Below are positions 1 to 40,940 of a stretch of DNA of 40,940 bases, in pieces. The first letter of the stretch is position 1; every line of letters begins with the position of its first letter. The stretch is from a virus. The notes beneath the pieces are model-generated. The model saw only the letters and a list, made by a program, of their open reading frames with translations. It ran no database searches and was not told the DNA's origin. Location: positions 1 through 40,940 of the IMG/VR virus record IMGVR_UViG_3300045912_000193, one strand, 5' to 3'. The translations under genes were made by a program, and so were the position numbers.

Positions 1-207
1 ACCCGCGCCGGAGAGCTGCTGCCGGATGCCGAAGCGGATGCGGTCGCCCGCGGCCTTCGACACCTCGGTCTTGATCTGCACGATGGAGTTCCGATCCTTG
101 CCGATGAACGGCAGCGCCACGGTGCGCTTCAGCGCCTCCTTCATGAGTTCCGTCGACCAGTGCTTGACTGCCAACGGGTGATTGACTGGGAATTCTGTGC
201 CGGCCAT
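1..207 (-). CDS. Major capsid protein, N-terminal part (cut by window edge)
   Basis: This is the first 69 codons of a second allele of the capsid gene seen complete at 39726..40781; the rest lies beyond the window edge. The start codon is at 207, with GGAGG (minus strand) seven bases upstream. Against the right-hand copy there are two amino-acid changes, D to E near residue 20 and T to V near residue 49; the other coding differences are silent. Silent-biased change suggests natural allelic variation and not read error. If the genome is circular this is the same locus as the right-hand gene. Confidence 0.9.
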   Translation of the reverse strand, partial: MAGTEFPVNHPLAVKHWSTELMKEALKRTVALPFIGKDRNSIVQIKTEVSKAAGDRIRFGIRQQLSGAG

Positions 208-366
208 GGCCGAGCCTCCTGGTGTTTGGATGATCCGTCACGCGCATGCCAGCCTGGCGCTGGCGCCTACTGCTCCCCCGTGTCGCCGGGAGCGCGCGAA
301 TCGCGGCCTGTGTGGTGCCGCGGGACCATGCCCAGGGTATCGGGCGGGCGCCCGAAACGCTGGCAG
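1..366. repeat. Left copy of diverged terminal direct repeat
   Basis: Matches 40575..40940 over 366 bases with no gaps. The ten mismatches are at 52, 62, 63, 64, 94, 130, 148, 225, 226 and 239; positions 240 to 366 are identical. It covers the start of the capsid gene and its leader. This fits the overlap of a circular or permuted genome assembled from a mixed population better than an exact physical terminal repeat. Confidence 0.95.
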
Positions 367-393
367 TCGGGCCAGCGAGCCGTGGCGCCGATC
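208..393 (-). other. Untranslated leader between scaffold and capsid genes
   Basis: There are 186 bases between the scaffold stop and the capsid start with no convincing ORF. The stretch holds the capsid Shine-Dalgarno sequence (215..219) and GC-rich inverted repeats, but no U-tract terminator and no clear sigma-70 promoter. It is the longest gap in the head module, which would suit an mRNA leader or processing site for the highly expressed capsid gene; that role is inference. Confidence 0.4.
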
Positions 394-1344
394 CTACCGC
401 CGCCCGAACCGCTCTTGCAAGGCGGTGTCGAACACGTCGAGCCCGTCGCCGAGCCCGTCCTGGGTCGGATCAGCGGCTGGCGGGGTGCCGCCCGATGCGC
501 CCAGGGTGCGCGCCGCCGCCGCCGCATTCGGCTGGAACGCGGGGATGCCAGCCGCGGGTGGCGCTGCGCCTGCGCTTCCGGCCGCCGCTGCGGCCTGCTT
601 GGGCTGGTAGCCCAGGGTCCGGGCGTACTGGTAGATGGCCTCGGCCGGATTCCGCTGCGCGTCGAGCATCGACTTGGCGAACGTCAGTTCTTCCATCTGG
701 ATCTGCCGCACGATGGCGGCCTCGTCGGCCCCCGGCGCCAGCACCTTGAGCTGCTCGTACCGGGCCGTTCGGACGTGGTTGAGCGCGTCCTGGTAGTCGG
801 CGGTCTTGCTGGCGAACTCCTGCTGCGCGCTATCCACCTGCTGCGCGAAGGCCGCGAACTGCGCCGCCTGCTGCTGCTCCTCGGTGAGCTTGGTCGTGCT
901 CTGCTCCACCTTGTTGAGCTTGTCGAGCGCCTGCTTGACCTGCGCATCGACGTAGCCCTTGGGATCCTCCAGGAAGTCGGGAGGCGTGGGTTCCGGCTCC
1001 GGCGCTGGCTTGGGCAACCGCTGCTCCAGCTCGGCGAGGCGCGCATCGCGGGCGGCCAGCTCCTCTTGCCACTTTTTCCGCTCGGCCACCAAGGCCGCCA
1101 CGGGGACCATGGGTGCCGGCTGGCCAGCGGCCGGCGCGCTGGTCTCAGCCGGGCTTTCTGAGCCGCTTGTCCCGTGGGTGGGTGCGGGTGGGGCCGCACT
1201 CGGGGCCGGCGCGGACTCGACCGGCGCCGGCGGGGATTGACCGGCGCCGGTGGGCTCGGCCTGATTCCCACCGGTGAACGGCTCGTCCGCGGGAATGTCC
1301 AGGCTGCTGAAGAAGTCGTCGATTGGATTGGTCTGGTCAGGCAT
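394..1344 (-). CDS. Putative scaffolding protein
   Basis: 316 residues, acidic at the N terminus, then a long Pro/Ala/Ser-rich region (about 30 to 80), a helical coiled-coil region (about 85 to 245, Lys/Glu/Gln-rich) and an Ala/Gly/Pro-rich tail ending in basic residues. Low complexity, coiled coil and a basic C terminus are usual for procapsid scaffolds. Position supports this: it lies directly between portal and major capsid genes. The ATG at 1344 overlaps the portal stop as TGATG; a GTG at 1347 is also possible. No sequence motif proves the role. Confidence 0.7.
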   Translation of the reverse strand: MPDQTNPIDDFFSSLDIPADEPFTGGNQAEPTGAGQSPPAPVESAPAPSAAPPAPTHGTSGSESPAETSAPAAGQPAPMVPVAALVAERKKWQEELAARDARLAELEQRLPKPAPEPEPTPPDFLEDPKGYVDAQVKQALDKLNKVEQSTTKLTEEQQQAAQFAAFAQQVDSAQQEFASKTADYQDALNHVRTARYEQLKVLAPGADEAAIVRQIQMEELTFAKSMLDAQRNPAEAIYQYARTLGYQPKQAAAAAGSAGAAPPAAGIPAFQPNAAAAARTLGASGGTPPAADPTQDGLGDGLDVFDTALQERFGRR

Positions 1345-3359
1345 CACTGCATCCCCTGATTAGGCTTCAAGCCACCGCCGCCCATGGTAACGCCGAGCTT
1401 GGCGGCCATATTGGCCCCCTCAACGGGCAGGTTCTCGGCCTCGGCCTGGGTCTTGGCCGTCTGGGCCTGCTTGAGATGCGCGTCCGCCTCGGCGCGCATG
1501 GCCTCGCCGATGGTCTTGCGGATTACGGCCATCATCTGCTCCTGCGCGGCCTGCTGCTGCTGCTGCTGCTGCGGCGAGGGCTCGGTGAGCATCTGCTTCC
1601 ACTTCTGCGCCAGGTCCGGCGGCAGCGGCGCGTAGTCGAGCACGTCCGGCGGTATCTGGATGCCAGCCTGGAGCAGCGCCGGCACGATCGTCTGCAACAT
1701 GCCCCAGACGCGCTCGCGCATGTTCACGCTGGTGGGCGCCTCGTCCACGATCACGTCGTAGTCCTGGGCGAGCTGCTCCTTGAGCAGGGGGACGTACTCC
1801 GCGCCCTGGTCGCCGTTGACGCGCACCAGGGTATTCTCCGGGACGTACAGGCTGATGTAGTCGGCGAGCTGCCGGCCGACCCCGCGGTAGTAGCGGCGCA
1901 TGGCGTCGAAGGCCCAGGCGATGATCGCCATGGCTGACTGCTTGCGCTGCGCTTCGAGGACGCCGGCCTGGGCGCGATCCGCCAGGCCGAGCAGTTCCAT
2001 GTTCAGGCCGCTCGTCTCCGGCAGTGCCTGGAGCGCGAACTGCATGAGCCGGTCCATGCCCTCGGGATAGCGCGGCGGGTCGCGGTCCTTGAGCTTGCCA
2101 TTCACGACCGCGCCGGGCGTGGTGTAGACGATGGCGTTTGGCTTCGCCCAGTCGGCCTCGGCCTTCTTCGGGTCTGCGAAGGTGCCTTCCTCGGCGATGA
2201 CCCCGCCCTTCGCGTTCGTCATGATCGTGTAGAGCAGCGAGGAAAAGAACTTGTTAACCCAGCGCTGCGGGTCGAGCAGCGCGCGCCCGATGCCGTACCA
2301 GGTGCCGCGGTTGCGGTCGCGGCGGCCGGTGATGGCATGGAACGTGAACCCGCGCTGGTACGGGCTCTCCGCCAGCTCGCGCAGGCCGTCGGGCGCGATG
2401 AAGGCGCGGTAGTACACGCGGCGCTGCACCTGCTGCTGCCGGTACTGGATGCCCTGCGCCCGTAGCAGCGGCTCAATGGTCGCCCACTCCTCGACGCGGA
2501 AATCCCTGGCGCCGAGCTGCGAATCGACGTGGATGCGCTGCTCGTGGCGCCAGAACTCATAGTGCGCCACCGGCACGCGCCCCGCCTTCCACTGGGGACG
2601 GTTCGACGATGGCAGCCCGTCGTAATCCTCTGGCCGCTCCACCAGGTCACGCATCGGATCGTCGTCGATGCTCACGTCGATCAGGTTGTCGGCGCGCAGC
2701 GGCCCGCCCTCGCCGAACATGCGCCGCATCTCGTCCGGGTCGACGTAGCGGACGCGGACGACGAAGCGCGCGTCGGACAGGTTCTTCTTGCGCGCCCCCG
2801 GATCCCAGTACATTTCCAGCGGGTCGCGGCGCTCGACGCACGGCCAGCCGGCCGGGTCGTTGTCCTGGTTCAGGTAGCACTCAACCCAGCCCATGCCGGT
2901 CAGGATCGCATCGCCGAACGCATCGCTCTCCTCGTCCTCGGCTGAGCACAGGTCACGGGCCCATTCGACGGTGCCGGTCAGCAGCTCGTTGGTTTTCGCG
3001 TCGCCCTGCTCGCGCGGGTAGTAGTGGATCTCCTGGCGGTTGTTGATCTGGAGGCCTTCCACGGCATCGAGGAACTTGGCCGTCACGTTGAACGTGACGT
3101 ATGGCCGCATCTCGTCCCGCATCCGCGCCTCGTCGACGGGATCCCACTGGTGGCCGGCGCGGAGGTCATACAGCGACTTGGCTTCTTCCCGCCACTCGCG
3201 CTGATGTTCCTTGGCATGGTTGAGGCGCCGCCGGAATTCGGTCAGCACTTCACCGCGCCAGGCTGAGTCCTCGTCGGGGCCGTCGGCTGCGTCCTTGGCC
3301 ATTGACTCGCGCGCGCCCTGGGCGAGCCGAGCTGCGCCCTCGTCATCCTCGATCGCCAT
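1344..3359 (-). CDS. Portal protein (P22 gp1-like)
   Basis: 671 residues, a usual length for P22-type portals. The protein forms the dodecameric DNA gate at one capsid vertex and the platform for the short tail. The N-terminal half has the family pattern: a charged helical start, PYVTFNVTAKFLDAVEGL near residue 85, NNRQEIHYYPRE, then EWARD and a GMGWVECYL segment. The C-terminal part is helical and contains seven consecutive Gln, then Ala/Gln-rich sequence, matching the barrel region of P22-like portals. It lies between large terminase and scaffold as in most tailed phages. ATG at 3359, six bases after the terminase stop. Confidence 0.9.
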   Translation of the reverse strand: MAIEDDEGAARLAQGARESMAKDAADGPDEDSAWRGEVLTEFRRRLNHAKEHQREWREEAKSLYDLRAGHQWDPVDEARMRDEMRPYVTFNVTAKFLDAVEGLQINNRQEIHYYPREQGDAKTNELLTGTVEWARDLCSAEDEESDAFGDAILTGMGWVECYLNQDNDPAGWPCVERRDPLEMYWDPGARKKNLSDARFVVRVRYVDPDEMRRMFGEGGPLRADNLIDVSIDDDPMRDLVERPEDYDGLPSSNRPQWKAGRVPVAHYEFWRHEQRIHVDSQLGARDFRVEEWATIEPLLRAQGIQYRQQQVQRRVYYRAFIAPDGLRELAESPYQRGFTFHAITGRRDRNRGTWYGIGRALLDPQRWVNKFFSSLLYTIMTNAKGGVIAEEGTFADPKKAEADWAKPNAIVYTTPGAVVNGKLKDRDPPRYPEGMDRLMQFALQALPETSGLNMELLGLADRAQAGVLEAQRKQSAMAIIAWAFDAMRRYYRGVGRQLADYISLYVPENTLVRVNGDQGAEYVPLLKEQLAQDYDVIVDEAPTSVNMRERVWGMLQTIVPALLQAGIQIPPDVLDYAPLPPDLAQKWKQMLTEPSPQQQQQQQAAQEQMMAVIRKTIGEAMRAEADAHLKQAQTAKTQAEAENLPVEGANMAAKLGVTMGGGGLKPNQGMQ
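1551..1572. repeat. CTG trinucleotide run in the portal gene
   Basis: Seven perfect CTG units on the plus strand (CAG on the coding strand) encode a poly-Gln run near residue 600 of the portal protein. Such runs can change length by slippage in steps of one codon without breaking the frame. Confidence 0.85.
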
Positions 3360-3365
3360 GCTTGC

Positions 3366-4937
3366 CTACCCCGCCATCCATGACCCTGCGCGGCGCCGAT
3401 TGTAGCGGTTGCCGGCCGGCTGCGGTGGGCCCTCCTCGTCCGTGCGCCGCGGCCAGGGCAGCCAGTCCTCCAGGTCGAATACCCGGGCAATGGCGTCGGC
3501 GAGGTCGTCGTGCAGTGGCACCGGCCAGGGCAGCAGCTCCTCCTCCACGAGCGCCCGCACCAGGTCCACCGACCGCCCCTCGTGGTCGGTGCGGTACATG
3601 TCGACGGGCAGCCAGAACCGCCCCTCGCTGGCGTAGGGGATCAGCCGGTTCACGCGGTCGACCTTGCTGAGCTGGCCGCCGACTTCCTGGATCTCGAAGC
3701 GGTAGTTCTCCCGCTCCTGGATCAGCTTGATGTACTCCACGTCGGCCTGGATGCCATATCTCTCGTAACCGGCCACCATCGGCTTCCAGCGGCGATGCAG
3801 CTCGATGAACGCCTTGGCCCGCTCGGCGATGTTGAGCCGGTCGCGCAGGGCGTCGAGCAGGTACAGGTTCCCGTCCGGCGCCTTGCCGATGACCGCCATG
3901 GCCGTGTAGTCGCTGGTGCGCTTCTTCTCGTTCGCGGGATCGCACAGCAGCGCGCGGTTCATGGCCCGCCAGTTGCTCGCGTCCTGGTAGCGGTGCTCCA
4001 GCCATTCACGCTTGAACGACTGCTTGCTGTCGGCAACGGGGTTCAGCAGCAATTGTGACGCTCCCGCGTAGGGGCCCATCTCCCGGAATTTCTGCGCCAG
4101 CTCGTCCGCGGTGAGCAGCACCGGCAAGCCAGTGGCCGTGCCGTCGACGGTGGCCGGATGCACCCTGGGCGTGGCGGCGCCGCGGTCCATGATGCTGCGG
4201 TAGGTGTCGGCGAAATGGTAGCGGGTGCCGATGATCCGCTTGCGCGGCCGCCGGTCGCCCAGGTTGAGGCTCAGCTCCCAGGCCTCGGTCACCTTGCGGA
4301 TCATGTCCGGGTTGCTGACGCTGCCCAGTGTCACCACGTCGTCGTAGATCAGCACGTTGAAGTGCTTGCCCGTCGGCTGGCCGTCGACCAGGCCCCAGGC
4401 TTCCAGGGTCGCCTCCTTCGGGTTGGAGCGCCGGCGCACGACCAGGCCGGCGTCCTCGCTCCACCGGGGCGCGTCGCGCTCGGGGTTCCTGAACAGCACG
4501 TCCGGGAACAGGTCCAGCAGCAGCTCGTTCGATTGCAGCTCCTGCTTCACCTGGCGCAGGAACGCCTTGGCGATGGGCCGGGTGTGGCTGAAGATACCGA
4601 ACGTCAGTTCGGCCGGCGATAGCAGCGCCTCGTGCCCGTGGCTCGCGAGGATGTCCTGGATGGTCTTGCCGAAGGTGATGATGGTCGACTTGTAGTGGGC
4701 GCGGGCCCACAGGTCCAGGTAGCCGTCAGGGCTCGCCTGGATTTCCCGGCACCTCGCCAGCAGCCACGGGTGTTCCAGGTCCGGCCGGTTCATCGCGTAC
4801 CGGATCAGCCAGTACAGGTCCGTCCTGCACAGCAGCCTGGCCGTCGCCCGAAACTGCGGCGCGGGCAATTTCGCCAAGTAGCCGGCGAGCCTCCGATAGT
4901 CCTGGAGTGTCAGCGCCAACATTTCCGGGTAGGGCAC
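3366..4937 (-). CDS. Terminase large subunit
   Basis: 523 residues. This ATP-driven motor and nuclease cuts and pumps DNA into the prohead through the portal. The ATPase half has a Walker A-like segment (ARAHYKSTIITFGKTIQ, about 98 to 114) and a Walker B (NVLIYDDV, about 202 to 209). The nuclease half has LLCDPA (about 330), YERYG (about 395) and a DDLADAIAR segment near residue 485, fitting the RNase H-like metal site. The start is taken as GTG 4937; ATG at 4922 is an alternative. Its start overlaps the upstream gene by 212 bases in another frame. Confidence 0.92.
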   Translation of the reverse strand: MPYPEMLALTLQDYRRLAGYLAKLPAPQFRATARLLCRTDLYWLIRYAMNRPDLEHPWLLARCREIQASPDGYLDLWARAHYKSTIITFGKTIQDILASHGHEALLSPAELTFGIFSHTRPIAKAFLRQVKQELQSNELLLDLFPDVLFRNPERDAPRWSEDAGLVVRRRSNPKEATLEAWGLVDGQPTGKHFNVLIYDDVVTLGSVSNPDMIRKVTEAWELSLNLGDRRPRKRIIGTRYHFADTYRSIMDRGAATPRVHPATVDGTATGLPVLLTADELAQKFREMGPYAGASQLLLNPVADSKQSFKREWLEHRYQDASNWRAMNRALLCDPANEKKRTSDYTAMAVIGKAPDGNLYLLDALRDRLNIAERAKAFIELHRRWKPMVAGYERYGIQADVEYIKLIQERENYRFEIQEVGGQLSKVDRVNRLIPYASEGRFWLPVDMYRTDHEGRSVDLVRALVEEELLPWPVPLHDDLADAIARVFDLEDWLPWPRRTDEEGPPQPAGNRYNRRRAGSWMAG

Positions 4938-5190
4938 GGTCTTGCTCGGCCTCCAGCGCCTGCTTCACGCGCTCCAGGATATACGCCCGATCCCGGGCTT
5001 CCTCGGACGTGATGTAGCCGGCGGCCAGGCTCCGGTACACGCGCCCCATCTCTTTGCGCACCTCGCCGAGCGTTGACAGCGCGATGCGGCGCCGCATCCG
5101 CGCGCCGGGCTTGGCCGGCGGGATATGCCGGTATGGCACCAGCTCGCCGATGATTGGCGGCCGGTCAACGTCGTCAGGATCGCCGGCCAT
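4726..5190 (-). CDS. Small protein upstream of large terminase
   Basis: 154 residues. The first 85 residues look like a genuine conserved phage protein: basic and helical, with RRRIALSTLGEVRKEMGRVY and a following segment like those often found just upstream of large terminase genes. The last 70 residues overlap the terminase N terminus in another frame and have weaker composition, so the C terminus may be unconstrained. ATG at 5190 overlaps the end of the HTH gene at 5174. A packaging-related role is inferred only from position. It may be part of the small terminase function. Confidence 0.6.
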   Translation of the reverse strand: MAGDPDDVDRPPIIGELVPYRHIPPAKPGARMRRRIALSTLGEVRKEMGRVYRSLAAGYITSEEARDRAYILERVKQALEAEQDRALPGNVGADTPGLSEARRLLGEIARAAVSGDGQAAVQDGPVLADPVRDEPAGPGTPVAAGEVPGNPGEP

Positions 5191-5548
5191 CGAGCGCGCG
5201 ATTGATCCGCGCCAACAGCTTCGGGGCCCGCACCTCGCCGAGCCCTGGTACCAGATTGCGCACGCCCCAGGTGAGCAGCGTGCGCACCTGCTCGGGCCGC
5301 AGGTCGGCCTGGACGATGCAGGCTCGCGGCAGGACGCCCAGCAGCCCACGATGGCGGTGCGTCCAGTGATCCGGATGCGCCTGGGCCAGCAGCAGCTCGG
5401 CGTGCGCTCCGATGGTGTGCTCCGACACGCCCAGGGCGGCGGCCGCGTGCTTCACGCTGCCGTAGTGGACCATGGCGTCGTAGCTGGCCCGGGCCGTCGC
5501 CAGCTCCGTGCGCGGGCGTCGCCGGCCCGCCGTCAGGCGATCAACCAT
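5174..5548 (-). CDS. HTH protein, candidate small terminase subunit
   Basis: 124 residues, basic. A helix-turn-helix is visible around residues 30 to 50 (SVKHAAAALGVSEHTIGAHA), the sort of fold small terminases use to recognise packaging DNA. It lies two genes upstream of the large terminase in the same direction. No oligomerisation domain can be recognised, so a transcription regulator remains possible. ATG at 5548 overlaps the membrane protein stop by 16 bases. Confidence 0.6.
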   Translation of the reverse strand: MVDRLTAGRRRPRTELATARASYDAMVHYGSVKHAAAALGVSEHTIGAHAELLLAQAHPDHWTHRHRGLLGVLPRACIVQADLRPEQVRTLLTWGVRNLVPGLGEVRAPKLLARINRALDGRRS

Positions 5549-5934
5549 GCTCCCGCCCCCAGCAGCAGCGCGCCGCCGGCCAGCGCCAGGCGGAAGGGCC
5601 CCGGGCAGGCGGTCGTGCCCCAGTAGGCCGGCGCCGACTTCTCGCCGTGGTCCTCCTCCAGCTTGCCCAGCAGCCGGTCCAGGAACTTCGCCACCCGCGA
5701 GCCGCGCCGCCGGTACTCGTAGAAGCTCCGCGACCAGGTGCTTACCGCGCCGCCCAAGGCGACGTTCGTGCCGATGTTCGGCAGCAGCACCAGCAGCGCG
5801 AACGAAGTCGGGCCCCAGCCGGGCTTGTAGCCGCCGGGGATCTTGTCCCGCGCCAGCCGGCCCCAGGTGTACCAGTAACTCGCCCAGTTGCGCCGGTACT
5901 GGGCCCAGGCGTTGCGCCAGTCCTCGCGGTTCAT
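5533..5934 (-). CDS. Small membrane protein of unknown function
   Basis: 133 residues. The N terminus is rich in Trp, Tyr and Arg. A hydrophobic segment lies around residues 43 to 65, a basic stretch (about 70 to 95) follows, and a strong C-terminal transmembrane segment (FRLALAGGALLLGAGAWLIA) ends the protein. It starts by ATGA overlap with the gene upstream. It is separate from the recognisable lysis genes at 16 to 17 kb, so a holin role is unlikely but not excluded. Confidence 0.65.
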   Translation of the reverse strand: MNREDWRNAWAQYRRNWASYWYTWGRLARDKIPGGYKPGWGPTSFALLVLLPNIGTNVALGGAVSTWSRSFYEYRRRGSRVAKFLDRLLGKLEEDHGEKSAPAYWGTTACPGPFRLALAGGALLLGAGAWLIA

Positions 5935-6161
5935 ACCGCCGCCTCGTCTAGCTTGTGGTCACCGCACCAGTCGGCGCCGAACACTGCGGGGAAGCCGCTC
6001 AGCGTCGGTGCGTGCCGGCGGCATCGGCCCAGCACGTCGCCAAGCCCCACGAGGGTCGGCGGGGCGGTCGCCGGGTCCTTCGCCTTCGGCACCCACCACA
6101 TGCAGGTATGGCAGCGCATGCGGGCGCTGCGGTGCGCCCAGGGATCTTTAAGCTCGGTCAT
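5931..6161 (-). CDS. Small Cys-rich protein, CxxC/WCGD family
   Basis: 76 residues. The conserved frame is CHTCMWW near residue 17, GRCRRHAP near 45 and DWCGDH near 64, giving four Cys plus His that could bind zinc. The plus-strand protein at 15683..16024 has the same frame (CAACYYW, GECRRRAP, EWCGDG), so the phage carries two divergent relatives on opposite strands. Start ATG 6161 overlaps the upstream stop (ATGA) and has a GAGGAG-type ribosome site. The function is unknown. Confidence 0.75.
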   Translation of the reverse strand: MTELKDPWAHRSARMRCHTCMWWVPKAKDPATAPPTLVGLGDVLGRCRRHAPTLSGFPAVFGADWCGDHKLDEAAV

Positions 6162-6457
6162 TCGCGTTCCTCCTCGGGAAGCATTGCCAAGGCCTCGGCT
6201 TTCGCGTCGGCCGGATCGTCGTACACGGTGCCGCCATGCACCTTGCCATCCGTGTCGCGCCACCATAACCGGTACTTGCGGGCGCCCGGCGGGCCGTAGC
6301 GCGCGATCGTGAAGCGCTCGCACGCGCTGACCAGGAACGGGTGGCCGGCACCGTCGAAGCGCCGGAACCACAGCAGCCCGCGCCCGACCTGGTAGTCGCC
6401 AGGCTTGCGCGGCGCCAGGTCAGCAGTCGGTGTCGGTGCGCTCGTCATCCTCGTCAT
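6158..6457 (-). CDS. Hypothetical early protein
   Basis: 99 residues from the ATG at 6457, chosen because GGAGG lies six bases upstream; ATG 6448 is an alternative. A compact region around residues 20 to 75 (LLWFRR, HPFLVSACERFTIARYGP, KYRLWW) looks like a folded beta-rich domain, followed by an acidic helix. It overlaps the upstream gene in another frame. No family function is recognised. Confidence 0.65.
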   Translation of the reverse strand: MTRMTSAPTPTADLAPRKPGDYQVGRGLLWFRRFDGAGHPFLVSACERFTIARYGPPGARKYRLWWRDTDGKVHGGTVYDDPADAKAEALAMLPEEERE

Positions 6458-6689
6458 CGTAGTCCTCCGGATCATCGCCGACCCAGACGAACACGGGGGT
6501 CATGTCGCCGACCCAGGCGCCCAGGACGTTGAACTCCAGGAACTCCTCGGCCTCGTCCTCGGTCATGCCGTCGCGCTCCTGGAGCAGGCGCACGCAGGCA
6601 CGCGCGTCGTAGATGGCCAGGTGCGGCCGCCCGGGCTGCGACGCGCTCACGCCGATCAGGGCGGCCTCGAATCCGTCAGCGGTCAGCAT
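6420..6689 (-). CDS. Conserved phage hypothetical protein
   Basis: 89 residues with a familiar phage pattern: GFEAALIGV near the start, IYDARACVRLL, RDGMTEDEAEEFLEFNVLGA and a TPVFVW strand, ending in an acidic Asp/Glu tail. Proteins of this type are common in phage early regions and have no known role. It starts immediately after the upstream stop. The acidic tail could mimic nucleic acid, but that is speculation. Confidence 0.75.
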   Translation of the reverse strand: MLTADGFEAALIGVSASQPGRPHLAIYDARACVRLLQERDGMTEDEAEEFLEFNVLGAWVGDMTPVFVWVGDDPEDYDDEDDERTDTDC

Positions 6690-6908
6690 TCACTTCCTCC
6701 TGTCAGGGCAGCGGTGCAGCGACGCGATCAGCGGCGCGCTGCGGCCGCGGATGTTGTACAGCCGGGTGTCGTTGCGGTCCGGGCGCATTCGCTGGAACAC
6801 GCCCTCGCTGCCGCAGTGCGGGCACCACGTCCGCGTGAAGTGCGTCACCGGCACGTCGGACTGGTCGGGCAGGCTCCACAGGTAGGCCACGCCGTCGCGG
6901 ATTTTCAC
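6690..6908 (-). CDS. Small putative zinc-binding protein
   Basis: 72 residues, GTG start one base after the upstream stop. It has WCPHCG near residue 28 and a C-terminal HRCPDRRK, enough Cys and His for one metal site. The rest is basic. The function is unknown; small zinc-ribbon-like proteins like this often bind nucleic acid. Confidence 0.65.
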   Translation of the reverse strand: MKIRDGVAYLWSLPDQSDVPVTHFTRTWCPHCGSEGVFQRMRPDRNDTRLYNIRGRSAPLIASLHRCPDRRK

Positions 6909-6909
6909 G

Positions 6910-7296
6910 TCAGAACACCCCCGGCCGCGGGTCGCAGCAGGCGCCGCGGGCCCTCAGCATGCGCTCAATCTGCCGCACGGCTTCGCCGCACCGGATCGCC
7001 TCGCGCTCGTACCGCAGCACCGTCCAGCCTTGTTCGGCGGCGGCGTTGTACTTCGCGCAATCCGCCCGGATGCCCGACAGGGTGGCATGCCGGCCGCCAG
7101 CCTGTCCACGCGGGCCGGCGGTGAAGCCTTCGCACTCGACCAGCAGCATCGCGTCCGGCCAGGCGAAGTCGGCGCGGTAGCGGCGGTCGGGGTGGAACCG
7201 GTACTCGCGCACCGGCGCCGGCAGGCCGTAGGCGCGGACCTGGAGCGCGAGCGCCTCCTCCAGGCTCGACGGCGCGCGCGGCCGGCGGGCGGTCAT
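6910..7296 (-). CDS. PD-(D/E)XK-like nuclease (DUF559/Vsr-like)
   Basis: 128 residues. The core resembles small endonucleases of the DUF559/Vsr-like group: YRADFAWPDAMLLVECEG (about 40 to 57, with D43, E54 and E56), a GGRH segment, then DCAKYNAAAEQGWTVLRYE (about 79 to 97). The usual catalytic Lys of the ExK motif is Glu here; K82 could replace it. It sits among replication-linked early genes, so branch resolution or DNA trimming is a fair guess. ATG 7296 overlaps the upstream stop (ATGA). Confidence 0.7.
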   Translation of the reverse strand: MTARRPRAPSSLEEALALQVRAYGLPAPVREYRFHPDRRYRADFAWPDAMLLVECEGFTAGPRGQAGGRHATLSGIRADCAKYNAAAEQGWTVLRYEREAIRCGEAVRQIERMLRARGACCDPRPGVF

Positions 7297-7826
7297 GGGA
7301 CCGGCTCCACCGCCACGCCGTCGAACAGGCCCGGCTGCTCGGCGACGCTCAGCTCGGTCACGCACGGCAGCAGCTGCCCGACGCGCGGGGCCAGCGCCTC
7401 GACGAAGCCGTCGGGCACGTCGCCAACCTCGACCAGGAACGCGGCGCTCAGCTTCGCAGCGGCCACTTCCGACACGATGAGCTCGACGCGGATGTCGGTG
7501 AAACGGCCGGTCAAGCGGAAGTCCTCGCCGCCCAGGCGCACGACCAGCGCGCCGTCGATGTCGCGCACCAGCGGCCAGGGCCCGGTCGCCACGACCGGTT
7601 CGACGATCTCCTGGCCGCCGGCCGCCGCCGGCACGGCGCGGTACAAGCGCGCCACCACCGTCCGGGAGCAGCCGAGGATGGGCGCCACCTGGTCCAGGCC
7701 GAACAGGTCGACGCCCTCGATGGCCAGGCGCAGGGCCCGTGGGCGGGGCGCGCCGGGCTGCGGTGCGGCCAGCCTGGCGGAGCGGAAGCTGGCGATGGTC
7801 ACGTCGCGGCGGTCGAGCTTGAGCAT
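7293..7826 (-). CDS. Hypothetical protein with possible HTH
   Basis: 177 residues. Residues about 40 to 68 (FGLDQVAPILGCSRTVVARL) look like a helix-turn-helix; the remainder is beta-rich with charged loops. The start ATG 7826 follows an AAGGGG ribosome site. It could be a DNA-binding early protein. No named family is recognised. Confidence 0.65.
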   Translation of the reverse strand: MLKLDRRDVTIASFRSARLAAPQPGAPRPRALRLAIEGVDLFGLDQVAPILGCSRTVVARLYRAVPAAAGGQEIVEPVVATGPWPLVRDIDGALVVRLGGEDFRLTGRFTDIRVELIVSEVAAAKLSAAFLVEVGDVPDGFVEALAPRVGQLLPCVTELSVAEQPGLFDGVAVEPVP

Positions 7827-7856
7827 GGTCTATCCCCTTGTGGTGCTACGTTTGTG

Positions 7857-7925
7857 CTACGGGTTCAGAGTGGCGAACGAGAGGGCGCAGGGGCCACGAT
7901 CTTTGCCGGGGGTATACGTGGGCAT
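7857..7925 (-). CDS. Very short ORF in the 7.9-kb gap
   Basis: 22 codons preceded by a GGGGTG-like ribosome site, lying in the only sizeable gap (7827..7948) of the leftward early unit. The peptide starts MPTYTPGKDRG. It may be a real small gene or chance. The gap also has two GTGCTACG copies 11 bases apart (7843..7861). Confidence 0.25.
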   Translation of the reverse strand: MPTYTPGKDRGPCALSFATLNP

Positions 7926-7948
7926 AGGGTCACCCCTGATCGTTGCTC

Positions 7949-8278
7949 CTAGGCGTTCCTGTGCGGCCTGGTGGCAATCGCGAGCAGGGACTGGCGGATG
8001 CCGGCGCGGATTTCGGTGACTTCGGGGGTGTTCGGGAGGCCGTGGCCGGGGTAGGCGGCGCGGAGCGTTGCTGCGGCGTGGCGCTTGGCTTCGACCAGCT
8101 CGGCGAGGCGCGCCGGGGTGACGGCGCCGCCGACCTGGGTGAGCACGGCGAGCAGGGTCAGGTTGCAGGCGGCCTCGTAGGCGTCCACGGTGGGGTCGCC
8201 CGGGGGGTGTGCGGGTTTGCTGGCGTGGGGGCCGTAGTACGGCCGTGGGCTGACGGGACGGGGTGGCAGCTTACGCAT
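7949..8278 (-). CDS. Hypothetical early protein
   Basis: 109 residues. A Pro-rich N-terminal 30 residues is followed by a helical Ala/Leu-rich domain (AYEAACNLTLLAVL, then an LVEAKRHAAATLR helix). The start overlaps the end of the replication protein gene by eight bases, so the two are probably cotranslated. A helper role in replication is possible from the coupling but not shown by sequence. Confidence 0.6.
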   Translation of the reverse strand: MRKLPPRPVSPRPYYGPHASKPAHPPGDPTVDAYEAACNLTLLAVLTQVGGAVTPARLAELVEAKRHAAATLRAAYPGHGLPNTPEVTEIRAGIRQSLLAIATRPHRNA

Positions 8279-9047
8279 GGCGGCGGGCTCCGGCGGGTGG
8301 GTCGCGGGTGATCCAGTTCCGCCAGGCCTTGAGCCAGTCGGAGCGTGGGGTCTTGAACTCGTGGTCGCAGAACCGGTGGGTCTCGCGCTCGACGAACTCG
8401 TAGCTGTAGCCCTGGGCGAGGGCCCATTCGAGGGCCTCCTCGGTCACGACGAAGTCCTCGGGGACGAAGTGCGCCAGGTGGCCGCGGCGCTGGCGGTTCG
8501 GGCCTGGTCCGGCGGGTTTCATCGGCGGCGGGCGCGAGGGAGCGGCGCCAGCCGCGACCGTTCCCCCCTCACACTCCCCCCTTCCGCCCCCCCTAACTGG
8601 AGATACAGAGGGCTGAGAATCTGATAGGTAATTGGTTTGGTTTGGTTTGGATGGTAGAGCCGGGCTAGGATTGTGCTGTGGCAAATTTGTGGCATTTGCT
8701 ACGGCCGTTGCGTTGATTTTCTTGGCTTTTCCGCCTTTTGACCCGGCCTCGGCGCGCTTCCGCGAGACTTCCATCGCGTGCGCACGAACGACCTCAAGAC
8801 GACAGTTCTGCGACCTAACTCCGTCCGAACTCGGGAATTTCGTGCGCACCTGGGGCCAGGCGCGGGCGAAGGTCCGGCGGTCCCAGCGCACCAGGCGGCG
8901 GACCTTTTCGGGGTCGGCCGGGAGGGACCCGATGGACCACTGGTAGGCCAGGCAGAGGGCGTACAGCGCCTGCTCCTCGCCGGTCCATTCGGCGGTGCTG
9001 GCCAGGAAGTCGCCGACGTACAGGGGCAGGTATGCCTCGCGGCTCAT
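8271..9047 (-). CDS. Replication initiator-like protein, DUF1376 domain
   Basis: 258 residues. The N-terminal domain (1 to about 95) is DUF1376-like: YLPLYVGDFLASTAEWTGEE, YALCLAYQW, LPADPEKVRRL. A Lys/Gly/Asn/Pro-rich linker follows (about 100 to 175), then a C-terminal domain with FVPEDFVVTEEALEWALAQG and DWLKAWRNWI, as in phage replisome-organiser proteins. It probably binds the origin and recruits host helicase, since no phage polymerase or helicase is visible. The DNA encoding the linker is locally AT-rich with short direct repeats, as in lambda gene O. Confidence 0.75.
   Translation of the reverse strand: MSREAYLPLYVGDFLASTAEWTGEEQALYALCLAYQWSIGSLPADPEKVRRLVRWDRRTFARAWPQVRTKFPSSDGVRSQNCRLEVVRAHAMEVSRKRAEAGSKGGKAKKINATAVANATNLPQHNPSPALPSKPNQTNYLSDSQPSVSPVRGGGRGECEGGTVAAGAAPSRPPPMKPAGPGPNRQRRGHLAHFVPEDFVVTEEALEWALAQGYSYEFVERETHRFCDHEFKTPRSDWLKAWRNWITRDPPAGARRHA
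8600..8710. other. Candidate replication origin inside the initiator gene
   Basis: A visibly AT-richer island in a GC-rich genome, holding a TTTGG tandem run (8632..8650) and two TGTGGCA copies 11 bases apart (8677..8683 and 8688..8694). It lies in the linker-coding part of the DUF1376 gene. Lambda-type phages place iterons in the same part of gene O. The similarity of arrangement is observed; origin function is inferred. Confidence 0.35.
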
Positions 9048-9050
9048 GGG

Positions 9051-9339
9051 TCAGCCCAGGAACGAGCCAAAGATGTTGCGGCTGCGCTGCTCAATGGCCA
9101 GGGCCTCCAGGCGGCCCACTTCGTCCACCTGCTGCGCCACCGCGCTGCGCCAGTCGTCGGCCCGGAGGGCGCTGCCGGAGGGCGCTGCCGGTGGGCGGCG
9201 GCGGCGCCTTGGGGCGGGCGCCGGCGGCCGGCGGTGGCACCACGTAGGCGCCGAGCTGGAGGGCGCCGCGGTTGTTCACGTACAGCGGCGGCGGCACTTC
9301 GGGCCGTGGCAGCAGCCAGCGGCGCAGGTAGCGGAGCAT
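9051..9339 (-). pseudogene. Small gene frameshifted by a 13-bp tandem duplication
   Basis: Translation from ATG 9339 (strong AAGGAG ribosome site) runs normally for about 50 residues: MLRYLRRWLLPRPE, then a Pro-rich region. It then enters two copies of a 13-bp unit and leaves frame. The other frame resumes with a plausible C terminus, DDWRSAVAQQVDEVGRLEAL, ending at 9051 just before the replication gene. Removing one copy gives an intact 91-residue protein. Either a real mutation or an assembly artefact. The function is unknown. Confidence 0.75.
9164..9189. repeat. 13-bp tandem duplication causing a frameshift
   Basis: The unit GGAGGGCGCTGCC occurs twice end to end (9164..9176 and 9177..9189). 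Thirteen is not a multiple of three, so the second copy breaks the overlying minus-strand reading frame. Confidence 0.95.
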
Positions 9340-9367
9340 CACGCGTTCTCCTTCCAGGTGCGCGGGC

Positions 9368-9604
9368 CTAGCCGGCCCGCAGGTGCTTCACTGGGGCGCC
9401 GGGGCACAGGGCCTCGGCGACCACGTAACCATCACTCTCGCGGTCCAGGTGGATCGCCAGCGCCAGGTTGCAGGACTTGCCGCCGTAGACGACGTTGCGC
9501 AGGTGCTGATAGCTGACGCCGCAGCGCCGGGCCAGCGCCTGACGCTCCGCCACCGGGAGCGCCAGGAACCAGGACTTCAGACGGGTTCGGGTTCGGGTGT
9601 TCAT
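9368..9604 (-). CDS. YdaS/Cro-like HTH regulator
   Basis: 78 residues. A helix-turn-helix covers residues about 18 to 45: ERQALARRCGVSYQHLRNVV, then a GGKSCNLALAIHLDRESDGYV segment, the YdaS/Cro-type arrangement with a C-terminal strand near ALCP. It is the best candidate for the protein that binds the six dyads at 9.6 to 12.1 kb, one of which lies in its own promoter (autoregulation). No Shine-Dalgarno precedes ATG 9604 and the predicted transcript starts about two bases upstream, so its mRNA is probably leaderless. Repressor or Cro-like role cannot be told apart. Confidence 0.8.
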   Translation of the reverse strand: MNTRTRTRLKSWFLALPVAERQALARRCGVSYQHLRNVVYGGKSCNLALAIHLDRESDGYVVAEALCPGAPVKHLRAG

Positions 9605-9612
9605 GGGCCGGA

Positions 9613-9641
9613 ACGATACTCGCCCGGGTACTCCGGCGCAA
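9613..9641 (-). promoter_or_regulatory. Regulator promoter with overlapping operator
   Basis: On the minus strand: -35 TTGCGC (9636..9641), 17-bp spacer, -10 TATCGT (9613..9618). Operator dyad at 9616..9631 reads ATACTC-GCCC-GGGTAC on the plus strand and overlaps the first three -10 bases. Predicted start of transcription is almost at the ATG of the regulator gene. Confidence 0.65.
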
Positions 9642-9649
9642 CGCCTCCG

Positions 9650-9940
9650 TCAGCCCTCCCAGGGGTTCGCGCCGCCGCCGCCGATCCAGGCCTCGACCTT
9701 CTCGCGGCTGCCGTAGCTGCCGACCGGCGCGTAGTTGTACAGCCAGCTCGCGTACTCAAAGAGCTTTGACTTGTTGCGATTGTCGGCCGCGGCGGCCGCC
9801 TTCAGCAGGTTGTTCTCCAGCACCGCGCTCAGGAACCCGCCCACCGGGACGCGCTCCTCGAAGTAGGCCACCAGGTCGCTACCGCTGGGCAGCTCCAGGG
9901 CTGCCGCGCGGGCCGCATCACTCAGCTTGTAAGCACTCAT
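9650..9940 (-). CDS. Conserved phage hypothetical protein
   Basis: 96 residues, ATG 9940 with GGAGG six bases upstream. A helical protein with VAYFEERVPVGGFLSAVLEN, an NLLKAAAAADNRN segment, FEYASWLYNYAP and a Gly-rich C terminus. The aromatic and Asn positions look conserved, as in small phage proteins of unknown role. It has its own operator-bearing promoter, so it belongs to the regulated early set. Confidence 0.75.
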   Translation of the reverse strand: MSAYKLSDAARAAALELPSGSDLVAYFEERVPVGGFLSAVLENNLLKAAAAADNRNKSKLFEYASWLYNYAPVGSYGSREKVEAWIGGGGANPWEG

Positions 9941-9974
9941 CGTTAGCCTCCTGTCAGAAAATCTTCAGGCCCCG

Positions 9975-10004
9975 ACTGCACGCCCGGGAGTACAGCCCGG
10001 TCAA
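9975..10004 (-). promoter_or_regulatory. Early promoter with overlapping operator
   Basis: On the minus strand: -35 TTGACC (9999..10004), 18-bp spacer, weak -10 TGCAGT (9975..9980). Dyad at 9978..9993 reads GTACTC-CCGG-GCGTGC on the minus strand, a weaker right half. The register relative to the -10 is the same as at the other five sites. Confidence 0.5.
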
Positions 10005-10039
10005 CGCCTATAGCGGGCTGCCCTCGTACCAACCGGCGC

Positions 10040-10411
10040 TCACGCCCCCATCCCCAGGGCGGCCTTCGCGGCCGCCGCAGCCTCGGGGTAGAAGTAGCCG
10101 ATCCCCTCGCCCAGGATCCGTGCCTTCGACGGCAGGCCAGGCCACTTCCCGCCCGCCACGATGTCGTCGTAGAACGCGAGGATCGGAACGGCCATTTCCA
10201 CGTCCTCCTCCCAGTACACCGGTTTGGCCCCAAACCTGGAGTCGACCAGGTGCGCCCAGGCCGGCAGCGCCGCCACCCGCTCCCGGCTCAACCAAATGCC
10301 GCCGTGGCTCGGGCTGCTCACCAGGACAATGCCCGGCGCCAGTTCCTTCGCGTCGTCGATTTTCCCCCAGGGCGACCAGTCGCCAACCCGGGGCTTGCTC
10401 TCGTATGCCAT
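10040..10411 (-). CDS. Hypothetical early protein
   Basis: 123 residues. N-terminal part has WSPWGKIDDAKELAPGIVLV and SHGGIWLSRERVAALP; the middle has PVYWEEDVEMAVPILAFYDD and the C terminus GEGIGYFYPEAAAAAK. It looks like a compact alpha/beta domain of the kind sometimes seen in DUF7007-like phage proteins, but this match is uncertain. It starts by TGATG overlap with the first gene of the leftward unit; a GTG at 10414 is an alternative start. Confidence 0.7.
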   Translation of the reverse strand: MAYESKPRVGDWSPWGKIDDAKELAPGIVLVSSPSHGGIWLSRERVAALPAWAHLVDSRFGAKPVYWEEDVEMAVPILAFYDDIVAGGKWPGLPSKARILGEGIGYFYPEAAAAAKAALGMGA

Positions 10412-10713
10412 CACGCTACTCCCTTCAACGCCGGCCGCGACACCGCGGCCTTCAGCTTGTCCACGTCACTGCACGACCCGCTCGGCACGCTGACGATCCG
10501 CCAGAGCACCGACTCGGGCACCGACTTCAGCCACTCCGCTACCGCCGGCTCGATAGCCGCCAACGCGACCGCCGGCTTGTGGCCGAGCAGCAGCTCCGCC
10601 GCACCAGCCGCCGCCAGGGCCGCCTCGCCGCACTCCGCATCTCCCATCGCAATGTGCCGGGCGGCGAGCGCCAGGGCCGAGGCCCGAAAGAGCAGCAGTT
10701 CTTTCCCGTTCAC
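10411..10713 (-). CDS. First gene of the leftward early unit, unknown
   Basis: 100 residues from GTG 10713, chosen because AAAGGAGG lies six bases upstream. A longer open frame continues upstream but crosses the promoter region and is not credible. The protein is Ala/Leu-rich and helical (FRASALALAARHIAMGDAE, then a GHKPAVALAAIEPAVAEWL segment). The function is unknown. It is transcribed from the operator-controlled leftward promoter and coupled to the next gene. Confidence 0.7.
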   Translation of the reverse strand: MNGKELLLFRASALALAARHIAMGDAECGEAALAAAGAAELLLGHKPAVALAAIEPAVAEWLKSVPESVLWRIVSVPSGSCSDVDKLKAAVSRPALKGVA

Positions 10714-10735
10714 GATGTCCCTCCTTTCGACTGCA

Positions 10736-10764
10736 ACTGTACTCCGGCGATTACTTACATTCAA
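10736..10764 (-). promoter_or_regulatory. Leftward early promoter with operator
   Basis: On the minus strand: -35 TTGAAT (10759..10764), 17-bp spacer, -10 TACAGT (10736..10741). The operator at 10739..10754 reads GTACTC-CGGC-GATTAC on the plus strand and overlaps the first three -10 bases. It faces away from the rightward promoter, with the two operator centres 49 bp apart. Confidence 0.75.
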
Positions 10765-10778
10765 GTCCACTGAGGGCC

Positions 10779-10806
10779 TTGACAGCGGTACTCCCGCGAG
10801 TACACT
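10779..10806 (+). promoter_or_regulatory. Rightward early promoter with perfect operator dyad
   Basis: Consensus -35 TTGACA (10779..10784), 16-bp spacer, -10 TACACT (10801..10806). The spacer contains the best dyad of the window, GTACTC-CCGC-GAGTAC (10788..10803), with perfect 6-bp arms. Bound protein would cover spacer and -10 and block polymerase. Confidence 0.85.
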
Positions 10807-10834
10807 GAAGCCTGGACGTGAATGGAGCTTGACC

Positions 10835-10876
10835 ATGGGAAAGCGTGACGGATTCAAGCGGGGCGGGGCGGTATGA
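10835..10876 (+). CDS. 13-codon leader ORF
   Basis: The first ATG after the rightward promoter, with GGAG upstream, encodes the basic peptide MGKRDGFKRGGAV and ends by ATGA overlap with the next gene. It may act as a translational coupler or leader peptide; the peptide could also be functional. The coding evidence is only position, ribosome site and overlap. Confidence 0.45.
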   Translation: MGKRDGFKRGGAV

Positions 10877-11160
10877 ACATCGTGCGGTTCCACGACGGTG
10901 CGCGCTACTGCGCTGCCCTGGAGGCCGGTGTCGGGCGCAAGTACCGACACCTGGTTGTCATCACGGAGTACGGCGTGCGCGTCCTGGACGTGCCCCTTGA
11001 CGAGCCGACCGAAGTGCTGGGCCCGGTCACCAGGCGCCAGCTCGCCACGTTCCGGCGGGCGGGCAAGGTGTTCGGCATCACGGCCGGGGCCCGCCAGGCG
11101 CTCGATGCGGCGGGGCTTGCAATTCGTAATCAGGCGAGTACAATCGCCGGTGGAGAGTAA
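10873..11160 (+). CDS. Hypothetical early protein
   Basis: 95 residues. The N-terminal half is beta-rich (MNIVRFHDGARYCAAL, RHLVVITEYGVRVLDVPL), the C-terminal half a basic helical region (TRRQLATFRRAGKVFGIT, ARQALDAAG). It is the first substantial gene after the rightward promoter, translated by overlap from the leader ORF. The next promoter lies inside its 3' end. The function is unknown. Confidence 0.65.
   Translation: MNIVRFHDGARYCAALEAGVGRKYRHLVVITEYGVRVLDVPLDEPTEVLGPVTRRQLATFRRAGKVFGITAGARQALDAAGLAIRNQASTIAGGE
11117..11144 (+). promoter_or_regulatory. Second rightward early promoter with operator
   Basis: -35 TTGCAA (11117..11122), 16-bp spacer, -10 TACAAT (11139..11144). Dyad GTAATC-AGGC-GAGTAC at 11126..11141, overlapping the first three -10 bases. 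It lies inside the end of the preceding gene and serves the gene at 11176. Confidence 0.75.
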
Positions 11161-11175
11161 CAGAGGAGCGTGACC

Positions 11176-11619
11176 ATGTACGAACGAAGCTACGGCGCCA
11201 AATACGTCAAGGACCTGTCTGTGGTCGACATCGCCAAGCGGATCCGGGAGGACATCAAGGCGGCGGTGGCCGCCGGTGAGCTGCCGGCAAGCCTGAAGGT
11301 GAGCGTGCGGAAGGTTCATCACCGGAGCCTGGCGGTGAAGCTGTCCGGTGGCGTGGACGGCCCGCTCTACGTGGCCGGCCGGTACAAGGGCGACGCCCGG
11401 CTGAGCAACGAGGCGATCCGGATCCGGCGGGCGGTCGAGAAAATCGCGAACGCCTACAACTACGACGGGTCCGAAATCAGCTTGGACTACTTCGACGTGA
11501 ACTACTACCTGAGCGTGGACTTCGACTGGGAGTGGGCCCGGCTGCGGAACGCGGAGTACGAGGCCGCGCGGCGGGGTGAGCTGGTCGAGGAGCTGGACCT
11601 GGACATGCTTGGGTTCTGA
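11176..11619 (+). CDS. LPD29-like hypothetical protein
   Basis: 147 residues. N-terminal pattern KDLSVVDIAKRIREDIKAAV, then LKVSVRKVHHRSLAVKL, and later YNYDGSEISLDYFDVNYYL resembles the domain LPD29 found within phage and plasmid polyvalent proteins; this is a by-eye match. ATG 11176 is chosen because GAGGAG lies seven bases upstream; GTG 11170 lies too close to it. The function of LPD29-type domains is not established. It is under its own operator-controlled promoter. Confidence 0.7.
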   Translation: MYERSYGAKYVKDLSVVDIAKRIREDIKAAVAAGELPASLKVSVRKVHHRSLAVKLSGGVDGPLYVAGRYKGDARLSNEAIRIRRAVEKIANAYNYDGSEISLDYFDVNYYLSVDFDWEWARLRNAEYEAARRGELVEELDLDMLGF

Positions 11620-11622
11620 CCG

Positions 11623-11841
11623 ATGAAAGCTCTGAAAATCGAGGCGAATCGTGTCGGCAGGCGTTACGCGCTGGTGCCGCTGGGCGACTCGTTCGGCGTA
11701 TACGCGGAGTGCCGGAACTACGACGGATCCGTGCCCGGTGGGATCCGGGCCTCGTGGCGCTACTGCGCGAAGGGCCTGAACCGCGAGGAGGCCGAAGCGC
11801 TGTTTGCGCGCAAGGTTGCGGGGAAGGCCAGGCGCGGATGA
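11623..11841 (+). CDS. Hypothetical early protein
   Basis: 72 residues, ATG three bases after the upstream stop. Beta-rich, basic: KIEANRVGRRYALVPLGDSF, then YAECRNYDGSV, and a C-terminal helix NREEAEALFARKVAGKARRG. It ends by ATGA overlap with the RMF-like gene. No family is recognised. Confidence 0.65.
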   Translation: MKALKIEANRVGRRYALVPLGDSFGVYAECRNYDGSVPGGIRASWRYCAKGLNREEAEALFARKVAGKARRG

Positions 11842-12086
11842 AGGAACCGCCAGGCTTCGCGAGCTGGAATGGCGCGCTGCGAGGGGCGTACTGCAAAGGG
11901 TATGACGCAGGCGCTGCTGGTCTTGGTGTCGAGGCCTGCCCCTACCATGACAAGCGCAAGCAGAGTGGCCGAGTAACCTGGTCGCGAGCGTTTCGGAGCT
12001 GCTGGCTGGAAGGCTGGAACGCCGCACGCCAGGACGACCCGATAACGGGTTACTACTCTGACCGGGCCCGCCCCGGGGGATATTGA
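11838..12086 (+). CDS. RMF/CrpP-like small protein
   Basis: 82 residues. It carries the pattern of ribosome modulation factor and its phage or plasmid relatives (CrpP fold): GAYCKGYDAGAAG (about 16 to 28), CPY at 34 to 36, WLEGWNAAR (56 to 64). Bacterial RMF dimerises 70S ribosomes into inactive 100S particles. A phage copy expressed early might adjust host translation or do something unrelated, as some members are not ribosome factors. It is longer than RMF (55 residues) through an insert between CPY and WLEGW. Confidence 0.7.
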   Translation: MKEPPGFASWNGALRGAYCKGYDAGAAGLGVEACPYHDKRKQSGRVTWSRAFRSCWLEGWNAARQDDPITGYYSDRARPGGY

Positions 12087-12090
12087 CCTA

Positions 12091-12120
12091 TTGCGCGGCG
12101 TGTACCTGATCGGGTACACT
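12091..12120 (+). promoter_or_regulatory. Third rightward early promoter with operator
   Basis: -35 TTGCGC (12091..12096), 18-bp spacer, -10 TACACT (12115..12120). Dyad GTACCT-GATC-GGGTAC at 12102..12117 in the same register as the other sites. It drives the gene at 12155, which has a strong AAGGAGG ribosome site. Confidence 0.65.
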
Positions 12121-12154
12121 CCGCACTGGAGAGTGTGACAAAGGAGGCGTGACG

Positions 12155-12601
12155 ATGGCGACCCGAGCGAACATCATCCTGCGCTACGGCGCGAGCGAGG
12201 TCTACCTGTATCGCCACTGGGACGGGTATCCGTCCGAGACTGGCGCGGACATCCTGAAGAAGGCCACCGAGGCGGGCAGCCTAAACGGGCTGCTGGAGGC
12301 GCTGCTGAGCGAGCGCGACGGCGGCGACCGCGTCTACGAGCTGACCAGCGGCATGCACGGGGACATCGAGTGGGGCTACGCGGTCGAGGTCGCCCGCGAC
12401 GGTAGCCTGCGGTTCGGGGTCCGGGAGTTCCCGATTGGCGCTGGCCCGGACCGGGTGAACGGGGCATTGATCCCGGCGATCTACGACGCGGCCAGTTTCG
12501 CCGAAGTGGTGAACGCGGCAATCCGCGAGTACAACCGCCGCGCCCGGACCATGGGATTCAAGCTCCGGGATTATGTTGCTGTGAATGGAGGTGCGTCGTG
12601 A
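12155..12601 (+). CDS. Conserved phage early protein
   Basis: 148 residues. It starts MATRANIILRYG, followed by VYLYRHWDGYPSETG, a pattern common in small phage and plasmid proteins of unknown function that begin MATRA and contain YxHWDGYP. The rest is a mix of helices and a beta segment (EWGYAVEVARDGSLRFGV). ATG 12155 follows AAGGAGG by seven bases. It is regulated by the operator immediately upstream. Confidence 0.75.
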   Translation: MATRANIILRYGASEVYLYRHWDGYPSETGADILKKATEAGSLNGLLEALLSERDGGDRVYELTSGMHGDIEWGYAVEVARDGSLRFGVREFPIGAGPDRVNGALIPAIYDAASFAEVVNAAIREYNRRARTMGFKLRDYVAVNGGAS

Positions 12602-13008
12602 CGAACAACGGGACGATCTATTGGCGCAGCCTGGTGCCCCGGCGCACCGGGGCTGACCGGGCGGTGGTGCTGCGCGTCGCCCGGCAGGGCGACTATCTGC
12701 TGGCGATCATCGAGCGCACGCAGCACGTCGAGGACGATGGCGTCAGCGACGTGCTGGCCGTCATGCGTGACTCGCCGTTTGCTACTAACGCGCTGATTGA
12801 CTGGGCGTCGCGGGCCAGCGTCGCAGAAGTCCTGGCGATTGCCGGCGTAACGGTAGGTGAGGTTCCACCGGTGCGCATGCCGGAGGGCGCGGCCGATCTC
12901 GCCGCCGCGCTGCGCGCGACCCTGGACGCATTGCGCGATGGCGACACGGCCGCGCGGAGCGAGGCCGAGGCGGTCGCCGAGGCGGCCCTGGCGAAGGTGG
13001 GGGGTTGA
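12598..13008 (+). CDS. Hypothetical early protein
   Basis: 136 residues, GTG start overlapping the upstream stop. N-terminal beta-rich part (RAVVLRVARQGDYLLAIIER), middle helices, and a long Ala/Glu/Arg-rich C-terminal helix (about 98 to 133). No family is recognised. It is probably expressed with the gene before it. Confidence 0.65.
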   Translation: MTNNGTIYWRSLVPRRTGADRAVVLRVARQGDYLLAIIERTQHVEDDGVSDVLAVMRDSPFATNALIDWASRASVAEVLAIAGVTVGEVPPVRMPEGAADLAAALRATLDALRDGDTAARSEAEAVAEAALAKVGG

Positions 13009-13032
13009 GATGATGCGAAGGGAGGACTCACA

Positions 13033-13458
13033 GTGAGCGACAACGTCGACCGCATCCGGGAGCGCCAGGACGCTATCGCCATCGACCGCTACTGGGGCGA
13101 CGCCGACCCGCCAGAGGCCGACGACTACGAGGAGCCGGATTACGAGGATCCGCCGCCGCTCACGGCCTACCAGCAGGCGTGCCTGGACGCGCAGCGCGAG
13201 CGCGACACGCTGCTCTGCATGCGCCCGGCGGCGCAGCTCCACATGCTGCGGTTGTGGCTGGAGCAGGCCAGCGGAGGCGACATCCGCGAGGCCCTCGTCA
13301 ATGGCTTGGAGCACGTCCCCGGCGATGAACTGCGCGAGCTGCTCGTCGACGTGGTGTGCGGCACCGGGCCGCAGAGCGCATTCATTGGCCGCGTGCAGGG
13401 CGTCCTGGCCCTGGGGGCGTGGCGTTTTATCGACCAGGACATCGAGGAGCAGAAGTGA
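13033..13458 (+). CDS. Hypothetical early protein, acidic N terminus
   Basis: 141 residues, GTG start with GGGAGGA upstream. The first 50 residues are strongly acidic and Pro/Tyr-rich (ADPPEADDYEEPDYEDPPPL); the rest is helical with Leu-rich segments (LHMLRLWLEQA, ELRELLVDVV). The acidic region could mimic nucleic acid or bind a basic partner, which is speculation. No family is recognised. Confidence 0.65.
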   Translation: MSDNVDRIRERQDAIAIDRYWGDADPPEADDYEEPDYEDPPPLTAYQQACLDAQRERDTLLCMRPAAQLHMLRLWLEQASGGDIREALVNGLEHVPGDELRELLVDVVCGTGPQSAFIGRVQGVLALGAWRFIDQDIEEQK

Positions 13459-13676
13459 TGCCGGACAGAATCTACGTTGTCGAGAATCGTGAAACTGGGG
13501 CGCAGGCTCTGGTGCGGGCGACTACCCGCACCGGCGCGGTTGGCATCATCGCCAGCCGCCAGTTTTCCGCCCGCGTGCCGAAACAGGATGAGCTGGTGCA
13601 GCTCGTGCGGCAGGGCATGCCGGTCCTTGAGGCTGGCGAGGCGCAGGATGGAGGGGGCAGCGATGGCGACCAGTAA
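13458..13676 (+). CDS. Hypothetical early protein
   Basis: 72 residues, starting by TGATG overlap. The frame MPDRIYVVENRETGAQALVR followed by a short helix and VRQGMPVLEAGE resembles small phage proteins that couple to neighbouring genes. The function is unknown. Confidence 0.65.
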   Translation: MPDRIYVVENRETGAQALVRATTRTGAVGIIASRQFSARVPKQDELVQLVRQGMPVLEAGEAQDGGGSDGDQ

Positions 13677-13992
13677 GCGACCGAACCCGGATGAAGTGCT
13701 AAAAGCCGCGGCGGCGGCGTTCCGGGAAATAATTCGCTCAGCCGAACAGACTTCTGACGGCGACACGCAGTACGAGATGGTGTTCATGGGCGCAGCTATA
13801 TCACTCATGCTGGCCAAGGTCTCCGCGGGATTCGCGGCCGCCAGCTCTACCGCGGACACGGCGGCGGAGCGCGGCCCCGAGCAGCAATTGTCGAAGCTCG
13901 CTGAGCTTGCTGGCCTGCTGCTGCCAGAAGTGGCGGATGACCTGGCCGTCGCGCTGACGGCGGCCAATCTTTCCCGGGGTGGCACATGTTGA
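13663..13992 (+). CDS. Hypothetical helical early protein
   Basis: 109 residues, ATG 13663 with GGAGG upstream, overlapping the previous gene. Almost entirely helical and Ala-rich (PDEVLKAAAAAFREIIRSA, AAISLMLAKVSAGFAAA, LAELAGLLLPEVADDLAVAL). No transmembrane segment is clear. It overlaps the exonuclease start, so it may be coexpressed with the recombination pair. Confidence 0.65.
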   Translation: MATSKRPNPDEVLKAAAAAFREIIRSAEQTSDGDTQYEMVFMGAAISLMLAKVSAGFAAASSTADTAAERGPEQQLSKLAELAGLLLPEVADDLAVALTAANLSRGGTC

Positions 13993-14852
13993 CCGACGCG
14001 CAACGCGAGGCGCGGCTTTCGGGCCTGGGGGGCAGCGACGCAGCCGCGGCCGCTGGGCTGAGCCCGTGGAAAACGCCGCTGGAGCTGTGGCTGGAAAAAA
14101 CGCGGCGCCTGGAGTCAGTCGTCCTGGAAAACGAGGCGATCCGGTGGGGGAACCTGCTGGAGCCAGTCATCCGCCAGGAGTACGAGCGCCGATTCTCCCG
14201 GGCCCTGGCGGTGCCAGCGGAGCCGGTGCGCTCCCCGCGAGCCGAGTTCCTCATGTGCCTGCCCGACGGCCTGGCCGACGACCGCTTGGTCGAAATCAAG
14301 ACGACCGGCAGCAGCCACGGCTGGGGCAAGCAGGGCACCGACCAGGTGCCCATGCACTACCTGATCCAGGTGCAGCACAACCTGCTGGTGACGGAGCGCG
14401 AGCTGGCCGACCTGGTGGTGCTGATCGGCGGCCAGGACTTCCGGGTCTACCCGATCCCTGCCGACCACGAGCTACAGGCGATGCTGCTGGAGGTCGAGAC
14501 GGCGTTCTGGGCCAAGGTGCAGGCCGACATCCAGCCCGAGCCGACCTGGGAATCGCCGCGCGCCCTGGACCTGGTGAAGCGCCTGCATGCCGGGACCGAC
14601 GGCAGTCGCATCGAGGCCGACGATGAGCTGGTCCGCTGGCGCATGGTGCGCGACGAGGCGCTGGAGAAGGCGCGCAGCTACCAGGCCGTCGCCGACGGCG
14701 CCATGGCCCATCTTCTGTGGCGCATGGGCGCGGCGTCCGAGCTGGCGTTCCCCGACGGCAAGGCCCTGCGGCGCCGACTGGTCCAGCGCAAGGGTTACAC
14801 CGTCGAGCCCGGCGAGTACATGGACATTCGTTTCGTCAACCTGAAGGAGTAG
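13986..14852 (+). CDS. YqaJ-family phage exonuclease
   Basis: 288 residues. A lambda-exonuclease-like PD-(D/E)XK nuclease that resects double-strand ends for annealing. Motifs: GGSDAAAAAGLSPWKTPLEL (15 to 34), GNLLEP (55 to 60, E59), CLPDG (D94), LVEIKTT (E103, K105), then QVQHNL about 128 to 133. These match the YqaJ catalytic core. Its partner annealase gene follows five bases later. Start ATG 13986 overlaps the preceding gene. Confidence 0.9.
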   Translation: MLTDAQREARLSGLGGSDAAAAAGLSPWKTPLELWLEKTRRLESVVLENEAIRWGNLLEPVIRQEYERRFSRALAVPAEPVRSPRAEFLMCLPDGLADDRLVEIKTTGSSHGWGKQGTDQVPMHYLIQVQHNLLVTERELADLVVLIGGQDFRVYPIPADHELQAMLLEVETAFWAKVQADIQPEPTWESPRALDLVKRLHAGTDGSRIEADDELVRWRMVRDEALEKARSYQAVADGAMAHLLWRMGAASELAFPDGKALRRRLVQRKGYTVEPGEYMDIRFVNLKE

Positions 14853-14856
14853 CAGC

Positions 14857-15588
14857 GTGAGCACAGAAATTGCCGAACGGCGCAGCCCGATCCTGGCCCT
14901 GGCGAAGCGGCTGGGCGCCCGCGACGATGCGCCCGCCTTCCTGTCCAGCCTGCGCAAGGTGGCGTTCCCGACCGAGAAGGGCGGCACCGTCACCGACGAG
15001 CAGTTGTTCGCCCTGGTGGTCGTCGCCAACCAGTACCAGCTCAACCCGTTCACGCGCGAGCTGTACGCGTTCCCGGCGAAGGGCGGCGGCATCGTGCCGA
15101 TCCTGTCCGTTGACGGCTGGGCGCGGATTATCAACGAGCACCCGGCCTGCGACGGCCTGGAGTTCGTCGAGGCAGAGGACGGGTCGTGGGTCGAGTGCAT
15201 CATCTACCGGAAGGACCGCGCCCATCCTACCCGCGTGCGCGAGTGGCTGGCCGAGTGCAAGCGACCGACTGAGCCCTGGACGAAGTGGCCACGGCGGATG
15301 CTGCGCCACAAGGCAATGATCCAGTGCGCGCGCGTGGCCTTCGGGTTCTCGGGGATCTACGACCCCGACGAGGGTGGCCGCATCATCGAGGGCCAGTTCA
15401 GCGAGGCCGGCGACGCGTCGCCGGCTGCGCCCAAAACCGGCGTCGCAGGAGCCAAGGAGAAGCTCGCCAAGGCGATCAAGCGCGAGCCTGAGCCGGAGCC
15501 AGCGGCCCCTGAGCCGGAGCCTGCCAGCGAGCCCGAGCCTGCGCCTGGCGGGAACGACGAGTTCCTGGCCGGGTTCGGGGCCGACTGA
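14857..15588 (+). CDS. bet: Bet/RecT-family single-strand annealing protein
   Basis: 243 residues, GTG start after AAGGAG. It binds the single strands made by the exonuclease and anneals homologous DNA. The Bet core is clear: ANQYQLNPFTRELYAFP (about 57 to 73), VPILSVDGWARIINEHP, then VECIIYRKDR, WPRRMLRHKAMIQCARVAFG near residue 148. The C-terminal 45 residues are Glu/Pro repeats (EPEPEPAAPEPEP) ending acidic, perhaps for partner binding. With YqaJ it forms a Red-like pair. Confidence 0.92.
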   Translation: MSTEIAERRSPILALAKRLGARDDAPAFLSSLRKVAFPTEKGGTVTDEQLFALVVVANQYQLNPFTRELYAFPAKGGGIVPILSVDGWARIINEHPACDGLEFVEAEDGSWVECIIYRKDRAHPTRVREWLAECKRPTEPWTKWPRRMLRHKAMIQCARVAFGFSGIYDPDEGGRIIEGQFSEAGDASPAAPKTGVAGAKEKLAKAIKREPEPEPAAPEPEPASEPEPAPGGNDEFLAGFGAD

Positions 15589-15682
15589 GCACGTATCCGC
15601 GAGCTGCGGCGGCTCCAGCGCAACCCGAGTCACGCCGGGGCGCTCCCTGGCCCGGGGATCCATTCAGCAGCAGGGCGTAGCA

Positions 15683-16024
15683 ATGCCAAAAGGATTCTGG
15701 AAGATGATGCGATGGGATGAACTGGAACCGGACGCTAAGCGTGACCTGCTGAAGCTCGCCGCAAATCTGCTACAGGCTGAAACAGCGGTTGGCCGACCGC
15801 CGCGGTGCGCGGCCTGTTACTACTGGAGGCAGAATTGGCCGCTGGTGGCCAGTTTGAAATCGGGCGGGAATGGCGAATGCCGGCGCCGGGCGCCGCAGAA
15901 TGAAAACGGATTCCCGATCACTCTGGCGGATGAATGGTGCGGAGATGGTCGCATGCTGACGGTTGACGAACTGGCGCGGCGTCTCTGGGATGAGCGACGG
16001 AAACAGCCGAAGGGCGCGCAGTGA
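15683..16024 (+). CDS. Cys-rich protein, homologue of the 5931..6161 product
   Basis: 113 residues. Basic N-terminal helix (KGFWKMMRWDELEPDAKRDL), then CAACYYW, GECRRRAPQ, a GFPIT segment and EWCGDGR, the same Cys frame as the 76-residue protein at 6 kb. Four Cys suggest a zinc site. ATG 15683 is the first in-frame start after a 94-base gap following bet. The function is unknown. Confidence 0.75.
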   Translation: MPKGFWKMMRWDELEPDAKRDLLKLAANLLQAETAVGRPPRCAACYYWRQNWPLVASLKSGGNGECRRRAPQNENGFPITLADEWCGDGRMLTVDELARRLWDERRKQPKGAQ

Positions 16025-16104
16025 AGCAACCGATAGAAGAACGCCTGCGCGCTCGCGTGGCGGAGCTAGAGAAAAAACTCAATAACTCCACACCGTCGGC
16101 CTAG
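16021..16104 (+). CDS. 27-codon ORF at the end of the rightward unit
   Basis: GTG start overlapping the previous stop. The peptide MKQPIEERLRARVAELEKKL plus seven residues is a charged amphipathic helix, coiled-coil-like. Its last 26 bases overlap the 3' end of the convergent endolysin gene. Small and unproven. Confidence 0.35.
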   Translation: MKQPIEERLRARVAELEKKLNNSTPSA

Positions 16105-16453
16105 GCGCGGCCTGCGGCTCGACCAGGTTGTCCAGGTGCACGAACCGCGTGGTGCCTTTCTGCTGCACGCCGATACCGGTGAACCCCATGGCGAGCGCGT
16201 GCCGCAGCACGTCGTAGGCCCGGTGCCGGCTGACGCCCAGGTCCACGGCGCGGCCCGTGGTGTGCGGCCCGTTCGGCCCGGTCGTGCTGACCGCCTGGTT
16301 ATGCTTGGCGCAGCGGTAGCCGCTGGTGACCGGCAGCGGGAACCCGCAGCGGTGGCGCAGCTCGTCGACGAGCCCCAGAAAGGCGGGGTCCATCCGCGAC
16401 TTCCCACAGCACTTGCAGGCGAATTCGTCGAGCGTGAAGTAACGCAATTTCAT
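16079..16453 (-). CDS. Endolysin, M15 peptidase (Peptidase_M15_3 type)
   Basis: 124 residues. A zinc peptidase that cuts peptide cross-links of murein at lysis. Motifs: YFTLDEFACKCCG at the start, VTSGYRCAKHN (about 42 to 52), GPHTTGRAVDL with H64 and D71, RFVHLD with H106 and D108; the three zinc ligands (H64, D71, H106) are all present. No signal peptide, so it needs a holin to cross the membrane. ATG 16453 overlaps the Rz stop (ATGA) and has AAGG upstream; ATG 16462 is an alternative. Last gene of the leftward late unit. Confidence 0.88.
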   Translation of the reverse strand: MKLRYFTLDEFACKCCGKSRMDPAFLGLVDELRHRCGFPLPVTSGYRCAKHNQAVSTTGPNGPHTTGRAVDLGVSRHRAYDVLRHALAMGFTGIGVQQKGTTRFVHLDNLVEPQAAPRPTVWSY

Positions 16454-16923
16454 TGTCGGCATACCTTGTCCACCGCCCTGATATAGGCCACCAGCGCACC
16501 ATAGTTCACGGCAAGCCGGTCGGCGTCGTCGACGAGGGCGTAGAGCCCTGGCCCGATGTCCCGAGCAGCCGGTCCAGGCGCAGCCGGAAGTCCGCTTCCG
16601 GTATCACCATCAGCTCCGCCGGCGGAAGGGGCGTGCAGACTTTCTCCGCCGTCCGGGCAGTAGAGCACCCGCCGCACAGTGCCAGCGCCACGACGGCGCA
16701 GCTCAGCCAGCTTTTCGTTGCGATCATGGAGCGTCTCCTCGGCCACGCGTGCCGCCGCCTGGAGTAGGGACAGGGCGCTGCGGGCCTGTTCCAGTTCCGC
16801 CGTCCGCAGCGCCAGGGCTTTTCCCAGCGTTTCGGCCCGCCAGTATGACCACGCACCGAAAGCAACGAGCGCAGCGACCGCTGCGGCGGCAAGCGCCAGG
16901 CGTGCAGGGATGGTCGGCATCAT
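16450..16923 (-). CDS. Rz-like inner-membrane spanin
   Basis: 157 residues. One N-terminal transmembrane segment (about 7 to 28, ARLALAAAAVAALVAFGAW), then a long periplasmic helix rich in Ala, Glu and Leu with coiled-coil pattern (about 30 to 75), then a Pro/Gly-rich part and a C-terminal helix. It pairs with the outer-membrane lipoprotein coded inside it to fuse the two membranes after murein loss. ATG 16923 overlaps the holin stop (ATGA). Confidence 0.8.
   Translation of the reverse strand: MMPTIPARLALAAAAVAALVAFGAWSYWRAETLGKALALRTAELEQARSALSLLQAAARVAEETLHDRNEKLAELRRRGAGTVRRVLYCPDGGESLHAPSAGGADGDTGSGLPAAPGPAARDIGPGLYALVDDADRLAVNYGALVAYIRAVDKVCRQ
16506..16727 (-). CDS. Rz1-like outer-membrane lipoprotein spanin, nested in Rz
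   Basis: 73 residues in another frame entirely inside the Rz gene. ATG 16727 with GAGGAG upstream. Signal peptide MIATKSWLSCAVVALALCGG followed by Cys 21, an imperfect lipobox, then a Pro- and Arg-containing short periplasmic part (CTPLPPAELM). Nesting of Rz1 in Rz is classic for phages of Gram-negative hosts. Confidence 0.75.
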   Translation of the reverse strand: MIATKSWLSCAVVALALCGGCSTARTAEKVCTPLPPAELMVIPEADFRLRLDRLLGTSGQGSTPSSTTPTGLP

Positions 16924-17156
16924 GGCTGCCCTTCATCGCGCCCGTACTTTGTCAGGACGTGGTTATGGCGCCGCTTGGAGCGCCGGTCTAACCACTGAAC
17001 CATCGCCGTCACGATCGTCGTGAGCGCGGCAGCCTCGCCCGCTCCCATCGGCGGCAGCGATGACAGCGCGCCGTTCCATAGCCAGACGACCATCTGCACG
17101 ACGGCGCCCGTCAGGACGCCCACCGTGATGATGTTCGGGCGACCGTCGTCCATCAT
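16920..17156 (-). CDS. Holin candidate, two membrane segments
   Basis: 78 residues. Hydrophobic segments at about 9 to 34 (IITVGVLTGAVVQMVVWLW) and 39 to 56 (EAAALTTIVTAMVQWL), a strongly basic tail (DRRSKRRHN) and acidic end. This size and charge pattern suit a class II-like holin. It lies between another membrane protein and the spanins. Confidence 0.7.
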   Translation of the reverse strand: MMDDGRPNIITVGVLTGAVVQMVVWLWNGALSSLPPMGAGEAAALTTIVTAMVQWLDRRSKRRHNHVLTKYGRDEGQP

Positions 17157-17157
17157 C

Positions 17158-17418
17158 TCATTCCACGCCGATCAGCTTCCGCCACAGCGCTGCGACGAGC
17201 GTGGATAGCATAGCTCCCGCCGTCGCGAATACCAGGCTTAGCGTCAGCAGTGAGCCGCGCCCCCTGGCCGCCAGGTCGTTGAGCTGCGTGACATTCGCGG
17301 TCAGCAGCTCAATCTGCGGTCGCAGCATGTTGATCGTGGTCTTCAATTCCGCCAGCTCCTTGTCTGTCGTGGCGAGCCGCCGCTCAAGGTCGACGATCAT
17401 CTGCTCCGTCGCGTCCAT
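17158..17418 (-). CDS. XhlA-like coiled-coil membrane protein, lysis-associated
   Basis: 86 residues. N-terminal 55 residues form a charged coiled coil (IVDLERRLATTDKELAELKT), followed by one C-terminal transmembrane segment (SLLTLSLVFATAGAMLSTL) and a basic end, the layout of hemolysin XhlA-type proteins found with holins. A longer open frame upstream is not credible because it overlaps the polyvalent gene; ATG 17418 lies 17 bases after that gene's stop. It may be an antiholin or holin partner. Confidence 0.65.
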   Translation of the reverse strand: MDATEQMIVDLERRLATTDKELAELKTTINMLRPQIELLTANVTQLNDLAARGRGSLLTLSLVFATAGAMLSTLVAALWRKLIGVE

Positions 17419-17435
17419 TGTTATTGTCCTGGCTG

Positions 17436-20400
17436 TCACTGGATGTAGTTGGATCCGATGGCGCGCGGCCGGCCGCGCTCGGTCATGAGCTTGGTGATGA
17501 CTTCCGGGTGCTGGTACAGCCAGCGCGTGCGCGCGGCCTCGGTCACCTGGTTCCACTGCCGGTCCAGTATCGCGCGGGCCAGCTCCGGGTTCGACGCCAT
17601 GACAGCACGGAACTGCGGGCTTTGCGCGAGCGGAGTGAGCACCTGCCACCGCGCCTGACCGATGGCGGTGGCGTAGCTCTCGTATTCCTGGTCGTTCAGC
17701 TCGACGTTCTGGATGCGCCGCTGTGGCGGCCGGTGGCTGATCCCCAGCCGCAGCATGGTCTCGGCCAGCGGGTCGCTCCGCTGCTGCGATACCGCAGTCG
17801 GCACGCCGATGGTCTGCGTCTGCATGATCGGGTCGCCGCCGATGTCGATGCGCTTGGCCAGGGCCTCGCGCTCCGACGGCAGCCGCTCGCGCACCCGGTC
17901 CATGAGCGTGCGAGCCTGGCGCGTGAACGGGTCTCCCTGGCGGGCCACCTGGCCCATGAGCACGGACGCCGGCATGGCGCTGGCCGCCATGTTCTGCGCC
18001 CAGCTCGCCAGGTAGCGGTCAGGGTCGGCGTAGGCCTGGGCGAAGTCCGTCACGCCGCGCAAGAAGGTCTTGTCCCCCAGGTTGAGCGCCAGCGCGGTGA
18101 CCATCATTGCCGGGATTTTCTCCAGCTCGCCCGCGGCCATGTAGCCGGCCAGCTCGTAGAAGTCGGCCGCCATGCCGAGCACCATGCCGGCCGGCTCCAG
18201 CCGGTTGTACTTGACCCACTGGTCGCCGATCTTCACCGAGTACGGCTGCCAGCCGGTGCGCATGAGCAGCGCGCGCTCGCCGTCATCGTCGGGCCCGGCG
18301 CCCGACAGCAGGCCCTGGGCCGCCAGGCTGAGCGTCGCCAGCATGAGTCCGGAGCCGACGATCATGCGGCCGCGGGCCAGGGCCGCGTCGCGGCCACCGG
18401 CCGAGAGCGCGTCGCGCACTTCCTGGCGCAGGGGCGCGGCCGGCGTGTAGTCGATGGCGGTCTTGAGGATGTTGGTCGGGGTGCGCACGAACGGCACGAT
18501 CATCCGGCCGATCTTCGACTTGTTCAGGTAGTACGTCCCCAAATTGCCGAGCTGGCCAAGGGGCTGCGTGAACGTGCCGCGCGCAGCGGCGTCGCGGGCC
18601 CGCTTGATCCAGTCGGGCCGGTTCATCACGTCGCCCATGAGCCGGTGGAACTCCGCCATGGGGTCGGCCGGGTTCGTGCGCAGGGCCTCGCCCATGGCGA
18701 TGTCGGCCAGCTCGGCGTAGTAGCCGATGCTCTTGAAGAACTCGTCCTCGGCGCGGAGCAGGCGCCCAGGCAAGCGGACGATGCGGCCCAGGGTTCCGCC
18801 GATGGCCCGCTGCTTGGCGGCCTCAATCTTGTCGCGCGGGTCGATCACGCCCTCCTCGGTCTGGAACGCCGTGACGCCGTTGCGCAGGCCGATGGTCGCG
18901 GCGTGCGGGAGGGCGGCGATGCGGGCCGCCACCTGGCGCAGGCTGTAGTCCCGGGACGTGGCCGCGCCGACGGCCGCCGCGGCTTCCTCCAGCACCCGGT
19001 AGAGCCCGTTGCTGGTGATGTTGACACTGTGGGTCGTCGGGCCTGACAGCAGGCCGTTGATCCAATACTCGTACCACTTGTCCCACCACGTCGCGCGATA
19101 TTCGGCGCGCGTCACGCCGAGCACCTGGTCGACGGTGCCAGCCTGGTTGACACGTTTGATGAAGTCGTCCAGGTGCTGCTCGCTGCCGCCGCCCAGTTCC
19201 TCCATGAGCTGTAGCGCGGTCTTGTTGAGTTGCGCCTGCTTGCGCAGGATGTTCAGCGCGCGCCCGGCCTCGGTGCGGTAGCCCATGCTCGGCGCCAGCA
19301 GCATGCCGAGCTTCTCGCGCGCAGCGAGCACCGCGAGCTTGTCGTCGCGCGCGCCCGTCTGCGCAGCGCGGTCGGTCAGCGTGACGAGCTGGCGTACCGC
19401 ATCGCCCAGGATCATCCCGTAGGCTTCCAAGGTCTCGGCGTTCGCCGCACTGCCCGGGGCTGCCCGCACCAGGCCGTCGAGCGTGATGCCAAGCTCGGCC
19501 TGCACCTTCTGGATGGCGGCCTGCTCGGTTGTGTCCCAGGTGCGCGTGCCGCGGCGCTGGGCCTCGATGGGCGCTTCCATCGTGCCCATGATGTCCAGCA
19601 TGACCTGGAGTTCGGAGTCCTGAAGGCCGCCGAACTGGGCCAGGCTGTAGTTGCCGCCGCCCACCTCCACCCGCTCCGGCCGGAACATCTGCTGCTGCCG
19701 AACCGTCTGTTCTGGCGAGCGGCGCGCGGCAAAGATCCCCGACGCCACCGCCGAGCGCAGCCAATCCGGCATACCGTCCACGTTGTCGTCGAACATATCC
19801 GCGTCGGGCGACGCGTCGCGCGCAACCGCAGTTCGCGATAGCGCCGCCACGTCGAGCAGTGGCTGGCTCCACACGACCAGCGTCTGCGAGCCTTCCTCGC
19901 CTGGCACCTGCGCCCCAGGGATGCCGAGGGAGTCCAGCACCAGCGACGCCGCGCGCTGGCCGCCATCCTTGGCCAGGCGCCGGTAGATTGCTTCGCCAGT
20001 CGCGTCGCGATCCACCAGGTTGCGGGCCTCCTCTGCCGGCAGCGCGGCCGATCGGAGCAGGCGCCCCAGGGCCTCGCGCACGGGAGGCGGCTGCTCGCTC
20101 AGTCGCGACCCCCACTGCAACATGCGTCCGTCGGCGATCTCGTCTGGGATGTCGGACTCGTACAGGTAGGCCGTCGGGCCGTTAGGACGCTTGCTGCGCT
20201 CGGCGTAGTGCAGCGCGACATCCTTAGCGTTCGTCAGGTAGATGCCCCACCCGTAAATCTGATTGCTTGCGTGGTCAGGGATGAGGTCCAGGTCGAACCG
20301 GTCGAAGCGGGTGGGCGAGCCGTGCCAAGCACGCTTGGCCAGGATGCTTGGGTTGTTCGGGTCGAAGGTGCCGACGTTGTTGACGCTCTTGATCTGTTCC

Positions 20401-23400
20401 GGCGAGAACACGACCCACGAGTCGGAGCCGGCGTCCTCGTACCTGTTCCGGTAGACGAGTCCGTCGAAGCCGGCAGCCTTGGCGTCAGCGATAACCTGCG
20501 ACCAGTCGGTCGTTTGGTCCGGGACCCGCAGCGGGCGCTGAATGGACAAATACGCCGCGGTTAGCGCTTGGTCCTCCTCGAAATGGTCCCCTTGCGTGTG
20601 CTGGAACCAGGCCCATTTGCGGGCGCCCTTGATCGCCTCGTCATAGGTCGCGTAACCATCCGAGTCCTCCAGATCCCCCGAATAGTCCTGGCCGGAATAC
20701 CAGTACCAGCGCCCATTGGTGGGATCCTGCTGGGCATCCATGCGGGCGAGCCAGCGGTCCAGGGGCGCATTCATCATGCGGTCCTGCGCCGCCTGGGCGG
20801 TGCCGAAATGGAAGCCGTTGCCGTTAACCACCGGCACGGGGTCGTCCAGCTCGTTGAACAACCCGCCGTGATAGACGACCAGCGGCTTGCCGTCGGGACG
20901 CACGACCTTGCTATCGCCGAACCAGGCCTTGAACTCGGGGGATTGCGTCAGCGCGCGTGACGCGAACAGGGATTTCTGGAGCTGGGTTGGCTGGCCGGCC
21001 TGGCCCTGGGGGCGCTGGAGCTGGAAGGCAGCGGCCTCCTGCTCCTGGACCTGTTGCTCGATGGTGCGCCTGGTTTCGCCCGGTGGCAGCGGCAGCTCCG
21101 CCTGCTGCTCACCTGCCTGCGGGTCGATGGCGGCAAAGACAGTGCCGGAGCGCGTCGTGCCCATCGGGCGGGCGGGGCGCAGCATGCCATCGGCCGCTCG
21201 CCCGAGCAGATACACCAGGTCGTTACGGGACAGGTTCACGCGGAAGCCCAGGCGGCGGAGCGCCTCGCGGAACCAAGCCAGCACCTTCTGCGTCAGCGGG
21301 TGCTTCGGACTCCGCTCGGCCAGGTGCGCGATGATCTCGGCGCTTTCGATGTCGGCATCGAGCTGGCCGTACACCTCGCCCACCTCGTCGGCGATGCGGC
21401 GGATGATCGGATCTCTGGCCTTGAGCCGCTGCACCTGGGCGGTGAGCCATGGCCAGCGGTCGCCCATGAGCCGCATCATGCCGGCGTGGCCGACAACCTC
21501 GTGGGCCAGCACCGCCTCGGCATGGAACCGCCCGCGCAGGTTGCTGGCCACCACGTACACGCGGCCCGTGTTGTGGTCGTAGGCGCCGGACACGTCTGGA
21601 CCGAGCGCCTGGAGCACCTCGGGCGGCAGCGCGCCAGCGTTCGGCACCAGCACCAGCGGCGGAGCGCCGGGGTTGCGGGCGCGGTACGCGGCCAGCAGGT
21701 CGCGCGCCGCGGCGAACGTGATGCCGGGCCGGAACGTCCCGACGCGGGCGGCCAGGGCCGCCGCGCCGCGGAACGTGTCGATGGTCTGGCGCATCACCTC
21801 GGTCGGTGACGCCGGCCCGCCGAACATGCTGCCCTGGTCGGTGCGCTGGGCTGCGGCCTGGTTGGCGTAGGCCGTGAGAGCCTCGGCGATGCCGTCGCGC
21901 GAGGCGATCCGCTGAAGGTTCGGCGCCATGAGCAGGCGCAGCACGCCCTTCTCCATCGCCTCGCGCTCCTGCTCGAACATCCCCCGCTGCTGGACGAGTT
22001 CGGCGATGGGCGTGCCAGCCTGGCGGGCGGCGCGCAGGCTGGAGATGGCGCGGGCAATTTCTGGTGCCACGTCGAACGATTGGTCCACCCGGCCCTCGGC
22101 GATGGCCTGGCGCAGCGACGCGACGGCCGGGGCGGCGTCCAGCAGGGCCCCGGTGATGCTCCGCTGCACGTCGTCGCGCGATTCCAGGGCCGCCGTCAGA
22201 ACCTGGTCGGCCGTGGGATCGCCGCCATAGGCCCGGTACATGACCGCCGCTTCCAGCCGCCGCACCCCGTCGGCGTTGAGGGTGCCGTTCGCCTGGATCA
22301 TCGAACCACGGGCCGCGGCCGGCAGGCGCGCCAGGAACGCCCTCGCGAAGCCGATGTTCGCGGCCCCGCCGATGTCGCCCGGCTGGAGCACGTCGATGAC
22401 CGCCGAGTCCAGCAGGCGCGAGTCGGCCGCCGCCTGCTCGATGGTGGACATCCCGAGCTGGTCCGGCCGGTTGGCCTCCACGGTGTAGTCCAGGATCTGC
22501 TGGGTGCTCAGCTCGTTGATGCGCTGGCGCACCAGCACCGGCACCTGCATGCCCGCCACGTCGAAGCCCTGGGCGGCCAGCCAATCGCGGTAGGCCTGGA
22601 ACCGCTCCGGGAACCGCTGGGCAGCCAGGCGCAGCGCCTGGACCCGACCGTTCCCGGATTCCACGATGCCCTGCCCGTCGATGATGGGAGCCCCATCCTT
22701 GGCCGTGGGCGTCAGGCCGAGCAGTTCCGGCCGCAGGCTCGACGCGATTTCCTGCACCTGGGCGGCGCTGCCGACCCGGCTGCGGTCGCGCGGCTGGCGC
22801 TCCTGCGGGTAGCCGGGCTGGTCGGACGTGACCAAGGACGCGGCCTCCACGACCATCGGCTGCACGTCCAGCGTTATGTCGGGCCCGACCGCAATGCGTT
22901 GCGGGGCTGCTACAATCGGGTCCGTGGACAAGCCACCCGACAATCGCGGCGGGGTTCCGCTCGTACCCGAGCCCGGCGCCAGGCTGTTTGAGCTGGACGG
23001 CCGCAGGTTCTGGCTGGGCAGGGCGCGCAAGGTCGAGGAACTCCCCGACGGCACGTTCGAGCGGTGCGGCGGCAAGGCGCTGGAAGTCGCCCGGTACGGC
23101 GACGAGCTGGGCGTGACCTGGCCGCCGGCCGCCTCGGCCTCCAGCAGTGCCACAAACGGCGCCAAGGCCTCGGAGTAAATCTGCCGGCTGAGCGCGGCCA
23201 GGCGATCAAGCGCAGCCGTCTCGTCGGGCGTCAGGTCACGCCCCGCCGCCTTGGCCGCCGCCTCAATCGCCCGCGCCTGCACGTAAATCTTGTGCCCCTC
23301 GCCCTGCTTCGCATCGAACAGGGCGCGCGGCATGATCTGGATTTCGTAGATGCGGCCGCCCATCCGCACGTTGACCTTGTGGTCCATGTAGCCGAACTCG

Positions 23401-25796
23401 TCCGGCTTGTTGTCCAGCAGGCTGCTCTTTTCGCGGTAAATGCCGCTCTGCCGCTCGTCGGCGCCGAACTGCTCTCGCACGGCCCGGATCGCGGCGCGCA
23501 TCTCGGCGGGTGTCTCGGCGATGATGGTGGCGCGCACCATGTCCTTGATCGCGGTGTTGCCGCGGTCCTCGCCTTGGACCTTCTCGACGATGCGGTCGAA
23601 TTTCTTGATGCCCGGGATGAGCGCCTCGGTGCCAGGGCGAGCTGCTTCCTGGGCCGCCCTCACTCGGCGGTCGAACTCGGGCTTGAACCGCTGCGCGTCT
23701 TGGCGCTGGCGGTACAGGTCCATGCGCTGCTCCGGCGTGAGGGACGCCTCGTAAGCCACTTTCGTCGGGTCGGTGATTTCCAACCGGCCGATGCGCACCG
23801 GAACCCGCGTTACCGGCGTCTGGCGTAGCGCGTTCACGGTGCCGTTACCGTCGTACACCGTGACCGTGCCATCGTTGTTGAGCTGGCCGACGACCGGCTC
23901 GCGCCGAGGAATCTTGCCCCTGGACGCCGCCTCAAAGCGCTTTAGGGCTACCGTCGATCCCTTGTCCGAGGCGTCTTTCTCGGTGGCCACCGACTTGATC
24001 GGCAGCAGGTCGATGTCCTCGGCGCCCTGCACCTGGGCGACGTCGAAGTACGACTCCCAGGACGGCGACATCTGCTTCGCGTCTGGCAGCGGCAGGTTGT
24101 CGATGTTGGCCTTCGCGTGAGCCTTGAGGCGCTTCGCCCAGTCCTCGGCCGACTCGCCAGGCTCGGGGGCGACCACGGGCAGGGCATCGTAGGGCGACGG
24201 CTGGGCCGTGGTAGGCCGCTGATTCCCCGCCAGCCCGAACAGCTCCGCCATCCTGCCGGCCGCGTTCGGCTCCGGTGGCAGGGGCGGGCGCAACGGCCGG
24301 CCCGATAGATTCGGTAGGCGCATGAGCGTGGTGGGATTGACGCGCCACTGGGCGCCGTCCTGACCCATGGATTCCAGCGCACCGGCCGCCTCGAACTCCC
24401 GAATCAGGTCGACCGCCTCCCCGTAGCTGACGCCGATCCGCCGCGCCAGCTCGGTCGGGCTCGTCCCGGCTAGGTCGCCGCTGCGCTCGGCCTGACCGTA
24501 CAGGTAGGCGCGGGCCGCCTCGGCCTCGGGGCGCAGCCTGATTTCGGTCCCACGGCTCGATGTCGCCCGGGCCTCAGCAGGCGGCTCCTGGGCCTCCGCA
24601 GACGGCTCCTGGGGCACGTTGGCGGCAGCGGCTTGGTCTGGAGCCACCTGCGCCACCTGCGCCTCTCCTGCGGGCTCCTGCGCGGCCTGGACGGCAGGCG
24701 CCGGCGCTGGCGGCATCCCGACCCCTGGCATGCCAAGGCCGCCCAGGTCCGGCGTCAGACTCACCGGCGTCACGCCAGCGCCGGGCCCACCGATCGGCGA
24801 CGGGCTCAGGCCCCCCAGGCCCCCCAGGCCACCGGCCGCCCCGCCGGCCTGCTGCTGCGCGGCTCCGCGGTTGGCCGCCTCCATCATCCGCCGGCGCAGC
24901 TCCTCCTGGGGGTGCTCCGCGGCCACCGCGTCCTGGTTGCCGCCGCCGCCCAGCAGCGTGCCGATGACGAACGAAGGGGCAGCGACGCCCTGGGCCTCGC
25001 GGAGCAAGTCGGCCGGGATGTCGGACAGTGCGCGCCGCGGGTCGAGCAGCGACTGGACGCCGCCCTCGGCGGTCTCCGTCGCCGCCTCCAGGGCGCCCGT
25101 CAGCAGCCGCCCCGGGGTGCGGTTGAAGATGCGCTGCAACGGCAGGTAGTTGAGCCCGGCCACGCCCAGGCCGAACAGGCCGGCGCGCGCCAGGGCCTCG
25201 CCCTCGCCCATGCCGGACTCGCGGAGCTCGCGATAGAACGGCTCGGCTTCCTGGTAGCTGCCAACGGCGGCGCCCGGGACGGCGGCGCCGGTGGCAAGCT
25301 GCGGCAGCATGCCGACGAGCACCTCGGGCACCTGGCCCGCGACGATCTTGCCGGGCGAGTACCAGGGCCGGTTCTGGTAGTCGACCGACATCTGGTTTCG
25401 CTGGGCCAGCTCCTCGCCGGCGGCCCGCGCCTCGCCGGGCGCGCCGATGGCCAGGTCGCGCATGCTTTCCGGCATGCCGAAGATCCGCGGCAGCACCTGG
25501 CCGATTTCGAGCAGGTTGCCGAGCCCGCCGATGCCGCGCATGGTCGAGCGCGCGGCCTCGTTCAAGAACCCGGCGCTGCCGTACCGCTCGCGATAGGTGC
25601 GCTCGATTTCCCGGTCGTCGACGCCCGGCGCGGCCTGGCGAGCCCAGTCAGCGAAGGCCTCGGGCGACGGCCCGACGGTGCGCACGGCCGTGCCGCCGTA
25701 CCGCTCCTCGTAGGTCTGGCGAATCTGCTGCTCGGTCGCGCCTGGCGCGGCCCGCACAGCCCAGGCCGCGAACTCGTCGAACGTGGGGCGGGCCAT
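17436..25796 (-). CDS. Giant polyvalent protein, probably ejected with DNA
   Basis: 2786 residues, a fifth of the genome. Visible parts: two 37-residue helical repeats (1 to 77, FDEFAAW / PEAFADW); Gly/Pro and Ala-rich region to about 420; winged-helix-like segment (about 420 to 480); ParB/Srx-like region with YDGNGTVNALR (about 560 to 670); RelA/SpoT-like region (about 720 to 850: KDMVRATI, GYMDHKVNV, EIQIMP); Ser/Pro linker (873 to 958); ddrB-type ParB-like region (about 1000 to 1230, ESGNGRVQAL); HEVVGH metallopeptidase-like motif (1432 to 1437); two ART-like regions near 1640 (VVYHGG) and 1824 (WHGSP); C-terminal LPD-type virion region (about 2220 to 2786: NGLLSGPTTHSVN, PFVRTPTNILK). Such polyvalent proteins are thought to enter the host with the DNA. 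Its place after ejection-type proteins agrees. Confidence 0.85.
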   Translation of the reverse strand: MARPTFDEFAAWAVRAAPGATEQQIRQTYEERYGGTAVRTVGPSPEAFADWARQAAPGVDDREIERTYRERYGSAGFLNEAARSTMRGIGGLGNLLEIGQVLPRIFGMPESMRDLAIGAPGEARAAGEELAQRNQMSVDYQNRPWYSPGKIVAGQVPEVLVGMLPQLATGAAVPGAAVGSYQEAEPFYRELRESGMGEGEALARAGLFGLGVAGLNYLPLQRIFNRTPGRLLTGALEAATETAEGGVQSLLDPRRALSDIPADLLREAQGVAAPSFVIGTLLGGGGNQDAVAAEHPQEELRRRMMEAANRGAAQQQAGGAAGGLGGLGGLSPSPIGGPGAGVTPVSLTPDLGGLGMPGVGMPPAPAPAVQAAQEPAGEAQVAQVAPDQAAAANVPQEPSAEAQEPPAEARATSSRGTEIRLRPEAEAARAYLYGQAERSGDLAGTSPTELARRIGVSYGEAVDLIREFEAAGALESMGQDGAQWRVNPTTLMRLPNLSGRPLRPPLPPEPNAAGRMAELFGLAGNQRPTTAQPSPYDALPVVAPEPGESAEDWAKRLKAHAKANIDNLPLPDAKQMSPSWESYFDVAQVQGAEDIDLLPIKSVATEKDASDKGSTVALKRFEAASRGKIPRREPVVGQLNNDGTVTVYDGNGTVNALRQTPVTRVPVRIGRLEITDPTKVAYEASLTPEQRMDLYRQRQDAQRFKPEFDRRVRAAQEAARPGTEALIPGIKKFDRIVEKVQGEDRGNTAIKDMVRATIIAETPAEMRAAIRAVREQFGADERQSGIYREKSSLLDNKPDEFGYMDHKVNVRMGGRIYEIQIMPRALFDAKQGEGHKIYVQARAIEAAAKAAGRDLTPDETAALDRLAALSRQIYSEALAPFVALLEAEAAGGQVTPSSSPYRATSSALPPHRSNVPSGSSSTLRALPSQNLRPSSSNSLAPGSGTSGTPPRLSGGLSTDPIVAAPQRIAVGPDITLDVQPMVVEAASLVTSDQPGYPQERQPRDRSRVGSAAQVQEIASSLRPELLGLTPTAKDGAPIIDGQGIVESGNGRVQALRLAAQRFPERFQAYRDWLAAQGFDVAGMQVPVLVRQRINELSTQQILDYTVEANRPDQLGMSTIEQAAADSRLLDSAVIDVLQPGDIGGAANIGFARAFLARLPAAARGSMIQANGTLNADGVRRLEAAVMYRAYGGDPTADQVLTAALESRDDVQRSITGALLDAAPAVASLRQAIAEGRVDQSFDVAPEIARAISSLRAARQAGTPIAELVQQRGMFEQEREAMEKGVLRLLMAPNLQRIASRDGIAEALTAYANQAAAQRTDQGSMFGGPASPTEVMRQTIDTFRGAAALAARVGTFRPGITFAAARDLLAAYRARNPGAPPLVLVPNAGALPPEVLQALGPDVSGAYDHNTGRVYVVASNLRGRFHAEAVLAHEVVGHAGMMRLMGDRWPWLTAQVQRLKARDPIIRRIADEVGEVYGQLDADIESAEIIAHLAERSPKHPLTQKVLAWFREALRRLGFRVNLSRNDLVYLLGRAADGMLRPARPMGTTRSGTVFAAIDPQAGEQQAELPLPPGETRRTIEQQVQEQEAAAFQLQRPQGQAGQPTQLQKSLFASRALTQSPEFKAWFGDSKVVRPDGKPLVVYHGGLFNELDDPVPVVNGNGFHFGTAQAAQDRMMNAPLDRWLARMDAQQDPTNGRWYWYSGQDYSGDLEDSDGYATYDEAIKGARKWAWFQHTQGDHFEEDQALTAAYLSIQRPLRVPDQTTDWSQVIADAKAAGFDGLVYRNRYEDAGSDSWVVFSPEQIKSVNNVGTFDPNNPSILAKRAWHGSPTRFDRFDLDLIPDHASNQIYGWGIYLTNAKDVALHYAERSKRPNGPTAYLYESDIPDEIADGRMLQWGSRLSEQPPPVREALGRLLRSAALPAEEARNLVDRDATGEAIYRRLAKDGGQRAASLVLDSLGIPGAQVPGEEGSQTLVVWSQPLLDVAALSRTAVARDASPDADMFDDNVDGMPDWLRSAVASGIFAARRSPEQTVRQQQMFRPERVEVGGGNYSLAQFGGLQDSELQVMLDIMGTMEAPIEAQRRGTRTWDTTEQAAIQKVQAELGITLDGLVRAAPGSAANAETLEAYGMILGDAVRQLVTLTDRAAQTGARDDKLAVLAAREKLGMLLAPSMGYRTEAGRALNILRKQAQLNKTALQLMEELGGGSEQHLDDFIKRVNQAGTVDQVLGVTRAEYRATWWDKWYEYWINGLLSGPTTHSVNITSNGLYRVLEEAAAAVGAATSRDYSLRQVAARIAALPHAATIGLRNGVTAFQTEEGVIDPRDKIEAAKQRAIGGTLGRIVRLPGRLLRAEDEFFKSIGYYAELADIAMGEALRTNPADPMAEFHRLMGDVMNRPDWIKRARDAAARGTFTQPLGQLGNLGTYYLNKSKIGRMIVPFVRTPTNILKTAIDYTPAAPLRQEVRDALSAGGRDAALARGRMIVGSGLMLATLSLAAQGLLSGAGPDDDGERALLMRTGWQPYSVKIGDQWVKYNRLEPAGMVLGMAADFYELAGYMAAGELEKIPAMMVTALALNLGDKTFLRGVTDFAQAYADPDRYLASWAQNMAASAMPASVLMGQVARQGDPFTRQARTLMDRVRERLPSEREALAKRIDIGGDPIMQTQTIGVPTAVSQQRSDPLAETMLRLGISHRPPQRRIQNVELNDQEYESYATAIGQARWQVLTPLAQSPQFRAVMASNPELARAILDRQWNQVTEAARTRWLYQHPEVITKLMTERGRPRAIGSNYIQ
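22908..22916 (+). promoter_or_regulatory. Extended -10 promoter candidate, antisense in the polyvalent gene
   Basis: TGC immediately before TACAAT (22911..22916) makes an extended -10 element. No good -35 is seen and no operator dyad matches here. The predicted start falls at or next to the GTG at 22924. Confidence 0.4.
22924..23178 (+). CDS. Antisense nested gene, unknown product
   Basis: 84 residues on the plus strand, opposite the linker (residues 873 to 958) of the polyvalent protein. Its translation looks protein-like: GARLFELDGRRFWLGRARKV, then EELPDGTFERCGGKALEVA and YGDELGVTWPP, with GC-rich third positions typical of this genome. The sense strand here gives Ser/Pro/Thr-rich low complexity, as expected if constraint lies on the opposite strand. 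It has no ribosome site; the GTG sits at the expected start of transcription of an extended -10 promoter, so a leaderless mRNA is likely. Function unknown. Confidence 0.5.
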   Translation: MDKPPDNRGGVPLVPEPGARLFELDGRRFWLGRARKVEELPDGTFERCGGKALEVARYGDELGVTWPPAASASSSATNGAKASE

Positions 25797-25805
25797 GGGG
25801 AGGCT

Positions 25806-26564
25806 CTACCAGTTGCCGGTGCCGCCTCTGCTACCGCCGCCCGTCTGCCAGGGGTCCGGCGGCAACGGGCTGGCACTACCAGGGGCGGGCAGGCCACCGA
25901 AGCCACCCAGGCCGAAACCGCCCAGGCCGAGCAGGCTCTGCGAGCGCATGCGGGCCGACACGGCGCCGCGCGTGAGCTGGTCCAGCTCGATGTCCTCGGA
26001 CTCCGTGCGATTCGGCTTGGCCAGCAGCTCTTGGCGCCGGGCCTCGTACTGCCGCTCGCGCTGGAGTTCCTGGAGGATCGCCTCGCGCTGGGTGCCCTGC
26101 ATGAGGGCCGCACGGCTGGCCTGATCCTCGGACAGCCTGAACTGCTTCTGCCACTGCTCCTGACGGATCCGGTCCTGATCGGCCTGATAGGCGCGGTCCT
26201 CGCGGCGCCAATCCTCCTGCCGCGCGAACGCCCGGTCGGCGCGATCCTCCCGGCGATCCTGGCGCGCCTGCTGCCGGTTCCACAACGTGTTCTGGAAGGT
26301 GCGGTTCGCGATGTCCTGGAACTGCTGGTTGCCGAGGCCGAAGCCCTGGAGCAGGCCCTGGCCGAGGCCGGCGCCGCGCTCCTTGGCCGCGAGCATGCCG
26401 AGGCCCATGGTCAGCAGCGCCTGCTGCTGCTGGCGCTTCAGCAGCTCGGGGTCCATGCCCTCGATGCCGCCGGGCGGCGTGAAGATCCCGCCGAGGCGGC
26501 CGAAGATCCCGCCGAGGCCAGAAGGAGCGCCGGGGGTGCCCGGCGGAATCGGCATCGTGCTCAT
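25806..26564 (-). CDS. Coiled-coil internal virion (ejection-type) protein
   Basis: 252 residues. Gly/Pro-rich N terminus (about 1 to 36), a hydrophobic Gly-Leu helix (GLGMLAAKERGAGLGQGLL), then a long highly charged Gln/Arg/Asp/Glu coiled coil (about 85 to 205, ARQDRREDRADRAFARQED) and a Gly/Pro-rich end. Such composition and its place between the putative ejection protein and the giant protein fit an inner-core or DNA-ejection protein. No enzymatic motif. Confidence 0.6.
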   Translation of the reverse strand: MSTMPIPPGTPGAPSGLGGIFGRLGGIFTPPGGIEGMDPELLKRQQQQALLTMGLGMLAAKERGAGLGQGLLQGFGLGNQQFQDIANRTFQNTLWNRQQARQDRREDRADRAFARQEDWRREDRAYQADQDRIRQEQWQKQFRLSEDQASRAALMQGTQREAILQELQRERQYEARRQELLAKPNRTESEDIELDQLTRGAVSARMRSQSLLGLGGFGLGGFGGLPAPGSASPLPPDPWQTGGGSRGGTGNW

Positions 26565-26574
26565 GCTCTAGCCC

Positions 26575-27669
26575 TCAGAAAAGCAGGCCGCCTAGGCCAC
26601 CAAGGATGGCGCCAAGACCGGTGCCGATGCCGGGCACTATGCTGCCGAGCTGCGCGCCAGCCAGTGCGCCACCCGCCACACCCAGCGCCCTCGATCCTTC
26701 GGGCGCCCGCTGCGTCTGCGTGCCGCCGAGCCCGCCGGAGCCCATGATGGTGCCCATATACTGTGCGGCCTGCTGCCAGGGGAGATTCTGGTAGTAGTTG
26801 AACCGGTTGAGCTGGTCCTGGAGCTGTTGCTCCTGGAAGCCGCGGCCCCACTGCGCGAACTGCTGGTTCAGCATGCCGGGCGCCTCGCCCGTCTGCGCGA
26901 TGGTCGGGAACAAGGCGAGCGCCCGCATCTGATCCGCCGTCGCGCCGGCGCCCAGGGTGCCGGCCAGGCCGCCCAGGCCGAGCAGCGACTGGTTCTGGTT
27001 CAACCCCCCTGAGCTGACGAGACTCGCGGCGGCTGCCTGATCCGCCAGCGCACGATTCCGCTCGGCCTGGTAGGCGAGCTGGGCGTTCTGCGCCATGCGC
27101 TCGCCCAGCTCGGGCAGCACGCGGTTGAGGGTCTTGATGCCGCCGGTCGGGTTGTTGAGGAACGACGCGCGCTGGCTCAGCCCGGGCAGGATGTCCTGCT
27201 GGAACTGCCGCAGAATCGGCGCATTGGCCGCGTCGATGGCGCCTTGCAGCCCCTGGTAGTCGGGCTGGCCCGATAGCATGCGGTTGATGGCCTGGCGCGC
27301 ATCGAGTCCGCCGGCCTGTCCGAACTGGCTGTTCCAGCCGCCCATGAGCTGCTGGCCGGCGAACGGCGCCAGGCCACCGGCCAGACTGCCGAGCGACGTG
27401 GATCCGGTCAGCGCGCCGGACAAGGCGCCCGTCGCATCGCCGAAGCGCGGCGCCTGGCTGCCGCCAAATACCTGGTCCATGTAGCCGAGGCGCCCGCCCC
27501 AGGCCGCCATCTCCGGCGCCGTCGGACCTACGAACGTCTGGCCGGGGAAATACTGCGGCGGGTTGCGGTACGCTCCGCGCGCGCCTTCCAGGCCTTCAAG
27601 GATGTACTGCTGAGACGGCTTCCACGGGTCGTTGTTGACGGTCGTCGTCTTTTTGCCCCCGCCGCTCAC
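26575..27669 (-). CDS. DNA-ejection/internal virion protein candidate
   Basis: 364 residues, GTG start overlapping the upstream stop. N-terminal part WKPSQQYILEGLEGARGAY and FPGQTFVGP, helical Gln/Ala/Leu-rich middle, and a C-terminal Gly/Ala membrane-active-looking segment (IVPGIGTGLGAILGGLGGLLF). A glycine-zipper end of this type is common in phage proteins that insert into the host envelope during genome delivery. Role is inferred from composition and position. Confidence 0.65.
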   Translation of the reverse strand: MSGGGKKTTTVNNDPWKPSQQYILEGLEGARGAYRNPPQYFPGQTFVGPTAPEMAAWGGRLGYMDQVFGGSQAPRFGDATGALSGALTGSTSLGSLAGGLAPFAGQQLMGGWNSQFGQAGGLDARQAINRMLSGQPDYQGLQGAIDAANAPILRQFQQDILPGLSQRASFLNNPTGGIKTLNRVLPELGERMAQNAQLAYQAERNRALADQAAAASLVSSGGLNQNQSLLGLGGLAGTLGAGATADQMRALALFPTIAQTGEAPGMLNQQFAQWGRGFQEQQLQDQLNRFNYYQNLPWQQAAQYMGTIMGSGGLGGTQTQRAPEGSRALGVAGGALAGAQLGSIVPGIGTGLGAILGGLGGLLF

Positions 27670-28022
27670 AGCGCCTGCTCCCGCGGTGGGGTTTGCGGCG
27701 TCCGCATGCGCAGCGGCATGCCGAGCCCATAGAGGCCGTACCCTGGGCTGCCGAGCTGCTCCTGCATGAGCCGGAACATGTCGCCGCCGCTGAACTGCTG
27801 GCCGTACTGCGGGAACTGGGGCATTCCCAGGCCACCGTCGGGTAGCTGCGGCAGGAAGTTGATGGGCAGGTCCGGCTGGCCGTTGTAGATCGGCATGCCG
27901 AGCCCCGCCAGGCCCTGCTGCTGCAAGGCAAGCGCCGGGTTAGGGCGTGGCGCGCCCTGCCCCTGCCCCGGTAGGTTCCCGGACTGGAGAAGTCGGCGGT
28001 ACGCGACTAACGACATTGGCAT
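27666..28022 (-). CDS. Small Gln/Pro/Gly-rich virion-module protein
   Basis: 118 residues from ATG 28022 (TGGAG ribosome site upstream); a longer open frame starts at 28109 but its extra N terminus is a shadow of the GNAT-like gene. Sequence is Gly/Pro/Gln/Leu-rich with repeated LGMP and YG segments. It probably belongs to the internal virion set. It overlaps the end of the GNAT-like gene by 83 bases. Confidence 0.55.
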   Translation of the reverse strand: MPMSLVAYRRLLQSGNLPGQGQGAPRPNPALALQQQGLAGLGMPIYNGQPDLPINFLPQLPDGGLGMPQFPQYGQQFSGGDMFRLMQEQLGSPGYGLYGLGMPLRMRTPQTPPREQAL

Positions 28023-28449
28023 CACCGGGCTCCAAAACGGCGGCCCATGCCACCGTGCCCCGGCGAGTCCGCCACCCCCGCCGCTGGAATAGGCGCGCCC
28101 ACCCGGCACGTCCCATCACCATCATGCTACCGCAGCCGCGCCGCGCGCAAAACGCCCCGAACCAGTCGATGCAAGCGTCCAGATAGCGCAGAGATTGGCC
28201 GCGCGTTCCGCCCATGGCGACGACGTTCCCGACCCTGACGGAGGGGTATTCCTGAACCTCCACGACGCCGGCGGCGTGAATCTTCCCGGCATCCTCCAGG
28301 ACAACGAGCTGCGCGCGGCCCGTCAGGCACAGCACCCGCACGTCGTCCACCGACAGCCATAGTTGGTGATCCAGGGCCTCGTCAATCCAGGGGGCGACGA
28401 TCGGCCACAGGTCGTCCACCAGCTCGGGCGGCACCTCGTGGAACTTCAC
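27940..28449 (-). CDS. GNAT-like acetyltransferase fold protein in the virion module
   Basis: 169 residues from GTG 28449, which overlaps the upstream stop (GTGA); ATG 28467 is possible. Pattern FHEVPPELVDDLWPIVAPWI at the start, then LVVLEDAGKIHAAGVVEVQE, and GRAGWARLFQRRGWRTRRG near residue 120, typical of the degenerate GNAT-fold proteins beside podoviral ejection genes. The last 30 residues overlap the next gene and may be unconstrained. Catalysis is unproven. Confidence 0.65.
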   Translation of the reverse strand: MKFHEVPPELVDDLWPIVAPWIDEALDHQLWLSVDDVRVLCLTGRAQLVVLEDAGKIHAAGVVEVQEYPSVRVGNVVAMGGTRGQSLRYLDACIDWFGAFCARRGCGSMMVMGRAGWARLFQRRGWRTRRGTVAWAAVLEPGDANVVSRVPPTSPVREPTGAGAGRATP

Positions 28450-29345
28450 AGGACCAGGGCCACCCATGGCGCAAGGGTCGTCGCATCGTCCAGCGTGTAG
28501 GCCTCACCGGATCCTACGTTGAGGCTCGGCCTGGTAACGCGTGACGCCTGGATCCCGACCTGAAGATCATCTGCCATGCTTTGCGCGCGCACCACGAGGG
28601 CCGTGCTGTACACCCCACCTATCAGCGCCCACAGGTCGTCGCCCTCCTCGATGACCTGGCCGGCTGACGGACTGACGGCGGTGGTTTTCTGGCCGGTCGA
28701 CGTGACCACGGCGGACACGTCGGTGAAGCCCCGCACAGTCAGCGTCGGGTTAGAGCCCACGTTGATCGCGCCCGTTGCCACGGCGATCTCGGCCCAGGTG
28801 ATCGTGGCAGCGGCCGTCGTGACGCGATACCGCATGTCAACGGAATCGCTCTCCGTCACGCGGCGCGGGCACTTGCCCATGTACACCGCCATCGTGTTCG
28901 TGCTGGTGATGGTGCGGGTGCTGCTCAGGCTGGCCGTCGCGAAGCCTGGACCAATCAGTACGGCCGAGGCGCCGACGCGCAGGCCGTTGGTGTAGATGCG
29001 CCCCACCGCGTCGCGCCGCACCCACAGCTCGCCGGTGAACTCGATGGATTCTCCGGGCGGCAGCAACAGGCTCGCCTGGTTGTAGTCGGTGCCGCTCACG
29101 TCGATGCGCACGGTGACCGTTCTGCCAACGGAGTCGCCGTTCGTGATGCCCACCCACTTCACCCGGCGCGTATTGCTGGCGGCCGGCGCGGCGATGATGT
29201 TGACCGGAGTAGCGCCGTTCGATGCGCCAGCGTTGAACACTGGCGTCAGGGATGACCCGTTGTCATTGACTGCCCAGGCCACGAATCTGACAGCGGTGCC
29301 GCTATCCACCGAGAACTCCAGCGTTGCGGTCGAGTCGAGCAGCAT
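28446..29345 (-). CDS. Virion structural protein, beta-rich
   Basis: 299 residues from ATG 29345 (TGATG overlap). Almost wholly beta-strand in appearance, Thr/Ser/Val-rich (FSVDSGTAVRFVAWAVNDNG, VTVRIDVSGTDYNQASLLLP, SSTRTITSTNTMAVYMGKC). No catalytic motif is recognised. Likely a tail-associated or fibre protein. The longer open frame to 29651 is a shadow of the neighbour. Confidence 0.65.
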   Translation of the reverse strand: MLLDSTATLEFSVDSGTAVRFVAWAVNDNGSSLTPVFNAGASNGATPVNIIAAPAASNTRRVKWVGITNGDSVGRTVTVRIDVSGTDYNQASLLLPPGESIEFTGELWVRRDAVGRIYTNGLRVGASAVLIGPGFATASLSSTRTITSTNTMAVYMGKCPRRVTESDSVDMRYRVTTAAATITWAEIAVATGAINVGSNPTLTVRGFTDVSAVVTSTGQKTTAVSPSAGQVIEEGDDLWALIGGVYSTALVVRAQSMADDLQVGIQASRVTRPSLNVGSGEAYTLDDATTLAPWVALVL

Positions 29346-29740
29346 CACAGGTACTCCACTATGGCGAGCGCATCGTACCGCGCCAGGCCACCGCCGCCGC
29401 TGGAGGCGACCGTGATGACGGAGCCCGATATCGTCAGCGAAATGCCGGTGCCGGCGGCCAGCGTCGGCACCTGGGCGTTGACCACGACACCGGAGGCCGA
29501 CGCCGACAGGACGACGTGCGCGCCAGCGTAAAGGACGACCTCGGCGCTCAGGCTGGAGTTCTGCGCCATGACGACGTACTGCGCGTCCGTTGGCGCGCCG
29601 CCACCGCCACCGCCGCCGCTGGCCGCCACCAGATCGCGCACCAGGGTCCACAGCCGGCGCAGCTCGCGCACGGTGTACTCCGGCATCCTGGCCGGCGCGT
29701 CAGGGGCAGGCGGCGGCGCAGGCTCGTAGCGGCGTTCCAT
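29345..29740 (-). CDS. Minor tail/fibre-associated protein
   Basis: 131 residues from ATG 29740; GTG 29746, overlapping the upstream stop, is an alternative. Pro-rich N terminus, a basic helix (RELRRLWTLVRDLVAASG), a seven-Gly hinge, then a strand-rich region (PTDAQYVVMAQNSSL, GTGISLTISGSVITVASS) of the kind seen in phage fibre-linked proteins. Function as a structural component is inferred. Confidence 0.6.
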   Translation of the reverse strand: MERRYEPAPPPAPDAPARMPEYTVRELRRLWTLVRDLVAASGGGGGGGAPTDAQYVVMAQNSSLSAEVVLYAGAHVVLSASASGVVVNAQVPTLAAGTGISLTISGSVITVASSGGGGLARYDALAIVEYL

Positions 29741-29742
29741 CG

Positions 29743-31293
29743 TCACCGCAAGCCGTCCCAGTCGAACTCGATGTCAAACCCGAACAGCCGGAAGGTGTTG
29801 GTGCCGGCGTATTCGACCCGCAGGTCCAGAAACCTGCCGGTCACTCGCATGTCGAGCTTGTAGTCCTGGGCGATCCGGAACTGGTACGGCCCACGAAACG
29901 CGACCGGCGCGTCGATGAAGTCGCGCACGCCGACGTAGAAATTGAGCACGTCACCAGGCGTGCCCAGCACTCTGGGCATGATGCGCTTGATGCGCTGCTT
30001 TCTGAGCAGGTCGGCATTAGAAAGGGCCATGCCGGTACGCTGCACCCAGCACCCCATGGTCACGCCGTCCCAGGTCTCGCCGGCATCGTTCTGGTAGGCG
30101 GCCTGGATCGAGGCGTCCACGAACAGCAGTGCCCGGCTTGCCGGGTTGTACACGTCGTCGTCGAACGGCTCCGGTGCATCGTCATAAAGGCGCGTGTCGA
30201 AGTCGATGAGGACGGACTCGCCAGGGATCAGCCCCGCTGCAGCGGTGGACATGTTCCGGCCCAGCTCGCGCACGTCCCAGGAGTCGGTAGACCAGTTCCA
30301 CACCAGGGCCAGGTTTGGCCACGCTTGGCCGCTCTCGGGGAAGCAGACAAACACTTCGCGGTTACGGTAGTTCGTCACCACGAACGTCCGCTTGTAGCTG
30401 CCGGCGTTGAGCTTGTTGAAGAACCAGCGCCGGAGCCTGCGGTCGACCAGGGATCGGCCGTCGTTGCCGTCGTGGAGCACGATGTCGGAATCAGTCACGA
30501 CCAGATGCTGCGCGCCGATGTTGGCCGCGCAGTGCTCCGTGAGCATTCCGCCCTGCGTGAACACCTGGCGAAATGCGAACACGTCAGGGCCGCCAACCAG
30601 GTCGGCGGCCCACGTATTGAACTCCTTGTATACGATGAGGCTATCTCGCAGCGGCAGGCCATCGAGCACTGCATCGCCAGTCTGGCCCAGCTCGGTGCGG
30701 CCCGAGGAGTTGGTCGGATCGGTGTAGTCCCAGGATCCAGGGAGCGCGCCGGTTCCGGCGATGTCGGACCAGCGAATCTCGCGCGGGTTGAAGTCGCCTT
30801 GCGTCGTAATGCGGAAGGCGAACAGGAAGTCCTTGAACGTGCGCAGCACTCGGCACGTCGTATCCGCTGGCCACGCCGTCAACGAGACGAAATTGTTAGC
30901 GAGCGCGGGAGCCCACGACTGCGGCACGGTGACGCCATCCGTCAGCACCAGGAAGCCGTGGAACTCTCCGCCGGTGTAGCCGAGGTCATCGCTCGCGGCG
31001 AAGGTTCCGCTCAGGTTGGTGATCTCGGCATGCACCGTGCCGTCAGTCGCGTAGGCAACATTGTTGCCGGCATACACCCAGTAGATGTCAGTTCCTTTGG
31101 ACACCATGCTGGCGTAGATCGCCGTGCAGGACAGTGAACCGAGGACGCGCTCGTAGCCGCGCACCTTCTCCACCGCGCCGTCGCGATAGCGCACGTTGCG
31201 CGAATCGCTCCAGTAACCTTCAGGCAGGATGAGCCCCGGGGTGTCCGGCTGTATGCCGGACTGCACTTCGGCATTGACGCGGACGGTAGGCAT
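29743..31293 (-). CDS. P22 gp10-like tail hub/stabilisation protein candidate
   Basis: 516 residues from ATG 31293 (TGATG overlap; GTG 31296 alternative). Pattern SGIQPDTPGLILPEGYWSDS at the start, GAVEKVRGYERVLG, repeated strand blocks with DSLIVYKEFNTWAADL, VLHDGNDGRSLVDRRLRRWF and WNWSTDSWDVREL, like the beta-propeller head-closure or tail-hub proteins of podoviruses (P22 gp10 family). It may also bind the fibres. Length suits that family. Assignment is by pattern and position. Confidence 0.6.
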   Translation of the reverse strand: MPTVRVNAEVQSGIQPDTPGLILPEGYWSDSRNVRYRDGAVEKVRGYERVLGSLSCTAIYASMVSKGTDIYWVYAGNNVAYATDGTVHAEITNLSGTFAASDDLGYTGGEFHGFLVLTDGVTVPQSWAPALANNFVSLTAWPADTTCRVLRTFKDFLFAFRITTQGDFNPREIRWSDIAGTGALPGSWDYTDPTNSSGRTELGQTGDAVLDGLPLRDSLIVYKEFNTWAADLVGGPDVFAFRQVFTQGGMLTEHCAANIGAQHLVVTDSDIVLHDGNDGRSLVDRRLRRWFFNKLNAGSYKRTFVVTNYRNREVFVCFPESGQAWPNLALVWNWSTDSWDVRELGRNMSTAAAGLIPGESVLIDFDTRLYDDAPEPFDDDVYNPASRALLFVDASIQAAYQNDAGETWDGVTMGCWVQRTGMALSNADLLRKQRIKRIMPRVLGTPGDVLNFYVGVRDFIDAPVAFRGPYQFRIAQDYKLDMRVTGRFLDLRVEYAGTNTFRLFGFDIEFDWDGLR

Positions 31294-32153
31294 CACACAA
31301 GCCCGCCGTCGATGGAATTGCCGGCGCGCTCCAGGCTCAGGTACGAGCCCCTCCTACGGGTAACGACCTGGCCGGCGTATTCGGGGATGAAGCGCAGCAA
31401 CGTGCCGATGGTCACAACGGTGCTGCTGGCAGTCAGGTTGACCAATCCGTTCAGCTCCACCAGGAACGGTACCGGGCCGGGCGACGGCCCGGGGAAGCCA
31501 TACGTGACGGGATCATTGCCGGCCCCCTTGAATACCTGCGCGGCGACGGCCGCGACGCTGAAGCTGGCGCTAATGCCCTTCGACGGCGCGCCATTCGTGT
31601 AAATCATGTGCGTGCCAGCGCCAAGGCTCTCGCCGTGGAGCTGCACCGTTACGCGCAAGGTTGCGCTCAGCGCGGTATTGTTGAACAGCCCGTAGATGAC
31701 GGCACGGGCGACGTACAGGCCGGAGCGAGACAGCGAGATGCGCGGATCAGTCAGCGCGTCGATGCTGCTCTTGGTGGCCGACAGCGACAGGTTGGAATTC
31801 GCGACTCCGAAGTAGATCGGCCATGTATCGCCGCTCTCCAGGGCCACGCTCGCGAACCCGGCAGACTGCGCCGTCGTTGCAAAGTCCGCAATGTTGGCTG
31901 ACAGCGCATTGTAGGCAACGCCTGGGCTTGGCCCCAGGTTGGCGAACTGCGTGGCGATTGGCTGATTGACGCCGACGAGCTGGAGCAGGTCCGACACCGA
32001 CACCGATACCTGACCGTCGATGTTCGGGAACGTCCGCTTGAGTGCCGCCTTGATGAGGCGAATGTGATCGTCAAGCGTCGAGCGCGCATCGCCAGCGCCA
32101 TCCGGATTCGACGTTACCAGTGAGTTGATATAGGTCGCTGTTTCTAGCGGCAT
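31293..32153 (-). CDS. Tail fibre-like protein, paralogue 1
   Basis: 286 residues. N-terminal 60 residues are the attachment module seen in podoviral fibres (PLETATYINSL, DDHIRLIKAALKRTFPNIDG). The C-terminal half is a jelly-roll-like beta domain with SRSGLYVARAVIYG and ends RAGNSIDGG. It shares both ends with the next gene upstream, so the two arose by duplication. It probably binds receptors or decorates the tail. Start ATG 32153, two bases after the upstream stop. Confidence 0.75.
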   Translation of the reverse strand: MPLETATYINSLVTSNPDGAGDARSTLDDHIRLIKAALKRTFPNIDGQVSVSVSDLLQLVGVNQPIATQFANLGPSPGVAYNALSANIADFATTAQSAGFASVALESGDTWPIYFGVANSNLSLSATKSSIDALTDPRISLSRSGLYVARAVIYGLFNNTALSATLRVTVQLHGESLGAGTHMIYTNGAPSKGISASFSVAAVAAQVFKGAGNDPVTYGFPGPSPGPVPFLVELNGLVNLTASSTVVTIGTLLRFIPEYAGQVVTRRRGSYLSLERAGNSIDGGLV

Positions 32154-32155
32154 GG

Positions 32156-33010
32156 TCAGAGCCCCGCAATGCTATTGCCGATCCGGCGGACCCGGGCGAA
32201 CGTCCCCTTGCGCACCGTAGCAAAATCCGTGGCGTCGCCGCTGTAGAGAACCCGCATTGCCCAGGTGCCGATACTGGCGACGTTGACGACGCCCCGGAAC
32301 ATGCAAATCCCGGCTGGAATCCCCTGCGCATTCAGATTCACGACAGTAAGCTCGGTCGCGGAGATCATCGGGTCGGTTACCTGAACCAAAGCTCTCTTGA
32401 ACTGCGCCGACGGATGCACGGCATACGTCGAGTTGGCGACCGCGTTGTACACGGCGCCGATGTTGACGCGCGAGTCAATGCCTGATGTATGAGATGTTGG
32501 GTAGGGGATCAGGGAACGCGATGGAATGCCGGCGGGTTGGTTGAACACCATCATGCCGTCGACGGCGTAGAGCCCGGTCATGCTGAAACTGTAGCTGATG
32601 GCATCCGCTGGCGAAGTGTCCAGCGTGATGTCGGTCGTGCGCACCGAAAAGGCAATCGGCACTCGGGCGACGATTGGTGCGAATGCTGCGCGCTCGGCAC
32701 CGTTCGCGAACTTCGCCACTGCGGCCGATTGCGCCTGAAGCGCGAGCGAAACGGTCGCGGTGCCCTCGCGCCACAGATCCATGAGCGTCTGGAACCTCGT
32801 CTGACCGAAAGCCTGCTCCAGGCCGCGCATGGCGTTCCACTGCACCGTGTTCAGTGGCGCGTGCCTGTCGATCATGGGGAAGGTCCGTTTGATCGCCGCC
32901 TTGATGAGCTGGATATGGTCGTCAGCCTCGTTGAGCCTGTCGCCCAGGGCGGGGTCTGGCCACGCCTCGTTGAGGTTGGCAATGACGGTGGCGGTAGTCT
33001 CAAGCGGCAT
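32156..33010 (-). CDS. Tail fibre-like protein, paralogue 2
   Basis: 284 residues from ATG 33010, chosen by alignment of its N terminus (PLETTATVIANL, DDHIQLIKAAIKRTFPMID) with the neighbouring paralogue; the longer open frame upstream overlaps another gene. Central beta domain has SFSMTGLYAVDGMMVF; C terminus ends RIGNSIAGL. The middle is diverged from paralogue 1, as expected for a receptor-facing part. Confidence 0.75.
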   Translation of the reverse strand: MPLETTATVIANLNEAWPDPALGDRLNEADDHIQLIKAAIKRTFPMIDRHAPLNTVQWNAMRGLEQAFGQTRFQTLMDLWREGTATVSLALQAQSAAVAKFANGAERAAFAPIVARVPIAFSVRTTDITLDTSPADAISYSFSMTGLYAVDGMMVFNQPAGIPSRSLIPYPTSHTSGIDSRVNIGAVYNAVANSTYAVHPSAQFKRALVQVTDPMISATELTVVNLNAQGIPAGICMFRGVVNVASIGTWAMRVLYSGDATDFATVRKGTFARVRRIGNSIAGL

Positions 33011-33012
33011 TT

Positions 33013-34494
33013 TCAGCTCCAGCCCGGGTCGCCAGGGGCGGCAGATCCAGTCCAGCCACCAGCACCAGGGGCGCCAGCCGATGACCATTCTATCGGGATC
33101 GGCGGGCGGGCCGCGCGCCACGAGGACGGCTGGAGCAGCGCGCCGCCCGGATAGGGCCGGTACAGCGGATCGCCGTTCGGGATAGATCCTGCTGCCAGGC
33201 TTGCCTCCAGCGGCGACATCCCGCGCAGCAGCGAGAAGAAAATGGCCGAATAGTTCGTTATCGAGAACGCGCCGATGTGGAAGTCGCTCGTCTCGCCGTA
33301 CAGCCCTGCCCCGTTCACCATCGTGTTGTGCAGGAACGTGAAGCCATAGCTCGGGCCAGCCATGCCGCCAGCCCCTGCCAGCCCCAAGAACCGGTTGCTA
33401 TAGGGGGGGGCGAACGCAGCCGCCTTGGACGCCGGATTCCGCGCACTGCCGATGAGCATGAAGGCCGGGTAGTTCACCAGGCTACCGTTCTCCGGGTTGG
33501 CAATCTGACCGCTGACCGGGGAGTACGGCTGCACCGCTGCATTGAGGGTGTCATAGACGCGATATGCGGTGTCCATGCCCAGGTTCTGCGCCATCCAGAA
33601 GCGCAGGTAACCCCACACGTTGTTCGCTTGGCCGGTGCTGCCCAGCAGGAATACATGTGGCAGCGCCAGGGCCTCCTCGCGCGAGCGGTTGAGCGTGGCC
33701 CGGTAGCGCTCCACCAGCAGCTCAACGAGTCCTTGCTCGCTGCCAGGCGTCCAGTCATTCCAGGCAAACCATCCGATCCGGCCGTAGGGGAGCCGGTGGC
33801 GCTGCGACTGGTCCAGCAGCACCTGGCGCTCGCCGTTCACCAAGGTGAATGGCGGAGTGATCTGCTGATCCAGCGGCATCACCACTCTAGTGCCGTCGGT
33901 GTCGAACTCTAGCCTATCTGCTGCCGTGGGGAATATGGCCCCGTTCCAGCGCCCGCGCCCCTGCTCGTAGTCGGTTGCCAGGAAGTCCACCGAACCGGCG
34001 TTCCTCCGCACCCCCCAGTTCGCTGCGCTGGCCGTGCCAGTCGCGTAGATTTCTGCTGGCGCCCAGGATGCCAGCGAATCCCAGAACTTCGCCGAGGCCG
34101 CGAAGTTGCGCAGTGGCGGATACCCCAGGGCCGTCGGTGAGAAATTCCCGTTCACGATCGCGCCGCGCACCACGCATCGAGGCGGCACCGTCGGCCCCGC
34201 CAGCACCGCGTTGCAGTTGTACTTTGCGCAGTGGTCCCGCAGCGGCGCCATGAGCACTTCGTAGATTGCCGCGTTGTTCCCTGGGTTCCAGTTCTGCGGG
34301 TTGGTGCCCAGCGGGATGTTGATGATGTTCCGGACTGGGATGTCATGGGCGACCGCGTACAGCTCGCAGGCCGCACGGGCCCAGGCCACGCTGCTGTTTG
34401 CGATGATCGCGACCCGCTCGTGGAACAATGGGTAGCGCGGCACCTGCCATGGTCGCCACGGGTCGTTGATGTCTTGGAGAAGAACGTCGGCCAC
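33013..34494 (-). CDS. TIGR03790-like protein in the tail module
   Basis: 493 residues. N-terminal block RVAIIANSSVAWARAACELY and AVAHDIPVRNIINIPLGTNP (about 27 to 65), and C-terminal FFSLLRGMSPLEA with GDPLYRPYPG (about 433 to 462), recall the bacterial TIGR03790 family, whose members have a similar start and a GDPLYRPF end; their function is unknown. Some such proteins have a caspase/gingipain-like outline, but no Cys/His pair is clear here. It lies between adaptor and fibres, so it is probably a virion protein. Match by eye. Confidence 0.5.
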   Translation of the reverse strand: MADVLLQDINDPWRPWQVPRYPLFHERVAIIANSSVAWARAACELYAVAHDIPVRNIINIPLGTNPQNWNPGNNAAIYEVLMAPLRDHCAKYNCNAVLAGPTVPPRCVVRGAIVNGNFSPTALGYPPLRNFAASAKFWDSLASWAPAEIYATGTASAANWGVRRNAGSVDFLATDYEQGRGRWNGAIFPTAADRLEFDTDGTRVVMPLDQQITPPFTLVNGERQVLLDQSQRHRLPYGRIGWFAWNDWTPGSEQGLVELLVERYRATLNRSREEALALPHVFLLGSTGQANNVWGYLRFWMAQNLGMDTAYRVYDTLNAAVQPYSPVSGQIANPENGSLVNYPAFMLIGSARNPASKAAAFAPPYSNRFLGLAGAGGMAGPSYGFTFLHNTMVNGAGLYGETSDFHIGAFSITNYSAIFFSLLRGMSPLEASLAAGSIPNGDPLYRPYPGGALLQPSSWRAARPPIPIEWSSAGAPGAGGWTGSAAPGDPGWS

Positions 34495-34497
34495 GAG

Positions 34498-35127
34498 CTA
34501 GATCCAGGGTCGGAACCCGGCGCCGGACTGCTCGCGGTTGGCGCGCTTCTTCAGCTCGTCCAGCACCATGCGAGCCTGCGCCATGTCGCGCGTGGCCTTG
34601 GCCATCGCCTCCTCGCCGCCGATGTAGTTCTCCAGCACGTCGGCCTTCGCGTGCAGGCGGATGAGCTGCTCGGCTTCCACCGTCCAGGCGTTGCTGGCGG
34701 AGTCGCTGGCGCCCAGCGAGATCCCCGCCAGGTCGTAGTGGTAGGCAATCCGCAGCTCGTAGTTTTTGTCCGGGATGGGGTACAGCCGTAGCTGCCGGCC
34801 CTCGATAGCGAACGAATGCGGGCAGGCGAACCAGTCCACGCGGCCGGCGTGATCGTCCAGCCACTCGGAAGTGACTTCGGTCAGCTTCTCCAGGTGGCCG
34901 TCGTTCAGCACCCGCATGCGGTCGACCTCAATCCAGTCGGTCGGCAGGGTGATGTATTCGACCGCTGACTCCGCCGTGCCGATGGCGCGCCGCTGGTTAA
35001 AACCAAGCCGAGTCGACCGGTAGAACTGGATCGCATCGACGATCGCCAGGCGCACGCGGGCGCTGTGCTCGTTCCCCCGGTCGATGTCCGTGAGGATCGT
35101 CTGAATGACGGTGCCGAATCCGGCCAT
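34498..35127 (-). CDS. Head-to-tail adaptor (SU10-type)
   Basis: 209 residues. Pattern FGTVIQTILTDIDRGNEHSA, AIVDAIQFYRSTRLGFNQRR, AVEYITLPTDWIEVDRMRV, RQLRLYPIPDKNYELRIAYH and the helix EAEQLIRLHAKADVLENYIG closely follows the SU10-type adaptor family. The protein forms the ring below the portal and receives tail proteins. Start ATG 35127 has GGGAGG upstream. Confidence 0.85.
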   Translation of the reverse strand: MAGFGTVIQTILTDIDRGNEHSARVRLAIVDAIQFYRSTRLGFNQRRAIGTAESAVEYITLPTDWIEVDRMRVLNDGHLEKLTEVTSEWLDDHAGRVDWFACPHSFAIEGRQLRLYPIPDKNYELRIAYHYDLAGISLGASDSASNAWTVEAEQLIRLHAKADVLENYIGGEEAMAKATRDMAQARMVLDELKKRANREQSGAGFRPWI

Positions 35128-35160
35128 GGGGCAGCCCTCCCTGGGTTCGGCTGGATTCTA

Positions 35161-35191
35161 GCGCGGCGGGACACGAACCGCCCCGCCGCGC
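35161..35191. other. Perfect 10-bp hairpin before the adaptor gene
   Basis: Arms GCGCGGCGGG (35161..35170) and CCCGCCGCGC (35182..35191) with an 11-base loop; no U-tract follows on either strand. It sits in the gap between the tiny Lys-rich ORF and the adaptor. It may pause transcription, protect or be cleaved in mRNA. Confidence 0.6.
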
Positions 35192-35198
35192 CGGGCGG

Positions 35199-35252
35199 CT
35201 ACTTCTTCTTGCCGCCGCCCTTCTTCCCTGGCTTCTTGCAGGCCATCGTCAT
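35199..35252 (-). CDS. 17-codon Lys/Gly-rich ORF
   Basis: ATG 35252 overlaps the glycosyltransferase stop (TGATG). Peptide MTMACKKPGKKGGGKKK. Tiny basic peptides of this look are sometimes present in podovirus head modules. A second ATG at 35246 is possible. Reality depends on expression. Confidence 0.4.
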   Translation of the reverse strand: MTMACKKPGKKGGGKKK

Positions 35253-36025
35253 CACCCCCCTTCGGGATTCTGCCGGTACACCAGCGTGACCATGGCGATG
35301 CCCGGGGCCACGATTGAGGACGACAGCCCGGTCGGGTTGCCGCCCTTGAGCATGTCCTGGAGCGCCTGGACCCACAGCTCGCCGGCCCCCGTGTCCGGCT
35401 GGACCGCGTGCCAGGGCCCCCCCTGCGTCAGGTGCAGCAGCTTGACCGGCGCCTCGGGCTCGGGATGCTCCAGGCGGTTGTCCGTCTTGAGCACGTTCCA
35501 GCCGTCGCGAATGTAGCCGATGTCCTCGTCCGCGCACCAGCCGAAGCGGTGCAGGGTCAGGCCATCCGCCTCGTTGACGTATTCGGGGGTCAGGGTGCGG
35601 CATGCCGGGTGCGAGCAGTTGAGCAGCATCAGGCTGCTCCAGTTCTTCCGCTCATACTGGGACTGCTCCTGACCCAGGAACTTCCGCTGGTGCTCGGGCC
35701 GATGGTTGTGCTGGACGACCATGACCGCCTTATTCGGGTCGCGCTGTTGCCACAGCTCCGCCAGGTCGCCGAGCGCCAGCATGTCGCAGTCCATGAACAC
35801 GGCCCAGCCGCGGAATCCCGCCAGGTACGGGACCATGAAGCGGGCGACTGAGAACTCGGTCGAGTCCTTCGGGCCCCTGGGGCGCCACCAGATGTCGCTG
35901 GGGAGCACTTTGGCACCGACCGGGGTGAGTGCCAGGGGCAGGGAGCTGCGCGCGATCAGCGAGCTTGCCAGGACGTGCCAGGCGGCCGTCTCCGTCGAGT
36001 CGTAGCCGATGAATACCGGGATCAC
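35252..36025 (-). CDS. Glycosyltransferase, GT-A fold (GT8-like)
   Basis: 257 residues from GTG 36025 (GTGA overlap with the upstream stop); GTG 36052 is an alternative. Starts VIPVFIGYDSTETAAWHVLA as in GT8-like enzymes, and has the metal-binding DxD (FMDCDMLAL, D79 and D81) then NGS-type and HLTQGGPWHAV segments near residue 200. It transfers a sugar from a nucleotide donor; the acceptor is unknown. One of three sugar-transfer genes here. Confidence 0.75.
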   Translation of the reverse strand: MIPVFIGYDSTETAAWHVLASSLIARSSLPLALTPVGAKVLPSDIWWRPRGPKDSTEFSVARFMVPYLAGFRGWAVFMDCDMLALGDLAELWQQRDPNKAVMVVQHNHRPEHQRKFLGQEQSQYERKNWSSLMLLNCSHPACRTLTPEYVNEADGLTLHRFGWCADEDIGYIRDGWNVLKTDNRLEHPEPEAPVKLLHLTQGGPWHAVQPDTGAGELWVQALQDMLKGGNPTGLSSSIVAPGIAMVTLVYRQNPEGG

Positions 36026-36726
36026 TGGTCTAGTCCCAGCTTGGTCGCCCACTCGCGCATGAGCGCTTTGCGGTCGCCCTTGAAGTGCAGGACGACCTTG
36101 CCGGCCACGTCCTCGTCAATTGACCGGGGCGTGTAGTTCCACGTGGAACATGGCAGCCGGCGCACGGCGATGCAGTTGCCAGGTCGGGCGGGCCCCCATC
36201 GCAGACGGGCCCGCACGATGTCGATTGTGCCCTCGGGCGGCGCTTCCGGCAGCAGCTCGGCCAGGGCCATCTGGTTGCCATACCAGTCCTGCCACTGCTG
36301 CGCCATCCCGCGCACCCGCTCGCGCAGCCACAGGCAGGCCTCAATGCCGCCGGCTCCGCCGCGGAAGGCGAGCACGCCGAAGTTGTAGGGCATTTTCGCG
36401 AACAGCTCGCCCTCGTCGCCCTCGCCGTGCCGGTAGGTCACCGCCATGTCCGCGGCTTCGTCCAGGATGTCGACGGGGCCCAGGGCCAGCGTGTCCGTGT
36501 CCAGGCACACCAGCTCGTCGTCGGCGCCCAGGTCGGCCAGGACGCGGAACGCGGCCTCCAGGCCCACCAGCATCATCGGCAGCTCGCGGATGGTGTCGTA
36601 GCTCGGATGGTCCAGGTCCATGTGCATGACAGGCGCGAAAGGGTCGTGCCTGGCCACCGACGCCATGCTCAGGCGGGCCAGCGCGTTGTGCTCGGCGCCC
36701 TTCGCCACCCACAGGTAATATCGCAT
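36022..36726 (-). CDS. Glycosyltransferase, GT-A fold
   Basis: 234 residues. N-terminal strand RYYLWVAKGAEHNALARLSM, DxD motif in LVCLDTDTLALG (76 to 78), then MPYNFGVLAFRGG and a C-terminal VVLHFKGDRK, the last matching the donor-binding end of GT-A enzymes. It likely works with the adjacent glycosyltransferase and methyltransferase on the same glycan. ATG at 36726, three bases after the methyltransferase stop. Confidence 0.75.
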   Translation of the reverse strand: MRYYLWVAKGAEHNALARLSMASVARHDPFAPVMHMDLDHPSYDTIRELPMMLVGLEAAFRVLADLGADDELVCLDTDTLALGPVDILDEAADMAVTYRHGEGDEGELFAKMPYNFGVLAFRGGAGGIEACLWLRERVRGMAQQWQDWYGNQMALAELLPEAPPEGTIDIVRARLRWGPARPGNCIAVRRLPCSTWNYTPRSIDEDVAGKVVLHFKGDRKALMREWATKLGLDQ

Positions 36727-36729
36727 CCC

Positions 36730-37281
36730 CTACCCTTTCCTGACGAACCAGACGCTGTCGGCCGTGACGCTCACGTCGAGCAGGTTGAACTCGTCGGCGA
36801 CCGCCCGCATCACGCCCGGGAACTTGTGCTGGTAGTCGTGGCCAGCCAGCACGCCGCCAGCCCTCACCACCGGCCACCAGGCCCGGATGTCCTGGCGCAC
36901 GTTGTCGTAGTCGTGCGCCGCGTCGATGAATACCAGGTCAGCCAAGGCCGGTTCCATCCGGCTCGCCACGTCCAGGCTCGTCGCCCGGTGATGGATGACG
37001 CGATCCTTGTACGGCCCCACCCGGCGCCAGAACTCGGCGGCGATGGCCTCAAAGTCCCAGTCCTCGTAGGTCTCCCCGCCCTCGCGGCCCGCGTGCTCTG
37101 GCATTGGCGCCCAGGGGTCGATGGCGTGAACGGTCAGGCCCGGGCACTGCTGGAGCAGGAACTCCGTCGTGCGCCCCTCCTTGCAGCCGACCTCCACCGC
37201 AGTCTGGTAGCCGAACTGCTGGCAGATGCCAGCCAGGACGTGCCACCGGCGCACGCCGTCCAGCGTGTTCGGGATCATCAT
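36730..37281 (-). CDS. SAM-dependent methyltransferase (Methyltransf_24-like)
   Basis: 183 residues. Class I Rossmann fold: motif I AVEVGCKEGRTTEFLL (about 28 to 43), acidic IDPWAP, motif LVFIDAAHDYDNVRQDI near residue 115, then GGVLAGHDY. This IDAAHDYDNV pattern is typical of sugar/small-molecule methyltransferases of Methyltransf_24. ATG 37281 overlaps the TPR gene stop (ATGA). It probably methylates a sugar made or added by the neighbours. Confidence 0.8.
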   Translation of the reverse strand: MMIPNTLDGVRRWHVLAGICQQFGYQTAVEVGCKEGRTTEFLLQQCPGLTVHAIDPWAPMPEHAGREGGETYEDWDFEAIAAEFWRRVGPYKDRVIHHRATSLDVASRMEPALADLVFIDAAHDYDNVRQDIRAWWPVVRAGGVLAGHDYQHKFPGVMRAVADEFNLLDVSVTADSVWFVRKG

Positions 37282-38717
37282 GGCCGGAGCCCCCGGATGT
37301 CGGCGATGACGCGGGCCAGGGCCGGCGTCCACGAGAACGCATCCTCGCCCTCGCGCGGCTGGCGGCAGAGCCGCACCTGGGGCTGGTCGTACCAGTACCA
37401 GGCCTCCTCGGTCGTGCCGTAGCGCCAGGCGCAGCGCGCCGGCGTCAGCACTCTCGTCGGGACGCCCATGCCGGCCGCCAGGTGCGCGACGGACTGGCAG
37501 ACGGTCACCGTCAGGTCCAGCGCGTGCAGCAGGTTGGTCATGTGGTGATAGTCCCAGTGGATCGTGATGCTGGCCGGGAACAGGTAGCGCTGCTGCCCTG
37601 GCAGCGCCTCGGCCACCGTGGACGCGAACTCGGTCATGTCCTCGTAATCGAGCCCGACGAACAGCGCGTCCGTGTGCCGCATCATCTCGATGGCCTCGCG
37701 GGGCGACAGCGTGCGGTGCGACCGCGCTGTCTGCATCACGCCGCCACGCATCGCCAGGCCGACGATGGGCCGGCCGGCGGCCAGGAACTCCAGGCGCTGC
37801 CGGTACTCGCGGGCCGCCGCCGGATCGGTGGCCCGGTAGATCGGGGTGTATCGACCGAAGCTCGCGCGGTCGGGCCGGTACAGCCAGGCCAGGTCGCCCA
37901 GCGGCGCCTTGTAGTCGGCAGTCACCGCCGGCGGCGGGCCGCTGTCCTTGCGGGTGGGGTGGATTTCCACGTTCGCCAGGTGCCCGAAGGCCGTGCGGTG
38001 AATCTGCTCCAGCCGCGGGTGGCACTCGAACACAACGCTCCCGAACTCGGCGGCCGCCAGCGGCAGCAGCGTCGCGAACATGAGTTCGTCGCCGATGCCC
38101 TGCTCGCCCCACACGACCAAGCGCTTGCCGGCCCGGGGCGCGTCCCTCGTCAGCACTTCCGGCTCCCGGTCGCCGTCGGCGGCGTAGAGCCGCAACAGTC
38201 GCTCGCGCCCGAGGCCGCCGTGGTACAGCTCGAACCCTTCAGCGAACCGGCCCGCCTCCAGGTAGAGCAGCCCCAGGTTCCAGGCGGCGGAGCTTTCGGC
38301 GCCATTGCTGACCTGGACGGCACGCTCCAGGTGCGGGATGCCGCCGTAGGGGTCGCCCTCGTTGACCCACAGGCTGCCGAAGTTGGAGAGCGCGCCGGCA
38401 TTGTTCGGCAGTTTCTCGGCGGCGAGCTGGCCGACCGCCATCCCGCGGTCGTAGTCGTTGAGCCGGCGGTACGCCGCCGTCAGGTTGATGAGGATGTGCG
38501 GGTTGCCGTCGAGCCGGTAGGCCTGTTCCAAACAGGCGATCCCAATGGCCGTGCGGCCCATGGCCATCATGAGGTTGCCGGCGTAGAACCAGGTGGCTGC
38601 CACCTGGGGGAGCTGGTCGAGCGCCGGCCAGATGAGTTGTTCGACCGTCGCGTAGTCCTGGGCCGTGAATGCAGCCTCGACCCGCTGCATCACGGTCGCG
38701 AAAGATAGTTCGTGCAA
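37278..38717 (-). CDS. TPR protein with C-terminal glycosyltransferase domain
   Basis: 479 residues. Tetratricopeptide repeats cover about 5 to 195 (AIGIACLEQAYRLDGNPHIL, GDPYGGIPHLERAVQVSNGA). The C-terminal domain (about 200 to 460) is a GT-B-like enzyme with WGEQGIGDELMFATLL, PIVGLAMRGG, SPREAIEMMRHTD and AHLAAGMGVPTRVLTP. Repeats may hold the acceptor protein, as in O-GlcNAc-type enzymes. The TTG start 38717 follows GGGGTGGGGA; ATG 38690 is an alternative. A terminator precedes it. Confidence 0.75.
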   Translation of the reverse strand: MHELSFATVMQRVEAAFTAQDYATVEQLIWPALDQLPQVAATWFYAGNLMMAMGRTAIGIACLEQAYRLDGNPHILINLTAAYRRLNDYDRGMAVGQLAAEKLPNNAGALSNFGSLWVNEGDPYGGIPHLERAVQVSNGAESSAAWNLGLLYLEAGRFAEGFELYHGGLGRERLLRLYAADGDREPEVLTRDAPRAGKRLVVWGEQGIGDELMFATLLPLAAAEFGSVVFECHPRLEQIHRTAFGHLANVEIHPTRKDSGPPPAVTADYKAPLGDLAWLYRPDRASFGRYTPIYRATDPAAAREYRQRLEFLAAGRPIVGLAMRGGVMQTARSHRTLSPREAIEMMRHTDALFVGLDYEDMTEFASTVAEALPGQQRYLFPASITIHWDYHHMTNLLHALDLTVTVCQSVAHLAAGMGVPTRVLTPARCAWRYGTTEEAWYWYDQPQVRLCRQPREGEDAFSWTPALARVIADIRGLRP

Positions 38718-38728
38718 TCCCCACCCCC

Positions 38729-38753
38729 AAAGAAACGGGGCCCGCAGGCCCCG
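38729..38753 (-). terminator. Rho-independent terminator after the capsid genes
   Basis: On the minus strand: stem CGGGGCC / GGCCCCG (38736..38753) with loop TGCG, then TTTCTTT (38729..38735). It lies between the second decoration-like gene and the TPR/glycosyltransferase gene, so the capsid block may end here with partial read-through. Confidence 0.75.
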
Positions 38754-38777
38754 CCGTCGCCCACACGCTGCCGGATC

Positions 38778-39254
38778 TTACTCCATCGCGTCCAGGGTGT
38801 AGTAGACATGCAGGTCGAAGTAGTGGCCGAGGGTAACCTCAGACCCGCCGAGGTTATAGATCACTGGTTCGTACCGCTGCTCGCGTGTAACCGCGTCCGC
38901 CACGATCTTCTTGGTCGGCCCAAGCGGCGGGGTGGTGGTGTTTGGCGCGTGGAACGGGAACATGGGGAACGCAGAAAAGACTCCCGGCACAATCGTCCCA
39001 GTAACGAGGAACAGCGCAGCGGAGGCGCTGGTGCCCAGCGACCCAAGGTTGAACCCGCCCGCCGGACAGGCCGGGCCGGGCTCCAAGTAAACCCACAGCG
39101 GGATCGCGCCGTCTGGCAAGCGGCCGATGAGGAAGCGGTTTGTGTCGCCCAAGCTGGCCGTGAACGACGACGACAGCCGGAAGCGCGCCATCTGGAGCAC
39201 CCCATGCAATTGGGCCGGGGTCTCCTTGTAGGACTTGCCGATGATGTCAGCCAT
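38778..39254 (-). CDS. Capsid decoration-like protein, paralogue 2
   Basis: 158 residues. Pattern GDTNRFLIGRLPDGAIPLWV, then PGPACPAGG, LGTSASAALFLVTG and ends VYYTLDAME. It shares this frame with the protein of the next gene (paralogue 1). It is beta-rich without enzymatic motif; position just after the major capsid gene suggests head decoration or stabilisation. ATG 39254 follows AAGGAG. Confidence 0.7.
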   Translation of the reverse strand: MADIIGKSYKETPAQLHGVLQMARFRLSSSFTASLGDTNRFLIGRLPDGAIPLWVYLEPGPACPAGGFNLGSLGTSASAALFLVTGTIVPGVFSAFPMFPFHAPNTTTPPLGPTKKIVADAVTREQRYEPVIYNLGGSEVTLGHYFDLHVYYTLDAME

Positions 39255-39266
39255 GGCGGCTGCTCC

Positions 39267-39713
39267 TTATGCCGGGTCGTCGAGGGTGTACAGGACCACG
39301 AGGTCGCCCATGTACCCGCTGGACAGTTGCGTCGCCACCGAGCCGGCTACCGGGCGGAAGATGATGTTCTCCCAGCGCGCGGCCGTCTGGTCATCGCTCA
39401 GCGAGATCATCTGGCGCCGGCCCAGCGCCCGGACGCCAGTCGTGAAGGGCGCAGCCGAATACGATGCCGACGGGAGGAACAGCTCCTGGCTGGCGCTGGT
39501 GCCGAACCGCGAGACGATGTTGTTGGCGGCAGGCAGCGCGGGCCCCGGATACCAGATGGCGCCGAGCGGGATGGCCTTGTGCGGCAGCTTGCCAATCCGG
39601 TACACGTCGCCGAGGCTGCACGCCAGCGACAGGCTGAGCTTGCACACTGCCACGTTGACGCCCGCATGCACCGCTTTGGACGGCGTGCGGGAGTTCGTGT
39701 CGATGATCGCCAT
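39267..39713 (-). CDS. Capsid decoration-like protein, paralogue 1
   Basis: 148 residues. Pattern GDVYRIGKLPHKAIPLGAIW, PGPALPAANN, RFGTSASQELFLPS and ends VLYTLDDPA, matching paralogue 2 throughout. Directly after the capsid gene (gap 12 bases), ATG with AAGGAGAA upstream. Probably sits on the capsid surface; two copies may occupy different sites or replace each other. Confidence 0.7.
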   Translation of the reverse strand: MAIIDTNSRTPSKAVHAGVNVAVCKLSLSLACSLGDVYRIGKLPHKAIPLGAIWYPGPALPAANNIVSRFGTSASQELFLPSASYSAAPFTTGVRALGRRQMISLSDDQTAARWENIIFRPVAGSVATQLSSGYMGDLVVLYTLDDPA

Positions 39714-39725
39714 GGTGCGTTCTCC

Positions 39726-40781
39726 TTACGAGACTGGCGTGGCCCAGGTCGGGACCACGATGCTCGCAAAGTCGGAGCCGTTGAACCGGGTCTTGGTCAT
39801 GCCCGCAATGCAGCCAGCGGCGACGCCGAGCTGGTTGCCATAGTCGAACATTTCCTCCTCCCAGGAATACACGCCCTTGCCGTAGCCGCGGCCGAAGGCG
39901 ATGACGCCGGCCTGCGCGCCCAGCAGCACGGCCCGGCGCACGTTCGGGTTGCCAGGTGCAGCCGGCACCCGCGTCGACTCGTGGAGCACGACGCCGTTGT
40001 ACATACCCAGGGCGCCCGTGAAGATCGGGTTCTTGGTCACGTTGCCGCCGCTCATGGCCGCCTTCTGGATGTCCTGCCACTGGCCGGCCGCGGTGTTCGT
40101 CCGGAGGTCGGTCACCTGGAACGGGTGCAGGAACATCACCAGGATGTCGTAGGGGCCATCCCGGACCTGGCGCATGGTGTTCTTGGCCAGCTTGGCCTTT
40201 TCCACCGCGCGGTCAATCTGCGTCAGGCTCATGCGCTGCACGGTCGTGTTGCTGATGGACGACTCGGCGATGGACGAGCCCGTCGGGAATGCGATGTGGT
40301 CGGCATCCGGGGCAACGACCGCCTGATTACCGGTGTAGCGGACATCCGTCTCGGCGGTGTTGCCGGCGAGCTGGTTGAAGAACCAGGCGTCGAAGCGATC
40401 GGCCCACCAGTCGGCGAGGGCGTCGCGGGCCTCGGCGCGCATGCTCCAGGGGACGCGCTGCTCGGACATCTTGCCGGCGCTGCGGACAGCGTGGCGGAGC
40501 TGGTCGATGAGCACGTCCTGGCTGAAGGTCTCCAGCGCCTCCTCGTTCCCCTCCAGCGTGCCGTCGCCGAGGATACCCGCGCCGGAGAGCTGCTGCCGGA
40601 TGCCGAAGCGGATGCGGTCGCCCGCCGCCTTCGACGTTTCGGTCTTGATCTGCACGATGGAGTTCCGGTCCTTGCCGATGAACGGCAGCGCCACGGTGCG
40701 CTTGAGCGCCTCCTTCATGAGGTCCGTCGACCAGTGCTTGACTGCCAACGGGTGATTGACTGGGAATTCTGTGCCGGCCAT
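39726..40781 (-). CDS. Major capsid protein (DUF4043/N4 gp56-type)
   Basis: 351 residues. HK97-fold shell protein of the DUF4043 (N4 gp56) family: KHWSTDLMKEALKRTVALPF, GDRIRFGIRQQLSGAGILGD, GTLEGNEEALETFSQDV, QLRHAVRSAGKMSEQRVPW and ADWWADRFDAWFFNQLAGN are its typical blocks. Length is normal. Its 5' end is repeated as a diverged partial copy at 1..207. ATG 40781 has GGAGG seven bases upstream. Confidence 0.92.
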   Translation of the reverse strand: MAGTEFPVNHPLAVKHWSTDLMKEALKRTVALPFIGKDRNSIVQIKTETSKAAGDRIRFGIRQQLSGAGILGDGTLEGNEEALETFSQDVLIDQLRHAVRSAGKMSEQRVPWSMRAEARDALADWWADRFDAWFFNQLAGNTAETDVRYTGNQAVVAPDADHIAFPTGSSIAESSISNTTVQRMSLTQIDRAVEKAKLAKNTMRQVRDGPYDILVMFLHPFQVTDLRTNTAAGQWQDIQKAAMSGGNVTKNPIFTGALGMYNGVVLHESTRVPAAPGNPNVRRAVLLGAQAGVIAFGRGYGKGVYSWEEEMFDYGNQLGVAAGCIAGMTKTRFNGSDFASIVVPTWATPVS

Positions 40782-40940
40782 GGCCGAGCCTCCTGGTGCG
40801 TGGATGATCCGTTACGCGCATGCCAGCCTGGCGCTGGCGCCTACTGCTCCCCCGTGTCGCCGGGAGCGCGCGAATCGCGGCCTGTGTGGTGCCGCGGGAC
40901 CATGCCCAGGGTATCGGGCGGGCGCCCGAAACGCTGGCAG
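40575..40940. repeat. Right copy of diverged terminal direct repeat
   Basis: Counterpart of 1..366, offset 40574. Nine of the ten differing positions lie before 40801 and the last at 40813; the outer 127 bases are identical. It shows that the two ends join, giving about 40574 unique bases. Confidence 0.95.

Follow-up and report, generated by a model that had tools for sequence, protein, structure and literature searches.

The window, the whole 40,940-base stretch of viral DNA analysed here, contains six 16-bp dyads of the GTACTC-N4-GAGTAC family within 2.5 kb (Table 1). Each dyad lies in the spacer between the -35 and -10 hexamers of a sigma-70-like promoter, and a gene start is found downstream of all six. 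Each dyad is likely to be a single operator for the YdaS-type Cro protein that the phage itself encodes. Together they would form an early regulon controlled by Cro alone, in a phage that probably descends from a temperate ancestor. An earlier sequence-only reading had described the positions and -10 hexamers of the dyads, and all were confirmed. The same holds for the arrangement it had proposed, in which the last three bases of the dyad are the first three of the -10 hexamer and a -35-like hexamer lies 16-18 bp away (6/6), with three promoters pointing left and three right. As it had also claimed, the strongest dyad, with perfect arms, sits in the strongest promoter.

Table 1 Operators, promoters and early genes in the regulatory region (positions in the window)
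Feature	Position	Strand	Remarks
Operator ATACTCGCCCGGGTAC	9616..9631	-	Promoter TTGCGC-17-TATCGT of the cro gene; -10 end to ATG, 8 nt
Operator GCACGCCCGGGAGTAC	9978..9993	-	Promoter TTGACC-18-TGCAGT; 34 nt before ATG of 9650-9940; AGGAGG upstream
Operator GTACTCCGGCGATTAC	10739..10754	-	Promoter TTGAAT-17-TACAGT; PL-like
Operator GTACTCCCGCGAGTAC, perfect arms	10788..10803	+	Strongest promoter, TTGACA-16-TACACT; PR-like; back to back with 10739
Operator GTAATCAGGCGAGTAC	11126..11141	+	Promoter TTGCAA-16-TACAAT; 31 nt before ATG at 11176
Operator GTACCTGATCGGGTAC	12102..12117	+	Promoter TTGCGC-18-TACACT; 34 nt before ATG at 12155; weakest by leave-one-out
Predicted YdaS-type Cro, 78 aa	9368..9604	-	Likely repressor of all six promoters, judged from sequence and model; heads leftward operon
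Early gene, 96 aa	9650..9940	-	No family match
Early gene, 100 aa	10411..10713	-	Starts with GTG, preceded by AAGGAGG; DUF7007 gene 10040-10414 comes next
Possible 13-codon leader peptide MGKRDGFKRGGAV	10835..10876	+	Overlaps start of next gene; read from sequence
Early gene, 95 aa	10873..11160	+	Conserved in closest relative G001 (65% over 80 aa)
Early gene	11176..11619	+	Followed by 11623-11841 and RMF-like 11838-12086
Rightward early block	12155..15588	+	Ends with RecE-like 13986-14852 and RecT/Bet-like 14857-15588

A composite search for a dyad with at least 9 of 12 arm matches, combined with T....T in register and TTG at 16-18 bp, returned exactly these six sites in the window; 60 Markov simulations gave a mean of 0.03 and a maximum of 1. 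A weight matrix built from the six sites ranked them 1-6 in a window scan (15.0-23.0 bits). The next match, which was intragenic, reached 11.8 bits, and equal matches inside genes were not seen. In addition, the top three sigma-70 scores of the whole window belong to dyad promoters. When each site was left out of the matrix in turn, four still ranked first, 9978 ranked second and 12102 ranked 29th, so the latter is supported by its promoter register more than by its sequence. The claim that no comparable site exists elsewhere stands for the composite arrangement, with the qualification that looser dyads with 2 mismatches occur, intragenic and promoterless, at 2934, 10202 and 35852. The matrix scan of the window revealed no second site near any of the six promoters, and hence no clusters resembling O1-O3. 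Terminators in the window were no more numerous than in shuffled sequences, and no structured RNAs or tRNAs were found.

The sequence-only reading had singled out the 9368-9604 product as the protein to test for binding, and profile and predicted fold agree with this choice in pointing to a distant YdaS-type Cro. The protein matched PHROG 35 (transcriptional repressor) at E 5e-5 and the annotated YdaS of Pseudomonas phage PG1 by tblastn at E 3e-6. Aligned by hhalign against 21 YdaS proteins, it gave a probability of 98.8% (E 1.1e-16, 38% identity over 68 columns). Its AlphaFold model (pLDDT 90.4) had the YdaS structures 8co2/8c7k as best PDB matches, with probability 1.00 and TM 0.71 for 8co2. 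Against the Pfam YdaS model, the window protein alone scored 12.2 bits, under the cut-off of 30, which is a scoring threshold and not a biological feature; all six aligned members matched this model at E <= 0.5 (best 1.1e-9). A profile built on six divergent YdaS sequences proved too heterogeneous for scanning, and a direct search of IMG/VR found no close relative of the window's helix-turn-helix (HTH) protein. Given the Pfam score below the cut-off and the lack of a close viral relative, the pairing of protein and dyads is drawn from autoregulatory position and family analogy. The cro gene has the 9616 dyad in its own promoter, and its mRNA is predicted to be leaderless. Further along the leftward operon that it heads lie 9091-9342 and the primosome-like, replication-type gene 8271-9047. 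For the family, experiments on CP-933P have shown that its YdaS is a Cro analogue and binds the promoter of its own gene (PMC8630535).

Temperate phages with YdaS-Cro share the register at PR and PL in nearly all cases tested, typically with fewer sites. Exactly two operator-promoters, PR before cro and PL, were present in 42 of 48 non-identical loci. Pseudomonas phages LPPA56 and PG1 and Paraburkholderia phage IPK each have exactly these two, with dyads of their own. Across the group, the dyad differs from phage to phage while its position hardly changes, the pattern that Cro proteins specific to each phage would produce. Two IMG/VR contigs, L173 and L174, show synteny with the window at RecT, RecE and the primosomal gene. 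In both, the Cro gene starts 8 nt after a -10 that overlaps the dyad of that phage, and no S24 CI was detected; they differ in having a P22-Cro-type protein, other dyads and one to three sites instead of six. The dyad of L173, GTATAG-N4-C[CT]ATAC, lies exactly in the register of the window, and the longer dyad of L174 ends at the same -10 bases. The contig of the closest relative, G001, ends inside the regulatory region, with no GTACTC-like dyad in the part present. A promoter-dyad scan of the portal relatives L005-L045 and G002-G012 revealed no comparable clusters, and the related contigs searched held no closely related dyad. Scanning viral contigs for exact GTACTC-N4-GAGTACANT gave at least 119 matches, roughly what chance predicts for a 14-base pattern in so large a collection, and was not used.

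An operator in the promoter spacer is already known from lambda and the YdaS-Cro phages and is not new. In lambda, OR1 and OL1 lie between the -35 and -10 of the divergent early promoters PR and PL, and their last four bases, GATA, are the first four of the -10; the window shows the same feature with a register within 1 bp. The claim that the system is unlike lambda consequently holds for the layout but not for the register: lambda has three operators in each of two clusters, for which CI and Cro compete, whereas the window has one operator per promoter. Six single sites outside any operator cluster, spread over 2.5 kb, would here serve one candidate repressor. One repressor acting at single sites spread over the genome is also known from the C1 operators of P1. 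The immunity regions of CP-933P (PMC8630535), PG1, LPPA56 and IPK share with the window a homologous Cro and a 16-bp 6-N4-6 dyad between -35 and -10, with a register at PR and PL that is equal within ~1 bp, and IPK and the BgVeeders33 group also share a leaderless-type cro start (6-7 nt). They differ in having two operator-promoters, often with extra neighbouring operators, in contrast to six single sites and no detectable CI. Cro of PY54 likewise uses a single 16-bp palindromic operator and leaderless transcripts, but at one site next to cI and without repressing its own synthesis (PMC4488713). The stoperators of L5 and D29 are also single sites of one repressor across the genome, and were kept in D29, a lytic derivative (PMC5712189). 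However, they are asymmetric and mostly outside promoters, unlike the promoter-locked dyads of the window. What sets the window apart is the sixfold use of single operators without an S24 CI, a tyrosine integrase or a recognised second repressor in the contig.

The window contained no S24 domain (CI), no HTH_3 match and no tyrosine integrase (PF00589, positive in 14/14 control genomes). No integrase or recombinase family was found among the 41 other window gene products scanned, and no CI repressor gene lies divergent beside cro, as cI does in relatives. G001 and G002 likewise had no integrase or S24 domain. This leaves one candidate repressor with no visible opponent, in a contig that is classed as linear and from which a small part may be missing. 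The sequence-only reading had spoken of a switch, which is unproven, as no S24 CI, HTH_3 protein or tyrosine integrase was found in the contig.

A Cro dimer bound between -35 and -10 and touching the -10 would keep RNA polymerase off the promoter. In an infected cell, the six promoters would turn on two divergent early sets, replication genes to the left, recombination and small uncharacterised genes to the right. Cro, probably translated from a leaderless mRNA, would then build up and repress the early promoters including its own. Shut-off may follow site quality, beginning with the 10788/10739 pair and 11126, then reaching the cro promoter at 9616, and 12102 and 9978 last. One small Cro-type protein could thereby silence all early genes with no need of the usual partner repressor. 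The arrangement probably goes back to the PR/PL layout of temperate YdaS-Cro phages, which would have grown from two to six operator-promoters in a lineage that lost CI and integrase but kept Cro. It is possible, and we propose it tentatively, that this lineage is virulent and that Cro acts as a stand-alone graded timer for the entire early programme, with affinity-ordered shut-off from a leaderless, autoregulated source.

Considering that every early promoter has a site, also the one that drives the replication-type operon, the 9368-9604 product could instead be a true immunity repressor. It would then keep the early genes silent while the phage is dormant, plasmid-like or in a carrier state, as a one-repressor lysogeny. 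The operator of its own gene is weaker than the main ones and would leave room for maintenance expression. A few distant portal relatives reside on large plasmids, and more distant ones carry integrases. We nevertheless regard this as unlikely, since the gene products scanned included no recognisable integrase, partition or other maintenance protein, a single portal relative was found among 84,980 prokaryote genomes scanned, and the characterised relatives of the protein are Cro, not CI. Also unlikely, and slightly more so, is a true two-repressor switch in which a second, unrecognised phage repressor shares the operators, such as a non-S24 CI analogue like PaaR2 of CP-933P. The CI analogue of that phage has no sequence similarity to lambda CI (PMC8630535) and several early genes of the window lack a family match. 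By HMM, an adjacent S24 CI was present in 44 of 61 YdaS loci and undetectable in 17. Against this, cro lacks a divergent neighbour of the kind that cI is in relatives, HTH_3 had no match and no HTH was found among the early products scanned with Pfam.

It appears less probable still that the dyads are bound by a regulator of the host, LexA-like or other, which would couple early transcription to the physiology of the cell. A LexA-like box, ACTGTACATGCATACAGT, is present in a promoter upstream of cro in the related Burkholderia phage BgVeeders33, and the lack of a closely related dyad in related contigs would fit such a regulator. However, a literature search found no GTAC-type LexA motifs, phage-specific dyads at a near-constant position are what a phage Cro predicts, and one of the sites precedes the Cro gene of the phage itself. 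A resemblance due to chance or free of selection, such as promoters palindromic by accident, is very improbable: 9978 and 12102, the weakest two, are marginal by sequence alone in leave-one-out, but six composite matches stand against 0.03 expected, and the register is conserved in the unrelated dyads of relatives.

Read as a Cro-only regulon, the window would be an explicit case of what may become of a lambda-like switch after the loss of CI, with the Cro half taking over further promoters and not decaying. In dozens of YdaS phages, the Cro operator lies between -35 and -10 with its end inside the -10. This rule is simple and testable, and may help to locate Cro proteins and early promoters where phage genomes lack annotation.

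The six 16-bp dyads of the GTACTC-N4-GAGTAC family were all re-found at the coordinates and in the orientations claimed by the sequence-only reading. In every case the dyad's last three bases double as the first three bases of a -10 hexamer, whose -35 partner, of the TTG type, lies 16-18 bp upstream. A composite search of both strands, requiring at least 9 of the 12 arm bases, T....T in register and a TTG 16-18 bp away, matched exactly these six places in the window, whereas 60 Markov sequences averaged 0.03 matches and never gave more than 1; because the pattern was derived from those same sites, this describes specificity within the window rather than unbiased discovery. The absence of an equal site elsewhere likewise held: a matrix built from the six dyads placed them on top (15.0-23.0 bits), and the next match, within a gene, reached 11.8 bits. 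When each site was left out of the matrix, four came out on top and 9978 came second; 12102 dropped to 29th and is therefore credible mainly through its promoter register. Dyad promoters also gave the top three sigma-70 scores of the whole window in scoring blind to the dyads.

Genes left of 10.75 kb are transcribed leftward and those at 10.8-16 kb rightward, and the six promoters therefore serve both arms. A start codon follows each promoter at a plausible distance, and most of their genes have a purine-rich ribosome site (starts read directly from the sequence include GTG at 10713 and ATG at 10835). The cro gene has none, because its -10 lies so close to the ATG, and we infer a leaderless start.

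Dyads and side observations in window coordinates
Feature	Position	Direction	Promoter to start codon (nt)	Remarks
Dyad	9616	left	8	own promoter of cro
Dyad	9978	left	34	
Dyad	10739	left	~22	
Dyad	10788	right	~28	
Dyad	11126	right	31	
Dyad	12102	right	34	
Possible leader peptide	10835-10876	+		MGKRDGFKRGGAV, 13 codons; directly after strongest promoter; stop overlaps next gene's ATG
RMF domain match	11838-12086	+		PF04957, E 3.9e-5, 24.1 bits, slightly under 27.9 cut-off; operon of 11126 promoter; possible phage-encoded ribosome hibernation factor
Helix-turn-helix-like protein	5174-5548	-		124 aa, KHAAAALGVSEHTI; upstream of terminase genes; Pfam matches all sub-threshold; possible small terminase or late regulator
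Late-region open frame	17436-25796	-		one frame, 2786 aa

The 78-aa candidate repressor (9368-9604, minus strand) is a weak match to a PHROG repressor family, scores under the Pfam cut-off on its own, and shares 29-46% identity with YdaS-type proteins of Pseudomonas, Burkholderia, Paraburkholderia and Moraxella phages. In hhalign it matched, at 98.8% (E 1.1e-16), a profile that was made from 21 viral YdaS proteins and left it out. The best PDB matches of its AlphaFold model (pLDDT 90.4) were 8co2 and 8c7k, YdaS of CP-933P, a Cro analogue by experiment that binds both promoters of its own immunity region (PMC8630535). The closest relative found for the window's Cro (42% identity over 91%) lies in Acinetobacter baumannii NZ_CP104448.1, a 4.09-Mb 'plasmid' record that is probably a mislabelled chromosome, where TTTAGT-N4-ACTAAA-like dyads occur near two divergent promoters.

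The layout had been described as unlike lambda, which does not apply to the register itself. The annotated lambda operators OR1 and OL1 both end in GATA, and these four bases open the -10 elements of PR (GATAAT) and PL (GATACT); YdaS phages share this register. A de novo search for -10-locked dyads found exactly two places each in phages IPK, PG1 and LPPA56, one ahead of cro and the other (PL) on the opposite strand. In many viral contigs the region upstream of cro holds the operator TTAGC-N4-GCTAA, whose end falls on a -10 TAATNT; the window's dyad centre lies 1 bp further from the -10, and the register rule therefore concerns position, not an identical base count. Of 48 non-identical loci, each 12 kb or longer, 42 carried two register-locked operator-promoters; five loci held a single one, and one locus held three. 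The BgVeeders33 group carries tandem TACACC-N4-GGTGTA-like operators, and its -10 is separated from the cro ATG by only 6-7 nt. A LexA-like box in Burkholderia phage BgVeeders33 (ACTGTACATGCATACAGT, 5882-5899 of L169) overlaps the -10 of a promoter upstream of its YdaS-type cro, which suggests direct SOS control.

Two IMG/VR contigs, L173 and L174, have RecT, RecE and a primosome-like gene in common with the window, and in both a P22-Cro-type gene begins 8 nt past a -10. In L173 this -10 overlaps a different dyad (GTATAGCCGGCCATAC at 4528) in exactly the window's register, and additional sites lie at 4270 and 4291. The L174 dyad is longer, GCGAGCCG-N4-CGGCTTAC, and ends on the same -10 bases. 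No S24 domain was detectable in either. Next to its leftward promoter, L173 also has a short open frame (4302-4481, minus strand) that matches HTH_3 weakly and may be the start or remnant of a CI gene, though this is no more than suggestive.

At 40,940 bases and classed as linear, the record resembles an almost complete phage genome, with portal (PHROG 156), large terminase, major head protein, RecE, RecT/Bet and endolysin; its ends fall between the portal-adjacent gene 394-1347 and the major head gene. Most simply, the dyads would be Cro operators in the O1 position of a phage with Cro and no detectable CI. Neither a tyrosine integrase, an S24 peptidase domain nor HTH_3 was found in the window, and integrase and S24 domain were likewise not found in the close portal relatives G001 and G002 (G001 is the closest relative, and its contig breaks just upstream of its 10873-11160 homologue); more distant portal relatives (G005, G006, G009) have an integrase. 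On the Cro account the phage would be lytic; one rival is a lysogenic role for the same protein. A host regulator might instead bind the six dyads. A second, so far unrecognised repressor might also do so; a Pfam scan of 41 other gene products returned no recombinase or repressor family.

Under the Cro account, each operator would block one promoter. The matrix scores suggest that 10788 is occupied first, followed by 10739 and 11126, next by 9616 in front of cro itself, and finally by 12102 and 9978; if this order holds, the central pair would be shut off early and strongly, and cro autoregulation would follow later. Functionally the system would correspond to the Cro side of lambda-type immunity regions, but it is not classed as a lambda-type switch because CI and clustered operators, both defining features, were looked for and not found. 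Single operators and leaderless mRNA are already known from PY54 Cro (PMC4488713), and widely spread repressor sites from the lytic derivative D29 (PMC5712189). The new element is the set of six promoter-locked single operators, compared with the family's usual two, an arrangement that merits a bench test but implies no new principle.
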